A stretch of 44,285 bases of DNA from IMG/VR virus record IMGVR_UViG_3300031256_000003, positions 1 to 44,285 of that record; one strand, written 5' to 3'. The number at the start of each line of letters is the position of its first letter. The stretch's first letter is position 1. The notes below the pieces were generated by a model. It was not told the origin of the DNA, did no database searches, and worked only from the letters and a program-made list of their open reading frames with translations. Source of the DNA: a virus. Both the position numbers and the translations under genes were made by a program. Shown here piece by piece: positions 1 through 44,285 of the stretch.

Positions 1-126
1 GCGGGAGGGCCAATATCTTTTGCCTTCCAGAACGATGAAGCTAAACAAGTATGGCAACGTGCCAGGATCTGTGGCGACAAAGATGCTCTCTGATATCGGC
101 GCCTACCATGGCATGTCTGGAGCCCC
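1..126. repeat. Terminal direct repeat, left copy (circular assembly overlap)
   Basis: The first 126 bases recur exactly at 44159-44284; only the very last base of the window (44285, A) differs from its counterpart (127, T). The repeat lies inside one continuous reading frame that crosses the ends. This is what an assembler leaves when a circular or circularly permuted molecule is written as a line. A true short terminal redundancy is the alternative. Confidence 0.95.
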
Positions 127-397
127 TGGGACCACGAGGGGACCGAGAGTTAAATACATCTGGGGGACGGTGCGAGCGCGAGGCGGAGGCACGATCACTG
201 GAATTTGGTTACAGTCTGGATTTCGGGTGGCGAAGACGGGAACTGCATTGCAGATGCTCGTCGTGAACAAGACGCCGTCCTACCGCAAGGTCTTCGAGTT
301 CAACAAGATCGGGCTCGAGGCCGGGCGCAGGGTCATGCTCCAGCACGCGAGCAAGGCCGTGGACTTTGTCCTCCGGCGCCGGAGGACGGCGGCATGA
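1..397 (+). CDS. Tail completion (gpZ-like) protein, 3' part of the gene that crosses the ends
   Basis: This is the C-terminal half of the gene that starts at 43767; joined across the repeat it encodes 262 residues. A TTG at 20 in this frame is internal, not a start. The tail end contains a basic, helical stretch (VMLQHASKAVDFVLRRRR) like the C-terminus of lambda-type minor tail protein Z, which acts at the head-proximal end of the tail. The stop codon overlaps the ATG of the nuclease gene at 394 (ATGA). The family assignment rests on overall pattern, size and context, not on a diagnostic motif. In lambda this gene lies between the connectors and gpU; here it precedes the terminase block. Confidence 0.7.
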   Translation, partial: REGQYLLPSRTMKLNKYGNVPGSVATKMLSDIGAYHGMSGAPGTTRGPRVKYIWGTVRARGGGTITGIWLQSGFRVAKTGTALQMLVVNKTPSYRKVFEFNKIGLEAGRRVMLQHASKAVDFVLRRRRTAA

Positions 398-894
398 GTC
401 GCGCAGTAGCCGAACGCCTAAGCCAAGCTAAGGCCCGAGCCAATAAGGACAAGCACGAGGTTCCGATGGCCATCCAGGTCCGCGTTGCTGGCTTGCCTGA
501 GCCCGAGCGGGATTACCGCTTTGGGGCGATTGCCGCGGGAGGCGCTGGCAAGGGCCTGCGTGCGCGTCTCGCCAAGGCCAAGCTTAAGGACTGGCGTTTC
601 GATCTCGCTTGGCCGGAGCATCACATAGCGCTGGAGATCGAAGGCGCAGCGGGTCACGGGCGCCATACCACCGCGTCCGGCTACAAGGAAGATTGCCGCA
701 AGTACAACGAGGCCGCCCTGCTTGGCTGGGCCGTCTATCGCGTCACAGGTGACATGGTTCACAGCGGTGATGCCGTGAACCTGATGATCCGTGTGTTTCT
801 GTCAAGGGGCGTGAAGCTCGCCCCAGTGCGCGGGCTGGCAAGCGGTGCCACCCGCTCCGTCATTCTCTTATCTTCAACCCACCCGAGAGCATAG
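394..894 (+). CDS. PD-(D/E)XK / Vsr-type endonuclease-like protein, possible junction resolvase
   Basis: 166 residues, starting at the ATG that overlaps the upstream stop (ATGA). A compact nuclease-like core is visible: D70 in WRFDLAW, then EIEG (E81, E83) on a predicted strand, H91, D100 and K103 in EDCRKYN, and GWAVYRVT with R116. The order of a strand with D, a strand with E-x-E and a later K/R resembles Vsr, DUF559 and related small PD-(D/E)XK endonucleases found near phage packaging genes. It probably cuts branched DNA or nicks during packaging or recombination, which is inferred from context beside methyltransferase and terminase. The substrate cannot be read from sequence. Confidence 0.62.
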   Translation: MSRAVAERLSQAKARANKDKHEVPMAIQVRVAGLPEPERDYRFGAIAAGGAGKGLRARLAKAKLKDWRFDLAWPEHHIALEIEGAAGHGRHTTASGYKEDCRKYNEAALLGWAVYRVTGDMVHSGDAVNLMIRVFLSRGVKLAPVRGLASGATRSVILLSSTHPRA

Positions 895-898
895 ATCC

Positions 899-1312
899 AT
901 GAGCGAAAATCAAGAGACCAACGATAGCATCCTGGCACAGCCGGATGAGTCATTTCTCCAGGAGCTGCGCGATGCAGCATCCGAGATGGATTCCATCAAT
1001 GATCAGCGTGCCGAGCTCAATGCGGCCAAGAGGGCGATCGTTGAGAGGCTGCAGGCACAGTACGGCTGCAATCGGCACGCGATGAAGGCGGCAATTCAGT
1101 ATTGCAAGTTGGACGAGGACAAGCGCGAGAATTTCGACCTGACCTACCAGGTCACCCGCCGAGCCCTAGGCGCCCCTGTGCAGCATGACCTCTTCGATGC
1201 CCAGCTCGCAATGACCACAGAGCGCGCCATGGCTGCGAGCAAGAGCCGCAGTGGAGGCGGCGCCAGAAGCAAGCCAAAAGGCGATGAGCAGACGGCAAGC
1301 GCGCTGAATTGA
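899..1312 (+). CDS. Small helical protein, weakly GapR/DUF2312-like
   Basis: 137 residues from the ATG at 899; a longer frame reaches 845, but that part overlaps the nuclease gene. Residues about 15-95 are helical and charged (SINDQRAELNAAKRAIVERL, then MKAAIQYCKLDEDKRENFDL). This pattern of a coiled helix followed by a short second helix resembles GapR/DUF2312-like DNA-binding proteins common in phages of alpha- and betaproteobacteria. The C-terminus is a basic, low-complexity tail. A role in DNA binding is inference. The stop overlaps the next frame by a few bases. Confidence 0.55.
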   Translation: MSENQETNDSILAQPDESFLQELRDAASEMDSINDQRAELNAAKRAIVERLQAQYGCNRHAMKAAIQYCKLDEDKRENFDLTYQVTRRALGAPVQHDLFDAQLAMTTERAMAASKSRSGGGARSKPKGDEQTASALN

Positions 1313-1320
1313 GTGCTCGC

Positions 1321-1689
1321 ATGAATGCTGCAGAATCGATGCTGTCGTTGGAGAAACTTGGCATCTATAGCCAGTGGGACTTGCTTGCGCTGGCAGAAAA
1401 AGCCATGCCGCCGGAATATCAGCCTGATGACTCACCAGATTGGTGTGGAGAGGTCTCATTTTACGTTGATGGGTGGACCGTGCGCATCTTCTACGACTGC
1501 GGGGAACTCGATTACATCGACGCCTTCACGGGACCCGACGGTACGACGTTCGACTTTTGGGAGTGGCCAGACCGGCACCCGTGGAAGCGTGACCTAATGC
1601 ATTGGAGCGGTGTTGGAGATGTGGAACGCTGGCTAGCACCGCTTGACCGAATGTCTCGGGTCCTTCCGGCCAGCGGCGACCGCGGGTAA
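1321..1689 (+). CDS. Conserved-looking hypothetical protein
   Basis: 122 residues from the ATG at 1321 (a TTG at 1309 overlapping the upstream stop would add four). It is acidic and aromatic-rich, with the segment VRIFYDCGELDYIDAFTGPDG followed by FDFWEWPDRHPW. The alternating hydrophobic strands suggest a small beta-rich domain. I recognise a resemblance to short phage proteins with a 'FYDCxELDYI' segment but know no function. It lies in the same direction as the nuclease and methyltransferase genes, so it may be part of a DNA-processing group. Confidence 0.6.
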   Translation: MNAAESMLSLEKLGIYSQWDLLALAEKAMPPEYQPDDSPDWCGEVSFYVDGWTVRIFYDCGELDYIDAFTGPDGTTFDFWEWPDRHPWKRDLMHWSGVGDVERWLAPLDRMSRVLPASGDRG

Positions 1690-1743
1690 TTAGCACCTCA
1701 AAATTTATCTAGCTAAACCACTACAAACTTGACGGTAACCACG

Positions 1744-3012
1744 ATGCAAGTCGAGTCCATTCCAGTTGCGACCTTGGTCCCATACGCCCGCAATGCGCGA
1801 ACCCACTCCGCCGCGCAGGTGGCGCAGATCGCCGCAAGCATCCGCGAGTTCGGCTTTTGCAACCCGGTGTTGATCGACGAGCATGGTGGCATTATCGCGG
1901 GACACGGCCGCGTGCTGGCTGCGCGCAAGCTAGACCTCGACGCGGTTCCCTGCATCCGCCTTTCGCACCTCAGCGAGATTCAGCGCCGCGCCTACGCGCT
2001 TGCGGACAACAGACTTGCTGAGAATGCAGGATGGGATCTTGAGCAGCTAGGATTGGAGCTGTCTGGGCTGCGCGTCGACGGCTTTGATCTCGACTTGCTG
2101 GGATTCGATGAGGCGGAACTGGACGGACTGCTTGACGGAGACGTGCATAGCAGCGAAGGGTCAAGCGAAGATACAGAGCCGCAGATTGATCACGCCGATG
2201 AATTGCGAAAGAAGTGGGGCGTTGAAGCTGGTCAACTCTGGAAGCTTGGAGAACACCATCTGCTGTGTGGGGATTCGACCATGGCAGATGACGTGGCGCT
2301 GGCGTTGAGCGGAGACACCCCACATTTGATGGTTACAGATCCTCCATATGGGGTGGGATATAACGCAGACTGGCGGAACCATGCCTTTCGATCAGATGGC
2401 TCTCCCATCGCAGGTAGAGCCATCGGAAAAGTCGAGAATGACAACCAGGCGGATTGGCGAGAGGCATGGATTCTGTTTCCTGGAGACGTGGCCTATGTTT
2501 GGCATGCTCCGGGACCTCTGCAAGTTGCAGTGCTTCAAAGTTTGATAGCATGCGACTTTGAGGCTAGGAACCATATTATCTGGGCTAAAAACACGCTTGT
2601 AATAGGTCGCGGACATTACCACCATCAGCACGAGCCGTGTTGGTATGCCGTCAGAAAAGGGGCGACGGCGCACTGGAATGGGGATAGAAAACAAACAACA
2701 TTGTGGGAAATTGACAAGCCGCAAAAGAATGAAACGAGCCATAGCACACAAAAGCCACTTGAATGCATGGCGCGTCCAATCCGAAACAATAGTGCTCCTG
2801 GAGATTCCGTCTATGATCCATTCTCAGGCTCTGGCACGACGATCATTGCCGGAGAAAATCTAGGACGAAAGGTCCGCGCCATCGAAATATCCACGGCCTA
2901 TGTAGCCGTCGCCCTGCAGAGATGGGCCGATCACACCGGTAAAACGCCTAAGCTAGCCTCTCGATCCGCGCATTCAAGCCAACCGAAGAAAACCTCAAAG
3001 GCGAGCGTTTAA
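1744..3012 (+). CDS. ParB-domain / DNA adenine-or-cytosine (N6/N4) methyltransferase fusion
   Basis: 422 residues. The N-terminal part (about 1-90) is a ParB/Srx-type domain with LIDEHGGIIAGHGR (GHGR at 53-56). After an acidic linker comes an amino-methyltransferase with motif IV DPPYGVGY (about 199) and motif I DPFSGSGTT (about 358-366). Catalytic motif before the SAM-binding motif is the beta-class order. Such fusions are frequent in phages and are thought to protect virion DNA from host restriction. The ATG at 1744 follows a weak GGTAA; a TTG at 1729 is the alternative. No target-recognition specificity can be read. It lies immediately upstream of the small terminase. Confidence 0.9.
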   Translation: MQVESIPVATLVPYARNARTHSAAQVAQIAASIREFGFCNPVLIDEHGGIIAGHGRVLAARKLDLDAVPCIRLSHLSEIQRRAYALADNRLAENAGWDLEQLGLELSGLRVDGFDLDLLGFDEAELDGLLDGDVHSSEGSSEDTEPQIDHADELRKKWGVEAGQLWKLGEHHLLCGDSTMADDVALALSGDTPHLMVTDPPYGVGYNADWRNHAFRSDGSPIAGRAIGKVENDNQADWREAWILFPGDVAYVWHAPGPLQVAVLQSLIACDFEARNHIIWAKNTLVIGRGHYHHQHEPCWYAVRKGATAHWNGDRKQTTLWEIDKPQKNETSHSTQKPLECMARPIRNNSAPGDSVYDPFSGSGTTIIAGENLGRKVRAIEISTAYVAVALQRWADHTGKTPKLASRSAHSSQPKKTSKASV

Positions 3013-3019
3013 GTGACGC

Positions 3020-3406
3020 ATGGGTTCCCCAGCTACAGATGTTCCAAAGTCCACGCCAGGGCACGGCGGAAAGCGCGCCGGAGCTGGCGGACGTCCGATC
3101 AAGCGGGAGCAGAACGATGCCTACACGATTCTGGCGAAGGCGAAGGCGAAGCGCGAGACGTACCTTGCGCAGATCGCCGAGCTGGAATATCGCCAGCGCA
3201 CCGGTGAGCTCATACCTGCCGAGGAGGTGGCCGCCGAGTGGGAGCGCCTCGTGATGGTAGCTAAGGGCCGCCTAATGGCTCTTCCTGCACGCCTCGCACC
3301 AACGCTCGTCAAGCTGCGCGATATGCGCTCCGTCGAGACGACCATTCGCGACGAGATCGTCGCCGTACTTCGGGAGCTTGCCGGAGATGAGTCATCCGGC
3401 ACTTGA
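3020..3406 (+). CDS. Terminase small subunit (Nu1-like)
   Basis: 128 residues. A Gly-rich N-terminus (GHGGKRAGAGGRP) leads into a helical region, AKAKRETYLAQIAELEYRQRTGELIPAEEVAAEW. That is the typical signature of Nu1/terS-family proteins, in which the 'G-[EK]-L-[IV]' turn is followed by a helix contacting the motor. It would recognise the packaging site on concatemeric DNA and recruit the large subunit. The C-terminus overlaps the start of the large terminase by 20 bases, implying coupled translation. The N-terminal winged helix of lambda Nu1 is not obvious here; DNA binding may use the basic Gly-rich segment. Confidence 0.75.
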   Translation: MGSPATDVPKSTPGHGGKRAGAGGRPIKREQNDAYTILAKAKAKRETYLAQIAELEYRQRTGELIPAEEVAAEWERLVMVAKGRLMALPARLAPTLVKLRDMRSVETTIRDEIVAVLRELAGDESSGT

Positions 3407-5234
3407 GCGCATCCGCAGCGGCCGCTATCGGTCGGCGTGGTCCCCGCCACCGATTGTCGCAGTGTCAGGGTGGGCCGGGAAATTTCGCTACTTATCGCCG
3501 GAAGCCAGCGCAGAACCCGGGCTATGGAACAATGCACGTGCGCCGCACCTCATCGAGCCGATGGACCGCCTCGGACCCTACAGCGAGACCGAGCGCGTGG
3601 TCTGCAAATTCAACTCTCAATCCGGGAAAACCGAAATCATCCTGAACTTCTGCGGCTACACTGTAGACTGCGACCCAGGGCCGATTCTATGCATTCAACC
3701 GAATGTCACCCCAATGGGTGAGGCATTCTCGAAAGACCGCGTGGCTACGATGTTTCGCGACTCGCCCACTCTAGCCGCGAAGATCGGACCAGTTAGAGCC
3801 AGGACATCGTCCAGTACGATCACGCACAAGGTGTTTGCCGGCGGCCATCTCACGATTGTGGGGGCGAACTCGCCAGCCGGTCTCGCCTCACGACCGATCC
3901 GGTATCTGGTCTGTGACGAGATAGATCGGTGGGAAGCGACCCGCGAAGGCGATCCGCTCACCCTTGCACGAAAACGCCAACAGACATTTCGCGCACGGCG
4001 TAGCGCGAAGGAATTGATCGTTTCGACGCCGACCTATGCGGATTTTGGAATCTCGGTCGAATATGCCAAGTGTGACACGCAAAAGCAGTGGGAATTGACC
4101 TGTTTGCACTGTGGTGAGTCACAATTCCCAGAATTGAAGCACTTTCAGCACGATGGAGACCTGCGCAAATTGCGCTATGTCTGCGGGCATTGCGGCGCAG
4201 AGCATGCGCTCGAAGATGAGGACACCGTCAAGGCGACTGGCCATTGGGTCACCGTGAAGCAAGGCGAGGAAAAGTCAGTCGGTTACTGGATGTCCCAATG
4301 GTCAAGTCCGTTCGCGCGCTGGGATGACACAGCGCAGGAATGGATTGATGCCGGAGATGATGCGCTGAAGCGCCAGGCAGTGACGAATACGGTGTTCGCG
4401 CTTCCCTGGGAGGGCGAGGGTGACCGGGTGGATGCGCATCTACTCGAAGCTCGCTGCGAGGACTGGGGAGATGCACTTCCAGACGGAGTGACTGACATCG
4501 CCATCGGCGTTGACCTGCAACAGGATAGGCTCGAGGCCGAGACGGTCGCCTGGGGGCCGGGCTTCGAATCGTGGTCACTGAGCTACGATATCCTGATTGT
4601 CGATCCGACGCGACCGGAAGAATGGACAGAGCTTGTCGATCTGCGTCAGCGCGAATGGACGCGCTTCGACGGCACCAAGCTCAAGGGAACCGCGCTCTGC
4701 ATCGACGCCGGAAACTGGAGCAAGCACGTGTACGACTGGGTCAAGGCGCAGCATGACCGCTGGGTGATCCCGATCAAGGGACTATCCGCTTTCGGTGCGG
4801 ACCCGCTGCATGGCTCCGAGCTGGATCGTCGTCGTCGCGCCATCAAGCGTATACACCAGGGCCGGCCTGTCGAGCCGCTTGGCGTCTCGCAGATCAAGCT
4901 CACCATCGACAAGCTGCTTTCGCAACCGAGCGATGCTCCGGGCTATTGCCATTTCCCTCTGGGCCGTGGACGAGACTATTTCGACCAGCTCACCGGAGAA
5001 CGCCTAACGCGCCATGGGAAGCGCGGCCGCAGGCCCCAGCTTGCATGGATGCAGATCCACGATCGGGTCGAGGCGCGCGACTGCCGCGTCTATGCTTACG
5101 CCGCACTTTTGCTGTCCGGCGCCACATTGGCTCGCAGGAAGCCGCTCCAGCAGACGACTGAAGCACTTCCATCGCGGGAGACGCCAGCGGTAACTCCGCC
5201 ACGTCGAACCCGCATTAGAGGCCTATTACGGTGA
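3387..5234 (+). CDS. Terminase large subunit (lambda gpA family)
   Basis: 615 residues from the ATG at 3387 (a TTG at 3378 is less likely). Residues 72-90 hold the deviant Walker A FNSQSGKTEIILNF, and 173-180 hold the Walker B YLVCDEID. A two-pair cysteine cluster (CLHCGE and CGHCGAE, about residues 239-270) is typical of gpA proteins. The nuclease half shows IAIGVDLQQDRLE and a later CIDAGNW. The protein would cut at the packaging site and drive ATP-powered DNA translocation into the prohead. The gpA family usually implies cos-type packaging, but I cannot place the cos site. Confidence 0.95.
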   Translation: MSHPALERIRSGRYRSAWSPPPIVAVSGWAGKFRYLSPEASAEPGLWNNARAPHLIEPMDRLGPYSETERVVCKFNSQSGKTEIILNFCGYTVDCDPGPILCIQPNVTPMGEAFSKDRVATMFRDSPTLAAKIGPVRARTSSSTITHKVFAGGHLTIVGANSPAGLASRPIRYLVCDEIDRWEATREGDPLTLARKRQQTFRARRSAKELIVSTPTYADFGISVEYAKCDTQKQWELTCLHCGESQFPELKHFQHDGDLRKLRYVCGHCGAEHALEDEDTVKATGHWVTVKQGEEKSVGYWMSQWSSPFARWDDTAQEWIDAGDDALKRQAVTNTVFALPWEGEGDRVDAHLLEARCEDWGDALPDGVTDIAIGVDLQQDRLEAETVAWGPGFESWSLSYDILIVDPTRPEEWTELVDLRQREWTRFDGTKLKGTALCIDAGNWSKHVYDWVKAQHDRWVIPIKGLSAFGADPLHGSELDRRRRAIKRIHQGRPVEPLGVSQIKLTIDKLLSQPSDAPGYCHFPLGRGRDYFDQLTGERLTRHGKRGRRPQLAWMQIHDRVEARDCRVYAYAALLLSGATLARRKPLQQTTEALPSRETPAVTPPRRTRIRGLLR

Positions 5235-5488
5235 GCCTCGACTGGTTGGCGATCGAGGCCGAATGGGCGCGCGACCTGCAGCAGGTCCTCAGCCCGCAGC
5301 TTGCGGAGCTGATGGCGCATCATCTCGCCCAGGGCATGCGCGATCGCTTCGGCGGTCAGCGGCACTACATCCCGGCGCGGGCAATCGATCATGACCGAGT
5401 CCGAGGAGGATTCAATGGCCATAATCTAGATCAGCTATCAACTGCGTATGGACTTTCAAAGCGGCATATCCGCAGACTGGTCGGTTAA
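5231..5488 (+). CDS. Mor-like helix-turn-helix protein
   Basis: 85 residues from a GTG that overlaps the terminase stop (GTGA). It has the Mor/MarR-like activator layout of Mu: a helical N-terminus, the strand motif GGQRHYIPAR, then RGGFNGHNLDQLSTAYGLSKRHIRRLVG, a clear helix-turn-helix at the C-terminus (about residues 60-84). Mu Mor activates middle transcription. Here the gene is embedded in the head operon, so it could activate late transcription or simply bind phage DNA. Its target is unknown. Confidence 0.8.
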   Translation: MSLDWLAIEAEWARDLQQVLSPQLAELMAHHLAQGMRDRFGGQRHYIPARAIDHDRVRGGFNGHNLDQLSTAYGLSKRHIRRLVG

Positions 5489-5500
5489 CGGAGTAATACC

Positions 5501-5767
5501 ATGTGCGAATCAATCAAAACGTACAATGACGAAATAACGGAGCGATTGGATGATTTAGCTTTTTTGGCTGAATACTGGGACAAGAGTAGAAAAAAAGGGC
5601 GTGAGCCGCGGGCAATACGCCGTGCAATGATAATAGTTTGCGAGGAAATCTCCGATATATTGAGCAAAGAAAAAATAAGAAATTCTTGTATCCTTGGGGT
5701 TTCTATCGGTGAAGCGGGAAAAATGTTAGACGATACAGTCGAGCTGAGAATTATTCGCGAGCCATGA
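5501..5767 (+). CDS. Hypothetical AT-rich insert gene
   Basis: 88 residues starting at an ATG preceded by GGAG. It is mostly helical and charged (ITERLDDLAFLAEYWDKSRKK, later AIRRAMIIVCEEISDIL). The base composition is visibly more AT-rich than the flanking genes, with many AAA, ATA and TTA codons, suggesting recent acquisition (a moron). The end overlaps the start of the next gene by four bases. I do not recognise the family. Confidence 0.65.
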   Translation: MCESIKTYNDEITERLDDLAFLAEYWDKSRKKGREPRAIRRAMIIVCEEISDILSKEKIRNSCILGVSIGEAGKMLDDTVELRIIREP

Positions 5768-6627
5768 ACTGGAAACGCCGCTGGGACCCATTCATCTGGC
5801 AGGACGGGAAAGACTGCCATTTGCTGTGTCTGGCAACCCGCCATGGCGCGGAAAATCGCGGACAAATCTGGTGGCAGGACGAGAACGTCATTTTGCACGC
5901 CGTCGGTCCGAGCTTCGACGATCTGACCGAGCGCGAGGTGGTCACGCCGCCAAAGGGCTTCATCTGGACCGCGCCGAGCCGGTTTCGTTGCCGCGATCGA
6001 GACTACCTGCTAGCAGGGATCAACTATGACGCAGGGCGGCCGAACCAACGGCTATGGATGGCCCCGCTCGATGATCCCGCCGAGGAGATCGGTCAGCTCC
6101 CGACCGCGGGCCATGAGATGGGCCGCCCGGGGAGCTTCGCCTGGCGCGACGCCAGTGTGATGCGGGTCGGGGAGCGGGAATGGCTGCTATTCGTGACCAC
6201 GGGAGGCTTCCGGTGGGGCGGTGCGCCCAACGTCATCCTCTTCCAGGCCGAGGACCCGCTCGGCAGATGGTGGTCCCGCGGTCCCGTGATCGACCCGACT
6301 CTTGCGGTTCTGTTCGCGGAGCTGGAGCGGCCCCAGATTCATCGCATCGGCGACCGTTGGGTCGCCTGGTGGTCTGTCTGGCCTAACCGCCACTTTTTCC
6401 GCGCGAAAAGCACCGTCCGGACCCATATCGCGATGTCCCCCTTCGATGAGCCGCTATTTTCACGCCCGATTGCACAACTGAACGGTCTCTATGGCCTGCA
6501 GATGCATGCCGATTGCTGGTGCGCCGCCTGGGAATGGACAGACATCGACCAGGCTGAAGGGGATGTTCGCATCTGGCGGGATGATGCCCTGTTGTGGCAC
6601 ATTCGGAAATGTATGGAGTCCGCCTGA
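5764..6627 (+). CDS. Five-bladed beta-propeller, GH43/GH32-like glycosidase-fold protein
   Basis: 287 residues, starting at the ATG overlapping the previous stop. The sequence alternates 'W-D-P-F-I-W ... hydrophobic strand' blocks: RWDPFIWQDGKDCHLLCLATRH at the N-terminus, then FIWTAPSRF, GRPGSFAWRDASVM with REWLLFVTT, and LERPQIHRIGDRWVAWWSVW. Repeated D-x-x-[VI] blades of this kind are typical of GH32/43/62/68 five-bladed propellers. Candidate acidic residues are D8 in the first blade and the D of RDASVM. It may cut or bind host polysaccharide or decorate the virion. A glycosidase-like gene between terminase and portal is unusual. Catalytic activity is not proven. Confidence 0.6.
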   Translation: MNWKRRWDPFIWQDGKDCHLLCLATRHGAENRGQIWWQDENVILHAVGPSFDDLTEREVVTPPKGFIWTAPSRFRCRDRDYLLAGINYDAGRPNQRLWMAPLDDPAEEIGQLPTAGHEMGRPGSFAWRDASVMRVGEREWLLFVTTGGFRWGGAPNVILFQAEDPLGRWWSRGPVIDPTLAVLFAELERPQIHRIGDRWVAWWSVWPNRHFFRAKSTVRTHIAMSPFDEPLFSRPIAQLNGLYGLQMHADCWCAAWEWTDIDQAEGDVRIWRDDALLWHIRKCMESA

Positions 6628-6875
6628 TGTCTTACGGCAAGGCTGATGTGCTTGTCACGCGCGATTTTACAAATTGCATGACGGTGCGTGAGCTAAAGGA
6701 AATGATCAAAGATTGGCCTGAAACGAATAATTTCGGGGAGGATTGCGAGGTTTGGATAGAGACCGGGTTTGCATCTAGCAGCCCGGTCATAAGAGCCGGC
6801 GCGCTGAACCTTCGGGAAGATGATGATGGAAATCCGAGTGCAGATTTCCTGCTCGAGAGCGGGCACCGAGCATAA
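6627..6875 (+). CDS. Hypothetical protein
   Basis: 82 residues; the ATG overlaps the upstream stop (TGATG). It contains MTVRELKEMIKDWPETNNFGEDCEVWIETG, a helix followed by an acidic strand. That resembles short phage proteins with a 'V.EL...L...p.d.eV.i' pattern of unknown role. Translational coupling to the propeller gene suggests the two are co-expressed. No function is proposed. Confidence 0.6.
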   Translation: MSYGKADVLVTRDFTNCMTVRELKEMIKDWPETNNFGEDCEVWIETGFASSSPVIRAGALNLREDDDGNPSADFLLESGHRA

Positions 6876-6930
6876 CAAAGTGACATTTTTGCCCTAGTTT
6901 GTCCCTCCGGCGCGGCCGAAAATCCGCGCC

Positions 6931-7158
6931 ATGACCTTCGCGGAAGCGACCGCATACCTCTCAACCCTCGAGGCCGCTATGCTTAGCGGCGAGCTCTCCG
7001 TCCGCCTCGCTGACGGTCGAGCGATCACCTACCAGTCCCTGCTTGATATGGAACAGGCGGCTGCCAGGCTGCGGCGCGACATCGCGCGCGCCAACGGCAC
7101 CCCATCGACCCTCACCGCCCGCTGGAACCCCAGCGCCACCAGCGGGACGAGCTATTGA
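6931..7158 (+). CDS. Head-tail joining protein gpW-like
   Basis: 75 residues with the gpW pattern: MTFAEATAYLSTLEAAMLSG (helix), a short beta hairpin (VRLADGRAITYQS), then a second helix (LLDMEQAAARLRRDIARA). It sits directly before the portal, as lambda gpW sits before gpB, and its stop overlaps the portal TTG start. In the virion it would bind below the portal and allow tail attachment. Only a weak ribosome-binding site is visible. The 55-base gap upstream shows no convincing promoter. Confidence 0.85.
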   Translation: MTFAEATAYLSTLEAAMLSGELSVRLADGRAITYQSLLDMEQAAARLRRDIARANGTPSTLTARWNPSATSGTSY

Positions 7159-8714
7159 ACGCCGACGTGATCTCTGCTACGGACGACGCGACGGACGAGC
7201 TCCAGCGCAACCAGCGTGATCGGCTATTGAAGCCAGACCGCGTCCTGCCGTTCAACGTTCGCCAGCTCCCAACGGCGGCCTATCAAGCTGGCGAAACGAC
7301 CCAGTATCACAAGCACCCGGGCGCTGTCGGATCCGGAGACCGCTCCGTTGCGACGGCCTATTACAGGCTGCGGGACTGGTCGAGGTGGCTGGACGAGAAT
7401 CTCGACCTAGTCACAGGCGCCTTCGACAAGCTGGTCAATTTCATCGTCGGCGGCGGCATCACCATCGAGCCTACGGTCCGCGACCGCAAAGGCCGCCTGT
7501 TGCCAAAGGTCAACGACCAGATCCGACGCGCCATCGTCGACGAGAGCTATCCGGACTGCTGGAGCCGCGATTGCAACGTCACCGGTGAGTACACCCGCGG
7601 GGAACAGGAGCGGATCGCGTGCAGGTCCTGGCTGCGGGATGGCGAGATCCTCGGCCGCAAGGTGCCGCGCCAGATCGCCCCCGACCGCATCCCTCACCAG
7701 GTTCAGCTTATCGAGGCGGACTATCTCGCCTTCGAGATGTTGGAATCTAGGCGCGACGGGACGGCCATCATCCACGGGGTCGAGAAGGACGAATGGGGCC
7801 GCCCAGTCGCTTATCACATTTATCGGCAGAACCCTGTCATCGTCTCGGATTTCCGCTGGGCGACGAGCCTCGATGCGGTGCGCGTCTCCGCCGACGAGAT
7901 CAGCCACCTGAAGTTTCTGCGGAGGGCCAACCAGACCCGCGGGGTGCCGATCTGCCACGCGACGATTTTGCGCCTCGATGACATCGCCGAATATGAGGAT
8001 GCCCACCGGGCCGGCGCCCGGGCGGCCGCCCAGCTCCTCGGCTCGATCAAGCGCAACCCAGACATGCTTGGGCTGAATGGCAGCCCATATTCAGCGGCCG
8101 ACGACAATCGTAAATGGGACCTGGATGATGCAACGTTCCTGTCGGACCTACTGCCCGGCGAGGAGGCGACATTCTACAAGCCGGAGACCCCGAACCCGGA
8201 CGCGAGCCTGTTCCTAGACGATCAGTTGCGCCGCGCCGCATCTGGGTTCGGACTTGGTTACAGCACTTTTGCCGGGAAATACGACAAGGCTTTCAGCGCC
8301 GCGCGCCAGGAGCAGTCCGAGAACTGGCCGAACATCGAACAACTGCGGGGCCAATTCGTCTCGGATTTTGTCCGGCCTGTCGAATACGAACCTGCTCTGC
8401 GCGCCGCTATCCTCCTGGGCCGCGTGCGGATCCCCCGCGAGGCGGACCCGGACACCATCTTCACTGCCGACATCACCGGGCCGCCACGTCCGACCATCGA
8501 CGACTTGAAGCAGGTCCAGGCCGATACCGGGATGGTGGATGCGAGGCTCGATTCTCGCGTTGGCCGCATCCGCGAGCGCGGTCGGGATCCGACGCGGGTG
8601 GATGCCGAGATCAAGAATGATCAGCTGGCGGCGCAGCCGGCGCCGGCTGCGGGCCAGAATCCGCCGCCCCCTGGACCCCACGCTCCTGACAATTCAGCAG
8701 GCAAACAGCCATGA
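7155..8714 (+). CDS. Portal protein (lambda gpB family)
   Basis: 519 residues, close to the 533 of lambda gpB. The start is a TTG overlapping the gpW stop (TTGA). Family features include TAYYRLRDWSRWLDENLDLVTGAFDKLVNFIVGGGI, the IACRSWLRDGEILGR block, and HLKFLRRANQTRGVPICHATILRLDDIAEYEDA, followed by SYSTFAGKYDKAFSAARQEQSENW-type residues near 370. It forms the dodecameric portal vertex, DNA entry channel and docking site for terminase and connectors. The Pro/Gln-rich C-terminus ends in the ATG of the capsid gene (ATGA overlap). Confidence 0.95.
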   Translation: MNADVISATDDATDELQRNQRDRLLKPDRVLPFNVRQLPTAAYQAGETTQYHKHPGAVGSGDRSVATAYYRLRDWSRWLDENLDLVTGAFDKLVNFIVGGGITIEPTVRDRKGRLLPKVNDQIRRAIVDESYPDCWSRDCNVTGEYTRGEQERIACRSWLRDGEILGRKVPRQIAPDRIPHQVQLIEADYLAFEMLESRRDGTAIIHGVEKDEWGRPVAYHIYRQNPVIVSDFRWATSLDAVRVSADEISHLKFLRRANQTRGVPICHATILRLDDIAEYEDAHRAGARAAAQLLGSIKRNPDMLGLNGSPYSAADDNRKWDLDDATFLSDLLPGEEATFYKPETPNPDASLFLDDQLRRAASGFGLGYSTFAGKYDKAFSAARQEQSENWPNIEQLRGQFVSDFVRPVEYEPALRAAILLGRVRIPREADPDTIFTADITGPPRPTIDDLKQVQADTGMVDARLDSRVGRIRERGRDPTRVDAEIKNDQLAAQPAPAAGQNPPPPGPHAPDNSAGKQP

Positions 8715-10936
8715 CACAAACGACCAAGGGCTTCATCGTCTCACGCGCGACGGCGCCGAACACCCCGATCGTCTACGTCTATGGCGGCATTGGGGTGCCG
8801 GACTTCAACGGCTATGTTGTCGATCCGCAGGAGCTTCAGGCAGAGCTTGCGCAGATTACCGCACCAGAGTTCGAGATCCGGATGTCATCCGTCGGAGGGG
8901 CGGTCGATGTCGCCAATCAGATTTTCAACATGCTGCAGCAGCATCCCTCGCGGATCACCATCACCGTGGATGGCTATGCGCACTCTGCCGCTACCTTGAT
9001 CCTCCAGGCCGCAGATGTACGCCGCGCTTCCGCCGTGAGCGAATTGATGATTCATGCTCCGCGTGGCGGAGGCCCAACGCTGACCGCCTCCGAGCATCGT
9101 GACTCCGCGGATGCCTTGGATTCCTACGCAACAGTGATGATGCTGGTTTATGGACGGCACGGGATCCCGGAGGCCACCATCCGCGGCTGGATGGATGACA
9201 AAGACCACTATTTCACCGCGCAGCAGGCACTTGATGCTGGGCTCATCGACGAAATCGAGCCTATGCGAGCGCTGTCCTCTGCACCCCAGGAATATCTCGC
9301 TGTTGCCATGTCGCACAGCAGACCAAATTCACAACCGGCGGCCTCCGCCAAACCCCTGGAGAACGAAATGCCTGAAAACATTGGCACTCCGGCGGCCCCT
9401 GAGCAGCATCAGGCCGCCAATCCGAATCCGCAGCCTCCCCAAGAGCCTGGCCGCGTCGATGTCCTCGGCGCCGTGGCGAGGCTGAACGCTGACACCCGCC
9501 GCGGGGTCGAGCAGGGCGCCGCTGCCGAGCGCAAGCGACAGCGCGAGATCCGCGACCTATTCTCCGAGCAGCCGAATGACCGGCGCGAGTTCGCAACCGT
9601 GCTTAACCAATGCCTGGACAACCCGAGCTGTGACATCAACATGGCCCGGCAGGCGCTGATCGACCTCTACAGCTCCGGGATCGTGCCGATCATCGATCCG
9701 GTCTCCCAGGAGCAGGATCAGCACGGCGGACCCTGGGCGCAGACACAGGCCCCGACCGCCCGCCTCGGCGCCAAGCAGCAGACAGCTGCGCGGCCGCAGC
9801 CTCGCTTCCGCCCTGGGATGGACGCGGGCGAAAAGTTCCGCGAGGGTGCCATTGCCGCGCTATCCGTGCGCACCGCTCTGGTGACTGACAAGGAGTTCGT
9901 CAGGGCCCAGGCCGATAACCCCTTCATGTCGTATTCGCTGGTGGACCTCTGCAAGGAGCAGCTGCACGCCCTTGGGATGTCCGTCGGCGGCTCCAGGGAG
10001 GCTGTCGTGAAGCGGGCCATCTATGCCTCGGCCCCTGGCTACGGCTCAGACCATCTCCCCTACATCCTGGAGAACGTCGCCGAGAAGGCGGTCATGGCCG
10101 GCTATGAGGCGGCCGAGGAGACATGGCAAGACTGGGTCAAGATTGGAACGCTCAGCGATTACCGCGAGGCGAGCCGCGTCAATCTCAGCTTGTTCAACGC
10201 CTTGGACACCATGCTGGAATTCCAGCCGTTCACGTCCGGAAAATTCAAGGATGTGAAGGAAACCATCCAGGCGTACCTGCGCGGCAAGCGCTTTTCGATC
10301 ACGCTGCAGGCGATGGTCAACGATGACATCGGCATGCTGACCGAGTTGCCGATGCAGTTCGGCGAGGCGGCCAACCGGACCGTCGGCGATGCAGTGGCCG
10401 CGCTGCTTACCAGCGGCACGACGGCGACCATGAACGAGGACTCCGTCGCGCTATTCGACGCCTCGAACCATAGCAACTTTGTGGCATCCGGAAGCGGTGC
10501 GGCACCATCGACCGCTACCGTGAATACGGCATACGGGGCGATGGCCGTGCAGACGGACCCCAACGGCCAGCCGCTCGGAATTCGTCCGCGTTATATGGTC
10601 CACCCGGCGGCCCTGCGAATGACCGTCCAGGCACTGCTGAGCTCTGTCGAGATCCGCAATACCACAGGCTCGACTATCTATCCGACGAACAACCCGGTTC
10701 TCTCGCTTAATCTCGTGCCAATCGAGGAATACCGCCTTGATGGCAGCAATACCACTGGCTGGTACCTGGCTGCGGCCCGCCGCACGATCGAAGTGGCCTT
10801 CGTGGGTGGGCAGTCCACACCGACCGTGGACCGGGTGGCGACCAGCGACGTTCCAGGCATCTCCTGGGATATCAGCCTTCCGTTCGGCGCGGCCGTGTTG
10901 GACTGGCGTACCCTCTACTACAACTACGGCGCGTAA
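8711..10936 (+). CDS. Fused ClpP-type prohead protease and major capsid protein
   Basis: 741 residues. Residues 1 to about 210 form a ClpP-like serine protease: SSVGGAVDVANQIFNML, the nucleophile region DGYAHSAATL (S92) and LMIHAPRGG (H115). A charged linker with a coiled segment (about 225-330: AAERKRQREIRDLF) may act as scaffold. The C-terminal 400 residues (from about GMDAGEKFREGAIAAL) are an HK97-fold major capsid protein, ending in FGAAVLDWRTLYYNYGA. The protease probably releases itself and the scaffold during maturation. No separate scaffold or protease gene is present, which fits the fusion. Confidence 0.92.
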   Translation: MTQTTKGFIVSRATAPNTPIVYVYGGIGVPDFNGYVVDPQELQAELAQITAPEFEIRMSSVGGAVDVANQIFNMLQQHPSRITITVDGYAHSAATLILQAADVRRASAVSELMIHAPRGGGPTLTASEHRDSADALDSYATVMMLVYGRHGIPEATIRGWMDDKDHYFTAQQALDAGLIDEIEPMRALSSAPQEYLAVAMSHSRPNSQPAASAKPLENEMPENIGTPAAPEQHQAANPNPQPPQEPGRVDVLGAVARLNADTRRGVEQGAAAERKRQREIRDLFSEQPNDRREFATVLNQCLDNPSCDINMARQALIDLYSSGIVPIIDPVSQEQDQHGGPWAQTQAPTARLGAKQQTAARPQPRFRPGMDAGEKFREGAIAALSVRTALVTDKEFVRAQADNPFMSYSLVDLCKEQLHALGMSVGGSREAVVKRAIYASAPGYGSDHLPYILENVAEKAVMAGYEAAEETWQDWVKIGTLSDYREASRVNLSLFNALDTMLEFQPFTSGKFKDVKETIQAYLRGKRFSITLQAMVNDDIGMLTELPMQFGEAANRTVGDAVAALLTSGTTATMNEDSVALFDASNHSNFVASGSGAAPSTATVNTAYGAMAVQTDPNGQPLGIRPRYMVHPAALRMTVQALLSSVEIRNTTGSTIYPTNNPVLSLNLVPIEEYRLDGSNTTGWYLAAARRTIEVAFVGGQSTPTVDRVATSDVPGISWDISLPFGAAVLDWRTLYYNYGA

Positions 10937-10977
10937 GTCGCTGTAATACCGTAAGAACCTAATCATTCGGAGAAACA

Positions 10978-11355
10978 ATGGCTACTGCAACTGTAATCCG
11001 CGCTGGCGATCAATTCGTTAAGGTTGTCGCTACGGGAACCGTGGCTGTCGATGACATCGACGTGCTTGGGACGAACTCCCCGGTGAGCGTTGGCGTCGCG
11101 AAAAACGCCGCCGCGTCCGGTGAGATTGTCATTTACGATGTGAATGGCGAGTACAGCATGCCAAAGGTCTCGGGAGCTGTGATCGCAGCCGGCGAGACCG
11201 TGGACTGGGATGCGACCGGCCCCGAGGTTGACGATAATCAACTGTCTGCCACCACCGGTGACGTGACGGACTTCGGTTTTGCGACCGAGGCCGCTGCCAG
11301 CGGCGTGACGACTGTCAAGGTCCGGCTGCTGCCCGGCAATGGAGCGCTGACCTGA
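10978..11355 (+). CDS. Capsid cement/decoration protein (DUF2190-like)
   Basis: 125 residues, with GGAGA eight bases upstream. It is a small all-beta protein: VIRAGDQFVKVVATGTVAVDDIDVLG, then VGVAKNAAASGEIVIYDVNGEYSMPK. The 'G..V.VA...aAaGe.v.v...G.v..p' pattern is that of DUF2190 capsid cement proteins, which bind the outside of capsids like lambda gpD. Its place right after the capsid gene agrees. Confidence 0.85.
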   Translation: MATATVIRAGDQFVKVVATGTVAVDDIDVLGTNSPVSVGVAKNAAASGEIVIYDVNGEYSMPKVSGAVIAAGETVDWDATGPEVDDNQLSATTGDVTDFGFATEAAASGVTTVKVRLLPGNGALT

Positions 11356-11525
11356 TGTACTTGAAACCTGACTCAGACCAGCGGCCATCGACCCTGCAGG
11401 AGCGCATTGAAGCGCTCGAGAAAGAGCTGGAAGAGCTCCGCGCGGAACGCACGGCGAGGATATCGCAGCAGGCGGTCAAGGGCGTTCCGGAAACGCGCCG
11501 GCCCGGGCCAGCCGATAAGCCGTGA
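11355..11525 (+). CDS. 56-residue coiled-coil connector-region protein
   Basis: The ATG overlaps the upstream TGA (TGATG). The product has a clear amphipathic helix, LQERIEALEKELEELRAERTARI, and ends in PGPADKP*. Small coiled-coil genes at this position in lambda-like phages resemble gpFI-type or unnamed head proteins. The stop overlaps the GTG of the next gene (GTGA), so the whole stretch is translationally linked. Function unknown. Confidence 0.65.
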   Translation: MYLKPDSDQRPSTLQERIEALEKELEELRAERTARISQQAVKGVPETRRPGPADKP

Positions 11526-11821
11526 CCTTTGTCACTTCGGCCGCCAGGGTTAACACTGCCTGCATCTCCAAAGGTGGCGAGGCAGTTACCCTGCGAGCGG
11601 CTGGAGGTGGAGAACGATCGTTTACGGCTATCGTCTATCGCACATTTGTGCCGTATGACGCTATCAACATCGTAGAAATCACGGTGCAGTGCTACAGCAC
11701 AGACCACAACGAATCTGCTTATCGGCGCGGCGATCGACTCATCGTTGATGGAGTGTCTTATAGCATTGGAGTAGCGCGCGACGATGGTCTCGGGATGACG
11801 ATGTTATATCTGGAACGATGA
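11522..11821 (+). CDS. Head-tail attachment (gpFII-like) protein
   Basis: 99 residues from a GTG start coupled to the upstream gene. The beta-rich sequence has FTAIVYRTFVPYDAINIVEITVQCYSTD and RRGDRLIVDGVSYSIG..RDDGLGMTMLYLER. The closing pattern 'GD.l..dG..Y.i......DG.G...l.L' is typical of the small beta-barrel head-closure proteins that connect gpW to the tail. Position between capsid and tail-terminator genes supports this. Confidence 0.75.
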   Translation: MTFVTSAARVNTACISKGGEAVTLRAAGGGERSFTAIVYRTFVPYDAINIVEITVQCYSTDHNESAYRRGDRLIVDGVSYSIGVARDDGLGMTMLYLER

Positions 11822-12237
11822 AAATCTGGCCAATCGTCTCGCGACTGCAGGACTCGAGCAGATGTCCGACGCTGAGGCTCGTCGATCGTGCGTGGTCTTC
11901 GCAACAGGTGATGGACTTCGGCGATGGCTTCTCCGAGCTTCCCGCGGCGTTCGTCGCGCTGGAGGCGGAAAGCTCGATCGGCCAATATCAGGATTCCTGC
12001 GCGAATCAGGCGGTGACAGCGACAGTCACGGTGACGCTCATGGTCGAGGCGCCGGGTGCAGACTATGACCCATTCGATGCGGCACTCGACGAGATTCGAG
12101 CCGCGCTTCTCGGATGGATCCCGGACGATTGCAATTCTGATCTCGTTCTAATTTCCGGCGCCGCCGGCCTATCTACCGCCGGCCGCATGATCTGGCGCGA
12201 CACCTACCAAACGACCTACCTCATCCGGCCCGCATAG
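11818..12237 (+). CDS. Tail terminator (gpU-like) protein
   Basis: 139 residues; the ATG overlaps the upstream TGA. An N-terminal helix-rich segment (KIWPIVSRLQDSSRC) is followed by strands and PFDAALDEIRAALLGWIPD, then the terminal strand block TAGRMIWRDTYQTTYLIRP. The 'W.d.f.t.y.ir' ending recurs in gpU/tail-terminator-like proteins, which cap the tail tube and bind the head connector. It lies directly before the tail tube gene, in the lambda order. Confidence 0.75.
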   Translation: MKIWPIVSRLQDSSRCPTLRLVDRAWSSQQVMDFGDGFSELPAAFVALEAESSIGQYQDSCANQAVTATVTVTLMVEAPGADYDPFDAALDEIRAALLGWIPDDCNSDLVLISGAAGLSTAGRMIWRDTYQTTYLIRPA

Positions 12238-12248
12238 GAGTGCCGACG

Positions 12249-13199
12249 ATGCAAACGAAAGCAAGATTCCTTTTGGCAACGATCCAGTCAGTCGCCGGCA
12301 CACCGGAGACTCTTGTTGGTACCGATGCCATTCTCACGTCGGGAATCACTATCACGCCGTATGGCGGCAATACGGTCAGCCGAAACTTCGACCGAGAGAG
12401 CCTTGGAGCCAGCCCGCAGATCAACGTCAATCCGCAGGTCGGCCTGCAGTTCGGCGTGGAATTGGCTGGCTCAGGCACGGCCGGCACGGCGCCCGGGTGG
12501 AGCGCCCTTGCGCGGGCCTGCGGGCTCGAGGAGACCGTCAACGCGGGCACCAGCGTGGTCTACGCACCGCGCTCAACCGGCTATGAGTTCATCACTGCCC
12601 AGTATTTGCGTCCCCTCGCCAGCGGAGACCAGCAGGTGCATGAATCCCCCGACATGATGGGAAACCTGCAGATCAACCTGACGGCAGGTGAGCTGCCGAT
12701 GCTGCAGTTTGACACCTTTTTGGGGGCCTATTCCTCGCCAACGGCCGAGACCGCAGTGGTTCCGGATCGCAGCGCCTTCATCGCGCCGATCGCCGCGACC
12801 AAGGTAAATACCCCGACCCTAACCCTCGATTCGGTCTCGTTGTGCCTGCAGTCGCTCAACATCAACTTGAACAATCAGGTCGTGCGGCAGGACAGGCCGG
12901 GCTGCGCCGCGACGGCCATCACTGACCGGGCTATCGGTGGCACCATCGTCTTCAAGGCACCGGATATCGACGTCAAGGATTGGTTCACGAAGGTCGAGAG
13001 CCATAGCGGGACGTCTTACGTCGCGCTCAACGTCGTCCATGGCACCGCCGCTGGCAACATCATCACCATCGCACAGCCGCAGTTGCAATTATTGGGAATC
13101 TCCGAGCAGGATGTGAATGGCGAAGTCTTTTATTCGGTCCCGTTCAATTCAATCCCCACTGATGCTGGCGATGACGATCTAAGCGTCACTCTGACCTAA
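12249..13199 (+). CDS. Major tail (tube) protein
   Basis: 316 residues from the ATG at 12249, which has TAGGAG eight bases upstream; a GTG at 12240 overlaps that ribosome-binding site and is rejected as start. It begins QTKARFLLATIQSVAGTPETL, as tail tube proteins do, and contains FDRESLGASPQINVNPQVGLQFGVELAGSG and a beta-sandwich second half ending in SVPFNSIPTDAGDDDLSVTLT. Monomers stack as hexameric rings around the tape measure. The stretch after its stop up to 13234 carries no gene. Confidence 0.9.
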   Translation: MQTKARFLLATIQSVAGTPETLVGTDAILTSGITITPYGGNTVSRNFDRESLGASPQINVNPQVGLQFGVELAGSGTAGTAPGWSALARACGLEETVNAGTSVVYAPRSTGYEFITAQYLRPLASGDQQVHESPDMMGNLQINLTAGELPMLQFDTFLGAYSSPTAETAVVPDRSAFIAPIAATKVNTPTLTLDSVSLCLQSLNINLNNQVVRQDRPGCAATAITDRAIGGTIVFKAPDIDVKDWFTKVESHSGTSYVALNVVHGTAAGNIITIAQPQLQLLGISEQDVNGEVFYSVPFNSIPTDAGDDDLSVTLT

Positions 13200-13234
13200 G
13201 TCGTCAATTCATTCTTGAGGCCAGAACGCTCACA

Positions 13235-13600
13235 ATGATCAAGAGCTTTGTCTGCGGACACCTTCTGGTCGCATCGGAGGAGGCTAAATGTGAACTCGCC
13301 CGAGGTTATCCATCCGAGTGTCTTGGATGCTCGGCTTATCTCCCAGGTCAGACTCTAGACGATAGGCTCAAGCAGGACGCCTGGCAGCATGTGCTGGATC
13401 GGATGGCGGCACCAAGTCGGGCTGAGATCGCGGACAGCATCGAGTTCGTCGAGCAACGCATCGATCGCCAAATCGCGGAGATCAAGGCCGAGCTGGATCG
13501 TCAGGACAAGGCAATCCAAGAGCTGACCAGGCGGATGGCTCATCTTCTCGAAAGAACAAGATACTCCGCGGGGAAGCAAAGGGAAGTTGAGGGAACTTGA
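13235..13600 (+). CDS. Hypothetical coiled-coil protein with N-terminal cysteines
   Basis: 121 residues. Four cysteines in the first 35 residues (C8, then C19, C29 and C32) could bind a metal. Residues about 60-110 form a long charged heptad region (IDRQIAEIKAELDRQDKAIQELTRRMAHLLERT). It opens the accessory/lysis block inserted between tail tube and tail chaperones. The stop overlaps the TTG of the next gene. Confidence 0.55.
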   Translation: MIKSFVCGHLLVASEEAKCELARGYPSECLGCSAYLPGQTLDDRLKQDAWQHVLDRMAAPSRAEIADSIEFVEQRIDRQIAEIKAELDRQDKAIQELTRRMAHLLERTRYSAGKQREVEGT

Positions 13601-14052
13601 GCGATGATATGGCAGACAATGGAAGTGAAGCGAGCGCTTGGCTTAAAGGAGCCGTCGCAACTTTATTGGCTGCTATTCCGCTGGTTATTGCTGGGTTGGG
13701 CGCTTGGTTTATTCTTGATCGCGGGGACTCTCTGCAGCGAGACGCAAGCATTTCCAATCGGGTGGATACATTGGAACAAAGGATTAATGGCCTTTCATCC
13801 GACATGGCAGCGCATGGCAGCGCCGATGCCGCCCAGGACCGTATTGTCGATCAGTGGGGCAGACGCATACTTGAGAATGAACGTCAGCTTCGCTCTATCG
13901 CAGAAATTGTCGCTCATCACTCCGATCTATGGGAGCGATGCAAGGAAATCAACAGACGTGTTGACAAACTTGAACATCGCGTGGAATCGCTGACGTACAG
14001 CGTGCGCGAGCTGGATGCAGGCATCAAGGCACTAAATCCGCGTCGGCATTGA
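13597..14052 (+). CDS. Membrane-anchored coiled-coil protein, inner-spanin-like layout
   Basis: 151 residues if the coupled TTG at 13597 is used, 147 from the ATG at 13609. One strong transmembrane helix (about residues 17-40, AVATLLAAIPLVIAGLGAWFIL) is followed by an extended coiled coil (NRVDTLEQRINGLSSDM, later NRRVDKLEHRVESLTYSVREL). An N-terminal anchor with a periplasmic coiled coil next to a holin is the layout of inner-membrane spanins, so a lysis role is possible. No sequence signature proves it. Confidence 0.55.
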   Translation: MSDDMADNGSEASAWLKGAVATLLAAIPLVIAGLGAWFILDRGDSLQRDASISNRVDTLEQRINGLSSDMAAHGSADAAQDRIVDQWGRRILENERQLRSIAEIVAHHSDLWERCKEINRRVDKLEHRVESLTYSVRELDAGIKALNPRRH

Positions 14053-14068
14053 TTAGTACATACAAAAG

Positions 14069-14296
14069 ATGACGGCTGAAGGGTGGATTGCGATTGGGTC
14101 AATTGCTATCGCCGCGAATAGTTTGGTTGGCCTCGTGACGTTGTGGTACTCGCGACGAACCGAGCGTAATAGTAATTCCATGAAGGATGCGCTGGTTGAA
14201 ACGACAAAGTTACACGCGCATGCGCTCGGAAAGCTCGAAGGAATTGCAGAGCAAAAGGGACAACAGAAAAATGATTCTGATCATATCCCTGGATAA
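14069..14296 (+). CDS. Small single-pass membrane protein
   Basis: 75 residues: a hydrophobic helix (WIAIGSIAIAANSLVGLVTLWYSRR) followed by a charged helical tail. It sits between the coiled-coil membrane protein and the holin-like gene, so it probably belongs to the lysis group. No catalytic features. Confidence 0.5.
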   Translation: MTAEGWIAIGSIAIAANSLVGLVTLWYSRRTERNSNSMKDALVETTKLHAHALGKLEGIAEQKGQQKNDSDHIPG

Positions 14297-14399
14297 GTCA
14301 TGCATGAACCGGGGAACGACTCATAACGACTACGGCGCGGACACTCTGGCGCGGGCTCAATGGTATCAGGCGCGCATCACGGCGCGGGAGTCCGCATGA
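14271..14399 (+). CDS. Possible 42-residue microprotein coupled to the holin
   Basis: The ATG at 14271 follows AAAAGGGA by ten bases; an internal ATG at 14304 would give 31 residues. The product ends DTLARAQWYQARITARESA and its TGA overlaps the ATG of the holin-like gene. It overlaps the preceding gene in another frame. Its value may be only to couple ribosomes to the holin start; protein function is unknown. Confidence 0.35.
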   Translation: MILIISLDKSCMNRGTTHNDYGADTLARAQWYQARITARESA

Positions 14400-14914
14400 A
14401 CTGGAGCGATGTCGGCGGCTGGTTGAAGGAGAACGCAGGCGCAGGGGCGAGCCTGGTGGGAAGCCTGCTCACTGGGAACATCCCCGGGGACGTTGCAGCC
14501 GGGGTGGCGCTCGTGTCCTCTGCCACTGGCCAAGCGGACCCGCAGAAGGCATTGCAGGCCCTGCAGCAGGACCCGGCGACGGTCACTAAGCTCCGAGAGC
14601 TCGCCAACGCGGAGCAAGCCAGCATCCGGGCGCACCTGGAGACGATGACGCGGCTCCAACTCCAGGACGAGCAATCAACGCAAGCCGAGACGCAGAAGAC
14701 CATCCGAGCGGGCGATGTCGCGGAAGATCCCTTCGTGCGCCGCACCCGTCCGGCTCAGAGCTGGCTATCACTGATCGCCGGGATCGCGTTCGTGTTCGCG
14801 TATGCTCCGCACCCAGACGCCCAGGTGCTGATGATCCTGTTCGGCTTCCCGGCCGCCTACCTGGGCCTGCGCGGGGTCGACAAATGGCGCCGGGTCGGTC
14901 AGGCGAAAGAGTGA
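14396..14914 (+). CDS. Holin-like membrane protein (GTA_holin_3TM-like)
   Basis: 172 residues from the ATG at 14396, with GCGGGAG upstream; a frame start at 14360 lacks a ribosome-binding site. It has a Gly/Ala-rich first hydrophobic part (GASLVGSLLTGNIPGDVAAGVALVSSA), an amphipathic helix (TVTKLRELANAEQASIRAHL), the motif VRRTRPAQSWLSLIAG with a transmembrane helix, then a third helix (VLMILFGFPAAYLGLRGVDKWRR). This arrangement, including 'RP...w' before the membrane helix, is that of 3-TM holins of phages and gene-transfer agents. It would permeabilise the inner membrane at lysis. Confidence 0.72.
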   Translation: MNWSDVGGWLKENAGAGASLVGSLLTGNIPGDVAAGVALVSSATGQADPQKALQALQQDPATVTKLRELANAEQASIRAHLETMTRLQLQDEQSTQAETQKTIRAGDVAEDPFVRRTRPAQSWLSLIAGIAFVFAYAPHPDAQVLMILFGFPAAYLGLRGVDKWRRVGQAKE

Positions 14915-14938
14915 ATTCAGTTATTAGCGCGAACCGTC

Positions 14939-15133
14939 ATGGGCCAAGCCAAGCAGCGCGGGACTTTTGAGCGACGGAGATCTCAAGCCATCGAGCGTAA
15001 GAGCCGCGAGCGAGAGAGCAGAAAGCAAGCTGAAATGGCATGCGAAGTCGCCATGACACAGGAAGATCGTAGGCGCAGGGAGAAGGCGCAATGCTTGCTA
15101 GCCGCAATGATTTACTGTGCCAGTTCTGGCTGA
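14939..15133 (+). CDS. Small basic protein with MGQAKQRGTFE N-terminus
   Basis: 64 residues. The opening MGQAKQRGTFERRRSQAIERK matches a widespread but uncharacterised short N-terminal pattern (MG.AK.RGT.EeR...Ai) in bacteria and phages. The middle is strongly charged and helical. No function is known. It starts 24 bases after the holin stop, with no strong ribosome-binding site. Confidence 0.5.
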   Translation: MGQAKQRGTFERRRSQAIERKSRERESRKQAEMACEVAMTQEDRRRREKAQCLLAAMIYCASSG

Positions 15134-15176
15134 CATGAGCAGTAGAGGCATCCCACCCCATCCATGGGCATAACCT

Positions 15177-15353
15177 ATGACGAATGAAGAAGCACGTGCA
15201 TTGCGGTTCGGCGACGCGATCGCAACGCTGGACGGAAAGACCGGAAAGTTCATCGAAATAAACCCGCCGCTCCTGATGGCGATGAAGCCGAACGGTGAGC
15301 ATGCTGGATGGTTCATCGCAGACTGCGCGGCCACGTCGCCAAACACGCAGTAA
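15177..15353 (+). CDS. 58-residue hypothetical protein
   Basis: ATG at 15177, TAA at 15351. It starts MTNEEARALRFGDAIATLDGKTGKFIEIN and contains LLMAMKPNGEHAGWFIADC. The composition is protein-like and the next small gene starts only four bases after its stop. Function unknown. Confidence 0.5.
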   Translation: MTNEEARALRFGDAIATLDGKTGKFIEINPPLLMAMKPNGEHAGWFIADCAATSPNTQ

Positions 15354-15356
15354 GCG

Positions 15357-15458
15357 ATGGAACCGCAGCGAGGGCCATATTCCGCTCTGGACTTTTTGGC
15401 CATCCTGCTTCTCGTTGTGTGGTTCGTTGGATTTTTGGCTCTGATTTTCAGTATTTAG
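15357..15458 (+). CDS. 33-residue single-pass membrane microprotein
   Basis: ATG at 15357, TAG at 15456. After a short polar start (MEPQRGPYSALD) the rest is one hydrophobic helix, FLAILLLVVWFVGFLALIFSI. Its size and location in the lysis block suggest a holin- or antiholin-like accessory role, but this is only inference from hydrophobicity. Confidence 0.5.
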   Translation: MEPQRGPYSALDFLAILLLVVWFVGFLALIFSI

Positions 15459-15470
15459 TGAGGTGATGGT

Positions 15471-15725
15471 ATGAACGATTCTAGTCCCGATACAGTGACG
15501 CCGTTTGTGCAGAAACCCGGACAGGCTGTTGTAATTCAGACCTACCAGGTCGACGAAAATGGCTATGCCATTTCTCGTGTGACTGGCGAGTGGTTTGGCT
15601 TCAGCAATACCGAAGCCAACGTCCTGAGCTTCGGGCTCAACGGTGCGGTCGAGCAGTATATCCAGGGCCTAGCAGATGCCAAGGCGGGTAGTACTGCGTC
15701 TCCCGGGCACGCCAAGAGGGCATGA
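15471..15725 (+). CDS. Hypothetical protein
   Basis: 84 residues with GAGGTGATGGT just upstream. It contains QKPGQAVVIQTYQVDENGYAISRVTGEWFGFSN, a short beta-rich segment, followed by a helix (GLNGAVEQYIQGLADAKAG). The stop overlaps the ATG of a 31-residue frame. Not recognised. Confidence 0.55.
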   Translation: MNDSSPDTVTPFVQKPGQAVVIQTYQVDENGYAISRVTGEWFGFSNTEANVLSFGLNGAVEQYIQGLADAKAGSTASPGHAKRA

Positions 15726-15817
15726 TTCTGTTCGTTTATCTGCCGCTCCTGCCGCTGCCGTGGACGCTCTATGCTCCACACGCGGTATGGGCGGTTCCAC
15801 GATTGATCTGGTGCTAG
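15722..15817 (+). CDS. 31-residue hydrophobic microprotein
   Basis: Its ATG overlaps the upstream TGA (ATGA). The product, beginning MILFVYLPLLPLPWTLYAPH, is hydrophobic and aromatic throughout and ends in a cysteine. It may insert in membranes. The tight coupling is the main support for it being translated. Confidence 0.4.
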   Translation: MILFVYLPLLPLPWTLYAPHAVWAVPRLIWC

Positions 15818-15826
15818 GAGACCGTT

Positions 15827-16156
15827 ATGGCCTATTCTGACGTTTGGACCGCGGCGAATGACGCGGATTTTCAGGGCCGCTGCATGGCCGGTCTTTGGGA
15901 TATCGCCCAGGCGATCATCACGAATGCCGGGAATGGGACACTGACCACGCCAACCGGGAGTCGTGATCTCACCACGGCGGAGTGCGTGAATTTCGCGATG
16001 AAGGTATTGCGCGGTGAGCAGCGGATCACTCAGCAGCAGCTGGCAGTGCAGATCCTGCGAGATGGGACGATTGCGGCCGATCCCGCGACTTCTTCGGACG
16101 GGTCGATTCAGTACAACATTAAGGATTTCTGGTTCGACTTCCTAGCGATAGGATAA
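15827..16156 (+). CDS. Hypothetical protein, possibly virion-associated
   Basis: 109 residues, with AGGAG upstream. The N-terminus is MAYSDVWTAANDADFQGRCMAGLWDIAQAI, a helical stretch, then a Thr/Gly-rich loop (NGTLTTPTGSRDL) and a second helical stretch (CVNFAMKVLRGEQRITQQQL). It comes five bases before a beta-rich gene, so it may belong to the same structural unit. I do not recognise the family. Confidence 0.6.
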   Translation: MAYSDVWTAANDADFQGRCMAGLWDIAQAIITNAGNGTLTTPTGSRDLTTAECVNFAMKVLRGEQRITQQQLAVQILRDGTIAADPATSSDGSIQYNIKDFWFDFLAIG

Positions 16157-16160
16157 GCCG

Positions 16161-16649
16161 ATGGCAACCAACCTCCTTTGGACAAGCTATGCAGCGGCGG
16201 CGGCCGAGCTGCTCGATAGCGGTAACCTCAACTCACTCGCTAATGGCTGCTGGGCATCCGCTAATGAGTCGAGCGATACGATCACAACGTCGATTGACAA
16301 CACGAGCAATCTTTATACGTTCGTTGATGTCGGTATCGTGCTTGCGTCGCTTAACATCACGGCAGCTGGCACGGTGGATATCGTGCTTCTCCCGCTGAAC
16401 ATGGATGGAAGCACCTGGCCCTATTTCGCAGTCGATCATTCAACTGCTGGCAACAACAAGGTTCCGCTGCACAACGGTGTCTTTAGCGCTAGCTTTAAGG
16501 TGCTGAACGGCGCCCAGTCGCAGGTTATCGAGCGCGTGCCCATCGGGCCGACGAAGTATCTAGCGGTTGTGAAGAATAACACCGGTGTTGCGCTGGCCAG
16601 CTCTGGCAATCACGCGTATTACCGGGCATATACGGCGCAAGCCGCCTGA
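16161..16649 (+). CDS. Beta-rich virion-type protein
   Basis: 162 residues rich in Ser, Thr, Asn, Gly and Ala, with alternating strands (IDNTSNLYTFVDVGIVLASLNI; TVDIVLLPLNMDGSTWPYFAVDH; TKYLAVVKNNTGVALASS). It looks like a beta-sandwich appendage or carbohydrate-binding domain. Its stop overlaps the ATG of the LamG-repeat protein (TGATG), so the two are probably made together. Confidence 0.6.
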   Translation: MATNLLWTSYAAAAAELLDSGNLNSLANGCWASANESSDTITTSIDNTSNLYTFVDVGIVLASLNITAAGTVDIVLLPLNMDGSTWPYFAVDHSTAGNNKVPLHNGVFSASFKVLNGAQSQVIERVPIGPTKYLAVVKNNTGVALASSGNHAYYRAYTAQAA

Positions 16650-18343
16650 TGTCTTCGATCCTCGTCCCGGGCCGCCATCCGCTGCATACGCTGCTGCGCG
16701 AGCCGCGGCTGCTGACGCCTGGGGCACAACCGCTTGCGCCGCTGAGAGTCGCTCCTTATTGGGCACCCGGGATGGAGGCGGCATGGATTGGCTCACGCCG
16801 TCTCGAAAACATCGCTAGGCAAGGCGGCGTAACGGCCGGGCCATCCGCGGTGATGCGGCCCACCGACCGGGGGCTCGCGCAATGCAATGGGTCGACTTTC
16901 ACGGCTGCCACAACGCATGCCGTGTCGTTGGGTTCGCACTCGTTTCTGAATGCGAGCATCGTTGCGCTGATTCGATCCACCGCAACCGGGACGGGCGGAC
17001 AGGTTGTTGCGAACGTCAATTACAATGGAAGTAATGTCCCAATTGTCCTGTGCATCGGCGGGCAACCCGCCTACAACGGTATTGCGTTTTATTCAAGCAC
17101 TTGGCGTGCTTCTGGAATTACGACCGATGTACGCGGTGATAATCAGTGGCACACAGTAGGGGGAACACTGATAGATGGAGCCTCCGGAACGGCTTTAGGT
17201 TTTTATATTGATGGAAACTTAGATCGTTCTACTGGAATCGATGCCGCCCATAACACCACGACAAGCGCAAATCCTCTCACGATTGGCGCTTATCTCAATG
17301 ACGGGGTAGGGCTTAGTGGTGATATTGCCGCCGTATTCCTTTGGAAGGGACGGACATTGTCTGCCGCAGAAATGGCAGCCATTCACGCCGATCTCTATTC
17401 TCTCGTCGAGCCAGCAGACCAATCCCCGCTGATCTTCGACCTCGGTGCTGGTGGTGGCGGCGCTGAAGTTCTCCCGAGCGCAACTGACACTGCATTAGCC
17501 ACACTCGCACCGGTCATCGCGACTGGTGCTGCGATTGCGGTTCCCGTCACCGATATCGCCTTTACAGGTCTTGCGCCATCTCTTGCGTCAGGCGTTATTG
17601 TTGACGCACCGGCAACTGACGTTGCCATAACTGCTTATGCGCCGACCGTTGAAACTGGGGTTGCTGTTGCCGCTGGCGTAACGGACATCGCGCTAGAATG
17701 GCATGCGCCAAGTATTCAAACCGGCGTCAACGTCAGCATCGACGCGACAGACATAGCATTCGCAGCTTATGCCCCATCGCTTGCGTCTGGCATTGCCGTC
17801 AATGTTCCTATTACCGATGTTACGTTGGCAACGCATGTCCCGACGATTGGGACCGGCGTCAATGTGTCAATGCCGGCTGTGGACTTCTTGCTCGCAGCCT
17901 TCGATCCAATCGTTGTTACTGACAACGCGGTAACTCCATCTGTCGTTGATATCACTTTTGCTTCTCATGCGCCGACGATTGGGGCCGGCGTCAATGTAGC
18001 GGTTCCTGCAACTGATATGACGGTTGCGACCCATGCGCCGAGTCTCGGTGTATCGGTCGCCATCGACGTTCCGGTAACGGCATTTGCTATTGATACGCTT
18101 GCGCCAACGATCGCAACCGGCGCGTCTGTTTCGGTCACTGCTAGCAATTTTGCTATCGCTGCATTTGCGCCCAGTTTTCCGATGGGAACATCGATCGCTG
18201 TCCCGCTGACGGACATTGCCTTCTCCGCATTTGCTCCAAGGCTCGGGTCAGCATTTGTCGCGGGCTATCCCGTGTTATCGGTGACTGCCGACCGTCAACC
18301 GTCAACCGTCTATGCCAATCGTCGACCGAAGACAATCCAGTGA
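16649..18343 (+). CDS. LamG/concanavalin-like protein with twelve 22-residue repeats
   Basis: 564 residues. Residues about 60-255 form a concanavalin/LamG-like jelly roll (SFLNASIVALIRSTATG; WHTVGGTLIDGASGTALGFYIDGNLDRST; IAAVFLWKGRTLSAAEMAAI). From about residue 277 to 540 there are twelve tandem 22-residue repeats of the form P-x-T-D-I-A-x5-A-P-x5-G-V-x-V-x-V. Repeats of this kind build extended beta fibres or solenoids. It is probably a receptor- or surface-binding virion protein. The ATG overlaps the previous stop. Confidence 0.72.
   Translation: MSSILVPGRHPLHTLLREPRLLTPGAQPLAPLRVAPYWAPGMEAAWIGSRRLENIARQGGVTAGPSAVMRPTDRGLAQCNGSTFTAATTHAVSLGSHSFLNASIVALIRSTATGTGGQVVANVNYNGSNVPIVLCIGGQPAYNGIAFYSSTWRASGITTDVRGDNQWHTVGGTLIDGASGTALGFYIDGNLDRSTGIDAAHNTTTSANPLTIGAYLNDGVGLSGDIAAVFLWKGRTLSAAEMAAIHADLYSLVEPADQSPLIFDLGAGGGGAEVLPSATDTALATLAPVIATGAAIAVPVTDIAFTGLAPSLASGVIVDAPATDVAITAYAPTVETGVAVAAGVTDIALEWHAPSIQTGVNVSIDATDIAFAAYAPSLASGIAVNVPITDVTLATHVPTIGTGVNVSMPAVDFLLAAFDPIVVTDNAVTPSVVDITFASHAPTIGAGVNVAVPATDMTVATHAPSLGVSVAIDVPVTAFAIDTLAPTIATGASVSVTASNFAIAAFAPSFPMGTSIAVPLTDIAFSAFAPRLGSAFVAGYPVLSVTADRQPSTVYANRRPKTIQ
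17477..18268 (+). repeat. Twelve tandem 66-bp (22-residue) protein-coding repeats
   Basis: The repeat phase is set by the recurring T-D-[IV]-[AT] and A-P-[ST]-[IL] pairs 22 residues apart. DNA identity between copies is low while the protein pattern is kept, so these are old repeats under selection, with two copies (around residues 400 and 490) more divergent. Unit number could change by recombination. Confidence 0.8.
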
Positions 18344-18354
18344 GGATCAATTAA

Positions 18355-18789
18355 ATGGCCGTTACCGTCACTCTTTATAACCAGGCTGCGCGTGATTTTG
18401 CGGATGGCTCGCATCCTGCGAGCAACACGTTCAAGGTCGCGCTGCTTGACGCCAGCGGTGTGTTCACCGCGACAAATACCGTTTGGTCAGATGTCTCTGC
18501 GAACGAGGTGAGTGGCAACGGATGGACCGCCGGCGGAGAGACGCTAGCGAGTGTCTCCGTGACAACGATCACGACAAACGACTCGAAATTCGATGCCTCA
18601 GATATCAGCGTAACCGCAACCGGCGGCGCGATCGGTCCTGCAGAGAATGCGGTAATTTACGACGCGAGCGATTCCAATTCGTTGATTGCTCACATTGCAT
18701 TTGGTGAGGCCAAGACAGCGGACATTGGCACCGATTTCAAGATCACGTGGAATGCCAGCGGGATCTTTACCTGGACATATACGCCATAG
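18355..18789 (+). CDS. Beta-sandwich virion protein
   Basis: 144 residues. It starts MAVTVTLYNQAARDFADGSHPASNTFKVALLDAS and continues in strand-turn blocks to FKITWNASGIFTWTYTP. Proteins with a 'VALLd....F....t.wsdvs.nEv.G.gw..GG..L' pattern occur in many siphophages near tail genes and are taken as structural. It lies between the LamG protein and a related small beta protein. Confidence 0.65.
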   Translation: MAVTVTLYNQAARDFADGSHPASNTFKVALLDASGVFTATNTVWSDVSANEVSGNGWTAGGETLASVSVTTITTNDSKFDASDISVTATGGAIGPAENAVIYDASDSNSLIAHIAFGEAKTADIGTDFKITWNASGIFTWTYTP

Positions 18790-18798
18790 GCGCATCGC

Positions 18799-19158
18799 AT
18801 GGCAACCGCCAAATATGTACTTGGTGATTCGCTGCATCCGGACAGCGAGAACAAGCTTTACACGGTGCATCTAGCCGACCAATTTATCCTTGGGTCCGAT
18901 ATCACGTCGGCGGATTGGTCTGTCTCTGCTGGAGCGACAATCGTCACATCGAGCTATGCAAACGTCGGAAGCTCTGACCATACAGCTGCGCAGGTTCGTG
19001 ACGACGCGACATATAGCGGACCATTAATTAGCGTATGGATCACATCAGACGGAGCAACGGCCGGCGATAGGATTTTTTTGACATGCGCGGTCACGACTGC
19101 GCTCGAAGGACCAATTCACGTTGTTGTCGCCATTGACGTTAGCGCAGCGGGCCATTAA
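18799..19158 (+). CDS. Small beta-rich virion protein, fibre-adaptor-like
   Basis: 119 residues: MATAKYVLGDSLHPDSENKLYTVHLADQFILG, then ADWSVSAGATIVTSSYAN and ISVWITSDGATAGDRIFLTCAVTT. The last block resembles the immunoglobulin-like 'v.G..y.lt..itTs.Gr..e..i.i.V' domain of small phage fibre-tail adaptor proteins. Assignment is by pattern only. After it, 19159-19250 carries only an 11-codon frame. Confidence 0.6.
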   Translation: MATAKYVLGDSLHPDSENKLYTVHLADQFILGSDITSADWSVSAGATIVTSSYANVGSSDHTAAQVRDDATYSGPLISVWITSDGATAGDRIFLTCAVTTALEGPIHVVVAIDVSAAGH

Positions 19159-19250
19159 GCGAGGTAATGCATGAGCCTAAAAATCCCGGATTCGATCATC
19201 GACTAAAGCGAGGATTGGTCCGAGTCGTTTTTTATTGAGGTAGAAATTCG

Positions 19251-19589
19251 ATGAGCCAGATCACAATCAATACCCATCGAACTTTCATCACGGACGTGGA
19301 GTTCACAGCCGAGGATGAGCATGGCAATCCCCTCAAGGCCAAGATCCGGGCGAAGTTTCGCATTTTGCCGCAAAATGAAATTGATCAGTTCGCGGCCGAG
19401 AATCCAACCGCCAGGGTCCTCGATCCAATCCTGGTGAGCGTGGAAGGTCTAACCCTTCTCGACATCGAAGGAAAACCGCTAAGCGGAGAGGAGTTCCTAT
19501 CCGCCCTGAAGCAGGACCCCATTATCAGCTCCGCATGCGCGCTGCGGTATGGGGAGGAACTGAGAAAAAAGTCTGGCCGGGCGGTCTAG
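19251..19589 (+). CDS. Tail assembly chaperone, short form (gpG-like)
   Basis: 112 residues, beta then helical: ITINTHRTFITDVEFTAEDEHGNPLKAKIRAKFRILPQNEIDQF, later LDPILVSVEGLTLLD and FLSALKQDPIISSACALRYGEELRKKSG. The sequence 'K.kfr.lp..e...' and the position just before the tape measure identify it as the G-type chaperone that binds the tape measure. Near its 3' end is a heptamer, A AAA AAG (19565-19571), in the correct phase for -1 slippage into the next frame. Confidence 0.85.
   Translation: MSQITINTHRTFITDVEFTAEDEHGNPLKAKIRAKFRILPQNEIDQFAAENPTARVLDPILVSVEGLTLLDIEGKPLSGEEFLSALKQDPIISSACALRYGEELRKKSGRAV
19565..19571 (+). promoter_or_regulatory. -1 programmed ribosomal frameshift site A_AAA_AAG
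   Basis: In the frame of 19251 the codons are AGA AAA AAG TCT, so the heptamer has the X XXY YYZ phase required for -1 slippage and is the same as the strong E. coli dnaX heptamer. After slipping, reading continues GTC TGG CCG in the frame that stays open to 19957. The downstream GC-rich stretch (about 19573-19590) could form a stimulatory structure. Confidence 0.85.
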
Positions 19590-19957
19590 TCGAATTTGCG
19601 ACCTGGCTGCATGGCAAGCGCGAGATCAAGGATGACGACTTGGTCGAAGAGCTCAAGGCTTGGGGCGTCGATGCCAAGACGATCGCCGAGTACCGAGAGC
19701 AGCAACAGCGTGCGGTCGAGGAGGCCGATTTCGAGCTCATCGAGGAGCTGTGGCCTCCAGTTGAGTTTTACCTGCGCTGTGGCACGCAATGGGTTCATGC
19801 CGGTATGGAGGGCATCAAGGTCGGCCTGGATTATGGCGGGGTGCGGCTGGTCATGGAGACCTACGGCTATGATGCCAGGGCCTTCGAGGGCCTTCAGATC
19901 ATCGAGCGGGCCGCGCTGAGCGTCATGCATAAGGCGCGTATGGAGAATCCAATATGA
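19571..19957 (+). CDS. Frameshift extension of tail assembly chaperone (gpT-like, DUF1799-like)
   Basis: Read only after the -1 shift, it adds 128 residues and gives a G-T fusion of about 235 residues. It includes DDDLVEELKAWGVDAKTIAEYREQQQRA, and WVHAGMEGIKVGLDYGGVRLVMETYGY then AFEGLQIIERAAL. The latter is the 'w....GG..GLdY.a...vm...g' pattern of DUF1799 chaperones. No independent start with a ribosome-binding site is evident. The stop overlaps the tape-measure ATG (ATGA). As in lambda, the minor fused form would link tape measure and tube subunits during assembly. Confidence 0.85.
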   Translation, partial: VWPGGLVEFATWLHGKREIKDDDLVEELKAWGVDAKTIAEYREQQQRAVEEADFELIEELWPPVEFYLRCGTQWVHAGMEGIKVGLDYGGVRLVMETYGYDARAFEGLQIIERAALSVMHKARMENPI

Positions 19958-22900
19958 GCTTCACGGAAACATTGAAGATTGTATTCCGCGGCTCAGACGA
20001 GGGCCTCGCCGGCACGGTGAATCGCGAAAGGAGGGGGCTCACCGACCTGAACAGGAGTGCGAGCGCGGCGACTAGCGGCATCAAGTCATTCGCAAAAGCT
20101 CTTGGCCTCGCGGTCGGGGGCGGCGCCATTGTTGCCGGATTCCGGTCCATCGTCAATGAGATGGACGACATGGCCAAGAGCGCGCAGAAGATCGGGCTTA
20201 CCGTCGAGCAGCTCTCAGCGCTCAGGCATGGTGCGGACTTGTCCGCTGTGAGCTTCGCGAATCTGCAGACCGGTCTGCAGCAATTCGCGAAACGACTGGC
20301 GGAGAGCGCCACTGGCACAGACAAAGCCAGCAAGCTGCTGCGCGGGCTTGGGATCGATGCAAGTCAGGGCACCATGCCGGCTCTGCTGCGGCTCGCTGAT
20401 GTTTTCGCTTCGACTCAGGACGGTGCAGCCAAAACAGCGGCGGCTGCAGAGCTTATGGGGCAACGCCTCGGGCCGCAGCTGATTCCATTATTGAATAATG
20501 GCAGTGATGGCATATCGCACATGATGGAAGAGGCCGAGCGGCTTGGCCTCGTCATGGACACAAAGACCGCGCATGCAGCTGAGCGCTTTGACGACAACGT
20601 CACGCGCCTTAGCGGCAGCCTGCATGGGTTGGCCGTCACAGCGCTATCTCCGGCAATCGTCTACCTGGCTGATTGGACCGATGCAGTAACAGATGCAATT
20701 CGCGAAGGCACAGGGCTTGCTGGCGTTATAACTAACATCGAAGCAGCCATGTGGGGGTTCACGACGTCAAAAGCGCTGAACCGGATTGGAGTCCAAATCG
20801 GGACCATCAAAGAACAGATCGCGGAGCTCCAGGGGACAAGTGGCGGAGCATTTCAACAGGGCGCCAATTGGATTGAGCGCACCTTAACGCCATCGGCCGT
20901 GGGTCAAAAAATCGACGAGTTAAAAGGTAAATTGAAGGACCTTGAGGTTGAGAAGCAAAAAGCCATCAAAGAATGGGGACATTCGGATGATGTTGTAAAA
21001 AACTACGAGAAACGAATCGTTGATCTGAAGAAACTATTGGGCGATCTCGGAAAGACCCATACGAAGACTGGTGCGGCCGTAAAGAACCACACCAAGGAGA
21101 TCAAGAATCAGGAAAAGGCCACCCTGGCGCTTGCCGCTCGCTACGGCAGCAGCGTAGCGCAACAGGAGGTATATCGGCAGAAGCTTCAAGAGGTAACGGA
21201 AGCTATGCGGTCGCAAGGGGCAACCGCGGAGGAGCTGGCGAAAGCTCAGCAGAAGGTCTATGAGGAGGTCTTCGGAAAAGGCGCGAAGCAGGTAGATGCC
21301 TGGGCCACGATCACCGAGCAGGCCCTGAAGCGCGTCGACGACAGCTTTGTGTCCATGTGGGAGTCCGTGATCTCGGGCACAGGCAATGCGATGGACGGCC
21401 TCAAGAGCCTGGTCACTTCCACCCTTGCGGAAATCGCGCATGAGCTGATCACAAAGAAGCTAGTGGTCTCCATCGGGGCAGTGCTTGGCGTGAACAGTGC
21501 CGGCGCGGCGGCGGGAACTGTAGGCACGGCGGGCGGCTCCGGTAGCTCTCTCGGTCTACTTTCCAGCTTCGGAAACATGCTCACGGGAACCTCGATCGGC
21601 GGAGGGATCGCGAACACCCTGTTCGATGTCGGTAGCCTCGCAGGCATCGCGCCGGATACCCTGGCCAATGGGTTGAGCGGCATCGCTGGAACCTCGAATC
21701 TAGCGTTTGGCGCCAGCGGCATTGCCGGCGCGCTCGTCGGGCACTTCTTGGCGAAGAATCAAGCCGGTCAAATCGGTTCGGCCGTCGGCGGTATAGCAGG
21801 CACTCTCGGTGGATCCGCGCTAAGCGGCACCATCGCCGCCGCGGCGACGTCCGCCGCCGGAGCCGCCACCGGGGCTGCTGTTGGGTCAGTCGTTCCCGTA
21901 GTTGGCACGATTATCGGCGCAGCCATCGGGGCGCTTGCGGGAAACGCCTTTGGAGGCGTGAAGATCCCGGAGGTGACCGTTGCCGCGCGGGGAGGAGGCA
22001 TCGTCCCGGTCAGCGGCCACAACCTCTCCAGTCAGCAATACGACCAAGCCATCAACACGATCGACGCGGTAAATCAACTGGTTACGGGTCTGGTGGGAGC
22101 CTTCGGACCAGAAGGGCAGAAGGCCGTCGCCGCGGTGAATCTATCCGGGACCAAGAGCGGGCCGGGCGACCTCAATGCCGAGTCCAAGAACCTCCTAAAG
22201 ACTGACATCCAGGCCGCCGCAGCGGCGGGCGATCAGTTAGCCCAGTATGTCTCCGACCAGCTCGGTGACTTCGCCGACTCGCTCGAGGACACGGCCAACG
22301 AGATCGGCAAGGCCGTTGCCGAGTTTCAGGGGCTGCAGCAGATCATTGCGAACTTCGATGCCCTTGGTCAATCGATTGGGAGCACCGACGAGGCGGCGCT
22401 TGCGGCGGCCAAGAATCTGGCGACCCTGGCCGGCGGCGTTGACCAGCTAGCCGCCAAGCAGAGCTATTACTACGACAACATCCTGTCCGACACGGATCGA
22501 CTGAGGATCCAGTTCCACGATGTCGAGAAGAAGATCGTCTCTTTCAATGACGCGCTCGGACTCACGGGCGACGCTGCGATCGACACCAAAGCCGAGCTGA
22601 AGTCATATATCGACGGGCTCGACCTGCAGACAAAAGCCGGTCAACAAGCCTATGTGCAGGCGCTCAATCTGGCGCCGGCCATCACCACCCTCGCCGATAT
22701 TTTCGGTCAGGTCGGGGGCGCGTCAGCAACCGCGGCATTGAGCCTATCCGATTTCCTCGGCCAGCTTAGCGACGTGTCGCAGTCCCTGACGGATACCTTC
22801 GCCTCTACCCGCGACTCGATCGAGACGTGGGGCCTATCCAACGAGGAGCTTTACGCGCGTACCAAGAAGGAAGCGGACGCGCTAATGCAGACCATTGGAA

Positions 22901-23280
22901 CGATCACTGATCCGCAGCAGCTGAAGTCCGTTGGCGAGCAGATATTTGCGGACATCGGCTCCGGCTGGGGGTTGCTCAGCGACGAGGGCAAAAGCGCGCT
23001 GAAGCAGAGCTTTTTGGACTACAGCGACGAGGTGCAAAGTGCACTGCAAGACCGGCTTGACGCGCTCGGCCAGCAGGCCGTCACGCAGGCACAGACCATG
23101 ACTGACGCGGCGGCGAGCTTCGGCGGCAGCGTGAACCTCCTGCAGGCCGTCTCGCAGGCCATGGCCGGGGCCGGCGGCAGCATGCAGTCCGCGGCGGCAA
23201 AGTTTCAACAGGCAGCGGCCAGCATGCCACGCACCATCAATGTGACCGTGCGGCAGGTCAGCAGCGAGGTCGGGGCCTAA
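19954..23280 (+). CDS. Tape measure protein
   Basis: 1108 residues, the longest gene. The N-terminus contains GLTDLNRSASAATSGIKSFAKALGLAVGGGAIVAGFRSIVNEMDDMAKSAQKIGLTVEQLSAL, typical of lambda-type tape measures. There are long helical and charged segments (about 290-440) and a Gly/Ala-rich hydrophobic region at about 500-690 (GTVGTAGGSGSSLGLLSSFG; AIGALAGNAFGG) that could form membrane-inserting helices during DNA ejection. Length sets the tail length. No lysozyme or peptidase domain is visible. Start and stop both overlap their neighbours. Confidence 0.93.
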   Translation: MSFTETLKIVFRGSDEGLAGTVNRERRGLTDLNRSASAATSGIKSFAKALGLAVGGGAIVAGFRSIVNEMDDMAKSAQKIGLTVEQLSALRHGADLSAVSFANLQTGLQQFAKRLAESATGTDKASKLLRGLGIDASQGTMPALLRLADVFASTQDGAAKTAAAAELMGQRLGPQLIPLLNNGSDGISHMMEEAERLGLVMDTKTAHAAERFDDNVTRLSGSLHGLAVTALSPAIVYLADWTDAVTDAIREGTGLAGVITNIEAAMWGFTTSKALNRIGVQIGTIKEQIAELQGTSGGAFQQGANWIERTLTPSAVGQKIDELKGKLKDLEVEKQKAIKEWGHSDDVVKNYEKRIVDLKKLLGDLGKTHTKTGAAVKNHTKEIKNQEKATLALAARYGSSVAQQEVYRQKLQEVTEAMRSQGATAEELAKAQQKVYEEVFGKGAKQVDAWATITEQALKRVDDSFVSMWESVISGTGNAMDGLKSLVTSTLAEIAHELITKKLVVSIGAVLGVNSAGAAAGTVGTAGGSGSSLGLLSSFGNMLTGTSIGGGIANTLFDVGSLAGIAPDTLANGLSGIAGTSNLAFGASGIAGALVGHFLAKNQAGQIGSAVGGIAGTLGGSALSGTIAAAATSAAGAATGAAVGSVVPVVGTIIGAAIGALAGNAFGGVKIPEVTVAARGGGIVPVSGHNLSSQQYDQAINTIDAVNQLVTGLVGAFGPEGQKAVAAVNLSGTKSGPGDLNAESKNLLKTDIQAAAAAGDQLAQYVSDQLGDFADSLEDTANEIGKAVAEFQGLQQIIANFDALGQSIGSTDEAALAAAKNLATLAGGVDQLAAKQSYYYDNILSDTDRLRIQFHDVEKKIVSFNDALGLTGDAAIDTKAELKSYIDGLDLQTKAGQQAYVQALNLAPAITTLADIFGQVGGASATAALSLSDFLGQLSDVSQSLTDTFASTRDSIETWGLSNEELYARTKKEADALMQTIGTITDPQQLKSVGEQIFADIGSGWGLLSDEGKSALKQSFLDYSDEVQSALQDRLDALGQQAVTQAQTMTDAAASFGGSVNLLQAVSQAMAGAGGSMQSAAAKFQQAAASMPRTINVTVRQVSSEVGA

Positions 23281-23615
23281 TGGCCGACTATCCAACCAGT
23301 CCGGCCTACTCCAACGGCTCCGAGCTGACCCCGGTCACGGGCAAGGAGACCGAGTTCGCTTATGACGGCACGGTGCGCGGGCGGTCCCTCTACGCGGCTC
23401 CTGGCTATCGGCTCACGCTGCCCTATTCGTATCTCACCGCGACGGAGCTCGGGCTGCTCACCGCGCATTGGGCGGCCAATCTGGCGGCCGCGTTCGCCGT
23501 CACCTACCAGGGTGTGAGCTACACCGTCCAATATGAGGAGCCTGGTCTGGAGTGGCGCCATCTCGGCGGGGATTGGTATAGCGCGACCGCGCATTTGATC
23601 GGGCAGGCGACCTGA
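23280..23615 (+). CDS. Minor tail protein (gpM-like)
   Basis: 111 residues. Beta-rich: TEFAYDGTVRGRSLYAAPGYRLTLPYSYLTATELGLL, then AVTYQGVSYTVQYEEPGLEWRHLGGDWYSATAHLIG. It directly follows the tape measure, where lambda has gpM, and precedes a gpL-like gene. The 'V.f.........dw..a...l.g' ending is common in these baseplate-hub-adjacent proteins. It would form part of the tail-tip ring. Confidence 0.72.
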   Translation: MADYPTSPAYSNGSELTPVTGKETEFAYDGTVRGRSLYAAPGYRLTLPYSYLTATELGLLTAHWAANLAAAFAVTYQGVSYTVQYEEPGLEWRHLGGDWYSATAHLIGQAT

Positions 23616-24121
23616 TGAGCCGGACCCTTGCCTCCAGCATCTCGACGGCCATCGCGCAGCCGGTCACGCAGCCCGGGTATCTGATCCAAATAGATGCGGC
23701 TTCGACGCTGCGCTACTGCACCCGGGCGACCCTGACCTATGACGGGCAGACCTGGACGGGCGGAGCCAGGGTGGAACGCCTCGACACGGCACGGGGCGGC
23801 GATGCTGCCATTGCTCTTCCGAACGCGGACAATGCCCTCTCGGCCCTGATTCTGGCGGATGCCCTGACCGACAAACGCACCCGTATCTGGGCGATCTACA
23901 GCGACAGCCCGACCGATGCGGAGCTGATGTTCGATGGCGTTGTGGACGGGGCCGATGCGCTCGGCGCCCTGGAGTGCGTGGTGAACCTGGCCGACAACGG
24001 CTCGGCGCGCAGCAGCATACCGGACGTGACGATCGGCCCTCCGCTGGCCAACCATCTCGTGGCGCCTGGCACGCAGATCACCTGGGGGAACACGATCTAC
24101 ACGGTGGAGGCATCCGGCTGA
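23615..24121 (+). CDS. Minor tail protein (gpL-like)
   Basis: 168 residues. It begins with a short helix and then YLIQIDAASTLRYCTRATLTYDGQTWTGG, followed by IALPNADNALSALIL and RTRIWAIYSDS. The pattern 'f.i......r.......v..dg..y.....v' and 'i.l.N.d......' is that of tail-tip hub proteins. The stop overlaps the next ATG. Lambda gpL carries an iron-sulphur cluster; here only two cysteines are present, so I do not claim one. Confidence 0.72.
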   Translation: MSRTLASSISTAIAQPVTQPGYLIQIDAASTLRYCTRATLTYDGQTWTGGARVERLDTARGGDAAIALPNADNALSALILADALTDKRTRIWAIYSDSPTDAELMFDGVVDGADALGALECVVNLADNGSARSSIPDVTIGPPLANHLVAPGTQITWGNTIYTVEASG

Positions 24122-26775
24122 TGTTCGTCTCTACCCTGTTCCCGGACGCCCCCTCGCCGGAGGAGGAGCGTAAGAAGAACGAATATCCGCGCTATTATCG
24201 CGCGCCGAGCCACACGGGCGTTGGCCCGGCTCCGTCTAGGCGATCGATCAATACCGCGAGCAAGAAAACCAACGGTACCTTACAGGCGGCCGCGGCCGGC
24301 GCCCGCGCCGCGCTGATCTTTGGTCGGGTCCAGGTCACCGCAAAGCTCGGCGTCATCAAGCCGATCAGCGGCTCGATTCAGCCCACTGGGATGAGTCATT
24401 CGTACAAGGGGCTGGCGATGCAGTGCATCTGGGGCCTGGGCGAGCTGACCGCCATCGAATCGGTTTCCGCGGCCGGCGCCCAAGTGATCCACGACAGCGG
24501 CGGTGCCTATTTGCAGAACTACGTGGGCAGCAGTTCTCAGGGCGCTGATCCTCTGCTGTCTGCTCTGATCGATGGCTATACGGACACATGCGTTGGCTCC
24601 GTGCTTGGACGCACCTTGGGGCTGGCCTACAGCGTCCTGACGACAACCCAGACGTCGGTTCCTAGGGTGACCGCTATCCTGAAGGGGCCTCCCTGCTATG
24701 ACCCGCGCACGGACTCCACGGCGTACACCACCAACCCGGCGCTGCAGCTGGCATTCCTTTTAGATTACCTCGGCGAGACGGTGGACTGGACCGGCTCAGA
24801 GGCGGCCTTCGACTATTGTGATGAGAGCGTGGCCGGGCAGAGCCGCTGGATCTGCTGCATTGCATTCGACAGCCCGCAGGCCCCGGACGCTGCCATCGAG
24901 CTGTTGCGCGGCTATGCCCACTGCATGCTCGCGCGCGGGGCCGATGGAATCCGTTTGGTCCCGGATGCACCCGTCAGCGTGAGCGGAACGATCACGGCAA
25001 GCGACATCGTCTCCGGCACGTTCCAAGCGCAGAAGGCCCGACGGGCGGACATGCCGACCGTCGTCAGCGTTGGATACACTCTTCCATCGAGTACGGCGGG
25101 AGCCACGTGGAACACACAGCGGCGCGCCTTCGCCTCGATTGCTGGGGTTAGTGCCGGGACCGAGCCATGGCGAGAGTCAGCGCTCCAGATGCCAGGCATC
25201 CAGTCATACAACGAGGCATTCAGGTTCGCGACGGAGCGGCTTAACGGCCTGCGTTTGCGAGACCTGTCGGGGTCATGTACCGTTTTCGATGAGGGTCTGG
25301 TCCACCAGATCGGTGACGTGGTCGCACTCACCCACCCGCTTGGGCTCGCCGCGAAGTCCGTGCGCTTGCTCGATATGCAAAGCGATAGCCCCGGGCGCTG
25401 GGCCTTGACCTGGCAGGAATACGATGCGGCCGTCTACTCCGATAGCACCGTCTCCGAGCCGAGCACCCCGGATACCTCCCTGCCGGACCCGTTCGACGTG
25501 CCGGCTGTTACCGACTTGGCCGCCGTCGAGGAGGTCTACCAACAGCGTGATGGCAGCTATTCCTCCCGTCTGCGCATTACGTGGACCTCGGACGATTATC
25601 CCTACGATCGAAGCTACCGCGTGACGGTCTCCACCGAGGGGGTGCAAGTGTGGACGGCGGATTCCGACCAGGCGCTCTATGTCACAGGTCCGCTGCAGGA
25701 GGGCAAGCCCTATGTGGTGAATGTCGTTATCGTGGCCGCGGTTGGCATCACTGGGATCGCCGCCGAGACTAGCGTCACCGCGCAGGGACGCAACCTCCCG
25801 CCGGGCGACGTGGCCACCCTCAGCGGATTCGAGGTTGGCGGGCAGGTGCGGCTGTCCTGGGTGGCTGCCATCGACATCGACATCCGTTGGTACGAAATCC
25901 GCCGCCTTGCGACCGCCAGCGTCACCGGGACAGACAGCACCGACTGGGCGGCTGCCGAGGTGATCGACCGCTTCGATGGGCTGCGCGCAACTGTCTACGA
26001 TACCCCTTCTGGCGCCTACACCTTCTTCGTGAAGGCCCTCGACAGCGTCGGGAACTATAGCGCCAACCCGGCCAAGGTCGCAGTCGATGTCACACTCGAT
26101 ACCCGCGCCTTCTTTGTCGGGCAGGAGATCGTCGCCTACTCGGCAGCCAATTCCACCGCTATCTATGCCAGCGTCATACCGCGAGCTCGGCAGTGGAGCG
26201 AGCAGGGCACCGTAGTTGATACGTTGCTCACGAGTATCGCGGATACGTACACCGATCCGTTCTTCGCTTTGGATGACGGAGGCGCATCCGAGTGGATTTC
26301 GGAGAGCTGGGACGTTGGCGCCGTCTATTCCGGCACATGGAAGGCAGACTGGGCCGCGATCACGGCCATGGTTGGTAGCGTCACCAAGTACCTAGAGCTA
26401 TCGACCGACGGCTCTAGCTGGACCAGCTATGAGCAGGACGCCAAGGTCGCCACTGCCCGCTATGCACGGGTGCGCGCGGCCTGTTCCTCCGGCTCGGCGC
26501 TTCTGGCGGATGGGGACGTGACGCTGCGCCTGGACGTGGTCGCACAGGAGGAGACCGGATCTGGCACCACGGATGGCACCGGCAAGGCGACCATCAGCCT
26601 CGACCGTACCTACACCTATGCCAAGGCCATTTCAGTAACGCCCCAGGGCACCAGCGGCCTGATGGCGGTGGTTGACAACGTAGATCCGAGCAGCGGGTTC
26701 GATGTCTGGATCTTCGACAGCACCGGGGCCGCGGCGGCCTCAATCGACTTCTTCTATCGCTTCCTAGGGGTGTGA
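24121..26775 (+). CDS. Central tail tip/host specificity protein (gpJ-like)
   Basis: 884 residues from the ATG at 24121, which overlaps the gpL-like stop and has GGAGG upstream; the frame itself opens earlier. The N-terminal third has ARAALIFGRVQVTAKLGVIKPISG and IQSYNEAFRFATERLNGLRLRDL, as in J-type proteins with a phage tail-hub (gp27-like) core. Residues about 460-680 contain fibronectin-III-like repeats (YSSRLRITWTSDDYPYDRSYRVTV; GQVRLSWVAAIDIDIRWYEIRR). The C-terminus ends in a beta domain (FDVWIFDSTGAAAASIDFFYRF). It probably contacts the receptor. The absence of a separate gpI/gpK fits a shortened tip. Confidence 0.85.
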   Translation: MFVSTLFPDAPSPEEERKKNEYPRYYRAPSHTGVGPAPSRRSINTASKKTNGTLQAAAAGARAALIFGRVQVTAKLGVIKPISGSIQPTGMSHSYKGLAMQCIWGLGELTAIESVSAAGAQVIHDSGGAYLQNYVGSSSQGADPLLSALIDGYTDTCVGSVLGRTLGLAYSVLTTTQTSVPRVTAILKGPPCYDPRTDSTAYTTNPALQLAFLLDYLGETVDWTGSEAAFDYCDESVAGQSRWICCIAFDSPQAPDAAIELLRGYAHCMLARGADGIRLVPDAPVSVSGTITASDIVSGTFQAQKARRADMPTVVSVGYTLPSSTAGATWNTQRRAFASIAGVSAGTEPWRESALQMPGIQSYNEAFRFATERLNGLRLRDLSGSCTVFDEGLVHQIGDVVALTHPLGLAAKSVRLLDMQSDSPGRWALTWQEYDAAVYSDSTVSEPSTPDTSLPDPFDVPAVTDLAAVEEVYQQRDGSYSSRLRITWTSDDYPYDRSYRVTVSTEGVQVWTADSDQALYVTGPLQEGKPYVVNVVIVAAVGITGIAAETSVTAQGRNLPPGDVATLSGFEVGGQVRLSWVAAIDIDIRWYEIRRLATASVTGTDSTDWAAAEVIDRFDGLRATVYDTPSGAYTFFVKALDSVGNYSANPAKVAVDVTLDTRAFFVGQEIVAYSAANSTAIYASVIPRARQWSEQGTVVDTLLTSIADTYTDPFFALDDGGASEWISESWDVGAVYSGTWKADWAAITAMVGSVTKYLELSTDGSSWTSYEQDAKVATARYARVRAACSSGSALLADGDVTLRLDVVAQEETGSGTTDGTGKATISLDRTYTYAKAISVTPQGTSGLMAVVDNVDPSSGFDVWIFDSTGAAAASIDFFYRFLGV

Positions 26776-26778
26776 CCA

Positions 26779-27183
26779 ATGGCCTACGCCTACGAATTTG
26801 ACTTCGGCAACCCGGATGGGGCCGCTCAAACCCCGGGGGAGATGGGAGACTCGACCCTCTCCAATCTGCTCTCAATGCTGGGCGCAATCATCAGTGGGGG
26901 CATCACGCCGCCGGGGTGGAACTGGCAAGCCCAGGACTCGGATGGCACCTACCCGCCGACCAACGGCATCCAGCCGGACCAGTATGTGATTCAGAACGGG
27001 TCTCGGTATTACAAGGTTGTCCCGGGCTGGGATGGCACTTATGTCGGGAGGCTCGATACCGTCCAGATCAGCTACTCGACAGACGGAAGCACCTGGAACG
27101 TCGTCAAGGGGGGCACGACGAACGGCTTGGAGACATTCACCTACGACAGCGATGGCGCGGCCATCGCAGGGACCTGGAGTTAA
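26779..27183 (+). CDS. Tail-tip-associated hypothetical protein
   Basis: 134 residues, three bases after the tip gene. Rich in Gly, Tyr and Trp (PGWNWQAQDSDGTYPPTNGIQPDQYVIQNG; WDGTYVGRLDTVQISYSTDGSTWNVVKGG). It looks like a small beta domain, possibly a receptor-binding or fibre attachment module. No close family recognised. Confidence 0.62.
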   Translation: MAYAYEFDFGNPDGAAQTPGEMGDSTLSNLLSMLGAIISGGITPPGWNWQAQDSDGTYPPTNGIQPDQYVIQNGSRYYKVVPGWDGTYVGRLDTVQISYSTDGSTWNVVKGGTTNGLETFTYDSDGAAIAGTWS

Positions 27184-27185
27184 TT

Positions 27186-27653
27186 ATGTGGAACCTCGCC
27201 GGAGTTGGCGCGCAGGTCAAAACCCTGCTCGACCGTCTCACAAGCACCCGGGCCGGATATCTCGATCGGCTCGACGCAACGATTAGCTCGCGGGCAAGCG
27301 CGAGTACCTGGTCCGCTTCATTGGCATCGCAAATAGATACAAATCTGGATGAAGCGATTTCAGGATTGCCGAAGCTGGCGGTCTATACTGGATATGTTAG
27401 CGGCAGTTCATCTAGTGGAAGCGGGGAGGACCAATTCTATCTCGACACCGATGTTTCGGCACACGGAATAACTGATTACACAAAATGCATCGTCTTATTA
27501 CAAGGAGTTTCCGGAATTGCATATAACGCTAATCGTACGGTTTATCAAACTGCGCGGCTGACCTCGAATACAAATTTGCGAATGTCGGCAACAACAACCT
27601 TTACCGATTGGCCAGCACTCACAGGACGCTATTACATCATAGAGGTTCTATGA
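27186..27653 (+). CDS. Short tail-fibre-like protein
   Basis: 155 residues from the ATG at 27186 (two bases after the previous stop); the longer frame upstream overlaps the previous gene and is not used. The N-terminal DRLTSTRAGYLDRLDATISSRASASTWSAS is the trimerising 'LDa.isSRas' motif common at the ends of phage fibres. The rest is a small beta domain (YVSGSSSSGSGEDQFYLDTDVS; MSATTTFTDWPALTGRYYIIEVL). Base composition is slightly more AT-rich at the 3' end. Probably exchanged among phages. Confidence 0.7.
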   Translation: MWNLAGVGAQVKTLLDRLTSTRAGYLDRLDATISSRASASTWSASLASQIDTNLDEAISGLPKLAVYTGYVSGSSSSGSGEDQFYLDTDVSAHGITDYTKCIVLLQGVSGIAYNANRTVYQTARLTSNTNLRMSATTTFTDWPALTGRYYIIEVL

Positions 27654-27680
27654 CTAATAATTACGCAGAAGAAGCATAGC

Positions 27681-27986
27681 ATGCCACGCACATTCTCCAC
27701 TCCGATACAGCCGCCCGCCGAGACCCACGGGCGGATCGTCAGCGCCACCTTCAAGGTCGTCTATGACCTAAGCACCGGCCATGCCACGGCGGAGAGCTTC
27801 CTGCTCTATACCGCCGAGGTGATTGATGCCAGCGGGACGGTTGTTCGGACGATCGTCCAGCGCATTCCGTGGCCGAGCATCCCGTCGGCGCACCAGGAGG
27901 AGATACGTTCGATTTTCGGGGCTTTGATGGCCCACGCCGAGATCAATGGCGTGTTTCCTCCGGGGATAGATACCGGTGATCTTTAG
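27681..27986 (+). CDS. Hypothetical protein ending the rightward late operon
   Basis: 101 residues: ETHGRIVSATFKVVYDLSTGHATAESFLLYTAEVIDASGTVVRTIVQRIPW is beta-rich, and SAHQEEIRSIFGALMAHAEINGVFPPG is a helix. It is the last rightward gene and converges with a leftward gene only three bases away. No terminator is visible between them. It may be a tail-fibre partner; the family is not recognised. Confidence 0.6.
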   Translation: MPRTFSTPIQPPAETHGRIVSATFKVVYDLSTGHATAESFLLYTAEVIDASGTVVRTIVQRIPWPSIPSAHQEEIRSIFGALMAHAEINGVFPPGIDTGDL

Positions 27987-27989
27987 CTA

Positions 27990-28343
27990 TTATGTCTCTA
28001 CTTCCAGAATCAGCCATTTGCCGACTGATCCCTTCAGTTCGTCAATCAGGTTGTGGCCACCAATATTTAGCTCTTCATCCGTCCACAAATAGCCCGTAAT
28101 TTCCGAGTATCGCGTAAGAAACTTGACGCGAGCGTCCCCGACCAGCTGCTTTATGAAGTCCTCATTGGCTGCTTCTTTAGTGGCCTGCTTATCCGTTAGC
28201 CAGTAGCGAACGGTTACATTTTTTCCGCACATCCATTGCAATTCTTCAGCCAGCGGGTCTTTCAGCGAGGAAAGGAATAAAATGTCCTCGGCCTCGCCGC
28301 ATGACTGAAGCGAAAGCAGTCCGTTGTATGTTGCTTTTTTCAT
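27990..28343 (-). CDS. Conserved-looking phage hypothetical protein
   Basis: 117 residues from the ATG at 28343, which has a weak GGAT; an ATG at 28361 has no ribosome-binding site. The C-terminal block KFLTRYSEITGYLWTDEELNIGGHNLIDELKGSVGKWLILEVET recalls a short protein widespread in phage early regions, with the signature 'RYSEITGYLWTdE...GGHdL'. Function unknown. It is the last gene of the leftward early operon. Confidence 0.68.
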   Translation of the reverse strand: MKKATYNGLLSLQSCGEAEDILFLSSLKDPLAEELQWMCGKNVTVRYWLTDKQATKEAANEDFIKQLVGDARVKFLTRYSEITGYLWTDEELNIGGHNLIDELKGSVGKWLILEVET

Positions 28344-28379
28344 ATCATTATCCAAAGGCATAAAAGGCAGTTTGCGTTA

Positions 28380-28413
28380 GGGTCCCGGGGAAGTTCGCGC
28401 TCCTCCGGGACCC
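28380..28413 (-). other. GC-rich intercistronic hairpin
   Basis: A perfect 9-bp inverted repeat (GGGTCCCGG / CCGGGACCC, arms 28380-28388 and 28405-28413) lies between the membrane-protein gene and the last leftward gene. No T-run follows on either strand, so it is more likely a processing or attenuating hairpin than an intrinsic terminator. Confidence 0.6.
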
Positions 28414-28420
28414 ACCTCTG

Positions 28421-28708
28421 CTAATGGCGTATCAACCGCGCGCGCGCCAGCTCGGCTTTGTTCCACTCGTGGGCGCCGATAGGAGCCCAGAGCATCGCGA
28501 TCAGCCAGACGATCACCCATCCAGCCACCCCGAGCAGGCTTCCTAGCAGCAGCCCGAGAAGAACCATGATCAGTCCGTCCGCCGCTCGGAGATAGAAGGT
28601 TCCCAGCGGCCCAGCGATCAATGCCAGGACGAACGCGACAATTTCGCTTTTCCGGACACTCTGCATGTACTGCGCAACCTCTGGTGAAACTTGGTTCGTC
28701 ATCGTCAT
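28421..28708 (-). CDS. Membrane protein, superinfection-immunity/TM2-like
   Basis: 95 residues; the ATG overlaps the upstream stop (ATGA). After VSPEVAQYMQSVRKSE come two or three membrane helices (IVAFVLALIAGPLGTFYL; LIMVLLGLLLGSLLGVAGWVIVWLIAMLWAPIG). The GPLG-tyrosine turn and the 'GW...W.iAm.WA' ending resemble TM2 and Imm_superinfect proteins. It may block DNA entry by related phages, which is inference from hydropathy and motif. Confidence 0.55.
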   Translation of the reverse strand: MTMTNQVSPEVAQYMQSVRKSEIVAFVLALIAGPLGTFYLRAADGLIMVLLGLLLGSLLGVAGWVIVWLIAMLWAPIGAHEWNKAELARARLIRH

Positions 28709-28890
28709 GTCCTCTCTTTTCGAAACTCCCAGGCATCCAGCGCCCGCCGAATGCCCTCTGCCGCATTCCCTTGCCCGATCCGCCTAGCTCGCTCCCATTG
28801 CTCCGGGAGGAGCTTGACGGACTTCATCACCGTCCCTGGTAGCGGCTTGCGTCCGGCGCCTTCCCTGGGGCCGCCTTGTTTCTTGCTCAT
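28705..28890 (-). CDS. Ribbon-helix-helix-like DNA-binding protein
   Basis: 61 residues from the ATG at 28890, whose ATGA overlaps the upstream stop. It starts with MSKKQGGPREGAGRKPLPG, a basic flexible arm of the 'GGkRpGAGRk' type. A short strand follows (VMKSVKLLPEQW) and then two helices (RARRIGQGNAAEGIRRALDAW), the layout of phage RHH regulators. It could regulate the leftward operon; no operator can be assigned. Confidence 0.68.
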   Translation of the reverse strand: MSKKQGGPREGAGRKPLPGTVMKSVKLLPEQWERARRIGQGNAAEGIRRALDAWEFRKERT

Positions 28891-29159
28891 TGAATCCACC
28901 AGGAGCCCACCTGGCGAATGAATCGGCGGTAGCCAGTACGGCCGTACCTAGAATGGCGTAGTACCGCCGTCCAGTCGCGGCGACACCTAGCGCGGGCTGC
29001 CGCATCGAATCCCTGGGCCAAGGAGTCCCGATTCTCTAGGATGCGCGTGGCATCTCGGACCATCGGGTCCACGCGGCTCAAGAACCACTGGGCGGATTCG
29101 AGGTTGTACCCGGACCGACGCGCTTTTCTGACAGCGCTAAATGCTTCTCGAAATTGCAT
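28887..29159 (-). CDS. Small basic hypothetical protein
   Basis: 90 residues, with GGAGA upstream. It contains MQFREAFSAVRKARRSGYNLESAQWFLSRVD and is helical and rich in Arg. Its stop overlaps the RHH gene. No recognised family. A hairpin (AGCCGC / GCGGCT, about 29174-29191) lies just upstream of its start. Confidence 0.58.
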   Translation of the reverse strand: MQFREAFSAVRKARRSGYNLESAQWFLSRVDPMVRDATRILENRDSLAQGFDAAARARCRRDWTAVLRHSRYGRTGYRRFIRQVGSWWIQ

Positions 29160-29205
29160 CTCTACTCTCCTGATTTAGCCGCGTCCCTGCGGCTGGGCTG
29201 ATGTG

Positions 29206-29385
29206 CTAGTGGGTCACCGGTTTCCCGGCACCTTCCCAATACTGCATCGCCTTTTTGGCGAAATTCTCGGAGCAGCCGCAGAACCAAGCGACGTTCTTTG
29301 CGGTCAATTCCGTGCGTGCTTCTTCGGCATTCCGCGCCGCATAAGCTACATGGTCGATGATCTCTTTGGCATTCTTGGCGTTCAT
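29206..29385 (-). CDS. 59-residue hypothetical protein
   Basis: The ATG at 29385 is followed by NAKNAKEIIDHVAYAARNAEEARTELTAKN, a helix, then VAWFCGCSENFAKKAMQYWEGAGKPVTH. It starts about 30 bases downstream of the predicted transcription start of the duplicated promoter at 29424-29451. Protein-like composition and promoter placement support it; function unknown. Confidence 0.65.
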   Translation of the reverse strand: MNAKNAKEIIDHVAYAARNAEEARTELTAKNVAWFCGCSENFAKKAMQYWEGAGKPVTH

Positions 29386-29410
29386 CTTCGTTTCCGGTTT
29401 GGTTGTCGCT

Positions 29411-29457
29411 TTCCTTGATTATTAGTATACGCCTTTCCGGGAGGATGTCAACTAAAT
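29411..29457 (-). repeat. Duplicated 47-bp promoter segment, copy 1
   Basis: Identical over 47 bases to 30087-30133, and it contains a complete sigma70-like promoter. Perfect identity between copies 676 bp apart indicates a recent duplication or ongoing gene conversion. Confidence 0.9.
29424..29451 (-). promoter_or_regulatory. Leftward sigma70-like promoter (copy 1)
   Basis: Read on the minus strand: consensus -35 TTGACA (29451-29446), a 16-base spacer and -10 TATACT (29429-29424). Transcription would start near 29417 and serve the 59-residue gene and those after it. It sits in a 169-base gap (29386-29554) with no gene. Confidence 0.8.
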
Positions 29458-29554
29458 CTCAACGAAAATTAGATTTCATCTTCGGTGCCTGTCGCATATC
29501 GTGAGCTCCGGAGCGACCATCGGCAGTCCGACATACCCCGGCCTCCTGCAGGTT

Positions 29555-29719
29555 TCACCTGTCCAGCATGAGCAGGTCAGGCAGCACCGTGGTAGGTGAT
29601 GCCTCAGGTTCTTCACGGGAAGCAGCTTCCGCCTCCCATTCTGCCTCCTGCTCTTTCCTCCACCATTCTCGTTGCTCGCTGATTTCCTCATTGTCCCAGT
29701 CTTGCCATTCTTCATTCAT
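29555..29719 (-). CDS. 54-residue acidic, tryptophan-rich protein
   Basis: The ATG at 29719 has TAGGAGA eight bases upstream. The product starts MNEEWQDWDNEEISEQREWW and is strongly acidic, with five Trp in the first 28 residues, then EAEWEAEAASREEPEASP. A longer alternative frame starting at 29715 is basic and lacks its own ribosome-binding site, so I reject it. Small, highly acidic early proteins in phages are sometimes DNA mimics or inhibitors of host enzymes; that is speculation here. Confidence 0.62.
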   Translation of the reverse strand: MNEEWQDWDNEEISEQREWWRKEQEAEWEAEAASREEPEASPTTVLPDLLMLDR

Positions 29720-29760
29720 TTCAGTCTCCTAAGTTAGCCGCGTCCCTGCGGCGATATATG

Positions 29761-30051
29761 TCAGCCAAGCTCTGCCAGGCGCTCTTTCAGCGCGTCACGG
29801 GATTCATCATGGATCTCCACGACTCGGCGAGTGCTTCCCGGCCTGTGGCTAAGCCTGAACCCAGTATGGGACAGATCGTCATCGCTGTAGCTCTCTGGCG
29901 CGTAATACTCGCGCCTTAGCCAGAAGCGGCCGTCCATCTCGCGTCCGTGGCCGACGATCTCATCCGGAAGCTTCATAGCTGCTGCCTTCCCGCGTGGAGG
30001 TTCGCCCAACCGCTCCATCCACTCAATGACCTGCTCTTTCGTGTGTCTCAT
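29761..30051 (-). CDS. Small hypothetical protein
   Basis: 96 residues: MRHTKEQVIEWMERLGEPPRGKAAAMKLPDEIVGHGREMDGRFWLRREYYAPESY, then an Arg/Ser-rich region and a C-terminal helix (ESRDALKERLAELG). GGAGAAAAGAG precedes the ATG. It starts about 40 bases downstream of the second duplicated promoter. Family unknown. Confidence 0.65.
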   Translation of the reverse strand: MRHTKEQVIEWMERLGEPPRGKAAAMKLPDEIVGHGREMDGRFWLRREYYAPESYSDDDLSHTGFRLSHRPGSTRRVVEIHDESRDALKERLAELG

Positions 30052-30086
30052 CTCTTTTCTCCTTTTCGGTCGGCGCCCTATGCGCC

Positions 30087-30133
30087 TTCCTTGATTATTA
30101 GTATACGCCTTTCCGGGAGGATGTCAACTAAAT
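30087..30133 (-). repeat. Duplicated 47-bp promoter segment, copy 2
   Basis: Exact copy of 29411-29457. It overlaps the last codons of the leftward gene at 30124-30369, so the duplication changed or created that C-terminus. Confidence 0.9.
30100..30127 (-). promoter_or_regulatory. Leftward sigma70-like promoter (copy 2)
   Basis: The minus strand reads TTGACA (30127-30122), a 16-base spacer and TATACT (30105-30100). It would drive the 96-residue gene that starts at 30051 and genes downstream. Confidence 0.8.
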
Positions 30134-30369
30134 TTCGACGCAAATCTTCTTTCCGGCGTCACGTCCTCATAGTCTGCCAGGTCGCCCTCGCAGTCCTCGT
30201 CAAATACCAAAGGGTGACGGAAATGCTCTATCAGGAAATGCTCCAGGGCTCTTATGGTCTCCACCCCTCTGTAAAATCTGAGGCGCTCAGGCTTCGGGTC
30301 ACCTTGGCCTTGCGCTACCCACAGACTCTTTTTGCATTTCGTACAGGCGATTGAAAAAGTTCTGCTCAT
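30124..30369 (-). CDS. Small zinc-ribbon-like hypothetical protein
   Basis: 81 residues. One CxxC pair (ACTKCKKSLWVAQGQG, C9 and C12) near the N-terminus suggests half of a metal site. The rest contains FYRGVETIRALEHFLIEHFRHPLVFDEDCEGDL. Its 3' end runs into the -35 region of the promoter copy. Not recognised further. Confidence 0.6.
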   Translation of the reverse strand: MSRTFSIACTKCKKSLWVAQGQGDPKPERLRFYRGVETIRALEHFLIEHFRHPLVFDEDCEGDLADYEDVTPERRFASKFS

Positions 30370-30386
30370 CTATCCGGACTCCAAGA

Positions 30387-30422
30387 GCTAACAAGCAAGT
30401 CACCTCGGACTCGCTTGTTAGC
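30387..30422 (-). other. Long intercistronic inverted repeat
   Basis: Arms GCTAACAAGC (30387-30396) and GCTTGTTAGC (30413-30422) are perfect, and the pairing extends inward through one mismatch to about 15 bp around a 6-base loop. There is no T-run, so it is not a classical terminator. It lies in the 77-base gap between two leftward genes and may be an operator or RNA-processing hairpin. Confidence 0.7.
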
Positions 30423-30446
30423 CGGTTTCTTAGTCGTTAGGCGGAA

Positions 30447-30686
30447 TCAGAGATCCGGGACCTTGGAGCCAAATGCGTCCTGCCACGACTCCATTGCATG
30501 CGCCTGATGTCGAGCGGCCTGGACAATCACCGGGTCCGCCCCAGCCGCCTCCGCCAAGTCTGCCCAGTGCCTGACTGTAGCGGGTGCGGTGACATCCGTG
30601 GACCGGAGCAGAAACACCGGTTCTTCATCTGGGATGATTCCTTCTGGGTCTTGGATTCTATTGTAGTCGTCACGTGCGTGGATCAT
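30447..30686 (-). CDS. Small hypothetical protein
   Basis: 79 residues, starting MIHARDDYNRIQDPEGIIPDEEPVFLLRSTDVTAPATVRHWADLAEAAGADPVIVQAARHQAHAMESW. The 'IP.DEPVFLLRs.D..a...v..WA..a...Ga......A..qa..m..W' layout is common in small phage proteins of unknown function. GGAGG precedes the ATG. The leader contains the first of three related hairpin elements. Confidence 0.68.
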   Translation of the reverse strand: MIHARDDYNRIQDPEGIIPDEEPVFLLRSTDVTAPATVRHWADLAEAAGADPVIVQAARHQAHAMESWQDAFGSKVPDL

Positions 30687-30726
30687 TGTTCCTCCAATCG
30701 CCTAACAAGGCGCTCATTTGAAAGGG

Positions 30727-30794
30727 TGCCCTAGCTTGCCGAATCCGCCGAGGTCCTCTAGATGGAGACGACGTTGCGCGGCAAGCATCGGGCA
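30727..30794 (-). other. Conserved leader hairpin element, copy 1
   Basis: The arms TGCCCTAGCTTGCCG (30727-30741) and CGGCAAGCATCGGGCA (30779-30794) pair with a small bulge. Related arms occur at 34271-34338 and 34664-34773, each in a leader 20-40 bases upstream of a leftward start codon, while the loops differ completely. Confidence 0.7.
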
Positions 30795-30802
30795 TTGATC
30801 AT

Positions 30803-31000
30803 TTACCAAGCCCGATAATCCATAAGGTCCTCGCTTTCATCGTTTGCGCCATTCCGCCCATGAAAATTGCATGTAGAAATGTCGGACGTACGCATTCCTA
30901 GCCACGGACCTTGCGTATTTTGACAAAGAGAATGTCTATCTCCCGGCTTCTGATCTGCCCAAAAACGGCAGGTCTTACAGGTGTCGGTTTCGCTCATCAT
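30803..31000 (-). CDS. Small cysteine-rich (zinc-binding-like) protein
   Basis: 65 residues from the ATG at 31000 (GAGGTAAC upstream); the longer frame to 31141 overlaps the previous gene. The pattern CKTCRFW, then LC and STCNFHGR suggests a four-cysteine/histidine metal site of the 'CxxC.fw....C........C..F' type seen in many phage microproteins. Role unknown. Confidence 0.66.
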   Translation of the reverse strand: MMSETDTCKTCRFWADQKPGDRHSLCQNTQGPWLGMRTSDISTCNFHGRNGANDESEDLMDYRAW

Positions 31001-31286
31001 TGTTACCTCTTGGCTGGTCATGCTCATTAGGCATTCCCTCCTGCAGATGTACCACGGCGACGTGCTTGATCCAGGCGTTGATTTCTTCTTGGCAGCATGA
31101 CTGCGCCTCCTCAAGTGTCGCGAAAGCGCCAATTTCTCCATCGCCCCAGAAAGCCGCGAAACGGGAATCTAGGTCGATATCCGCTTCCTCCGTGATGGTG
31201 AATCCATATTCCGAATCGGTCCAGAAAGATTCTTCGATCTTCTCCCATTTGATCGGCTTAGCGGTTATTGTCACTTCAGTAGTCAT
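30975..31286 (-). CDS. Hypothetical protein
   Basis: 103 residues from the ATG at 31286 (weak GGGAAC). It contains KWEKIEESFWTDSEYGFTITEEADIDLDSRFAAFWGDGEIGAFATLEEAQSCCQEEINAWI. The sense is 'instrument-like' short phage protein with strand, strand and helix, where 'w....s....G.y.i.......f.a.w.....ig.f.tleeAka.cq......' recurs in phage genomes. Function unknown. It overlaps both neighbours slightly. Confidence 0.62.
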   Translation of the reverse strand: MTTEVTITAKPIKWEKIEESFWTDSEYGFTITEEADIDLDSRFAAFWGDGEIGAFATLEEAQSCCQEEINAWIKHVAVVHLQEGMPNEHDQPRGNNDERNRHL

Positions 31287-31473
31287 TGGTTGTTCCCATC
31301 CGTCTGACAATTTCCTCTGCCTCGATCCACGTGCATTTGCACTCAGCCATGGTGCGTTCGATCTCCCGCACGTAGGCATTGCGCGCGAGCTCCTCCCGCT
31401 CGCCCTCGAGATCGTCTAGCTCTGGCTCGAGTCGCATGGCTTCTGGAGATCCCATTGGGCAGAATCTAATCAT
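31276..31473 (-). CDS. Small helical hypothetical protein
   Basis: 65 residues; the ATG overlaps the upstream TGA. It holds two charged helices (MRLEPELDDLEGEREELARNAYVREIERTMAECKCTWIEAEEIVRRM). Coupled to the coiled-coil protein before it. No function is proposed. Confidence 0.55.
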   Translation of the reverse strand: MIRFCPMGSPEAMRLEPELDDLEGEREELARNAYVREIERTMAECKCTWIEAEEIVRRMGTTNDY

Positions 31474-32411
31474 GAGGCCGCCCGAAATAGCGAGATCGGG
31501 AAATAGTAATCCGCTTGTGCTGCCAGCTTACAGATCCGCAACCAATCGCTGCGAGTAAGTCGCATGATATTCGTTCCGTATGTGAGAACGATCGCATCTG
31601 GTGTTACGGTCGCGTGGATGCCGCTGCCAAGGTCGGCCCTAAGGAGGGTGCCCTGGTCCGTATATTTGGTACGCGTATTGTCGGCCGCTGCCGTCGGGTA
31701 TCCGACCTGGGATTCCCGTGGGGGCAGATTCTCGTCCGGTGGCATCTCGGTCTGGCCCTGCGGGTCCGGTGCTGCCCGCGCTTCACCGGTGCGGCTTTGC
31801 TCTTCCCTGCGAGCCGCCTCTGCACGCTCCTGCATGCGGATCCTGGCGGCCTCGCGGCGCTCCCGCTCCGTCTCCTCGGCGATCCGAGCCTGCTTCAATG
31901 CTTGGTGTCCGCGTGCGATAGCGGCATCCAAGGCGAGCTGCGCACGGTCTTTAAACTCATGGAACGAGTCGTCGATAACGAACGCCTCAAGCTCCCTCAG
32001 CTCCGCATCGATCTCGTCCGCTGAGCCGGTGAGGGGTTCCAGGATCGAGCTGATGCGCCGCTCGATCGCTGCTTTGCGCGCCTTCTCGTCTGACTCCCAT
32101 TCGTCGAGAGGCCGGCGGACCTTCGCCTTGAGGTCGTCGAGCCGCTCGCGCATCGCCTTGCGCACGCGGTCCACCGATGCCACGCGATCGCGCAGTTCGG
32201 ATACCAGATCCTTTCCGAGGCCGTCCAGGTAGGTCTTAGAACGCGCGACCCTATGCGCCCTGGACGCTATCTCCTTGCGGCCTTTCTCTGTGCTTGTGTC
32301 AGGCACCAGCGAGATGGCGTCCTGCTCGACTTTTTCCAGGATCTTGTCCAAGCCGCCTGGTGCGAAGAGGGTCGGGAGGTCCGGGTTTTGGATTGGTATC
32401 AGGTCAGCCAT
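31470..32411 (-). CDS. Coiled-coil protein of the recombination region
   Basis: 313 residues. The N-terminal half (LDKILEKVEQDAISLVPDTSTEKGRKEIASRAHRVARSKTYLDGLGKDL) matches a pattern I know from phage proteins encoded beside RecT-type annealing genes. A long helical, Arg/Glu-rich middle (about 165-215) leads to a Pro-rich linker, and a separate C-terminal domain (ATVTPDAIVLTYGTNIMRLTRSDWLRICKLAAQADYYF) follows. It probably acts with the recombination proteins, perhaps as a DNA-end or scaffold factor; this is inference. Confidence 0.7.
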   Translation of the reverse strand: MADLIPIQNPDLPTLFAPGGLDKILEKVEQDAISLVPDTSTEKGRKEIASRAHRVARSKTYLDGLGKDLVSELRDRVASVDRVRKAMRERLDDLKAKVRRPLDEWESDEKARKAAIERRISSILEPLTGSADEIDAELRELEAFVIDDSFHEFKDRAQLALDAAIARGHQALKQARIAEETERERREAARIRMQERAEAARREEQSRTGEARAAPDPQGQTEMPPDENLPPRESQVGYPTAAADNTRTKYTDQGTLLRADLGSGIHATVTPDAIVLTYGTNIMRLTRSDWLRICKLAAQADYYFPISLFRAAS

Positions 32412-32657
32412 TTAGATCAACTCCAGATCGTCGAGGTGAAATGAGAGCGTTACGGCCGGGAGGCTGCAACAACCGTCGATTGCGGCCCGGCCATCCATCA
32501 GAACGAGCACACTGGTGAGAGTGAGATCCGCGGAAATAATCGTACCGGCCTCGCCGTGGTATCGGCTCTGGATCGATCCTGGAGGATATCGAAGCTGGCG
32601 GACCTTCACCCTTCGATCGATGAGCGTCTCTAACGGAAGCATTTTCGCGGTTGTCAT
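32412..32657 (-). CDS. Small beta-rich hypothetical protein
   Basis: 81 residues from the ATG at 32657 (GAGGG seven bases upstream). MTTAKMLPLETLIDRRVKVRQLRYPPG is followed by GEAGTIISADLTLTSVLVLMDGRAAI, which looks like a small SH3-like barrel as in 34348-34644. It ends one base before the coiled-coil gene. Function unknown. Confidence 0.58.
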   Translation of the reverse strand: MTTAKMLPLETLIDRRVKVRQLRYPPGSIQSRYHGEAGTIISADLTLTSVLVLMDGRAAIDGCCSLPAVTLSFHLDDLELI

Positions 32658-32673
32658 AGAAAAACCCTCGCAG

Positions 32674-32886
32674 TCAACCGGCCCAATCCTCAAACACTGG
32701 ACATCCGCTCTCATATTCGAATGTCAGACCTGATCGCTCGCGTTTGCTGGCAATCGAGACAGCTTCGGCACTGACATGCCATCGGCAATAGCCGAGCTTC
32801 ACTGACCGAAGCAGCTGTTCGCTATTGGATTGGTCCCAGTGACGGCAGTTGCCGCAGAAATTTCTCCCGCCATCTTTCTTTTCCAT
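32674..32886 (-). CDS. Small zinc-finger-like protein
   Basis: 70 residues from the ATG at 32886. The motif NFCGNCRHWD near the N-terminus, then YCRWHV and a late SGCPVFEDW, gives the 'C..C..W......C......C..f' pattern of several small proteins in this genome. Possibly zinc-binding; role unknown. Confidence 0.62.
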   Translation of the reverse strand: MEKKDGGRNFCGNCRHWDQSNSEQLLRSVKLGYCRWHVSAEAVSIASKRERSGLTFEYESGCPVFEDWAG

Positions 32887-32921
32887 TCCGGTTTCCCCGT
32901 ATGCATCGTCTGCCGCGCCCT

Positions 32922-32951
32922 GCCGGGCCAAGCCGGGCTGCGCGGCCCGGC
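32922..32951 (-). other. GC-rich hairpin after recT
   Basis: Arms GCCGGGCC (32922-32929) and GGCCCGGC (32944-32951) form an 8-bp stem in the 74-base gap after the annealing-protein stop codon. There is no T-run, so it probably affects mRNA stability rather than terminating. Confidence 0.5.
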
Positions 32952-32960
32952 CATGAGCCG

Positions 32961-34247
32961 TTATGTTCTCAGAACACGTTCGATGTCAGACCGCTCGGCG
33001 TCGGTGAGATTCGACGTGCGCATCAGGTCGCGAACCTCATCACGCGCCTCATCGGTGTCGGCGAACCGCGCTTCCTCCAGCAGGGCCGCGTAGCTGAAGC
33101 CGGAACCACCAGATTCTGTCTGCGGCGGATCTCGCGGCTCGGTCTCTGCGGGCTCTGAATCCGTCTGCCATGGCGCCGTCGATTTCTGCTCGTCCAGGTC
33201 CGCGATGCGGCGCGCCATGTCTGCTTTGGCCTGGCCCTCCAGCCGCTGCAAGAGATCTGGATCAACTCCCCGCTTTTGGCGCCAGGTACCATCAGCGTTC
33301 CATGTGCGGTTAGCGCTATGCACTTCCGGAATCCACGGGATATCGCGTGGATCGACCAGGATGCCGAGTGCATTCGGCTCTGGTCTCGGGCCATCTGGCT
33401 CCGCTCCTTGCGTGGTTGTTGGTTTCCTCTCGTTCTCTTGATCCCGCTCTTGTTCCGACGATTCAGGCGGGTCGGTCGCTTCCTTCGCCCGTCGCTGTTT
33501 AGATTCCGCCATCAGCTTGGCGTCCACTCCTTCGCCAGTGTCCGGTGTGACGTTCACCTCGTAGCGGCCGAAGTCAGCCTCATCCTCGTCCGCGATGACC
33601 TGTGCCAGCTCATCGCTCTGGGGCCAGTATTTTGCGTTGCGCCGAATGACAGTCTTCCATGCCATGGCCTCAAAGTCGGTTACCCATGGCCCAGAGTCTT
33701 TGGCGGGTGAGCGCTGGCGGATCGCCTCGACCTGCTCGACGGTCATGGGTCCGGCGCCGAATGATCGCGTGCCATCCCGGAAGGTCGCCACAGCGTAATA
33801 GGCGAGAGCTTCTCCGCGGCCGCTGAGGGCAGGCTTGTGGATCAGGTTCGGATTTAGCCCAAGCTCCCAGTCCCATTTGTCGTTCTCGCGGATCGTAGCC
33901 GGGAACACATCCAGGATCTCGCCGCTCTGGCGCATCAGGGAAATGATGCCCTGATACATGGGGACGAACTGCGCGTCCATCGTTCCCGTCTTTCTGTTCC
34001 GGAATGGCACCAATGCGCCCATGCGTCCATCGGGCATCAGCCCGCGCTCTGCCGCCTTCATGGTGCCTGCCAAGACGCTGTTCGGAGTGCATTTGGCTAG
34101 CGCCGGGTTGACTTGGAGCTGGGTGAAGAGTGCGCGGGCGAAACGCTCCGGCGAGATATGCTTCGGCAGCGCGAGCTTGATCTGCGCTTGCTGCTTCAAA
34201 ATCAAGTTGCGTAGGTTTGCGACGTTGGTTTTCTGTAAGTCATTCAT
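32961..34247 (-). CDS. recT: RecT-family single-strand annealing protein with C-terminal extension
   Basis: 428 residues. The first about 250 are RecT-like: LPKHISPERFARALFTQLQVNPALAKCTPNSVLAGTMKAAERGLMPDG, then MYQGIISLMRQSGEI and AMAWKTVIRRNAKYWPQSDEL. A charged Pro/Glu linker is followed by a small phage domain (DPRDIPWIPEVHSANRTWNADGTWRQKRGVD) and an acidic tail that could recruit host SSB or partners. With the exonuclease at 35290-36204 it forms a RecE/RecT-type pair for end resection and annealing in replication and recombination. GAGGA lies six bases before the ATG, and a conserved leader hairpin precedes it. Confidence 0.93.
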   Translation of the reverse strand: MNDLQKTNVANLRNLILKQQAQIKLALPKHISPERFARALFTQLQVNPALAKCTPNSVLAGTMKAAERGLMPDGRMGALVPFRNRKTGTMDAQFVPMYQGIISLMRQSGEILDVFPATIRENDKWDWELGLNPNLIHKPALSGRGEALAYYAVATFRDGTRSFGAGPMTVEQVEAIRQRSPAKDSGPWVTDFEAMAWKTVIRRNAKYWPQSDELAQVIADEDEADFGRYEVNVTPDTGEGVDAKLMAESKQRRAKEATDPPESSEQERDQENERKPTTTQGAEPDGPRPEPNALGILVDPRDIPWIPEVHSANRTWNADGTWRQKRGVDPDLLQRLEGQAKADMARRIADLDEQKSTAPWQTDSEPAETEPRDPPQTESGGSGFSYAALLEEARFADTDEARDEVRDLMRTSNLTDAERSDIERVLRT

Positions 34248-34270
34248 TTCAGTCCTCTTCTGTTGTTGGG

Positions 34271-34338
34271 TGCCCTAGCTTGCTGCCGCTATGCGATACG
34301 GAGCTCAAGTTGCGATCTTGATCAGCGAGCATCGGGCA
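34271..34338 (-). other. Conserved leader hairpin element, copy 2
   Basis: Arms TGCCCTAGCTTGCTG (34271-34285) and CAGCGAGCATCGGGCA (34323-34338) pair over about 14 bp with a bulge. The element lies in the 100-base leader of recT, about 25 bases before its start, and shares the flank ACCCAACAAC with copy 3. Confidence 0.72.
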
Positions 34339-34347
34339 TGGACTATT

Positions 34348-34644
34348 TCATTTCGCTCTCGCTGTTGGCTTGTCCGCAGGCCCCATCTTACCTTCAGCTA
34401 TTTCACCCTGGATAAAGTTGGGCGGCTCCATAATGCGGTCGTCATCGACTCTTTCTAGGCGAGCTATATCAAACCAGTAGTTCGGCTTTCGCTCTCCATC
34501 ATACTTCAATCCCGTATTTAGAGAGCCTTGAATGCAGCCATAAAGGTCGAACGAGACCGTATCAACGACCCCTTCTGCCCCTGTGATTTTGTCTCTCGCC
34601 CGGAAGCCAAGAAGCTCAAGATGCTTAAGTACGCAAATATCCAT
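34348..34644 (-). CDS. Small barrel-like conserved phage protein
   Basis: 98 residues. LLGFRARDKITGAEGVVDTVSFDLYGCIQGSLNTGLKYDG then NYWFDIARLERV is a widespread phage pattern ('lG...rDkvTGf.G.v.svsfDlyGciQ......WfD..Rle.') of unknown function, probably an SH3/KOW-like barrel. Its leader carries hairpin copy 3. Confidence 0.75.
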   Translation of the reverse strand: MDICVLKHLELLGFRARDKITGAEGVVDTVSFDLYGCIQGSLNTGLKYDGERKPNYWFDIARLERVDDDRIMEPPNFIQGEIAEGKMGPADKPTARAK

Positions 34645-34663
34645 AATTCTCTCCGTTGTTGGG

Positions 34664-34773
34664 TGCCCGATGCTCGCTAACCAAGCTTCGATTTATCCGA
34701 ACGCTCGGCGGCTGCATTACCGCTCACGAGCCTCGCATTCGGTCCACTACGCGATGCCAACAAGCATCGGGCA
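34664..34773 (-). other. Conserved leader hairpin element, copy 3
   Basis: Arms TGCCCGATGCTCG (34664-34676) and CAAGCATCGGGCA (34761-34773) enclose an 84-base loop. This copy has the perfect TGCCCGATGC / GCATCGGGCA pairing without the bulge. It sits in the 143-base leader of the gene at 34348-34644. Confidence 0.7.
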
Positions 34774-34787
34774 TTAATTCGCGCGTC

Positions 34788-35222
34788 CTAGCGCAGATCG
34801 AGAGTGTATCCCCACGTCCCGGGGAGGTTGATCACGCTCAGGGTCAGCGGGTTGAGCGGGTCAGTCGGATTGATTGATCCCTGCTCTACGATGAAATAGC
34901 CGCCGCCGTGTTTTTGGGTTGCCAGGGTGGTGCCGTCCGGATTGACCTGCTGCCGTAGCAAGCATTGTTGGAGGTGCGCCGTCTCGCCGCGCTCGTTTGC
35001 GAGGGTAGCGTCCACACACAGTTCTGTCCCGTCGCTCCAGACCCGCCCGTCAGCAGACACGGCCGGATAGCTGAGCCCGTCTGATGCGACGAAGCTGCCG
35101 CCGATCACCGTTGTTCCGAACGCAGTTCCCCAGATACTCGGAACTGGTTGGGTTGTCGCTAGGGCGCTTGCGGTGAACAATGCGAGCGCGGCTCCGATTG
35201 TGAATAGACTCGTCTTTCTCAT
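34788..35222 (-). CDS. Exported protein of unknown function
   Basis: 144 residues with a classical signal peptide: MRK, hydrophobic core SLFTIGAALALFTASALA, likely cleavage after ALA at about residue 22. The mature part is beta-rich with two cysteines (LCVDA and QCLLR) that could form a disulfide. It would act in the periplasm or be secreted, an odd property for a gene among recombination functions; cell-surface exclusion of other phages is one possibility. GGAGAAAAGAG precedes the ATG. Confidence 0.66.
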   Translation of the reverse strand: MRKTSLFTIGAALALFTASALATTQPVPSIWGTAFGTTVIGGSFVASDGLSYPAVSADGRVWSDGTELCVDATLANERGETAHLQQCLLRQQVNPDGTTLATQKHGGGYFIVEQGSINPTDPLNPLTLSVINLPGTWGYTLDLR

Positions 35223-35289
35223 CTCTTTTCTCCTAAATTAGCGACCTGCGTCAATCCTCGGCTCGGTCGCTTCTGCCGGGGACTCTTTC

Positions 35290-36204
35290 TCACAGCGCCC
35301 ATCGGGGCAGGCTGATGGACTCGATTTCATCCGGATATCCAGGCCAGTATCCAGTGGCGTATGCCTCGGCAAATCGCTGGAATACCCGCTCGCACAAATG
35401 CCAGCCGCGGGCGATCGCCTCTGGATCAAACCCCATCACGCGCACGCCAAACGGACGCTCAGACTCGACGACGATATGGCGGAATGCTCGTGGTGACCCA
35501 TTGGCCTTGGCCGCCCACTCATAGAGAGCCGCCTGGATGTGGTACTGGTAGGTCCCGCACTTGCGCGCATAGGCGTCATAGCCGGCCGAATCGGTGGTCT
35601 TGATATCGCCGGTCAGATCCATCTTGTTCGACCAGATATCAGCCCTGGTCTTGACTGGGCAGCATGTCTCTTCGTGCCGCGCGAGAACCGTCACTTCGGG
35701 CGAGAAGTCTTGGAGCATGATCGAGGCGATTGGATGGCTGAGAACCGCGTCACGCATCGCCATCGCTTGTGCATGGGTGTCATGATCTATTATGTACCGC
35801 CCGGAATCCTCGACCATTTCCATAAGCGCCGTCATCTGCTCATCTAGGAACTTGCCGAGCGCTTTCCCATCGAAATGGGGCACGTCGAGCTCCAGCGCCT
35901 CGGCCAGGCTACGGACATAGAGGTCTTTCCCGGCGTTCGAGTTTTTCGCTGCGCCACTGGTCAGCACGATGTAGCGCTTGGCCTCTGGCTCGAGGAGCAT
36001 CTCATGGAGGAGCGTCCCGCGTCGCTTCGCCTTGCTCTCCTTGTCAATCTTCTCGCGGACATGCAGCATGGATTCCGCTAGCGCGATCTTGATTGCCGAT
36101 GAGCTGGCCGCCGGGATTTCAAGATAGGTCTGGAATGGGACCCCCAGCATGATGCTCGGGAAGGCGAAGGCATCCGTCTGCTCGATGAGGGCTGCTTCGC
36201 TCAT
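35290..36204 (-). CDS. RecE/exonuclease VIII-like PD-(D/E)XK nuclease
   Basis: 304 residues from the ATG at 36204, whose ATGA overlaps the upstream stop; the longer frame to 36399 is an overlap artefact. It carries the RecB-type nuclease motifs in order: RRGTLLHEML with H67, E170, D189 in RADIW, D200-x-K202 in TGDIKTTD, and QAALY (about 224-228). This is the exonuclease partner of the RecT-like protein and would resect double-stranded DNA ends to give a 3' overhang for annealing. Confidence 0.88.
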   Translation of the reverse strand: MSEAALIEQTDAFAFPSIMLGVPFQTYLEIPAASSSAIKIALAESMLHVREKIDKESKAKRRGTLLHEMLLEPEAKRYIVLTSGAAKNSNAGKDLYVRSLAEALELDVPHFDGKALGKFLDEQMTALMEMVEDSGRYIIDHDTHAQAMAMRDAVLSHPIASIMLQDFSPEVTVLARHEETCCPVKTRADIWSNKMDLTGDIKTTDSAGYDAYARKCGTYQYHIQAALYEWAAKANGSPRAFRHIVVESERPFGVRVMGFDPEAIARGWHLCERVFQRFAEAYATGYWPGYPDEIESISLPRWAL

Positions 36205-36449
36205 AGCTGCGGGCCCTCCAGACGATCCAGCAGCCTGCTGGCCACGTAGCGCCGCGCGGCAACGAGATCCGGATCTCCGCGCTGGTCTGGCTCGGCGAGG
36301 GCCTTCAGATAGCCAAGTCGGTCCTTTTCCTGTAGCGCGCGTCGCGCTATGAGCTCGGCCACAGTCGGGACCTCGTGGCGATCCATATCGATCTCGCAAA
36401 GAAACCGCCAGACCGGATCGAGCTTGGTCTTAGGTTGTTCAATATCCAT
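36201..36449 (-). CDS. Small hypothetical protein coupled to the exonuclease
   Basis: 82 residues from the ATG at 36449 with AGAGGA upstream. A longer frame to 36542 reads into the repeat array and is rejected. Sequence: PVWRFLCEIDMDRHEVPTVAELIARRALQEKDRLGYLKALAEPD, mostly helical. It is the first gene after array 1 in the direction of transcription and is translationally coupled to the exonuclease. No family recognised. Confidence 0.64.
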   Translation of the reverse strand: MDIEQPKTKLDPVWRFLCEIDMDRHEVPTVAELIARRALQEKDRLGYLKALAEPDQRGDPDLVAARRYVASRLLDRLEGPQL

Positions 36450-36486
36450 GGTCACGGTCCTCTGTTTGCTGTCGTTTTGTCTTGCG

Positions 36487-36771
36487 TGGCTAATCGCACG
36501 GCTCGGTCGGTTCTCACCTACCCTACGGCTTATCGCACCCAATCAACGGTTCTCACTTGACCCTTGGCTCATCGCACAGCCTGAGCGGTTCTCACTTTAT
36601 GAACGGCTCATCGCATAGCGCTCTCGGTTCTCACCCCTGGTTCGTCTCATCGCACATCTGGGACGGTTCTCACCCGTCGATCGGCTCATCGCACTTCAGT
36701 CACGGTTCTCATAGTTACAACGGCTCATCGCACCCGCGTTACGGTTCTCATGCCTCATGCGGCTCGTCACT
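36487..36771 (-). repeat. TIGR-like array 1: seven 39-nt units with two conserved motifs and two variable spacers
   Basis: Read on the minus strand, two motifs alternate. The 12-nt motif TGCGATGAGCCG (usually preceded by G) occurs eight times, at plus coordinates 36487, 36526, 36565, 36604, 36643, 36682, 36721 and 36760. GTGAGAACCG occurs seven times, at 36508, 36547, 36586, 36625, 36664, 36703 and 36742. The period is exactly 39 nt. Variable segments are always 8 nt on one side and 9 nt on the other, and all seven pairs differ. The end copies are degenerate, and the copy at 36760 overlaps the stop codon of the Nop-like gene. No terminator is seen in the 37 bases beyond the distal end. Confidence 0.93.
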
Positions 36772-37840
36772 ATGCGGCCTTCTCGTCCTCGAACAGGACG
36801 TATCTATAGGGCGGCGTGATGTAATGCGCATGTCCCTTGATCGCAGTCGCAAACGGATTCGGCGGCTTTTGCCCATTCTCGACCTCAAACCATAACTCAT
36901 GCAGATGGCTCAAGAAGAGCTTCACCGTCGCCCGCCTGGCCATCGCATCAATGTGCCCATCTGGAAGCTTGCCCATCGCCAATACGTCCTTTTGCGCGTG
37001 GTTTGGGAACTTCTGTAGCTTTGCCTCCGCCAGCTTGGCCCGGCCCCCGGTGTCGTTTCGTACCACCTCCGCAGCCTTGCGCTGCCGGTAGAACTTCGCG
37101 TAGAACGCATCTTCGCGACCACCTAGCTTCACCATCTGGTCGCCGATCTTCCAGCACATCGTCTTCAGTGGCCGATTGAACGGTATTCTCGCCAAGCTTT
37201 TGATCGCGCTGGTCTTTGTCAGCGCCTTGGTTTCACCGGTCTTGAAATCGGTTGTTGCGTCGCGTAGCACGGTCTCCGGGTCACGTCCGAGAATGATGCT
37301 GAGCTGGCGCACCCGGAATTCCACGTCTCCAGTGCGCTCCTTCCAAAGCTCCTTCAGGGTGTCTGTCGACTCCCACCGCTGGCTCGGATCGAGGCCGGCA
37401 AAGCGCCACCAATGGCCGACCGTTGGAGGAACGGGTCGATAACCCAGATGCGCAAGTATGCCGGCGGACAAGACCGGGCCGATCCCAGGTACGGCCGAGA
37501 ACCACGGCCACATGGGATGAGTTTGCGCGAACGCCTGGAGGAAGCCAGCGGAGTTGGCCTCCATGGTCTCCGCCTGGCGAAGCATGTAGTCGACATATTC
37601 CGTGCTGGCTCCGCTATCGCTTCCGCGTTGCACAGCGCCGCCCTGATTGGCGAGCCGCTTGCGCATTTCCTGCATGGTGTAGTAGAGGTCCACAAGCACA
37701 CGTGCCTCGGCTGCAGTACATTTGCCGGGAGGTCCTTCGAGTGATGCTCCGGCCGCGCGCGCCTGTTCGCCAGCTCGGATTGCCGCGATCGCGTCCTTTG
37801 AAAGCTTGATGATTGGCGTTAAGCTAATAGGGTCTTTCAT
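36770..37840 (-). CDS. Tas-like protein: Nop / IS110 C-terminal (Tnp_20)-like RNA-guided DNA-binding protein
   Basis: 356 residues from the ATG at 37840; the frame opens earlier but that part overlaps another gene. Two helices (about 44-66 and 80-108) lead into the core FSAVPGIGPVLSAGILAHLGY...HWWRFAGLDPSQRW (about 114-156). This is the helix-hairpin-helix 'PGiG...A..l.a..g......F....Gl.P' pattern shared by IS110/IS116/IS902 transposase C-termini and Nop domains. The C-terminal half is helical and basic, ending with HIDAMARRATVKLFLSHLHELW. No DEDD catalytic domain, HNH or RuvC motif is present, so it looks like a stand-alone binding protein. It lies between two TIGR-like arrays, which is the decisive context. 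The ribosome-binding site is poor. Confidence 0.85.
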   Translation of the reverse strand: MKDPISLTPIIKLSKDAIAAIRAGEQARAAGASLEGPPGKCTAAEARVLVDLYYTMQEMRKRLANQGGAVQRGSDSGASTEYVDYMLRQAETMEANSAGFLQAFAQTHPMWPWFSAVPGIGPVLSAGILAHLGYRPVPPTVGHWWRFAGLDPSQRWESTDTLKELWKERTGDVEFRVRQLSIILGRDPETVLRDATTDFKTGETKALTKTSAIKSLARIPFNRPLKTMCWKIGDQMVKLGGREDAFYAKFYRQRKAAEVVRNDTGGRAKLAEAKLQKFPNHAQKDVLAMGKLPDGHIDAMARRATVKLFLSHLHELWFEVENGQKPPNPFATAIKGHAHYITPPYRYVLFEDEKAA

Positions 37841-37850
37841 GGTTCTGCTT

Positions 37851-37870
37851 CGCCCCGGGCTACCGGGGCG
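37851..37870 (-). other. Hairpin before the Tas-like gene
   Basis: Perfect 8-bp stem CGCCCCGG / CCGGGGCG around a 4-base loop, ten bases upstream of the Tas-like ATG on the minus strand. It may restrict ribosome access or separate the transcript segments. Read on the plus strand it is followed by CCTCTTTT, a weak terminator-like tail with no rightward gene to serve. Confidence 0.6.
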
Positions 37871-37890
37871 CCTCTTTTCGTGTTTCCAGT

Positions 37891-38175
37891 TCAGCCAACT
37901 GCCTTGGCCGGGATCTCTTCCTGCTGCACTGCTTCCAGTTGCGGCGATCCTATCGGCATCATAATGGCCCGGTTCTTGGCTATGTCCGGGGCCTGGATCA
38001 TGAGTTTCTTGAAGCCCACGTTCATCGTGGCCCAAGCCCGCGCCTCCTTTAGGAAGCCCTGCACCTGCCGGTTTTTCTTCTCAATGTCCAAATCATCGCG
38101 CTCATCGATCTGCTCGACCTTATCGATGCAATAATCGACAACGCCATCCACACTGCGCTCAATCTTCTTGCTCAT
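37891..38175 (-). CDS. Small helical protein between array 2 and the Tas-like gene
   Basis: 94 residues, with AGAGGA nine bases upstream of the ATG. It starts MSKKIERSVDGVVDYCIDKVEQIDERDDLDIEKKNRQVQGFLKEARAWATMN, is charged and helical, then IAKNRAIMMPIGSPQLEA. I do not recognise it. Because it lies between array 2 and the Tas-like gene in one transcript, it may be an accessory factor of that system or an ordinary early gene. Confidence 0.66.
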   Translation of the reverse strand: MSKKIERSVDGVVDYCIDKVEQIDERDDLDIEKKNRQVQGFLKEARAWATMNVGFKKLMIQAPDIAKNRAIMMPIGSPQLEAVQQEEIPAKAVG

Positions 38176-38195
38176 CTTGTCTTCCTCTTAGTTAT

Positions 38196-38210
38196 GCCGG
38201 CCCTGCCGGC
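38196..38210 (-). other. Small hairpin at the distal end of array 2
   Basis: GCCGGC / GCCGGC around CCT forms a 6-bp stem immediately after the last degenerate repeat of array 2 in the direction of transcription and just before the ribosome-binding site of the next gene. It could mark the end of the array RNA. Confidence 0.5.
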
Positions 38211-38216
38211 TGTTAA

Positions 38217-38735
38217 TGAAAATTCGCACGATTGACGCGATTCTCACCTAGTTCAAGGCTCGTCGCATGATCCAATTTGTTCTCACAGTAGCTTCGGCTC
38301 ATCGCACCCCGAGGTCGGTTCTCACAACCCTCACGGCTCGTCGCATTCGCCTGGCGGTTCTCACCGGCTGAACGGCTCATCGCGCACCCACTACGGCTCT
38401 CGCTGGAAGTTCGGCTAGTCTCATTCCGTGCTCGGTTCTCGCGCCACTGATGGATCATCGCACCTTTCGAACAGTTCTCTCTCGCCATTCGGCTCATCGC
38501 ACTTGCGCTTCGGTTCTCACCACTGGGTCGGCTCATCGCACCCACGTTACGGTTCTCACGGCAGCTTCGGCTCATCGCACCATGCGAACGGTTCTCACTC
38601 TCCAGACGGCTCATCGCACCGACTTTACGATTCCCACTATTTTTACGGCTCATCGCATACCGTGCTCGGTTCTCATGCCGCTGATGGCTCATCGCATCGC
38701 GGGGACGGTTCTCACGGGCTTTTCGGCTCATCTAC
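38217..38735 (-). repeat. TIGR-like array 2: thirteen 39-nt units with two conserved motifs and two variable spacers
   Basis: This array has the same two motifs, period and spacer lengths as array 1. On the minus strand TGCGATGAGCCG-type copies start (plus coordinates) at 38256, 38295 and so on every 39 nt to 38724, with a badly degenerate one at 38217. GTGAGAACCG-type copies lie at 38238 to 38706. Copies from 38490 to 38715 are nearly perfect, whereas those from 38217 to 38481 carry several substitutions, so the array decays toward its 3' end as transcribed. The last copy (38724-38735) overlaps the stop of the upstream microprotein. Because 39 is 13 codons, an apparent 172-codon reading frame with a 13-residue repeat runs through it; I regard that as a by-product. 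Confidence 0.93.
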
Positions 38736-38844
38736 CAAAAAAAATAGCCAAATTGATTGCCACGATCGCACCCAGGACTGCGCCCACGATAAGGAGGGCG
38801 AACCAAGCGGGGGGCATGGGCTCACGGAGCGGTTCTCTGCTCAT
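38728..38844 (-). CDS. 38-residue membrane microprotein
   Basis: The ATG at 38844 overlaps the stop of the preceding gene (ATGA), and its own TGA lies inside the first repeat of array 2. After MSREPLREPMPP comes one membrane helix, AWFALLIVGAVLGAIVAINLAIFFG. A run of eight T lies near its 3' end. It is the second gene of the leftward operon. Function unknown. Confidence 0.62.
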   Translation of the reverse strand: MSREPLREPMPPAWFALLIVGAVLGAIVAINLAIFFGR

Positions 38845-39032
38845 GACCGTCCCATCCTGATGCCTTCGTAGCTGCCATCCGCGAAAGCGATCAGGCGCCG
38901 TCCGATCTGGTCCATGTCGTCATGGATCTGCAGGAGCTCAGTGTTCCTGGGGTAGTGGAGCATAACTACGACCTCGTCATCTCGTCGGCCGGGAGTCGGC
39001 TCCGGTGGGGTCTGTGGGACCTCGGTTCGCAT
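38841..39032 (-). CDS. First gene of the leftward operon, small hypothetical protein
   Basis: 63 residues from the ATG at 39032 with GAGAGGA eight bases upstream. Longer starts overlap the promoter and are rejected. It has a Pro-rich N-terminus (QTPPEPTPGRR), a strand (DEVVVMLHYP) and NTELLQIHDDMDQIGRRLIAFADG. It sits where lambda places N, but I see no arginine-rich RNA-binding motif that would make it an antiterminator. Confidence 0.62.
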   Translation of the reverse strand: MRTEVPQTPPEPTPGRRDDEVVVMLHYPRNTELLQIHDDMDQIGRRLIAFADGSYEGIRMGRS

Positions 39033-39078
39033 CTGGGTCTTCCTCTCGTCTGGTGCTTGCGTCCTCGTGAGGCGCATT

Positions 39079-39107
39079 GTAAACCCCGCTTTTACCTCCG
39101 TGTCAAC
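39079..39107 (-). promoter_or_regulatory. Probable early leftward promoter (PL-like)
   Basis: On the minus strand a consensus TTGACA (39107-39102) is followed after 17 bases by TTTACA (39084-39079), or after 19 by the better TACAAT (39082-39077). It would start the leftward operon about 40 bases before its first gene. The -10 choice is uncertain. Confidence 0.6.
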
Positions 39108-39151
39108 AAGAAATTTGCGACGGAGACGTTTTTTGCGCCAGGGACCAAAAT

Positions 39152-39162
39152 AACCTAAGGTT
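39152..39162. promoter_or_regulatory. Palindrome overlapping the rightward -35: candidate operator
   Basis: AACCTAAGGTT is a perfect 5+1+5 palindrome that overlaps the first bases of the PR-like -35. A Cro-type dimer bound here would block the rightward promoter. A single site is visible, not the three of lambda. Confidence 0.45.
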
Positions 39163-39188
39163 GACATGAAATTACAGGGGGGTATATT
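39161..39188 (+). promoter_or_regulatory. Early rightward promoter (PR-like)
   Basis: TTGACA (39161-39166), a 16-base spacer and TATATT (39183-39188). Transcription would start near 39195, about 30 bases before the Cro-like ATG. Diverges from the leftward promoter about 55 bp away. Confidence 0.78.
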
Positions 39189-39224
39189 TGGGCGCAACGG
39201 CGCGAAACTGCCCAGGAGAAAGAG

Positions 39225-39509
39225 ATGTCAAAAGCCGCACCACGCGGAAGGCGCAACCCGATCGTGCGGGCCTGCCAGGTGCTGGACTGCACCCAGGCGG
39301 AGCTGGCCCGCCAGCTGCGGTGCACCCGGGCGGCCGTGAGCAAGGCGAAGGGGCTCGGTGAAGTGTCCTGGTCGATGGCGCTGGACCTCGAGCGCATCAC
39401 GGGCGGGAAGATCACCCGCTATGAAGCCTGTCCCAAGACCTACGGTCCTGCGCCGGCCGCGCCTCCGCCGCCCGAGGACGAGAAGCAGGTATCCGCGAAC
39501 GCCGCCTGA
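39225..39509 (+). CDS. Cro/YdaS-like helix-turn-helix regulator
   Basis: 94 residues, with AGGAGA five bases upstream. The HTH is at about residues 19-45 (LDCTQAELARQLRCTRAAVSKAKGLGEVSW), followed by MALDLERITGGKITRYEACP, the typical YdaS/Cro continuation 'A..iE..TgGkvtr...rP'. The Pro-rich tail is variable. It would repress its own promoter and perhaps the leftward one. No CI-type repressor with a dimerisation/cleavage domain exists opposite it. Confidence 0.85.
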   Translation: MSKAAPRGRRNPIVRACQVLDCTQAELARQLRCTRAAVSKAKGLGEVSWSMALDLERITGGKITRYEACPKTYGPAPAAPPPPEDEKQVSANAA

Positions 39510-39678
39510 TCCAGGTGGCGCCAGGATGCCTCGCATGGTTCTGAGAGGCCGCCGCACGCGATCGGGGAGAGTTCCCTCCTTCCTCACCCGAACGCTCGGT
39601 GACCTCTCTCCCCAAACGCCGCCCGCCAGTCCGGCGGCTTCAGTAGGGCTGGACCTTCTGGTGGGTCCTCCTGAGATT
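39510..39678 (+). other. Gene-free leader between cro-like gene and terminator
   Basis: About 170 bases with no convincing gene; short frames here are shadows. It contains a GC hairpin (GCCGCC...GGCGGC, about 39617-39637). By analogy to lambda it could hold nut-like antitermination signals or a small RNA, but no boxA/boxB can be named. Confidence 0.4.
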
Positions 39679-39711
39679 GCCCGCGCACTGAGCCTGCGCG
39701 GGCTTTTTTTT
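39679..39711 (+). terminator. Strong intrinsic terminator after the cro-like gene (tR1-like)
   Basis: Perfect 9-bp stem GCCCGCGCA / TGCGCGGGC (39679-39687 and 39695-39703), a 7-base loop, then eight T (39704-39711). It would stop transcription from the rightward promoter before the replication genes, so passage must be controlled. Confidence 0.93.
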
Positions 39712-39754
39712 GGGAGAGACGGGGGGAGGCTGAGGGAAGGCTTAGAGGTATCAC

Positions 39755-39961
39755 ATGCACATTGAGAAGCGAGGATACTCATCCAACCCGTGGAGGCTCA
39801 TCGACAGCCGTGGACGAGAGGTTGACATACCACGGGCATTCGATCACCCGGACCTCGGGGCAACGTCGATTCTGTATCCCGTATGCGGTGAGACGCGAAA
39901 ACAATGCGAGGCCGAGGCATTGGCGCTCTTAGAACGCCTGTTGAGTACCGGTGCTTCATGA
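39755..39961 (+). CDS. Small hypothetical protein
   Basis: 68 residues. KRGYSSNPWRLIDSRGREVDIPRAFDHPDLG looks like a short beta unit, followed by a helix CEAEALALLERLL. The sense resembles small phage proteins with 'npWrLvd..G.ev.....dhp....'. The preceding AGAGGT serves as ribosome-binding site. The stop overlaps the next ATG. Confidence 0.62.
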   Translation: MHIEKRGYSSNPWRLIDSRGREVDIPRAFDHPDLGATSILYPVCGETRKQCEAEALALLERLLSTGAS

Positions 39962-40218
39962 CCATCATCTTCGCAACATTCGTCTCCGTCTTCGGACGCG
40001 CGATTCAGCAGCTCAACGTCGTCGGCGGTCACTATCTGGCTGCCGCCCTGACGCCGCTCCTTATCGCCGCCGGTGACGTGTCGCTCGTCCTGCTGGTGGT
40101 AGACCGCGGATGGTCTTCGATCCCGTTCTCCGGGCTCGGCGGGGCAATCGGTGCGGTCTCGGCGATGTGGCTTCATGGCCGGGTACGCGCGCATCTGCGA
40201 GCGCAGGAGAAAACGTAA
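39958..40218 (+). CDS. Small membrane protein
   Basis: 86 residues from the ATG overlapping the upstream stop (ATGA). Two or three hydrophobic segments: HYLAAALTPLLIAAGDVSLVLLVVDRGW and GLGGAIGAVSAMWLHGRV. Similar short membrane proteins occur before replication genes in phages. Function unknown. Confidence 0.62.
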   Translation: MTIIFATFVSVFGRAIQQLNVVGGHYLAAALTPLLIAAGDVSLVLLVVDRGWSSIPFSGLGGAIGAVSAMWLHGRVRAHLRAQEKT

Positions 40219-40227
40219 AGTAACTCC

Positions 40228-40398
40228 ATGCCAGTCTTCCAATTCAAACTCTCCGATTCGCCAGGCGGCTGGCTGAACATGATCTCACCAGACGACGATA
40301 TCGACGTGGCGCGCGAGGACCTGGAGAAGGTGTTCGGATCCGGGCGGGTGCTCGATGTCCGCAGCGCGGCGGAGGACCGCCGAGATGACGACGACTAG
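40228..40398 (+). CDS. 56-residue hypothetical protein
   Basis: ATG at 40228, TAG at 40396. MPVFQFKLSDSPGGWLNMISPDDDIDVAREDLEKVFGSGRVLDV, with an acidic, Asp-rich end. It overlaps the start of the O-like gene by 14 bases in another frame, so the two are coupled. Function unknown. Confidence 0.55.
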   Translation: MPVFQFKLSDSPGGWLNMISPDDDIDVAREDLEKVFGSGRVLDVRSAAEDRRDDDD

Positions 40399-41368
40399 GC
40401 GGCTTCGCGTGGTCGATGCATCCGTCGCTCCCGAGCCGCCATATCCGGCCGATACCGAGGCTAACGGGTACAAACCGATGGTCGATTGGCAGCGGATCAA
40501 GTCGAGCAAGAGCTGGCGGCTGTGCCCGCCGGAGCTTCGCAACGCCCTGTTACGGCTTTGGCTTGAGAGCTGGAACGAGGTACCCGCTGGCTCCTGGGAA
40601 GACGACGACGATCTGATCGCTGCCGCTATCGACGTAACGCCCGTAACGTTACGCAAACACCGGGTAACGTTACTGAGTGGTTGGGTACGTCATTCTGATG
40701 GTCGCCTGTACCACCAATTCATCACCGAACAAGTGTTCGCCATGCTCGAAAAGCGTAGGGACACCAAGGACGCTAACAGGGAAAGACAGGCTAGGTGGCG
40801 CGAGAGGAAGCGGCAAGAACGTGAGAAAGAACTTGAAGAAAACGTAACGCGATGTCCCGTTACGGAGACGTTACGTAACGCACAGGATAGGATAGGAAGG
40901 GATAGGATAGGACTTAAGAAGGGAGCTAAAGCTCCCAGTATTGCTAACGCAATCGTGGATTTTGATCAGACGAAATCGGACGAATCTTCCGAAAACCTAG
41001 ACGGCAGTAAGCCAGCCGACGAGACACCCGTTCGCAGCGTGTTCAGCTATTGGCAGCAGGTCGCTGGACATCCCACTGCCAAACTCGATGCCAAACGGAA
41101 GCGCGCAATCTCAGGTCGCCTGAGGGACGGCTTCTCCGCAGAGGATCTCAAGCGGGCCGTCGATGGCTGCAAGGCGTCCGATTGGCACCAGGGAAAGAAC
41201 AATGGCCGCAAGGTCTACGACGACATCGAGCTGATCTGCCGTAACGCGAGCAACGTGGAGCGCTTTCAGCAATACCTGGTTGCAGGGGAGGCGGAGGCTA
41301 GCCAGCTCGATGCCTGGCTGAAGGAAGACAAGCCCATCGATGGGGAATGCGAACGTGTCGAAACATGA
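40385..41368 (+). CDS. Replication initiator / O-like protein
   Basis: 327 residues from the ATG at 40385 (GGAGGA upstream). The N-terminal domain (MVDWQRIKSSKSWRLCPPELRNALLRLWLESWNEVP; LIAAAIDVTPVTLRKHRVTLLSGWV) is a winged-helix like DUF1376/phage O domains. A very basic linker (RERQARWRERKRQERE) follows. The C-terminus (VFSYWQQVAGHPTAKLDAKRKRAISGRLRDGFSAEDLKRAVDGCKASDW ... NVERFQQYL) matches the phage-replisome organiser C-terminal domain that recruits the helicase loader. The middle of the gene contains the candidate origin, as in lambda O. Confidence 0.85.
   Translation: MTTTRRLRVVDASVAPEPPYPADTEANGYKPMVDWQRIKSSKSWRLCPPELRNALLRLWLESWNEVPAGSWEDDDDLIAAAIDVTPVTLRKHRVTLLSGWVRHSDGRLYHQFITEQVFAMLEKRRDTKDANRERQARWRERKRQEREKELEENVTRCPVTETLRNAQDRIGRDRIGLKKGAKAPSIANAIVDFDQTKSDESSENLDGSKPADETPVRSVFSYWQQVAGHPTAKLDAKRKRAISGRLRDGFSAEDLKRAVDGCKASDWHQGKNNGRKVYDDIELICRNASNVERFQQYLVAGEAEASQLDAWLKEDKPIDGECERVET
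40634..40914 (+). repeat. Iteron cluster: candidate replication origin inside the O-like gene
   Basis: GTAACG/CGTTAC repeats cluster in two groups. The first has GTAACG at 40634 and palindromes GTAACGTTAC at 40643 and 40664. The second has GTAACG at 40844, CGTTAC at 40859, and CGTTAC-GTAACG at 40869-40880. They are followed by direct repeats of GGATA (five between 40884 and 40914). A GGGAGCT/AGCTCCC dyad lies just downstream (40921-40936). This is the layout of lambdoid origins: iterons bound by O, then an easily melted segment. Confidence 0.78.
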
Positions 41369-42137
41369 TTTTTCAGCACTGATGGACGAACTGGGTGAGG
41401 TGTATGAGCGCCAGGTATCGGCCACGCTCAAACGGCTGTACTGGGACGATCTTGGCAGCGTACCGGTAGAGGCGCTCCAGATGGCTGCTCGGTTGCATCG
41501 CCGTGATCCTGACCGAGGGCGGTTCTTCCCGAAGCCTGCAGATTTCGTCGAGAAACTGGAGCAGCTGTCCGGAGACAAGGCGATCACTGCGGATGAAGCA
41601 TGGGCGGTCGCGTTGGCGTCGTTCGATGAGCGCAACACGATCTGCACCACGGACGAGATCATGCAGGCCGCGGCAGTCGCCTCTCCCATCTACGCCAGTG
41701 GGGACAAGGTCGGCGCACGCTTAGCGTTTCGTGCTGCCTTCGAGCGTGCATTCGCTGCCAGCCATGCCGCCGGCAAATGCAGCAGGTGGCGGCTATCGCT
41801 TGGTTGGGATGCAGATGCCAGACAGCACGCCGTTTCCGAGGCATTGTGCCTTGGCCGTATCACGGAGGCAGACGCAGCCCCATATCTTCCGCCGCCAGCG
41901 CCTTCTTCGGAGGTTCTGCAGCTTACCGGGAACGTTTTGAAGCATCCGCGCAGTGAAGAGTCGATAGCGCGGAAATATCTCCGTGAGTTCAAAGCACGTA
42001 TTGCTGAGCGAAATATTGCGAAGTCCGAGGAAGAGATGCGGCACGAGGAGTTGATCGCCAAGCGGGAAGAGTTCGAGTCTAGGCGGGCTAAGGCGCTTGA
42101 AGCGCTCGAGCGGATGGAGGCTGGCAAGGGGAAATGA
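41340..42137 (+). CDS. Helicase-loader-like (P-like / G39P-like) protein
   Basis: 265 residues from the ATG at 41340; a GTG at 41355 with GGGGA eight bases upstream is an attractive alternative. The N-terminal 70 residues (FSALMDELGEVYERQVSATLKRLYWDDLGSVPVEALQMAARLHRRDPDRGRFFPKPADFVEKLE) match the helical 'y...l......f..av......p..G.fFPkpadi...' domain of phage helicase loaders. The C-terminus is a charged coiled coil. It directly follows the O-like gene, as P follows O in lambda. It would bring the host replicative helicase to the origin. Confidence 0.75.
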   Translation: MGNANVSKHDFSALMDELGEVYERQVSATLKRLYWDDLGSVPVEALQMAARLHRRDPDRGRFFPKPADFVEKLEQLSGDKAITADEAWAVALASFDERNTICTTDEIMQAAAVASPIYASGDKVGARLAFRAAFERAFAASHAAGKCSRWRLSLGWDADARQHAVSEALCLGRITEADAAPYLPPPAPSSEVLQLTGNVLKHPRSEESIARKYLREFKARIAERNIAKSEEEMRHEELIAKREEFESRRAKALEALERMEAGKGK

Positions 42138-42385
42138 ACAACGAGAGAAAAAATTGGAACCCGAGCTTACTGGTAAAGCAACTCATCAATGACTGGTGGC
42201 CAGACGGAGGAGAGGACATCGCGAAAAAAGCTTGGAGCAATCCGGATGGGTTCCTGTGTACCATGGCAGCACTACAGGCAGATTTGATCCGGCATTATTT
42301 GTCATCGATGGACAATGAGACCGGAATGAGAGCAATCAACACGCTGCGATGGCTCGATCGCAGAGCAAGCGGGCTCGATGGATGA
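42134..42385 (+). CDS. Small hypothetical protein
   Basis: 83 residues; the ATG overlaps the loader stop (ATGA). NWNPSLLVKQLINDWWPDGGEDIAKKAWSNPDGFLCTMAALQADLI is helical and Trp-rich. Slightly AT-richer than its neighbour. Not recognised. Confidence 0.6.
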   Translation: MNNERKNWNPSLLVKQLINDWWPDGGEDIAKKAWSNPDGFLCTMAALQADLIRHYLSSMDNETGMRAINTLRWLDRRASGLDG

Positions 42386-42397
42386 TTGGAGGTGCAA

Positions 42398-42613
42398 ATG
42401 TCAGAGTGCGATGCTAGATGCGATGACTGTGGAAGATTTATGAAGATCACAGATTCAGGCGCTTCCACGGCGTATCAATATGATTTCGTCAAGATGGAAT
42501 GTTCATATGAGCATTGGCGATGCCCTTCTTGCACTGCGAGGATTGGGCCAATTCGCACCAATGCTAGGCCGAACAATGGCGACATGACGCGTTACGAGAC
42601 TCATGTACCATAA
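42398..42613 (+). CDS. Zinc-ribbon-like small protein
   Basis: 71 residues from the ATG at 42398, with GGAGGT only four bases upstream; a TTG at 42386 is less likely. Four cysteines in two pairs (CDARCDDCGRFM and WRCPSCTARIG) form a likely zinc ribbon. One of four Cys-rich small genes in a row. Confidence 0.64.
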   Translation: MSECDARCDDCGRFMKITDSGASTAYQYDFVKMECSYEHWRCPSCTARIGPIRTNARPNNGDMTRYETHVP

Positions 42614-42637
42614 ACCTATTGACAGAAACATTTGAGA

Positions 42638-42751
42638 ATGGATGAACCGATGGACCCATTATTCACGGATAATGATGCGAGAGTGCTGATGAAGGCCGTG
42701 GCTGTCGTTGCGGTATTTGCGGTTGTGCTTGGCATTGTTCTGCATTTTTGA
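42638..42751 (+). CDS. 37-residue membrane microprotein
   Basis: ATG at 42638, TGA at 42749. A polar, acidic start (MDEPMDPLFTDNDARVLM) precedes one membrane helix, KAVAVVAVFAVVLGIVLHF. Size and layout resemble other membrane microproteins of this genome (15357, 38728). Confidence 0.55.
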   Translation: MDEPMDPLFTDNDARVLMKAVAVVAVFAVVLGIVLHF

Positions 42752-42770
42752 AGCGCAGAGCGTCAAAACG

Positions 42771-42971
42771 ATGAATACAAGCAAATACATTTCATCCAAT
42801 CCAAGAATCAATGGCGGTCGGCCGGTGGTGGATGGGACCGGCATATCGACAGGTTCGATTTCCGTTCGATTCGCGGCCGGGGAATCCGTTGACCAGTTGA
42901 TCGAGGACTATGAGCTATCACGCCAGCAAATCGAGGCGGCCATACGATGGGAGCTAATCGGAGAGAAATGA
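42771..42971 (+). CDS. DUF433-like (antitoxin-type) protein without a toxin partner
   Basis: 66 residues from the ATG at 42771; the longer frame to 42708 overlaps the microprotein. ISSNPRINGGRPVVDGTGISTGSISVRFAAGESVDQLIEDYELSRQQIEAAIRW is the DUF433 pattern: 'P.v..GrPvv.GT.i....v.....G.s...l...y..s...i..a'. DUF433 proteins usually pair with DUF5615 PIN-like toxins, but the next gene is a YkgJ-like protein, not a PIN nuclease. It might neutralise a host toxin or act as a regulator. Confidence 0.78.
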   Translation: MNTSKYISSNPRINGGRPVVDGTGISTGSISVRFAAGESVDQLIEDYELSRQQIEAAIRWELIGEK

Positions 42972-43345
42972 TGAGCCGATCCAGTAAGATTTCCCGCCAC
43001 AATACCGAGAAGGCTCAGTCGCTCGACGCGCTCTATCGCGAGATCCCTGCATTCGAATGCGTCGATGGATGCACAGCGTGTTGTGGCCCGGTGCCATTTT
43101 CGGAAATCGAGGCAGAGCGAGTTGGCCTTGAGCAAATTGAAGGCAGCACCGAGTTGACCTGTCCGTTCGTTGAAGACGGAGGATGTTCGGTCTATGAGCA
43201 TCGTCCGTTTATCTGCCGCCTCTTTGGGACTGCGCCGCAAGTGCCGGCGCTTCATTGTCCTAAAGGCGGAACCTGCAAAAAGCCGATCTCTGAGAAACGC
43301 GCAGGGGCGCTGACCAATCGATACCTCAAGCTCAATAGGCGATGA
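42968..43345 (+). CDS. YkgJ-type metal-binding protein (CxxCxxxxxxxxxxxxCxC-like family)
   Basis: 125 residues; the ATG overlaps the DUF433 stop. FECVDGCTACCGPVPFSEIEAERVGL, then CPFVEDGGCSVYEHRPFICRLFG is the cysteine arrangement of the YkgJ (PF03692-like) zinc or iron-cluster family. Enzymatic role is unknown in general. Such genes occur in many phages' early regions. Confidence 0.82.
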   Translation: MMSRSSKISRHNTEKAQSLDALYREIPAFECVDGCTACCGPVPFSEIEAERVGLEQIEGSTELTCPFVEDGGCSVYEHRPFICRLFGTAPQVPALHCPKGGTCKKPISEKRAGALTNRYLKLNRR

Positions 43346-43349
43346 CTCA

Positions 43350-43556
43350 ATGAAATGCACTTGCATATCCTGCCCTGAGTGCAATGGAACCGGCACCGTA
43401 TGGTTTGCCTTTGACGGTGAATACCTCGGTAGCTCCAGATGCGATGATATTGACGATTTGCGGACCTGCGCGGAGTGCGAAGGCTCGGGCATCACGGAAA
43501 TGTGCGATTATTGCCAAGACCAGATAGAGCAGGAAGCAGAGGAGATGTATGGTTAA
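43350..43556 (+). CDS. DnaJ-type zinc-finger-like small protein
   Basis: 68 residues with CISCPECNGTGTVW, a middle acidic part, then CAECEGSGITEMCDYCQDQ. CxxCxGxG repeats of this kind form the zinc-binding domain of DnaJ and several small chaperone- or RNA-binding proteins. Partner unknown. Confidence 0.7.
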   Translation: MKCTCISCPECNGTGTVWFAFDGEYLGSSRCDDIDDLRTCAECEGSGITEMCDYCQDQIEQEAEEMYG

Positions 43557-43580
43557 CGACAGACAAGGGGCTTCTGCAAA

Positions 43581-43763
43581 ATGGCTGATATGAAGCGCTG
43601 TGATACCTGTCGCTTTCACCAGTACTGGGCGAAAAGTCCAGTGGGTAACGAAACTATTGGGCACAAATGCCAATTGAATGAGCCAGACTGGCCGGATGGC
43701 ACCTATTGCGCCCAGTATGAGCGTGAGCCAGGCAGCGATGATGATCTCGGCGACGAGGAGTAA
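43581..43763 (+). CDS. Small cysteine/histidine-rich protein
   Basis: 60 residues. MKRCDTCRFHQYWAKSP, then HKCQLNEPDWPDGTYCAQYERE: a CxxC..H / C...C metal-site pattern that recurs in the leftward proteins at 30803 and 32674. The C-terminus is acidic. GGAG lies between its end and the next ATG. Confidence 0.65.
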   Translation: MADMKRCDTCRFHQYWAKSPVGNETIGHKCQLNEPDWPDGTYCAQYEREPGSDDDLGDEE

Positions 43764-43766
43764 GCC

Positions 43767-44285
43767 ATGCAGGCATCAATTGAAATCAGAGGCATCGAGG
43801 AAATCCAGCGAAGGCTCAGCGCGCTGACCGGGCCAGAGATGAAGACGGCCATGCGCAATACGCTGAATGATACGGCCTTTGATGCGCGCAAGGCATTGTC
43901 AGCCAGCATCAAAAGCATTTTCCCAACAGCGATTCCGCAAATTGTGAAGTCTCCCTATGTGGTCAAGGCCACCAAGGAGAACCTTGTAGCTAAAGTCGTA
44001 ATCGGCAGGGAGTCAATCAGCATGGCCGAGCTGAGTGCTGGCTATAGTGGAATTGATGCAGACGTTCTAAGAAATGCATTGGAGCCGCACATACCAGGCT
44101 TTTCGCCGAATCGCCATCAAAAGGGGATGGAGCGCAAGTTGATTGCTGCTGGGCTGATGCGGGAGGGCCAATATCTTTTGCCTTCCAGAACGATGAAGCT
44201 AAACAAGTATGGCAACGTGCCAGGATCTGTGGCGACAAAGATGCTCTCTGATATCGGCGCCTACCATGGCATGTCTGGAGCCCCA
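43767..44285 (+). CDS. Tail completion (gpZ-like) protein, 5' part (continues at 1..397)
   Basis: ATG at 43767 with GAGGAG seven bases upstream; open to the end of the window and continuing in frame at base 1. Residues 1-60, MQASIEIRGIEEIQRRLSALTGPEMKTAMRNTLNDTAFDARKALSASIKSIFP, correspond to the N-terminus of gpZ-like proteins (a short strand, then helices 'A...A.N..a..a......i'). The full product is 262 residues. It would act when the tail is completed and joined to the head. It is separated from the other tail genes and joined instead to the nuclease-terminase block. Confidence 0.72.
   Translation, partial: MQASIEIRGIEEIQRRLSALTGPEMKTAMRNTLNDTAFDARKALSASIKSIFPTAIPQIVKSPYVVKATKENLVAKVVIGRESISMAELSAGYSGIDADVLRNALEPHIPGFSPNRHQKGMERKLIAAGLMREGQYLLPSRTMKLNKYGNVPGSVATKMLSDIGAYHGMSGAP
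44159..44284. repeat. Terminal direct repeat, right copy
   Basis: Exact copy of 1-126. See left copy; together they show the molecule closes into a circle of about 44,158 bp. Confidence 0.95.

Follow-up and report, generated by a model that had tools for sequence, protein, structure and literature searches.

The 44,285-nt stretch of viral DNA analysed here (the window) carries a TIGR-TasA system. Systems of this kind are already known; the unusual trait of the present locus is its 39-nt array unit. The locus is an accessory cassette of the phage whose guides probably serve a cutting-free silencing, most plausibly of competing mobile elements. Its features and guides are compiled in Table 1.

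Table 1. Features of the TIGR-TasA locus and its surroundings in the window. Unit 5' ends are given as plus-strand coordinates; A and B are the two spacers of a guide.
Feature	Position	Strand	Details
TIGR cassette (array, 94-aa ORF, tasA, array), ~2.4 kb	36444-38837	-	blastn/tblastx, window vs sister phage L109
tasA, 356-aa Nop-domain (IS110-C-terminal-like) protein without nuclease domain	36770-37840	-	contains VPGIGPVLSAGI; NCBIfam, PHROGs, AF2, Foldseek
94-aa ORF between upstream array and tasA	37891-38175	-	part of exchangeable cassette
Upstream TIGR array, 13 units	38229-38735, terminal truncated edge to 38217	-	first edge truncated GTAGATGAGCCG, last truncated edge TGCGAATTTTCA (38228-38217)
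Downstream TIGR array, 7 units	36499-36771, terminal edge to 36487	-	first edge 5'-truncated AGTGACGAGCCG, overlaps tasA stop codon
RecT single-strand annealing protein	32961-34247	-	Pfam PF03837 3.4e-39
Exonuclease VIII-type (DUF3799, PD-(D/E)XK) recombination exonuclease	35290-36204 (end approximate)	-	Pfam PF12684 5.5e-16, phrog_412 1.3e-56
Divergent repressor-like HTH gene, other side of cassette	39225-39509	+	phrog_35 9e-7
Guide	unit 5' end 36771	-	A CATGAGGCA / B TAACGCGGG
Guide	unit 5' end 36732	-	A TTGTAACTA / B TGACTGAAG
Guide	unit 5' end 36693	-	A ATCGACGGG / B TCCCAGATG
Guide	unit 5' end 36654	-	A AACCAGGGG / B AGAGCGCTA
Guide	unit 5' end 36615	-	A TTCATAAAG / B CTCAGGCTG
Guide	unit 5' end 36576	-	A AGGGTCAAG / B TTGATTGGG
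Guide	unit 5' end 36537	-	A TAGGGTAGG / B ACCGAGCCG
Guide	unit 5' end 38735	-	A AAAAGCCCG / B TCCCCGCGA
Guide	unit 38658-38696	-	A TCAGCGGCA / B AGCACGGTA
Guide	unit 5' end 38657	-	A TAAAAATAG / B TAAAGTCGG
Guide	unit 5' end 38618	-	A TCTGGAGAG / B TTCGCATGG
Guide	unit 5' end 38579	-	A AAGCTGCCG / B TAACGTGGG
Guide	unit 5' end 38540	-	A ACCCAGTGG / B AAGCGCAAG
Guide	unit 5' end 38501	-	A AATGGCGAG / B TTCGAAAGG
Guide	unit 38424-38462	-	A TCAGTGGCG / B AGCACGGAA
Guide	unit 5' end 38423	-	A AACTTCCAG / B TAGTGGGTG
Guide	unit 5' end 38384	-	A TTCAGCCGG / B CCAGGCGAA
Guide	unit 5' end 38345	-	A TGAGGGTTG / B ACCTCGGGG
Guide	unit 5' end 38306	-	A AAGCTACTG / B ATTGGATCA
Guide	unit 5' end 38267	-	A TGAACTAGG / B CGTCAATCG

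The original prediction, made from the letters of the DNA, had described a 356-residue protein with a PGIG core and assigned it to a nuclease-less TIGR-Tas system. The protein was found as described (with VPGIGPVLSAGI), and the assignment is supported at the levels of sequence and structure. TasA matches the NCBIfam model TIGR_Tas (NF052498.1) with 155.5 bits at a cutoff of 100, as well as phrog_4285, annotated as 'transposase' (2.6e-33). A profile built from six relatives retrieves TasR (9mty, 7.7e-14) and TasH (3.7e-4) from the PDB. The structure prediction that had been proposed as a check was carried out with AlphaFold2 on the basis of 59 sequences (pLDDT 90.7, pTM 0.88). In a Foldseek comparison of this model with the PDB, ranks 1-8 are taken by TasR (9mty) and TasH, followed by IS110 recombinases; the TM-scores of these structural matches are modest (0.37-0.49 by query length). 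Apart from the Tas and IS110-type models, no nuclease domain family was detected on the protein in Pfam, NCBIfam or PHROGs, and the aligned Nop region begins after only ~42 residues. An insert of ~60 residues (about residues 159-217) is missing in many relatives, and the family-invariant residues are retained in the intact 356-aa ORF. Because a nuclease domain is absent, the protein is to be called a TasA following Faure et al. 2025 (PMC12045711), where the nuclease-less TasA is the commonest effector.

Two arrays of alternating motifs with an exact period of 39 nt had likewise been predicted and were confirmed on the minus strand, with 7 and 13 units (20 in total) spaced 39 nt from start to start. 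Each unit consists, on the minus strand, of the edge repeat TGCGATGAGCCG (12 nt), spacer A (9 nt), the loop repeat TGAGAACCG (9 nt) and spacer B (9 nt). Read 5' to 3' on this strand, the 13-unit array is followed by the 94-aa ORF, tasA and the 7-unit array. The predicted location of the protein directly between the arrays therefore holds on the downstream side, where the array overlaps the stop codon, but not on the upstream side, where the 94-aa ORF intervenes. In a column-conservation scan, 24 of the 39 columns are conserved in the window compared to 6 in a base-shuffled copy, and a repeat search of the window recovers two repeat families (D1 and D2) with 13-19 copies in register; the periodicity is thus not due to chance. 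Across the 20 units, nearly all columns of the edge and loop repeats are 80-100% conserved, with the spacers free to vary. At the ninth position of the spacers a purine is found, mostly G, which leaves 8 nt as the freely variable part. Box D (UG) is present in 17/20 edges and 17/20 loops, and box C (CCG) in 15/20 edges and 16/20 loops. Both boxes are thus common to edge and loop, in keeping with the covariation between the two repeats described for TIGR-Tas (PMC12045711). The locus also shows the general layout of such arrays, two alternating repeats of 8-12 nt with ~9-nt spacers beside the gene, and truncated edge repeats are present at the array ends. The units at 38658-38696 and 38424-38462 are near-duplicates, the edge of each ending in CCA, and go back to a duplication followed by drift. 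Searches of Rfam gave no match for the locus.

Three other readings of the locus are considerably weaker. An IS110-type transposon with its bridge RNA would be in line with matches to Transposase_20 (E 0.012, below cutoff) and NF033542 (20.1 bits, cutoff 140), which are both too weak to count. The N-terminal recombinase domain with its DEDD catalytic site is missing, two-repeat arrays are found instead of one bridge RNA, and Tas ranks above IS110 among the structural matches; the IS110 element was rejected and hardly any credence is left for it. Just as little is left for the view that the arrays code for a repeat protein of 13-residue units. The period is a multiple of 3, and the upstream array can be read through in one frame for 172 aa, but in the downstream array this frame is interrupted by three stops, and the units of some relatives measure 35 nt. 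Since every frame of the downstream array and of most arrays of relatives contains stops, a coding role was discarded. Decay of the locus into a non-functional remnant is improbable, if somewhat less so. It would agree with the degenerate box motifs of a few units (e.g. 38423 and 38306) and with the flanks, where neither a clear promoter or terminator around the arrays nor a convincing minus-strand terminator after them was detected. Against decay stand the intact ORF with its family-invariant residues and the repeats, nearly all columns of which are 80-100% conserved over 20 units while the spacers vary. CRISPR-Cas was also rejected: the arrays contain two alternating short repeats, not a single 25-36-nt repeat with spacers of similar size. 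PADLOC returned no cas match for tas, the 94-aa ORF, an 82-aa ORF and three further ORFs.

The window is a temperate siphovirus-like phage; its gene content, which includes terminase, portal, protease, tape measure, RecT, exonuclease and replication genes, is that of a lambda-like tailed phage. The placement of the locus in the recombination region of such a phage, as originally suggested, was borne out by recT and the exonuclease VIII-type gene (Table 1). A sister phage (L109), whose recT is 88% identical in DNA, is collinear with the window on both sides of the cassette. It lacks exactly 36444-38837 and instead has a stretch of about 490 bp that holds an unrelated ORF of ~100 aa, which indicates that both arrays are exchanged together with tasA and the 94-aa ORF, as a single cassette. 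The latter ORF matches no Pfam, PHROGs or NCBIfam family, and no convincing homologue was found beside other tas genes. The cassette occupies a variable early accessory slot with the repressor on one side and the recombination genes on the other. Cluster A mycobacteriophages carry a tas gene in an equivalent slot, flanked by immunity genes on one side and an exonuclease on the other; in Bxb1, other small ORFs fill the exonuclease-immunity interval.

Among ~80 relatives, i.e. loci fetched by protein similarity, a periodic array of 35, 36 or 39 nt was found in about 70, the arrays being detected without use of the protein. The unit measures 36 nt in nearly all relatives and 35 nt in three; 39 nt is found only in the closest relative (L009, 58% identity). 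One or two units only are present in a second Acidobacteriae genome with TasA (G275), and a scan of IMG/VR with the array motif gave a single isolated chance match (L008). In total, 67 arrays with about 1480 units were parsed. Spacers are shared in rearranged order within two groups of related phages (L052/57/58/59 and L032/33/35). In most comparisons within these groups, two spacers on either side of a loop stay together more often than two on either side of an edge, which fits A-loop-B as the working unit; no such contrast was seen between L049 and L051. The pattern is fitting for edge-A-loop-B-edge as the functional unit, with putative exchange at the edges. Recent unit duplications also occur in the arrays, one of them in the window.

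The published 8-nt 3' overhang, taken together with the C-5 rule, gives the geometry used in the target searches: the reverse complement of spacer B comes immediately after spacer A (convergent, gap 0), and gaps of 1-2 are tolerated. The best match of the window guides in their own genome has 3 mismatches of 18, equal to that of shuffled pairs. For the guides of ~66 relatives, matches to their own flanks with 0-2 mismatches of 16 are as frequent for real as for shuffled pairs. Seven related contigs, the sister phage plus six terminase relatives, gave nothing above the shuffled level for the 20 tigRNAs of the window. IMG/VR scans gave 9 matches for the duplicated guide of the window, which is about chance, with no second guide matching, and 13 chance-like matches for the guide most widely shared within the L052 group, whose further guides match at chance level only. 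Similarly, stem-loop guides of mycobacteriophages show no excess over shuffled ones in six cluster A genomes, and one guide has no excess of targets across the phage collection.

A candidate natural target was found in the sequenced Acidobacteriaceae lysogen KBS 96. Its TIGR-TasA prophage (L089) encodes a TasA with 33% identity and an array of 36-nt units, five of them complete A-loop-B units. The guide TAAAAGCA/TTCGATTC has a single exact match (16/16, convergent, gap 0) in the 6.7-Mb genome; the expectation by chance is 0.0035 for this guide and 0.016 over all five guides. The other four guides have no exact match in this genome. The matched site, TAAAAGCAGAATCGAA, lies at codons ~9-14 of an HTH gene (L134:9743-10003) on a second integrated element; the gene encodes 86 aa and is excisionase/regulator-like. 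On the same island, the guide CTCCAGGT/ACTTACAA matches a neighbouring replication-type gene at 14/16 positions (convergent, gap 0). Both mismatches, one of which would be a G-U wobble, lie at the outer edge, the mismatch-tolerant end in TasR (PMC12045711). Only two of the five guides match the island. Among 2388 pairs from other arrays, none matches it with 0-1 mismatch and 15 (0.63%) with 2. The empirical probability of at least two of five guides matching is about 4e-4, for one lysogen and an island picked out after the first match. No excess was found for all arrays against 36 contigs with relatives of the satellite capsid, to which the KBS 96 result did not extend.

The island, located at 6.32-6.33 Mb of the KBS 96 genome, spans 10,152 bp and is flanked by a 26-bp direct (att) repeat at a tRNA-Glu gene. 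It encodes an integrase, a repressor, the excisionase-like protein, replication functions, TerS, a protease and an HK97 capsid; large terminase and portal genes are absent among the island ORFs scanned. In this it resembles a capsid-carrying phage satellite, possibly of the cfPICI-like kind. The capsid (68%), the protease (48%) and a part of the replication protein (58%) are identical to that extent to their counterparts in the TIGR prophage. The head genes are thus related, yet the prophage DNA examined has at least 4 mismatches to each of the two guides, so the guides would tell the rival from self. With two compatible guides, the island is a candidate natural target of a related TIGR-TasA.

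The following model, drawn partly from TasR, is proposed for how the window phage would express and process its guides, bind DNA and achieve silencing. The arrays would be transcribed together with tasA, and cleavage of the transcript at the edge repeats would release about 20 tigRNAs of ~36-39 nt. Each TasA dimer would hold one tigRNA, one protomer taking the box C/D of the edge and the other that of the loop. The complex would find double-stranded DNA by pairing of spacer A with one strand and of spacer B with the adjacent stretch of the other. In the absence of a nuclease it would bind and bend the site instead of cutting it, and thereby block transcription or replication. The likeliest clients would be competitors in the same host, such as satellites, other prophages and superinfecting phages, and not the genome of the phage itself. 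Tas-dependent processing, a dimer with one tigRNA, pairing with both strands and, for TasR, a near-180-degree bend are described by Faure et al. (PMC12045711). In E. coli, TasR did not stop phage or conjugation and led to plasmid loss only (PMC12045711), a result that counts against the silencing of competing elements; so does the fact that the natural-target support is confined to a single lysogen, whose TasA is 33% identical and whose units measure 36 nt.

Control of the phage's own genes (a lysogeny/lytic switch) or assistance to its own integrase would suit the position of the cassette beside repressor and recombination genes, and Faure et al. proposed, in view of the sharp bend that TasR puts into DNA, that integrases might be helped (PMC12045711). 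However, targets with fewer than 3 mismatches are absent from the window, and neither the window nor the flanks of ~66 relatives (0-2 mismatches of 16) show an excess over shuffled pairs. Self-regulation is therefore very unlikely and this reading largely refuted, unless pairing requires far fewer bases than published. Host chromosomal genes as clients, for counter-defence or for control of the lysogenic host, have a somewhat better standing but are still rather unlikely. Binding of host DNA by a nuclease-less TasA would not be lethal, the window guides could match genes of their host, and counter-defence and gene regulation are among the possibilities raised by Faure et al. (PMC12045711). In KBS 96, the only host genome tested, the sole exact match nevertheless lies inside an integrated element and not in a core gene. 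The original prediction had left the choice between binding or silencing of competing phage, plasmid or host DNA; the lack of any sign of self-targeting and the candidate target in the satellite-like island of a related lysogen favour competing mobile elements. The chances are about even for the more specific view that TIGR-TasA of temperate phages is a cutting-free weapon against satellites and prophages, with KBS 96 as the first natural target pair and the window cassette as a version with 39-nt units.

The natural targets and the role of TIGR systems, above all of the nuclease-less TasA, were declared unknown at their description (PMC12045711). The present analysis gave no sign of phage guides being directed at the genomes that carry them, and it shows the movement of the whole system as a cassette and the reshuffling of arrays, largely by whole A-loop-B units. 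It also provides one concrete candidate for a natural target, the satellite-like island that shares its cell with the prophage, as a first hint of the role of TIGR. If confirmed, phages would use programmable RNA-guided silencing against satellites, in parallel to phage-borne CRISPR. The KBS 96 evidence makes the question of the TIGR role directly testable, and direct tests are also possible in culturable Mycobacterium smegmatis phages, such as Pinto of cluster A, which carry the same tas family.

Compared to known systems, the window locus is closest to TIGR-TasA (Faure et al. 2025, PMC12045711; e.g. FpTasA of Flavonifractor plautii). Shared traits are a solo Nop-domain protein, dual-repeat arrays next to its gene in which each unit has two spacers of ~8-9 nt, the presence of such arrays both up- and downstream of the gene, truncated end edges, a phage-borne location, and a box D (UG) and box C (CC) common to edge and loop. 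It differs from the usual TIGR-TasA in the 39-nt unit with a 12-nt edge instead of 36 nt, in the box C CCG rather than CCA, in the 356-aa protein with its ~60-residue insert, and in the lack of a clear terminator after the arrays. TIGR-TasR (9mty) and TIGR-TasH (9w04, 21kl; Salicola phage CGphi29) share the Nop fold and the box C/D-type guide and are the best solved-structure matches, but carry RuvC or HNH nuclease domains, both of which the window TasA lacks. The IS110/IS621 RNA-guided recombinases have a similar C-terminal Nop-like RNA-binding domain with a PGIG helix-hairpin-helix, whereas the window locus is devoid of a DEDD catalytic domain, a bridge RNA and transposon ends. In Type IV and V-M CRISPR systems, cited by Faure et al., the proteins are unrelated and the spacers are long and pair with a single strand; by analogy only, they may work alike, as a cleavage-free RNA-guided silencing of competing mobile elements.

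A gene matching TIGR_Tas is present in cluster A phages of M. smegmatis, namely Pinto, HarryOW, Kanely, Bircsak and Scowl. The Pinto gene scores 232 bits against TIGR_Tas, and the cluster A tas genes are annotated as 'transposase' or hypothetical. Approximately five stem-loop guide units are located upstream of tas; their stems hardly differ from one another, and their dual spacers are hypervariable. In total, 71 Mycobacterium phage records have a tblastn match. Cluster A mycobacteriophages carry a TIGR system that is open to culture. Further TIGR loci, which lack annotation, are found in the isolated Gordonia phage Morrissey and the Microcystis phage Mvi-JY20.

Locations of TIGR-related features in the compared stretches
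Feature	Location	Remarks
Pinto TIGR locus	L111:2523-2856	further cluster A phages HarryOW, Kanely, Bircsak, Scowl: L116-L119
Morrissey TIGR locus	L113:2600-2870 and 3700-3880	stem-loop units
Mvi-JY20 TIGR locus	L112:3600-3960	dual-repeat array and terminator
39-nt array of L009	L009:~6100-10700 (IMGVR 3300034196_000113)	flanks tasA on both sides
Satellite-like island, integrated	L134:1952-12130 (G049, ~6.32-6.33 Mb)	10,152 bp; inserted in tRNA-Glu gene
TasA with extended reading frame	L174:1490-2300 (G275:C2, 53-kb contig)	517 aa open

The array of L009, the closest relative of the window (58% identity), shares the 39-nt periodicity of the window's arrays but is very long and more degenerate, with a far higher unit count. 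In the related phages L052, L057, L058 and L059, the arrays are reshuffled except for the unit GGAGTATC/AGCACGCG, which is identical in all four, carries a private variant loop (GAGGGCACCA) and occurs twice in one of them. Its distribution looks as if it had spread between arrays.

The island in Acidobacteriaceae KBS 96 encodes an integrase, regulators, a replication gene, TerS, capsid and protease. It is a candidate target of the tigRNAs from the prophage in the same cell.

A ParB-like domain is found in the window itself, fused N-terminally to a DNA methyltransferase (1729-3012, plus strand) whose gene lies directly upstream of the large terminase. In the Acidobacteriae genome G275, the TasA frame runs on, as judged by eye, into a ParB-like domain, an apparent natural TasA-ParB fusion. 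TasA and ParB are operon neighbours according to Faure et al. (PMC12045711).

What the first reader, a model, noticed from the sequence alone, without database searches (positions are those of the whole stretch)
36487..36771. Array 1: a second, separate array downstream of the Tas-like gene
Seven units use the same motifs and spacing but have an entirely different spacer set. The final motif copy overlaps the stop codon of the Tas-like gene, so gene and array are fused end to end. Two arrays around one effector suggest either duplication followed by spacer divergence or two functional cassettes.
Basis: partly seen in the sequence, partly recalled or inferred. Interest (0 to 1): 0.8.

Follow-up and report, generated by a model that had tools for sequence, protein, structure and literature searches.

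The report
Guide-RNA array after phage tas gene
A phage carries two arrays of short paired guide sequences around a gene for an RNA-guided DNA-binding protein; the array after the gene is the family's usual one, so this is a new member of the known TIGR-Tas kind, with one little-noticed detail: in many relatives the gene ends right at, or inside, the first repeat of the array.

Summary
On the minus strand, 36768-36487 is a 5'-truncated edge repeat plus seven 39-nt units, with the motifs of the 13-unit array 2 and no shared unit. It starts one base after the stop codon of a gene that passes NCBI's TIGR-Tas model and folds like the Nop part of TasH and TasR without their nuclease domains. So this is a TIGR-TasA system in a phage, next to RecE/RecT-like recombination genes.

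The framing changes. 'Array 1' is not the unusual second array. Among 48 Tas clusters, 38 have a clear downstream array, 11 an upstream one and 9 both. Arrays 'upstream and/or downstream' are already published. What I did not find in the main text of the founding paper: box C of the first truncated repeat sits 0-1 nt after the tas stop in 17 of 48 clusters, against 50 of 531 other genes.

Most likely: one transcript carries tas and array 1; 39-nt guides from both arrays load a nuclease-less Tas dimer that binds DNA by pairing one spacer with each strand. The target is unknown. Spacer pairs fitted related Tas-less phages about twice as often as re-paired controls (p 0.003), but a further pre-stated test did not repeat this.

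The parts
36487..36768 (-). Array 1: truncated edge repeat + 7 TIGR units of 39 nt (9-nt spacer A, 9-nt loop repeat TGAGAACCG, 9-nt spacer B, 12-nt edge repeat TGCGATGAGCCG)
36760..36768 (-). First, 5'-truncated edge repeat GACGAGCCG of array 1, one base after the tas stop codon
36770..37840 (-). tas gene (TasA type, about 356 aa; start codon uncertain, a longer TTG-start frame to 38035 is open)
   Evidence: NCBIfam NF052498 155.5 bits, cut-off 100; PHROG 4285; model pLDDT 89.4, TasH Z 19.1, TasR Z 17.9
37891..38175 (-). 94-aa ORF between array 2 and tas, no clear family
38217..38732 (-). Array 2: truncated edge GATGAGCCG (38732-38724), 13 units, ends in a 3'-truncated edge TGCGA
36201..36449 (-). 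82-aa ORF directly after array 1, no family
35290..36204 (-). Exonuclease VIII (RecE)-like, PD-(D/E)XK, DUF3799
32961..34247 (-). RecT-like annealing protein
39225..39509 (+). Cro/repressor-like regulator, divergent from the array-tas gene block

Best explanation
Array 1 is a TIGR guide-RNA array belonging to a nuclease-less Tas (TasA-type) gene in a phage early-gene block. Shown: the array anatomy, the Tas family and fold, the absence of a nuclease domain, and the abutment to the stop codon. Inferred from the published family: the array is transcribed with tas as its 3' end, cut inside the edge repeats into guides of about 39 nt (published tigRNAs are 36 nt), and each guide is held by a Tas dimer whose two spacers pair with opposite strands of an adjacent 18-bp DNA site. 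Without a nuclease the complex would bind, unwind and bend DNA rather than cut it, most plausibly to block replication or transcription of a competing element. Array 2, upstream, would feed the same protein with 13 further guides.
For: NCBIfam TIGR_Tas_endo 155.5 bits against a cut-off of 100, with IS110 only 20.1 against 140. A profile of 53 Tas proteins hits the solved TasR at 1.3e-29 and TasH at 1.9e-15. The model matches TasH (Z 19.1, 236 aligned, chain 63-309) and TasR (Z 17.9, 194 aligned, chain 112-322), that is, the part after their nuclease domains. Two alternating repeats, both of form RTG...CC[AG], with 9-nt spacers and truncated first edges, as described in PMC12045711. Same-strand order array 2 - ORF - tas - array 1 - ORF - exonuclease. 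The same tas-plus-array arrangement recurs in relatives.
Against: Unit length is 39 nt, not 36. Array 1 has no terminator after it and its last edge is nearly complete (GTGCGATTAGCCA), unlike the typical published ending. No promoter was recognised on the minus strand. No transcript data. No exact target was found; the excess of target-like sites in related phages was not repeated.
Confidence: 0.88

Rival explanations
1. Array 1 is the decayed or silent remnant of array 2 (duplication followed by divergence), and only array 2 works.
For: Identical repeat consensus in both arrays; one near-duplicate unit pair inside array 2 (b2/b8, 2 of 16 differences) shows that units can be copied.
Against: By the listing array 1 repeats are, if anything, cleaner than those of array 2 (the broken loops b3, b7-b9, b12, b13 are all in array 2). 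Relatives mostly keep the downstream array and lack the upstream one. No unit is shared.
Confidence: 0.08
2. The arrays are a coding repeat: 39 nt is 13 codons and array 2 is open for 172 codons (its translation even hits the Pfam model Lysostaphin_N).
For: Long open frames on both strands; Lysostaphin_N E 3.9e-11, though 43.3 bits is under the 60-bit cut-off.
Against: Conservation lies in two blocks of columns and is the same at all three codon positions (0.69, 0.69, 0.72). Unit lengths of 34-37 nt in relatives and indels in L001 break any frame.
Confidence: 0.02
3. The system regulates the phage itself or its host (RNA-guided repression of own genes) rather than competing elements.
For: TasA has no nuclease; the locus lies in an early-gene block beside a divergent repressor-like gene.
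Against: No site in the window matches a spacer pair in the published contiguous geometry with 3 or fewer of 18 mismatches: 0 true against 0.68 for re-paired spacers. Host targets could not be tested because the host is unknown.
Confidence: 0.25

Closest known systems
TIGR-TasA dual-repeat systems (Faure et al. 2025, PMC12045711)
   Same: Solo Nop-domain protein; two alternating repeats; 9-nt spacers; truncated first edge; tailed-phage home; arrays upstream and/or downstream.
   Different: 39-nt units (12-nt edge) instead of the 36-nt tigRNAs reported; first edge one base after the tas stop codon; no terminator recognised after array 1.
TasH (PDB 9w04, 21kl, 9vzx) and TasR (PDB 9mty)
   Same: Nop and coiled-coil fold over model residues 37-350.
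   Different: No HNH or RuvC domain before it.
IS110/IS621 RNA-guided transposases
   Same: Related RNA-binding fold, Z about 13.
   Different: Far under the NCBIfam cut-off (20.1 of 140 bits); no DEDD domain found; array instead of bridge RNA.
CRISPR arrays
   Same: Interspersed unique spacers.
   Different: Two short alternating repeats of 9 and 12 nt instead of one of 25-36 nt; no cas gene noticed among the ORFs and searches made here.

Membership tests
TIGR-Tas | Nop-domain Tas protein encoded next to the array | tested here: met
   NF052498 155.5 of 100 bits; TasH/TasR fold Z 17.9-19.1
TIGR-Tas | Two distinct alternating 8-12-nt repeats with about 9-nt spacers | tested here: met
   9-nt loop, 12-nt edge, 9-nt spacers in 20 of 20 units
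TIGR-Tas | Shared box D / box C ends of edge and loop repeats | tested here: met
   Consensus of both repeats is R-TG ... CC[AG]; base before TG is a purine in 40 of 40
TIGR-Tas | 5'-truncated first edge, 3'-truncated last edge followed by a terminator (described as typical, not strict) | tested here: inconclusive
   First edge truncated in both arrays; last edge truncated in array 2 only; no clear terminator after array 1, a weak one overlapping the end of array 2
TIGR-Tas | Array processed into tigRNAs bound by Tas | not testable with these tools
   needs RNA sequencing
TIGR-Tas | Spacer A and B pair with opposite strands of adjacent DNA | tested here: inconclusive
   Excess in the published geometry in set R (p 0.003), not repeated in a further pre-stated set (p 0.21)
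TasR or TasH (nuclease Tas) | N-terminal RuvC or HNH domain | tested here: not met
   No nuclease family in Pfam; Nop-type match starts at residues 37-47
IS110 transposase | IS110 family score and catalytic N-terminal domain | tested here: not met
   20.1 bits against 140; Transposase_20 16.4 against 21.3
CRISPR array | One repeat of about 25-36 nt | tested here: not met
   Repeats of 9 and 12 nt

The most novel reading that the evidence does not exclude
The stop codon of tas is built into, or set flush against, the first edge repeat, so that translation termination, guide maturation and Tas abundance are coupled: Tas binding or RNase cutting at the first edge of its own mRNA would trim the message at the stop codon and act as feedback on Tas production.
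Probability: 0.2. Interest if true: 0.6.

Novelty: new member of a known kind. Interest (0 to 1): 0.4.

Why it matters
TIGR-Tas is a recently described RNA-guided DNA-binding family whose natural targets, array growth and guide maturation are called open questions in PMC12045711. This locus adds a TasA system with two complete arrays and 39-nt units. The comparison also gives facts that bear on those questions: the downstream array is the norm and abuts the tas stop codon, and close relatives share whole units, mostly in the same order, with the first unit and the last two often kept and the middle changing.

Tried and rejected
Targets. (1) A degenerate target for the near-duplicate units b2/b8 gave 3 exact hits in viral contigs, in three different proteins: taken as chance. 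(2) First spacer-pair test against 116 loci: no excess once the three circular loci fetched by the pattern itself are set aside. (3) Two hits in the nearest Tas relative, G008: a3 17/18 in an ORF whose site reads IDGHLR (ParB-like by my recall; no Pfam hit), and b10 16/18 in an ORF that I called RecT-like by eye (no Pfam hit). (4) Pre-stated test in phages with a related terminase: weak at first (469 kb: 11 vs 7.3 at 3 or fewer mismatches). After I fetched more of the same records: 24 vs 12.7, p 0.003, and 18 vs 7.7, p 0.003, in the 8+8 form, with 34 vs 23.9, p 0.054, for the array of L001/L028. No excess in the window itself or in unrelated phages, nor in 18 other arrays pooled. (5) Further pre-stated test on 77 portal-related contigs: 12 vs 8.8, p 0.21; L028 23 vs 27.5, p 0.79: not repeated. 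I therefore claim no target.

Other negatives. No tas relative in 50,697 phage records by tblastn. No nucleotide match of 31000-43700 in them. No known RNA family at the arrays in Rfam. PADLOC: none for tas. The first structure model, from 5 sequences, was poor (pLDDT 65) and was replaced by one from 53. The chain parser missed many arrays and was not used for counting arrays.

Full report
What is there. The window is one virus record of 44,285 bases. On its minus strand lie, in order: array 2 (38732-38217), a 94-aa ORF, the tas gene (stop at 36772-36770), array 1 (36768-36487), an 82-aa ORF, an exonuclease VIII-like gene and, further on, a RecT-like gene. Array 1 has a truncated first edge repeat and seven units of 39 nt; array 2 has 13 units. 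Written 5' to 3' on the minus strand, a unit is spacer A (9), TGAGAACCG (loop repeat), spacer B (9), TGCGATGAGCCG (edge repeat). The last spacer base is a purine in 40 of 40 and may belong to the repeat, and the first spacer base is G in 0 of 40. The purine rule also holds in other arrays examined (100 of 102 in L001; 60 of 60 in L014; 260 of 262 in L054). Lag-39 identity of array 1 is 0.679, against at most 0.379 in 5000 shuffles.

Which family. The gene passes NCBI's TIGR_Tas_endo model (155.5 bits, cut-off 100) and fails IS110 (20.1 of 140). PHROG 4285, labelled transposase, also matches. A model from 53 related sequences (pLDDT 89.4, pTM 0.83) matches TasH (Z 19.1, 236 residues) and TasR (Z 17.9, 194 residues), then IS110-type enzymes at about 13, with unrelated helical proteins at 9 or less. 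The aligned part begins at residue 63 of TasH and 112 of TasR, and Pfam shows no nuclease. So it is a TasA-type protein.

What is known. I read PMC12045711 in parts 1-4 of 12 of the main text (introduction to discussion and the start of the methods), the array-finding method section, the figure legends and term searches; supplements were not available. It states that arrays lie upstream and/or downstream of tas and begin with a truncated edge repeat, and it calls targets, array growth and maturation open. 'Stop codon' occurs 0 times in its main text and 0 times in the review PMC12385481, of which I saw passages only. Searches for other papers on tigRNA found nothing further on arrays (listings only). 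That is the extent of my check that the stop-codon detail is not in print.

Relatives. Scans of viral contigs gave 6, 19 and 80 (best 80 of 287) loci. After leaving out repeats of one contig and one fragment (L027), 96 Tas genes including the window fall into 48 clusters. Using lag identity of 0.50 or more within 1500 bases (179 shuffled segments reached at most 0.46), 38 of 48 clusters have a downstream array and 12 an upstream signal. One upstream signal (L079) is a GC-rich simple repeat, leaving 11 upstream and 9 with both. I viewed nine of the upstream arrays and L001's, and all are dual-repeat arrays. Weak cases under the threshold (for example L065/L002, which by eye has both) are not counted. 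L001, the nearest relative at 58% identity, has arrays on both sides, also with 39-nt units, and shares no unit with the window (best 7 of 18 mismatches). The Tas gene was not found in 20 of 20 records, nor in 7 of 7 further ones, held for a related terminase, many of them fragments; tas thus looks like an accessory gene.

Stop codon and first repeat. CC[AG], the box C of the repeats, starts 0-1 nt after the tas stop in 17 of 48 clusters, against 50 of 531 other ORFs of the same loci (one-sided Fisher p 4e-6); within 7 nt it is 26 of 48 against 152 of 531 (p 4e-4). In the window the distance is 7 nt to box C, the truncated edge starting after one base. Examples read TAG|CCA, TAA|CCA, TGA|GCCG and TAA|GCCG, where the stop takes the place of the last bases before box C. 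Ten clusters lack a clear downstream array, and several with one have it further off. The simplest reason is that array 1 is the 3' end of the tas message; coupling of termination to guide maturation is my inference.

Array change over time. Within array 2, units b2 and b8 differ at 2 of 16 bases. In the L054 cluster of 17 contigs, arrays share whole units mostly in the same order; in one sub-group (for example L059, L063, L048, L060, L052) the first unit and the last two are kept while inner units differ, in another (L035, L037-L040) the first two are kept. This is a reading of one listing with a strict parser that misses some units, not a tested model.

Targets. From the published cut sites and the 8-nt 3' overhang I derived that a target reads spacer A followed by the reverse complement of spacer B. 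In 62 pieces (769 kb) of phages with a related terminase, true pairs had 24 distinct sites with 3 or fewer of 18 mismatches, against 12.7 for re-paired spacers (p 0.003); none of the five other geometry or gap forms fell below p 0.05 at that limit. In the 8+8 form the same geometry ranked first of 12 at 2 or fewer mismatches for the window and for L001's array (18 vs 7.7, p 0.003; 34 vs 23.9, p 0.054). By array: array 1 6 vs 2.85 (p 0.086), array 2 12 vs 5.9 (p 0.012). This came after a first weak look on part of the data, and a further test stated beforehand failed (12 vs 8.8, p 0.21, and 23 vs 27.5, p 0.79). I hold the target to be unknown.

Verdict. An authentic TIGR-TasA array; two arrays around one effector is a known, minority arrangement. 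Interest is moderate: the member itself is expected, the flush stop codon and unit turnover are modestly new.

Noticed in passing
window 38213-38731 (-): The translation of array 2 gives a 172-aa open frame that hits Pfam Lysostaphin_N (E 3.9e-11, under its cut-off); automatic annotation could call the array a protein.
   Followed up: yes
window 38646-38684 and 38412-38450 (-): Units b2 and b8 of array 2 are near copies (2 of 16 spacer bases differ) though six units apart.
   Followed up: partly
L054 cluster (L035-L064 in part): Closely related phages share TIGR units mostly in the same order; ends tend to be kept and inner units to differ.
   Followed up: partly
L001:4840-5860 and 7055-8850: The nearest relative carries two long, rather degenerate 39-nt arrays (26 upstream and 25 downstream units parsed), the downstream one starting at the tas stop codon.
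   Followed up: partly
window 39616-39711 (+): Weak match to Rfam anti-hemB (23.9 bits, gathering score 49.5, E 0.027), probably a terminator-like stem.
   Followed up: no
window 37891-38175 (-): 94-aa ORF between array 2 and tas without a clear family; weak hits only.
   Followed up: no
L008 (RZZN01000095.1): A gammaproteobacterial MAG contig holds a terminase 60% identical to the window's, the only hint at the host.
   Followed up: no

What the first reader, a model, noticed from the sequence alone, without database searches (positions are those of the whole stretch)
36770..37840. IS110-like C-terminal domain without its catalytic DEDD domain
The core is IS110/Tnp_20-like, so automated annotation would call it a transposase. 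But the RuvC-like DEDD N-terminus is missing, there are no insertion-element ends, and no HNH or RuvC motif is visible. A binding-only effector would act by occupancy (repression, replication block or protection of self sites) rather than cleavage.
Basis: partly seen in the sequence, partly recalled or inferred. Interest (0 to 1): 0.8.

Follow-up and report, generated by a model that had tools for sequence, protein, structure and literature searches.

The report
Nuclease-free RNA-guided phage protein with arrays
This phage carries a TIGR-TasA system, a recently described kind of RNA-guided DNA-binding protein that lacks any cutting domain, flanked by 20 paired-guide RNA units; it is a real, new member of a known family, and its natural targets remain unknown.

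Summary
The 356-aa protein at 36770-37840 (- strand) matches the RNA-binding body of IS110 transposases, TasR and TasH, but begins where their nuclease domains end. It passes the curated NCBIfam model for TIGR-Tas proteins (155.5 bits, cutoff 100) and fails the IS110 model (20.1, cutoff 140). A confident AlphaFold model (pLDDT 91) has no beta-strand of three or more residues, so there is no room for a DEDD, RuvC or HNH domain. The IS110 catalytic serine position is not serine either. Two TIGR arrays flank the gene on its own strand, 13 units upstream and 7 downstream. Each unit is a 12-nt edge repeat, 9-nt spacer, 9-nt loop repeat and 9-nt spacer. All 63 aligned viral relatives match the Tas model, and nearly all surveyed loci carry such arrays, usually with 36-nt units; the 39-nt unit is shared clearly only with the closest relative. 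I found no target in this phage, in 0.86 Mb of related viral DNA, or beyond chance for one duplicated guide in IMG/VR. New member of a known kind; modest interest.

The parts
36770..37840 (-). tasA: 356-aa Nop-domain (Tas) protein without nuclease domain; coiled coil about 43-106, Nop/Tnp-like C-terminal domain about 111-348
   Evidence: NF052498.1 155.5 bits; AF2 pLDDT 91.1, pTM 0.88, all helical; VIA-align Z 17-18 to TasH/TasR, 12.4 to IS621
36487..36769 (-). Downstream TIGR array: 7 units of 39 nt; begins with a truncated edge repeat at the base after the tasA stop codon
   Evidence: Repeat parsing
38224..38735 (-). Upstream TIGR array: 13 units of 39 nt; begins with a truncated edge repeat after a T8 run and ends with a truncated edge repeat (TGCGA) and a terminator-like site
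   Evidence: lag-39 autocorrelation 0.588 against 0.269 (sd 0.019) in shuffles
38424..38462 (-). [quoted passage not shown] a diverged near-copy of unit 2 (14 of 16 guide bases identical), a sign of internal duplication
38224..38240 (-). Terminator-like hairpin overlapping the 3' truncated edge repeat of the upstream array
   Evidence: the number of such sites in the region is near the shuffled expectation, so weak
37891..38175 (-). 94-aa ORF between upstream array and tasA; no Pfam family, no relative in the fetched loci
35290..36204 (-). PDDEXK exonuclease (DUF3799) downstream of the array; same-strand early/recombination genes
   Evidence: PF12684 60.5 bits; a relative also lies near tasA in L001
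32961..34247 (-). RecT single-strand annealing protein
   Evidence: PF03837 134.9 bits

Best explanation
The locus is a phage-borne TIGR-TasA system. Shown: a nuclease-free Nop-domain Tas protein and two same-strand dual-repeat arrays encoding 20 paired guides. Inferred from Faure et al. 2025: the arrays are transcribed on the tasA strand and trimmed in the edge repeat into tigRNAs of about 39 nt. A TasA dimer holds one tigRNA through the UG...CC(G) boxes of edge and loop repeat, and the two spacers pair with opposite strands of an adjoining target of about 16-18 bp. The complex opens and sharply bends the DNA without cutting it. Inferred, weaker: the effect is occupancy, i.e. blocking transcription or replication of competing mobile elements or of host loci. 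The targets are probably outside this phage.
For: NCBIfam Tas model met by P0001 and by all 63 aligned relatives. Fold matches TasH/TasR above IS110 recombinases (Z 17-18 vs about 12.5). No strand of 3 or more residues in the model. IS110 serine position not conserved as serine. Arrays: repeat columns 1.1-2.0 bits, inner spacer columns 0.0-0.22 bits (random mean 0.11). Box D 'UG' starts and box C 'CC(G/A)' ends both repeats when read on the tasA strand; a conserved C-G pair sits inside those boxes in the edge repeat and the loop is A-rich (AGAA), as in PMC12045711. Arrays near tasA in nearly all surveyed relatives: 58 of 75 loci by a strict parser, most others by autocorrelation. Several relatives have 35-nt units, so the arrays are not protein-coding repeats. 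Shared units between related viruses stay nearly unchanged where genomes differ by 10-17%, although alignment by spacer similarity biases this.
Against: No expression, processing or DNA-binding data. No natural target found. The 39-nt unit differs from the experimentally measured 36-nt tigRNAs. An edge repeat of 12-13 nt sits at or just beyond the published 8-12 nt range, depending on how the repeats are cut.
Confidence: 0.78

Rival explanations
1. A decayed IS110 transposase that lost its DEDD domain and is now a pseudogene or remnant.
For: Sub-threshold Pfam and NCBIfam IS110 matches; PHROG calls it transposase.
Against: Intact ORF; a family of 63 aligned relatives with the same nuclease-free architecture and strong conservation; better match to TasH/TasR than to IS621; dual-repeat arrays beside it and its relatives.
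Confidence: 0.02
2. TasA needs a partner in trans, such as the neighbouring PDDEXK exonuclease/RecT pair or a host nuclease, so the targeted DNA is finally cut or recombined.
For: DUF3799 exonuclease and RecT are encoded downstream on the same strand; an exo relative lies beside tasA in L001 and RecT relatives in 9 fetched loci; RecT and YqaJ are the commonest named neighbours, 3 each of 117 proteins.
Against: Most TasA loci show no such neighbour; early recombination genes are common in phages, and enrichment was not tested against a background.
Confidence: 0.1
3. TasA acts on the phage's own DNA, e.g. as an aid to integration or as a regulator or protector of self sites.
For: Faure et al. 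2025 note that the roughly 180-degree DNA bend resembles integrase-assisting bends.
Against: None of the 20 guide pairs matches this phage with fewer than 2 mismatches in 16; the single 2-mismatch hit (40261) is unremarkable. No excess of matches in related viral loci over shuffled pairs.
Confidence: 0.07
4. The arrays are coding tandem repeats (39 nt = 13 codons) and have nothing to do with guide RNA.
For: A 172-aa ORF spans the upstream array on the - strand.
Against: Inner spacer columns are random at all codon positions; relatives have 35-nt units that break the frame.
Confidence: 0.01

Closest known systems
TIGR-TasA (Faure et al. 2025, PMC12045711)
   Same: Solo Nop-domain protein without nuclease; flanking dual-repeat arrays with truncated first and last edge repeats; UG/CC box motifs; two short spacers per unit; phage location.
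   Different: 39-nt rather than 36-nt unit, from an edge repeat 3 nt longer; 356 aa with an insert of about 60 aa after 'GLDP...W' that many relatives lack.
TIGR-TasR (PDB 9mty) and TIGR-TasH (PDB 9w04 and others)
   Same: Same Nop body (Z 17-18) and same guide architecture.
   Different: TasR has an N-terminal RuvC and TasH an N-terminal HNH; this protein has neither.
IS110 family recombinases (IS621, ISCro4)
   Same: Coiled coil plus Tnp/Nop-like domain (Z about 12.5).
   Different: No DEDD RuvC domain, no catalytic serine (Arg155 in the S241 column), arrays in place of a single bridge RNA.
Type IV and V-M CRISPR effectors
   Same: Works like: RNA-guided interference without cleavage (analogy drawn by Faure et al. 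2025).
   Different: Unrelated protein and guide; two short split spacers instead of one long spacer.

Membership tests
TIGR-Tas | Tas/Nop-domain protein by curated profile | tested here: met
   NF052498.1 155.5 bits, cutoff 100
TIGR-Tas | Nop fold matching solved Tas structures | tested here: met
   TasH Z 18.1 over 235 residues at 4.0 A; TasR Z 17.0 over 194 residues at 3.1 A
TIGR-Tas | Adjacent array of alternating edge and loop repeats with two spacers per unit | tested here: met
   13 + 7 units
TIGR-Tas | UG and CC(A) box motifs shared by edge and loop repeats | tested here: met
   TGCGATGAGCC(G/A) and TGAGAACCG on the tasA strand; third box base is mostly G rather than A
TIGR-Tas | Array processed into Tas-bound tigRNAs | not testable with these tools
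   Needs small-RNA sequencing
TasA subtype | No RuvC or HNH nuclease domain | tested here: met
   All-helical model with no strand of 3+ residues; aligned region excludes the nuclease domains of TasR/TasH/IS621; no nuclease-domain hit in Pfam
TasA subtype | Guide-dependent DNA binding without cleavage | not testable with these tools
   Needs biochemistry
IS110 transposase | N-terminal DEDD RuvC domain | tested here: not met
   Domain absent: all-helical model, and the protein starts where the IS621 RuvC domain ends
IS110 transposase | Catalytic serine (S241 in IS621) | tested here: not met
   Arg155 by ungapped extension of the profile alignment; family column mostly Glu/Lys. Ser153 lies two residues away, but that column is mostly Thr
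TasParB operon variant | ParB-like gene in operon with tasA | tested here: not met
   Neighbours are a 94-aa unknown and a PDDEXK exonuclease; the ParB-like/methylase ORF seen by eye at 1729-3012 is about 34 kb away

The most novel reading that the evidence does not exclude
TasA opens DNA at two guide-chosen strands so that the phage's own RecT and exonuclease act there, making the locus an RNA-guided recombination system rather than a blocker.
Probability: 0.04. Interest if true: 0.85.

Novelty: new member of a known kind. Interest (0 to 1): 0.35.

Why it matters
TasA is the commonest Tas form, and its biological role is unknown. This locus gives a compact phage example with 20 guides and a close relative with a larger array, and it shows that units can be 39 nt. 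It also shows that current annotation labels nuclease-free TasA proteins as endonucleases or transposases.

Tried and rejected
Self-targets with 9+9 and 8+8 guide pairs, both spacer orders, gaps 0-2 for 8+8: nothing better than 2 mismatches in 16. Cross-targets of 1,702 adjacent spacer pairs against 0.86 Mb of related viral loci: 4 exact hits in the expected order, shuffled controls 1-10. IMG/VR scan for the duplicated unit 2/8 guide: 3 hits in the expected order and 13 in the other, not beyond chance by my estimate. A target signature from 'spacers end in purine' was dropped: in relatives that base belongs to the repeat. No relatives in annotated phage genomes by tblastn. Of the GTDB genomes scanned, only one Acidobacteriaceae isolate had a relative. 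No Rfam match. PADLOC: none for the Tas proteins. Host genome unavailable: the window is itself a 44,285-base virus record. The first AF2 model (5 sequences, pLDDT 74) was superseded.

Full report
Check of the observation. The ORF at 36770-37840 on the - strand is intact, 356 aa. Its resemblance to IS110 is real but below the curated cutoffs (PF02371 16.4 of 21.3 bits; NF033542 20.1 of 140 bits). The curated NCBIfam model for TIGR-Tas proteins matches at 155.5 bits, cutoff 100, over residues 46-317. The best hit among solved structures by sequence is TasR, 9mty, and with a 63-member profile TasR, TasH, then IS621 and ISCro4.

Is the nuclease really missing? An AlphaFold2 model built on 63 sequences is confident (pLDDT 91.1, pTM 0.88) and helical, with no beta-strand of three or more residues. 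RNase H-fold (DEDD, RuvC) and HNH domains need strands. Structural alignment pairs residues 34-348 with TasH 63-309, 43-347 with TasR 112-322 and 40-346 with IS621 125-320, that is, with these proteins minus their N-terminal nuclease domains. In IS621 the composite active site also needs Ser241 of the Tnp domain (PMC11208158). Extending the profile alignment by two residues, that column is Arg155 here and mostly Glu or Lys in the family. 'No insertion-element ends' is, from general knowledge of the family, not informative for IS110.

Surroundings. Read on the tasA strand, two arrays flank the gene. The upstream array (38735-38224) has 13 units and the downstream array (36769-36487) has 7, the latter starting at the base after the tasA stop codon. 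Each 39-nt unit is TGCGATGAGCCG, a 9-nt spacer, TGAGAACCG, and a 9-nt spacer. Repeat columns carry 1.1-2.0 bits. Inner spacer columns carry 0.0-0.22 bits, the level of random columns. The ninth base is nearly always a purine because it belongs to the repeat, as relatives with 10-nt repeats and 8-nt spacers show. Box D (UG) and box C (CC plus G/A) bound both repeats. The A-rich one fits the published loop repeat, and the one with an extra C-G pair inside the boxes fits the edge repeat (PMC12045711). Both arrays begin with a truncated edge repeat, and the upstream one ends with a truncated edge repeat and a terminator-like site, as described for TIGR arrays.

Relatives. A five-member profile found 227 related stretches in IMG/VR; 80 were kept. 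One lies in an isolate genome, Acidobacteriaceae bacterium KBS 96. All 63 aligned members match the Tas model, and their short N-terminal parts leave little room for a nuclease domain in most (start codons were chosen by rule). Most have 36-nt units, a few 35. The 39-nt unit is shared clearly with the closest relative L001 (57-58% identity, spacing mode 39) and possibly with L030. Frame-breaking 35-nt units exclude a coding-repeat explanation. Related viruses share runs of units with very few spacer changes (for example 0 mismatches in 5 spacers for L052/L074 at about 17% genome divergence). This suggests guide sequences under constraint or recently exchanged; the alignment favours similar spacers, so it is only suggestive. 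In the window, unit 8 of the upstream array is a diverged copy of unit 2, so arrays can grow by internal duplication.

Mechanism. From the published TasR work (PMC12045711) the steps are tigRNA trimming in the edge repeat, a Tas dimer holding one tigRNA, pairing of the two spacers with opposite strands, and strong DNA bending. All of this is inferred here. What follows binding is unknown for any TasA. Occupancy without cleavage is the most economical reading because the protein has no nuclease and the tasA neighbourhood holds no obvious partner beyond ordinary phage recombination genes (exonuclease DUF3799 and RecT). Self-targeting found no support, and no cross-target excess was seen in related viruses. 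Power is limited, because an exact 16-base match is expected often by chance in large databases and the host is unknown.

Novelty. This is TIGR-TasA, already described as a class. The new points are modest: a phage example with both arrays, a 39-nt unit lineage, evidence for array growth by duplication, and a conserved HxH...HxH histidine set (all four in 43 of 63 relatives) that TasR and TasH lack as pairs and that I cannot explain.

Noticed in passing
P0001 residues 312, 314, 337, 339 (window 36770-37840, - strand): Two HxH pairs; all four histidines present in 43 of 63 relatives, while TasR and TasH keep at most one per pair. Possible metal site or RNA contact; function unknown.
   Followed up: partly
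window 37851-37870: 8-bp GC-rich hairpin directly before the tasA start codon; on the - strand it could mask the ribosome-binding region, on the + strand it resembles a terminator.
   Followed up: no
L052/L074, L051/L057, L056/L058 arrays: Related viruses share only parts of their arrays, yet shared units are nearly identical: fast turnover of units with conserved guides.
   Followed up: partly
L088 (KB906767.1, Acidobacteriaceae bacterium KBS 96): A TasA gene with a 36-nt array in an isolate genome, a possible laboratory entry point for finding natural targets.
   Followed up: no
window 1729-3012: By eye, a ParB-like N-terminus followed by a DNA methylase-like region, far from tasA.
   Followed up: no
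window 34317-34338 and 34664-34685: 22-nt inverted repeat, 91% complementary, 325 nt apart, around a 98-aa unknown ORF.
   Followed up: no
window 36770-37840 (NCBIfam NF052498.1): The model is named 'RNA-guided endonuclease' but also captures nuclease-free TasA proteins, so annotation by it overstates function.
   Followed up: yes

What the first reader, a model, noticed from the sequence alone, without database searches (positions are those of the whole stretch)
38217..38735. Array 2: thirteen dual-motif units with clean and decayed halves
Every unit keeps 12+9+10+8 = 39 nt without a single indel across 13 units, including those with mutated motifs. The segment 38490-38715 is near-perfect while 38217-38481 carries several changes per motif. 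Length is under stronger constraint than sequence, and the promoter-proximal part is the better preserved, as expected for an array growing or homogenising at one end.
Basis: seen in the sequence. Interest (0 to 1): 0.85.

Follow-up and report, generated by a model that had tools for sequence, protein, structure and literature searches.

The report
Phage TIGR guide-RNA array beside tasA
The 39-base repeats are a TIGR array, a string of 13 two-part guide-RNA units next to a phage gene for the matching RNA-guided DNA-binding protein TasA; the system type was described in 2025, so this is a new member of a known kind, but its relatives offer leads on two open questions: what such guides target and how the arrays change.

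Summary
In detail: 13 units of 39 nt at 38217-38736, strictly in register. On the RNA (minus) strand they read edge repeat GUGCGAUGAGCCG, 8-nt spacer A, loop repeat GUGAGAACCG, 8-nt spacer B. A second array of 7 units lies at 36487-36772. Between them is a minus-strand gene (36770-37840) that passes NCBIfam's TIGR-Tas model (E 2e-45, 155 bits, cutoff 100). Its nearest solved structures are TasH and TasR (VIA-align Z 16.7 and 15.2). It lacks a nuclease domain, so it is TasA. Most of the 80 viral relatives fetched carry analogous arrays, usually starting at the tas stop codon. This is a TIGR-TasA system.

The 'clean versus decayed half' is weak (p 0.013 for the chosen split, 0.25 for any split). 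Relatives show no positional trend; related arrays differ by internal unit duplication, block loss and mosaic exchange rather than growth at one end.

Side result: in the one sequenced isolate with a relative (Acidobacteriaceae KBS 96), one guide matches, 16/16 with no gap, the start of an excisionase/regulator gene in a different prophage of the same genome; a second matches 14/16 about 900 bp away. This suggests guide-directed silencing of rival phages. The window's own targets are unknown.

The parts
38217..38736 (-). [quoted passage not shown]
36487..36772 (-). TIGR array 1: 7 units of 39 nt with the same repeats; begins at the tasA stop codon (TAG 36772-36770)
36770..37840 (-). tasA: 356-aa Nop-domain TIGR-associated protein without a nuclease domain
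   Evidence: NCBIfam NF052498.1 155.5 bits, cutoff 100; profile hits PDB TasR 9mty E 9.5e-14 and TasH E 4e-4; fold Z 16.7 TasH, 15.2 TasR, 10.7 IS621
37891..38175 (-). 94-aa ORF between array 2 and tasA, function unknown, probably in the same transcript
   Evidence: no family hit; no relative found in viral contigs
38728..38844 (-). 38-aa ORF with a hydrophobic stretch; its stop codon TGA lies inside the truncated first edge repeat of array 2
   Evidence: read from sequence
38213..38731 (-). 172-aa open frame across array 2 (MSRxxxENRxxxA repeats); judged a chance frame, not a gene
   Evidence: P(open) about 0.08 in this frame for random spacers; the same frame has stops in array 1; no curated cutoff reached

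Best explanation
Array 2 is a dual-repeat TIGR array (tandem interspaced guide RNA) of a TasA-type TIGR-Tas system in a lambda-like phage, probably temperate. Shown by sequence: two alternating repeats with fixed-length random spacers, truncated edge repeats at both ends, a second array directly after the tas stop codon, and an adjacent Nop-domain Tas protein without a nuclease. Inferred from the biochemistry of relatives (PMC12045711): the leftward transcript is cut once per edge repeat into 13 tigRNAs from array 2 and 7 from array 1; each is held by a TasA dimer through the 'UG' (box D) and 'CCG' (box C) ends of both repeats; spacers A and B pair with opposite strands of one 16-18 bp DNA site, unwinding and bending it. 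With no nuclease, TasA would block transcription or replication at the site. Most likely use: silencing rival phages or prophages; supported only by a relative (KBS 96), not shown for this phage (I put that use at about 0.55; the confidence below is for the identity as a TIGR-TasA array).
For: NCBIfam TIGR_Tas equivalog far above cutoff. The profile finds solved TasR (E 9.5e-14) and TasH (4e-4), then IS621 (0.13). Fold: TasH Z 16.7 over 225 residues, TasR 15.2, IS621 10.7, next unrelated 8.6. 227 viral relatives in a scan; most of the 80 fetched carry 35-39 nt dual-repeat arrays, usually starting at the tas stop codon with a truncated edge repeat. The last base of box C is the same in edge and loop in 61 of 61 arrays, and the box D pair is identical (GA/GA in 59, GT/GT in 2). 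Related arrays share isolated spacer pairs that span the loop repeat (whole tigRNA) in 11 of 13 cases (my count). Mechanism: KBS 96 tigRNA 2 matches 16/16, gap 0 (expected 0.004 in the genome), in an excisionase/regulator gene of another prophage; tigRNA 5 matches 14/16 in the same prophage.
Against: No expression data. No target found for the window's own spacers: in sequences held, matches in the expected geometry do not exceed control geometries; scans for the duplicated window guide and for one conserved guide of a relative gave no interpretable hits. Host unknown. The unit is 39 nt, not the 36 nt of characterised tigRNAs. Several repeats of array 2 carry changes in conserved positions, so some units may be inactive. 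The KBS 96 match involves 1 of 6 guides exactly, in a TasA only 33% identical to this one.
Confidence: 0.95

Rival explanations
1. Array 2 encodes a repetitive protein (172-aa minus-strand ORF with 13-residue repeats, or a plus-strand GSSHxxxGSHxxx protein).
For: The minus frame is open from an ATG at the array edge to the far end, and 39 is a multiple of 3. Pfam gave a sub-threshold Lysostaphin_N match (E 3.9e-11, 43 bits, cutoff 60) to the repeats.
Against: The same frame in array 1 has three stops; the plus frame has two stops in array 2. Random spacers between these repeats leave the minus frame open in 8% of cases and each plus frame in 13%. The preference for A/T at the first spacer base is silent in the minus frame.
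Confidence: 0.02
2. DNA-level binding-site array: iterons, operators or a partition site bound directly by a phage protein.
For: Direct repeats at fixed spacing in intergenic DNA; a ParB-like domain is encoded at 1729-3012.
Against: Two different alternating repeats that co-vary at their ends, arrays tied to the tas gene across many phages, and spacers conserved between relatives as pairs fit guide RNAs, not iterons. The ParB-like gene is fused to a methyltransferase and lies far away.
Confidence: 0.02
3. A TIGR array that is partly dead: the 38217-38481 half no longer yields working tigRNAs.
For: 20 changes in 13 repeats there against 6 in 12 in the other half; some hit box C (GAUCCA, GAGCCU, AACUG, AACAA) or box D.
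Against: Register is kept perfectly; breakpoint-free test p 0.25; relatives' arrays also carry scattered changes without order.
Confidence: 0.15

Closest known systems
TIGR-Tas systems, dual-repeat type with TasA (Faure et al. 2025, PMC12045711)
   Same: Nop-domain protein without nuclease, arrays upstream and downstream of tas, alternating edge and loop repeats starting UG and ending CCR, 8-9 nt spacers, truncated edge repeats at array ends, phage host.
   Different: Unit of 39 nt instead of the usual 36 (three extra bases, UGA, in the edge repeat); box C ends in CCG rather than CCA; an extra 94-aa gene lies between array 2 and tasA.
TIGR TasR and TasH (PDB 9mty, 9w04, 21kl)
   Same: Same Nop fold over about 190-225 residues and same array logic.
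   Different: No RuvC or HNH domain in the window protein.
IS110-family transposases and bridge RNA (IS621, PDB 8wt6)
   Same: Homologous RNA-binding Nop-like domain (Z 10.7; weak Pfam and NCBIfam scores).
   Different: No DEDD catalytic domain, no bridge RNA, arrays of guides instead.
CRISPR arrays
   Same: Repeats separated by variable spacers and used as guides.
   Different: Two alternating short repeats, 8-9 nt split spacers, no adaptation genes seen.

Membership tests
TIGR-Tas (dual-repeat) | Adjacent Tas protein with a Nop domain | tested here: met
   NF052498.1 155.5 bits, cutoff 100; profile and fold matches to TasR/TasH
TIGR-Tas (dual-repeat) | Two distinct alternating 8-12 nt repeats separated by spacers of about 9 nt | tested here: met
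   12+9+9+9 when repeats start at UG (13+8+10+8 by conserved blocks), in register over 13 and 7 units
[quoted passage not shown]
   array 2 starts AUGAGCCG and ends GUGCGA; relatives start likewise at the tas stop
[quoted passage not shown]
   61 of 61 arrays share the last box C base; box D pair identical in all 61
TIGR-Tas (dual-repeat) | Predicted rho-independent terminator after the array | tested here: inconclusive
   one weak terminator-like site at 38240-38224 on the minus strand, overlapping the last repeat; number of sites in the region not clearly above shuffles
TIGR-Tas (dual-repeat) | Processing into discrete tigRNAs bound by Tas | not testable with these tools
   needs RNA sequencing
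TIGR-Tas (dual-repeat) | Tandem-spacer recognition of opposite DNA strands | tested here: inconclusive
   no target known for the window; relative KBS 96 has one exact 16-bp match in the expected geometry
TasA subtype | No HNH or RuvC domain fused to Nop | tested here: met
   only about 45 residues before the Nop part (TasR has about 115); no nuclease family hit
IS110 transposase | N-terminal DEDD RuvC-like catalytic domain | tested here: not met
   no such domain and no room for one; Pfam IS110 C-terminal domain only sub-threshold, NCBIfam IS110 20 bits against a cutoff of 140
CRISPR array | single 25-36 nt repeat with spacers of similar size | tested here: not met
   repeats 10 and 13 nt, alternating, spacers 8 nt

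The most novel reading that the evidence does not exclude
Phage TasA arrays are sets of guides for shutting down competing phages and prophages, for example by binding the start of their excisionase/regulator genes, and they evolve by duplicating, losing and swapping whole guide units inside the array rather than by adding new ones at one end. The duplicated guide in this window (units 38685 and 38451) would then mark a favoured target.
Probability: 0.5. Interest if true: 0.75.

Novelty: new member of a known kind. Interest (0 to 1): 0.5.

Why it matters
TIGR-Tas systems were described in 2025 with their natural targets and the way their arrays arise left open. This locus adds a member with an unusual 39-nt unit. 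The viral relatives collected with it give an alignment-based view of how arrays change, and one sequenced host offers a candidate natural target inside a rival prophage, which can be tested directly.

Tried and rejected
Coding array: chance-open frame, contradicted by array 1. Rfam: no match at gathering thresholds. Growth at the 38.7-kb end: no positional trend in relatives. Targets among held viral loci: exact and 1-mismatch hits in the expected geometry (233) do not exceed three control geometries (207-231). Viral-contig scans for the window's duplicated guide (120 stretches, scan stopped at its limit) and for a guide conserved in four relatives (13 hits) were uninformative. The 94-aa neighbour has no relative or family (a PADLOC hit at E 0.03 is probably chance). 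A genome-contig scan found one isolate with a relative, KBS 96; among 396 genomes of its phylum only KBS 96 passed the TIGR-Tas cutoff, the many weaker hits having IS110-like lengths and copy numbers. Other KBS 96 guides: tigRNAs 1 and 4 had no exact match (gap 0-2), tigRNAs 3, 5 and 6 none within 1 mismatch at gap 0. The closest relative, L009, shares no spacers with the window beyond chance (4 at 7/8, 2.4 expected). In the null, the single exact hit is explained by L076, which is the same KBS 96 locus as L096. I first noted that a TAG stop codon ends just before array 2; on rereading, the upstream 38-aa ORF ends in a TGA inside the truncated repeat.

Full report
WHAT IS THERE. The window is a 44,285-bp IMG/VR record of a lambda-like phage: terminase, portal, head protease, tail tape measure and J-like fibre on the plus strand; RecT and an exonuclease on the minus strand, and a repressor-like gene at 39225-39509 on the plus strand. 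At 38217-38736 there are 13 units of 39 nt without an indel. Read on the minus strand, the direction of the neighbouring genes, each unit is edge repeat GUGCGAUGAGCCG, 8 random bases, loop repeat GUGAGAACCG, 8 random bases. Seven more units lie at 36487-36772. The exact unit occurs in no other sequence of the viral or genome collections.

THE GENE BETWEEN THE ARRAYS. The minus-strand gene 36770-37840 was first flagged only as 'transposase' (PHROG 4285). A profile of it and six relatives finds, among solved structures, TasR (9mty, E 9.5e-14), TasH (E 4e-4) and, weakly, the IS621 transposase. An AlphaFold model (mean pLDDT 71) matches TasH at Z 16.7 over 225 residues, TasR at 15.2 and IS621 at 10.7; the next unrelated fold is at 8.6. 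Foldseek also ranks TasR and TasH above everything else. NCBIfam's TIGR-Tas model scores 155.5 bits against a cutoff of 100. Only about 45 residues precede the Nop part, so there is no room for the RuvC or HNH domain of TasR or TasH: this is TasA. (NCBIfam's family name says 'endonuclease'; no nuclease domain is present here.)

WHAT THE ARRAY IS. The paper that defined TIGR-Tas (PMC12045711) describes two alternating 8-12 nt repeats separated by about 9-nt spacers, arrays upstream and downstream of tas, a 5'-truncated edge repeat at the start and a 3'-truncated one at the end, repeats that start 'UG' (box D) and end 'CCA' (box C) in TasR arrays, and boxes that co-vary between edge and loop repeats. 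The window meets these: array 2 begins with AUGAGCCG and ends with GUGCGA; array 1 begins at the tas stop codon; both repeats start GUG and end CCG. A scan with the Tas alignment found 227 viral relatives, of which 80 were fetched. Most carry 35-39 nt dual-repeat arrays, usually starting right at the tas stop codon. Across 61 arrays the last box C base is always the same in edge and loop, and the box D pair is identical (GA/GA in 59, GT/GT in 2). The typical relative has GAGCGAGCCR N8 GAGAGAACCR N8 (36 nt); the window carries three extra bases in the edge repeat.

Fixed length with drifting sequence is real, and is what a fixed Tas dimer holding two spacers would demand. Off-register steps are 2.9% over 1813 half-steps in the arrays analysed and 0 of 33 in the window. 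The closest relative, L009, varies by 1-2 nt, seemingly in the edge repeat, while its spacers stay mostly 8 nt. The clean/decayed halves are only weakly supported (p 0.013 for the chosen split, 0.25 for any split), and relatives show no trend along the array. Where related phages can be compared, arrays differ by an internal one-unit tandem duplication (L031 against L034), by block loss, and by blocks found in a different order. Within-array copies of spacer pairs at 13 or more of 16 bases number 23 overlapping pairs against 0.1-0.5 expected, including units 38685 and 38451 of this window. By my count, isolated shared pairs span the loop repeat, that is, form a whole tigRNA, in 11 of 13 distinct cases. 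The unit of retention therefore appears to be the guide.

HOW IT PROBABLY WORKS. From the paper's cleavage rule (cut 5' to the base paired with the fifth spacer base, 8-nt 3' overhangs) I infer that the target's top strand reads spacer A, then 0-2 nt, then the reverse complement of spacer B. TasA has no nuclease, so blocking is the likely effect. I found no target for the window's own guides. Only one genome-collection isolate carries a relative: Acidobacteriaceae KBS 96 (the same locus is IMG/VR record L076). Its array has six guides. Guide 2 (TAAAAGCA/TTCGATTC) matches perfectly, gap 0, at scaffold position 6329962, expected 0.004 times in that genome. The site lies 25-40 nt inside an 86-aa HTH_17 gene of the excisionase/regulator family (phrog_66), in an element with an integrase, capsid and head protease: a different prophage, far from the tas locus. 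Guide 5 matches 14/16 in the same element about 900 bp away, both mismatches at the outer end of spacer A. In a 14.1-kb scan of that prophage, 16 of 1419 spacer pairs from the collected arrays reached 2 or fewer mismatches at gap 0, and the one exact hit is accounted for by the same KBS 96 locus. The match was found after testing several guides, so its weight is moderate: allowing for six guides, about 0.03-0.05 for an exact hit anywhere, less for its place in a prophage regulator gene.

VERDICT. A bona fide TIGR-TasA system and a new member of a known kind, with a 39-nt unit as a minor variation. The identity is close to certain; the function in this phage is inferred.

Noticed in passing
L230 positions 1501-1516 (KBS 96 scaffold 1, 6329962-6329977) and L096 10819-10854: Candidate natural target of a TasA guide: exact 16-bp tandem-spacer match at the start of an excisionase/regulator gene of another prophage in the same genome; a second guide matches 14/16 about 900 bp away.
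   Followed up: partly
L031 and L034, about 6141-6212: Two closely related phage arrays that differ by one internal tandem duplication of a 36-nt unit.
   Followed up: yes
L059, L064, L065, L066 (guide GGAGTATC/AGCACGCG): One guide is conserved in four related phages and duplicated in one of them, while neighbouring units differ; suggests a conserved target.
   Followed up: partly
37891-38175 (-): 94-aa gene between array 2 and tasA with no relatives; possible TasA partner.
   Followed up: partly
36721-36741 and 38529-38549; 38646-38666 and 38412-38432: Near-identical spacers between array 1 and array 2 (7/8) and within array 2 (both spacers of a unit).
   Followed up: yes
1729-3012 (+): ParB-like nuclease fused to a DNA methyltransferase; not in an operon with tasA, so probably unrelated to the tasParB association described for TIGR.
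   Followed up: no
window spacers in both arrays: First spacer base is never G in the window's spacers (36 A/T, 6 C of 42) and the base before box D is almost always a purine; cause unknown.
   Followed up: partly

What the first reader, a model, noticed from the sequence alone, without database searches (positions are those of the whole stretch)
38490..38735. Array RNA carries box C-like and box D-like elements
On the transcribed (minus) strand the longer motif contains GCGATGA, one base from box C (RTGATGA), and the shorter contains GTGAGA, reminiscent of the box D CTGA. Both motifs start GTG and end CCG. Tandem G-A steps in the two could form a kink-turn, which would fit a Nop-domain partner. 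The relation is inferred from short motifs.
Basis: inference. Interest (0 to 1): 0.75.

Follow-up and report, generated by a model that had tools for sequence, protein, structure and literature searches.

The report
Ordinary TIGR-Tas phage guide-RNA array

Summary
The strings are present: on the minus strand the 13-nt motif GTGCGATGAGCCG alternates with GTGAGAACCG every 39 nt, in two arrays (38736-38224 and 36772-36487) flanking one gene. That gene is a Tas protein: above NCBIfam's curated TIGR_Tas cut-off, profile match to solved TasR and TasH, and a TasH/TasR-like predicted fold without a nuclease domain, so TasA. The locus is a member of the published TIGR-Tas family, with a 39-nt rather than the usual 36-nt unit. 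The box reading is half right. Tas guide RNAs do carry boxes C and D on a Nop-type protein, but box D is the NG near the start, and box C the CC(A/G) at the end, of BOTH repeats. Across 59 related arrays the edge repeat is GAGCGAGCC(A/G) or a variant; its two pairs (3-8, 4-7) covary perfectly. "GCGATGA" comes from a 3-nt insertion in the middle of this edge; in the closest relative that stretch is variable, and only 1 of 60 edges keeps the base needed for tandem G-A pairs. There is no L7Ae gene, no outer stem and no excess folding. The kink-turn is not supported. A target search among relatives was negative.

The parts
38224..38736 (-). TIGR array 1: 13 edge-loop units of 39 nt; begins with a 5'-degenerate edge (GGTAGATGAGCCG) and ends with a 3'-truncated edge (GTGCGA, 38229-38224)
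   Evidence: parsing, sequence; begin/end pattern as published for TIGR arrays
38490..38735 (-). the interval of the finding: half of array 1
38607..38619 (-). an exemplar edge repeat GUGCGAUGAGCCG: box D (UG, positions 2-3), core pairs G3-C11 and C4-G10, 3-nt insertion relative to the family, box C (CCG, positions 11-13)
   Evidence: box definition from PMC12045711
38589..38598 (-). an exemplar loop repeat GUGAGAACCG: box D (UG), pair G3-C8 closing AGAA, box C (CCG)
36773..37840 (-). tasA gene, 356 aa, Nop-type protein without nuclease domain (stop codon 36770-36772)
   Evidence: NF052498 TIGR_Tas 155.5 bits vs cut-off 100; profile vs TasR 9mty E 8.9e-24 and TasH 21kl E 2e-14; model pLDDT 89.7, VIA Z 17.7 to TasH, 16.8 to TasR, 11.9 to IS621
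36487..36772 (-). TIGR array 2: 7 units; its first, degenerate edge overlaps the tas stop codon
37891..38175 (-). 94-aa open reading frame between array 1 and tas, no clear family; not detected in 18 records of relatives

Best explanation
A phage-encoded TIGR-TasA locus. The two arrays are transcribed on the minus strand, in line with tasA, and cut in the middle of each edge repeat into 39-nt guide RNAs of the form 5'-half-edge(box C)-spacer A(9)-loop(box D', box C')-spacer B(9)-half-edge(box D)-3'. A TasA dimer holds the guide: one protomer reads box D/C of the loop, the other the box D/C brought together from the two half-edges. Each spacer pairs with a different DNA strand, giving an approximately 18-bp target that is bound and bent, not cut, because no nuclease domain is present. 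The extra 3 nt in the middle of this phage's edge repeat lie between the two conserved pairs, at or near the processing site, and create the accidental likeness to box C. Shown here: array anatomy, Tas membership, lack of a nuclease domain, covariation of the core pairs in relatives. Inferred from the published TasR work: processing, dimer, DNA targeting, bending.
For: Alternating repeats, 9-nt spacers counted from UG, truncated terminal edges, tas gene between the arrays (published anatomy). Tas membership: curated NCBIfam model above cut-off, sequence profile to TasR/TasH, predicted fold. Among 62 related arrays with a clean 35-36-nt period, 59 align as 10-nt edge plus 10-nt loop: edge GAGCGAGCC[A/G] or a variant, loop GAGAGnACC[A/G] or a variant. 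In the 8 distinct edges, columns 3-8 (G-C, A-U, U-A) and 4-7 (C-G, U-A) pair in 8 of 8, and no other pair of variable columns does; loop 3-8 pairs in 14 of 15 distinct loops. Outer positions match between edge and loop: position 2 in 59/59, position 9 in 59/59, position 10 in 58/59.
Against: No transcript or guide has been observed. The published guides are 36 nt; a 39-nt guide is extrapolated. No promoter-like site was found ahead of array 1 on the minus strand (a weak test). No DNA target was found for the spacer pairs. Some repeats, mainly in array 1, are degenerate, so part of the array may be inactive.
Confidence: 0.93

Rival explanations
1. One reading: GCGATGA is a box C, GTGAGA a box D, and the two form a kink-turn with tandem sheared G-A pairs, as in box C/D snoRNAs.
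For: One-mismatch matches to both boxes. In a mature guide the two halves of an edge could write 5'-GCGA / UGAGC, i.e. two G-A steps next to the two covarying pairs. Within the window the G needed for the second G-A step is kept in 18 of 21 edges (TG in 15, CG in 3).
Against: Wrong partners: in tigRNAs an edge pairs with an edge and a loop with itself, not long with short (PMC12045711). The 59 ten-nt edges leave only G5 and A6 after the two pairs, so no tandem G-A can form. In the closest relative (58% Tas identity) the nucleotides between GCGA and AGC are T, GA, CC, CA, TA, TC or none; 1 of 60 edges could form the tandem. No stem I beyond the bulge, since the guide ends there. No L7Ae in 51 records. 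Rfam's only C/D snoRNA match is 15 bits against a threshold of 36, E 2.6. The family's authors contrast tigRNAs with K-turn-flanked snoRNAs.
Confidence: 0.04
2. A TIGR array whose edge insertion has a private role, for example a shifted processing site or a host-RNase signal, without being a kink-turn.
For: The window and its closest relative share an edge longer than the family's 10 nt, and within the window the inserted G is mostly kept.
Against: Length and sequence vary in the relative (0, 1 or 2 nt between GCGA and AGC), as expected for a tolerated linker. Arrays can expand by unit duplication, so uniformity inside one array is weak evidence of selection.
Confidence: 0.2
3. An IS110-type transposase with an associated bridge RNA rather than a Tas system.
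For: PF02371 weak match; PHROG 4285 named transposase.
Against: IS110 NCBIfam model scores 20.1 against a cut-off of 140 while the TIGR_Tas model passes; no room for a DEDD/RuvC domain; tandem dual-repeat arrays are not a feature of IS110.
Confidence: 0.01

Closest known systems
TIGR-Tas systems, TasA type with dual-repeat arrays (Faure et al. 2025, PMC12045711)
   Same: Tas/Nop protein next to tandem arrays of alternating edge and loop repeats with 9-nt spacers, arrays upstream and downstream, truncated terminal edges, box D at the start and box C at the end of each repeat, phage location
   Different: Unit is 39 nt instead of the usual 36, because the edge repeat has 3 more nucleotides in its middle; box C is CCG rather than CCA; only a weak terminator-like match after array 1
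Closest relative found: viral contig IMGVR_UViG_3300034196_000113 (L009/L015)
   Same: Tas 58% identical; edge GCGA(0-2 nt)AGCC, loop GAGAACCG, mainly 39-nt spacing
   Different: Insertion variable in length and sequence; at least 60 edges detected over about 4.6 kb, far more than the window's 21
Box C/D snoRNA and snoRNP (Nop5/Nop58, L7Ae/15.5K, fibrillarin)
   Same: Nop-domain protein, two guides flanked by boxes C and D (a published homology)
   Different: No kink-turn, no L7Ae gene, no RUGAUGA/CUGA boxes conserved in the family; DNA rather than RNA target (by homology)
IS110/IS621 bridge-RNA recombinases
   Same: Shared Nop-like RNA-binding fold (VIA Z 11.9)
   Different: No DEDD recombinase domain; single bridge RNA rather than an array

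Membership tests
TIGR-Tas | Tas protein with Nop-type RNA-binding domain | tested here: met
   NF052498 155.5 bits, cut-off 100; TasR E 8.9e-24, TasH E 2e-14; fold Z 17.7/16.8
TIGR-Tas | Adjacent array of two alternating 8-12-nt repeats with about 9-nt spacers | tested here: met
   edge 12 nt and loop 9 nt counted from UG, spacers 9 nt, two arrays flanking tas
TIGR-Tas | Box D (UG) at start and box C (CC + purine) at end of both repeats, matched between edge and loop | tested here: met
   for the window; for 59 relatives (positions 2, 9, 10 agree in 58-59 of 59)
TIGR-Tas | Covarying pairs inside the edge repeat | tested here: met
   3-8 and 4-7 standard in 8/8 distinct edges with 3 and 2 pair types; window has the matching G3-C11 and C4-G10
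TIGR-Tas | Processing into short guides and guided DNA binding | not testable with these tools
   needs RNA sequencing and binding assays
TasA subtype | No nuclease domain | tested here: met
   the match begins at residue ~38-46, leaving too little N-terminal sequence for HNH or RuvC; no such Pfam match
box C/D snoRNA | RUGAUGA and CUGA boxes forming a kink-turn, conserved in relatives | tested here: not met
box C/D snoRNA | L7Ae/15.5K partner | tested here: inconclusive
   PF01248 absent in this record and 50 relatives' records; the host genome is unknown, so a host protein is not excluded
IS110 transposase | IS110 model above curated cut-off | tested here: not met
   20.1 bits against 140

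The most novel reading that the evidence does not exclude
In this phage's lineage the edge repeat gained an insertion that lets the two guide ends stack as two tandem sheared G-A pairs on the two covarying pairs (GCGA/UGAGC), an independent approach to the snoRNA kink-turn in a Tas guide.
Probability: 0.04. Interest if true: 0.55.

Novelty: new member of a known kind. Interest (0 to 1): 0.3.

Why it matters
It corrects the motif assignment for this array and gives a comparative, sequence-only test of the tigRNA box model in nuclease-free TasA systems: the box C/D pair (3-8) itself covaries here (G-C, A-U, U-A), whereas the published set of nine TasR arrays is described as absolutely conserved in it. 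Edge and loop need not use the same pair (14 of 59 loci differ), while the outer box positions agree, which separates pairing constraints from protein contacts. Whether the paper's supplementary figure already shows this for TasA could not be checked.

Tried and rejected
Kink-turn between long and short motif: rejected (see rivals). RNA folding of units and array: no signal; the hand-typed 39-nt units joined wrong spacers and are not used. Rfam: only sub-threshold chance matches. Target search: about 1000 spacer pairs from 64 loci against about 1.2-1.6 Mb of related phage sequence, two strand orders, several gaps, mispaired spacers as control: no excess. One window guide (unit at 36694) matches 17 of 18 bases in the ParB-like gene of the closest relative, but the rate over all guides equals the mispaired controls. 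Exact 18-mer scans of viral contigs gave 1 and 11 contigs (9 of the 11 are one redundant group carrying the same gene) against 0 and 0 for two mispaired controls; the hits lie in unrelated genes and are read as chance. Scan of viral contigs with the exact window repeats: none. tblastn against annotated phages: no convincing relative.

Full report
Observation. On the minus strand, GTGCGATGAGCCG and GTGAGAACCG alternate with 8 nt between them, period 39, from 38736 down to 38224; a second array runs 36772 to 36487. Between them lies one clear gene, 36773-37840 minus, 356 aa. The chance of such a likeness in one random motif pair is about 0.4 to 1.4%, which is modest for a resemblance found after the fact, and the copies are not independent.

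What the gene is. NCBIfam's curated TIGR_Tas model matches at 155.5 bits (cut-off 100), while the IS110 model fails its own. A 50-member profile of relatives finds solved TasR (9mty, E 8.9e-24), TasH (21kl, E 2e-14) and IS621 (E 1.3e-5). The AlphaFold model built on that alignment has mean pLDDT 89.7 and aligns to TasH at Z 17.7 (232 residues, 4.0 A) and to TasR at Z 16.8 (195 residues, 3.0 A), with IS621 at 11.9 and unrelated helical proteins at 7.8 and below. The match starts near residue 38-46, so there is no room for the HNH or RuvC domain: TasA.

What the array is. [quoted passage not shown] both repeats begin with UG (named box D) and end with CCA (named box C); arrays begin and end with truncated edges. 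Counted from UG, the window has a 12-nt edge, a 9-nt loop and 9-nt spacers. Array 1 begins with an edge whose 5' part is degenerate and ends with GTGCGA, the 5' half of an edge. The long motif is therefore the edge and the short one the loop.

Comparison with relatives. A profile scan gave 80 viral loci and one bacterial locus. A periodic-profile search found clean arrays of period 35-36 in 62 of these loci. In 59 the edge is 10 nt, GAGCGAGCC[A/G] or a variant, and the loop is GAGAGnACC[A/G] or a variant. Among 8 distinct edges, columns 3-8 occur as G-C, A-U and U-A and columns 4-7 as C-G and U-A, pairing in all eight; no other pair of variable columns does so. The central G5-A6 never varies. 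Loop columns 3-8 pair in 14 of 15 distinct loops. Positions 2 and 9 agree between edge and loop in 59 of 59 loci and position 10 in 58 of 59. In 14 of 59 loci the 3-8 pair of the edge differs from that of the loop. No tree of these loci was built, so the number of independent changes is not known; several loci are near-duplicates.

What the 'box C' is. Aligned to the family, the window's edge is GTGCG-ATG-AGCCG: three extra nucleotides between the two conserved pairs. The string GCGATGA exists only because of them; the family's edge is 4 mismatches from RTGATGA. The closest relative also has a longer edge, but there the nucleotides between GCGA and AGC number 0, 1 or 2 and read T, GA, CC, CA, TA, TC and so on; 1 of 60 could make the second G-A pair. 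Against this, the window itself keeps that G in 18 of 21 edges, which is why a private role of the insertion is kept as a rival.

Kink-turn. From general knowledge, a kink-turn needs two stems, a 3-nt bulge and two tandem sheared G-A pairs. In a tigRNA the guide ends at the edge, so there is no outer stem; in the 59 relatives there is room for one G-A at most; L7Ae is absent from this and 50 related records; folding gives nothing beyond shuffles; and the authors of the family describe K-turns as the snoRNA's feature, in contrast to the compact tigRNA repeats. The host could supply an L7Ae-like protein; that cannot be tested without knowing the host.

Function. By homology the array makes paired guides that bring a TasA dimer to an approximately 18-bp DNA site without cutting. 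I looked for targets of about 1000 guides in the related phages and in the window: the numbers equal those of mispaired guides. A 17-of-18 match of one window guide to the ParB-like gene of the closest relative is within background.

Verdict.

Noticed in passing
window 38697-38658 and 38463-38424, minus strand: Two units six periods apart carry nearly the same guide pair (TCAGCGGC/AGCACGGT and TCAGTGGC/AGCACGGA, 7 of 8 in both spacers) while neighbouring spacers are unrelated; a duplicated unit moved within the array, or two guides to variants of one target.
   Followed up: partly
L015 2194-6788 (IMGVR_UViG_3300034196_000113): Closest relative has at least 60 edge repeats over about 4.6 kb on both sides of tas, far above the 5-15 units described as usual, with strongly degenerate repeats.
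   Followed up: partly
59 relatives' arrays, e.g. L017, L038, L058, L044: The box C/D pair of the edge covaries (G-C, A-U, U-A) and may differ from that of the loop, whereas the nine published TasR arrays are described as absolutely conserved in it.
   Followed up: yes
L095 (Acidobacteriaceae bacterium KBS 96, KB906767.1) 4001-4792; L040 4001-4789: The tas reading frame contains one stop codon within the tblastn-matched range; possible pseudogenes.
   Followed up: no
window 37891-38175, minus strand: 94-aa ORF between array 1 and tas, without family match and not detected in 18 records of relatives.
   Followed up: partly
window 1729-3009, plus strand: ParB-like domain fused to a DNA methyltransferase (PHROGs 498, 15396).
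   Followed up: no
window 37840-36773, residues about 157-218 of Tas: About 60-residue stretch, also in the closest relatives but absent from the shorter Tas proteins (such as L011) that go almost straight from W156 to P220.
   Followed up: no
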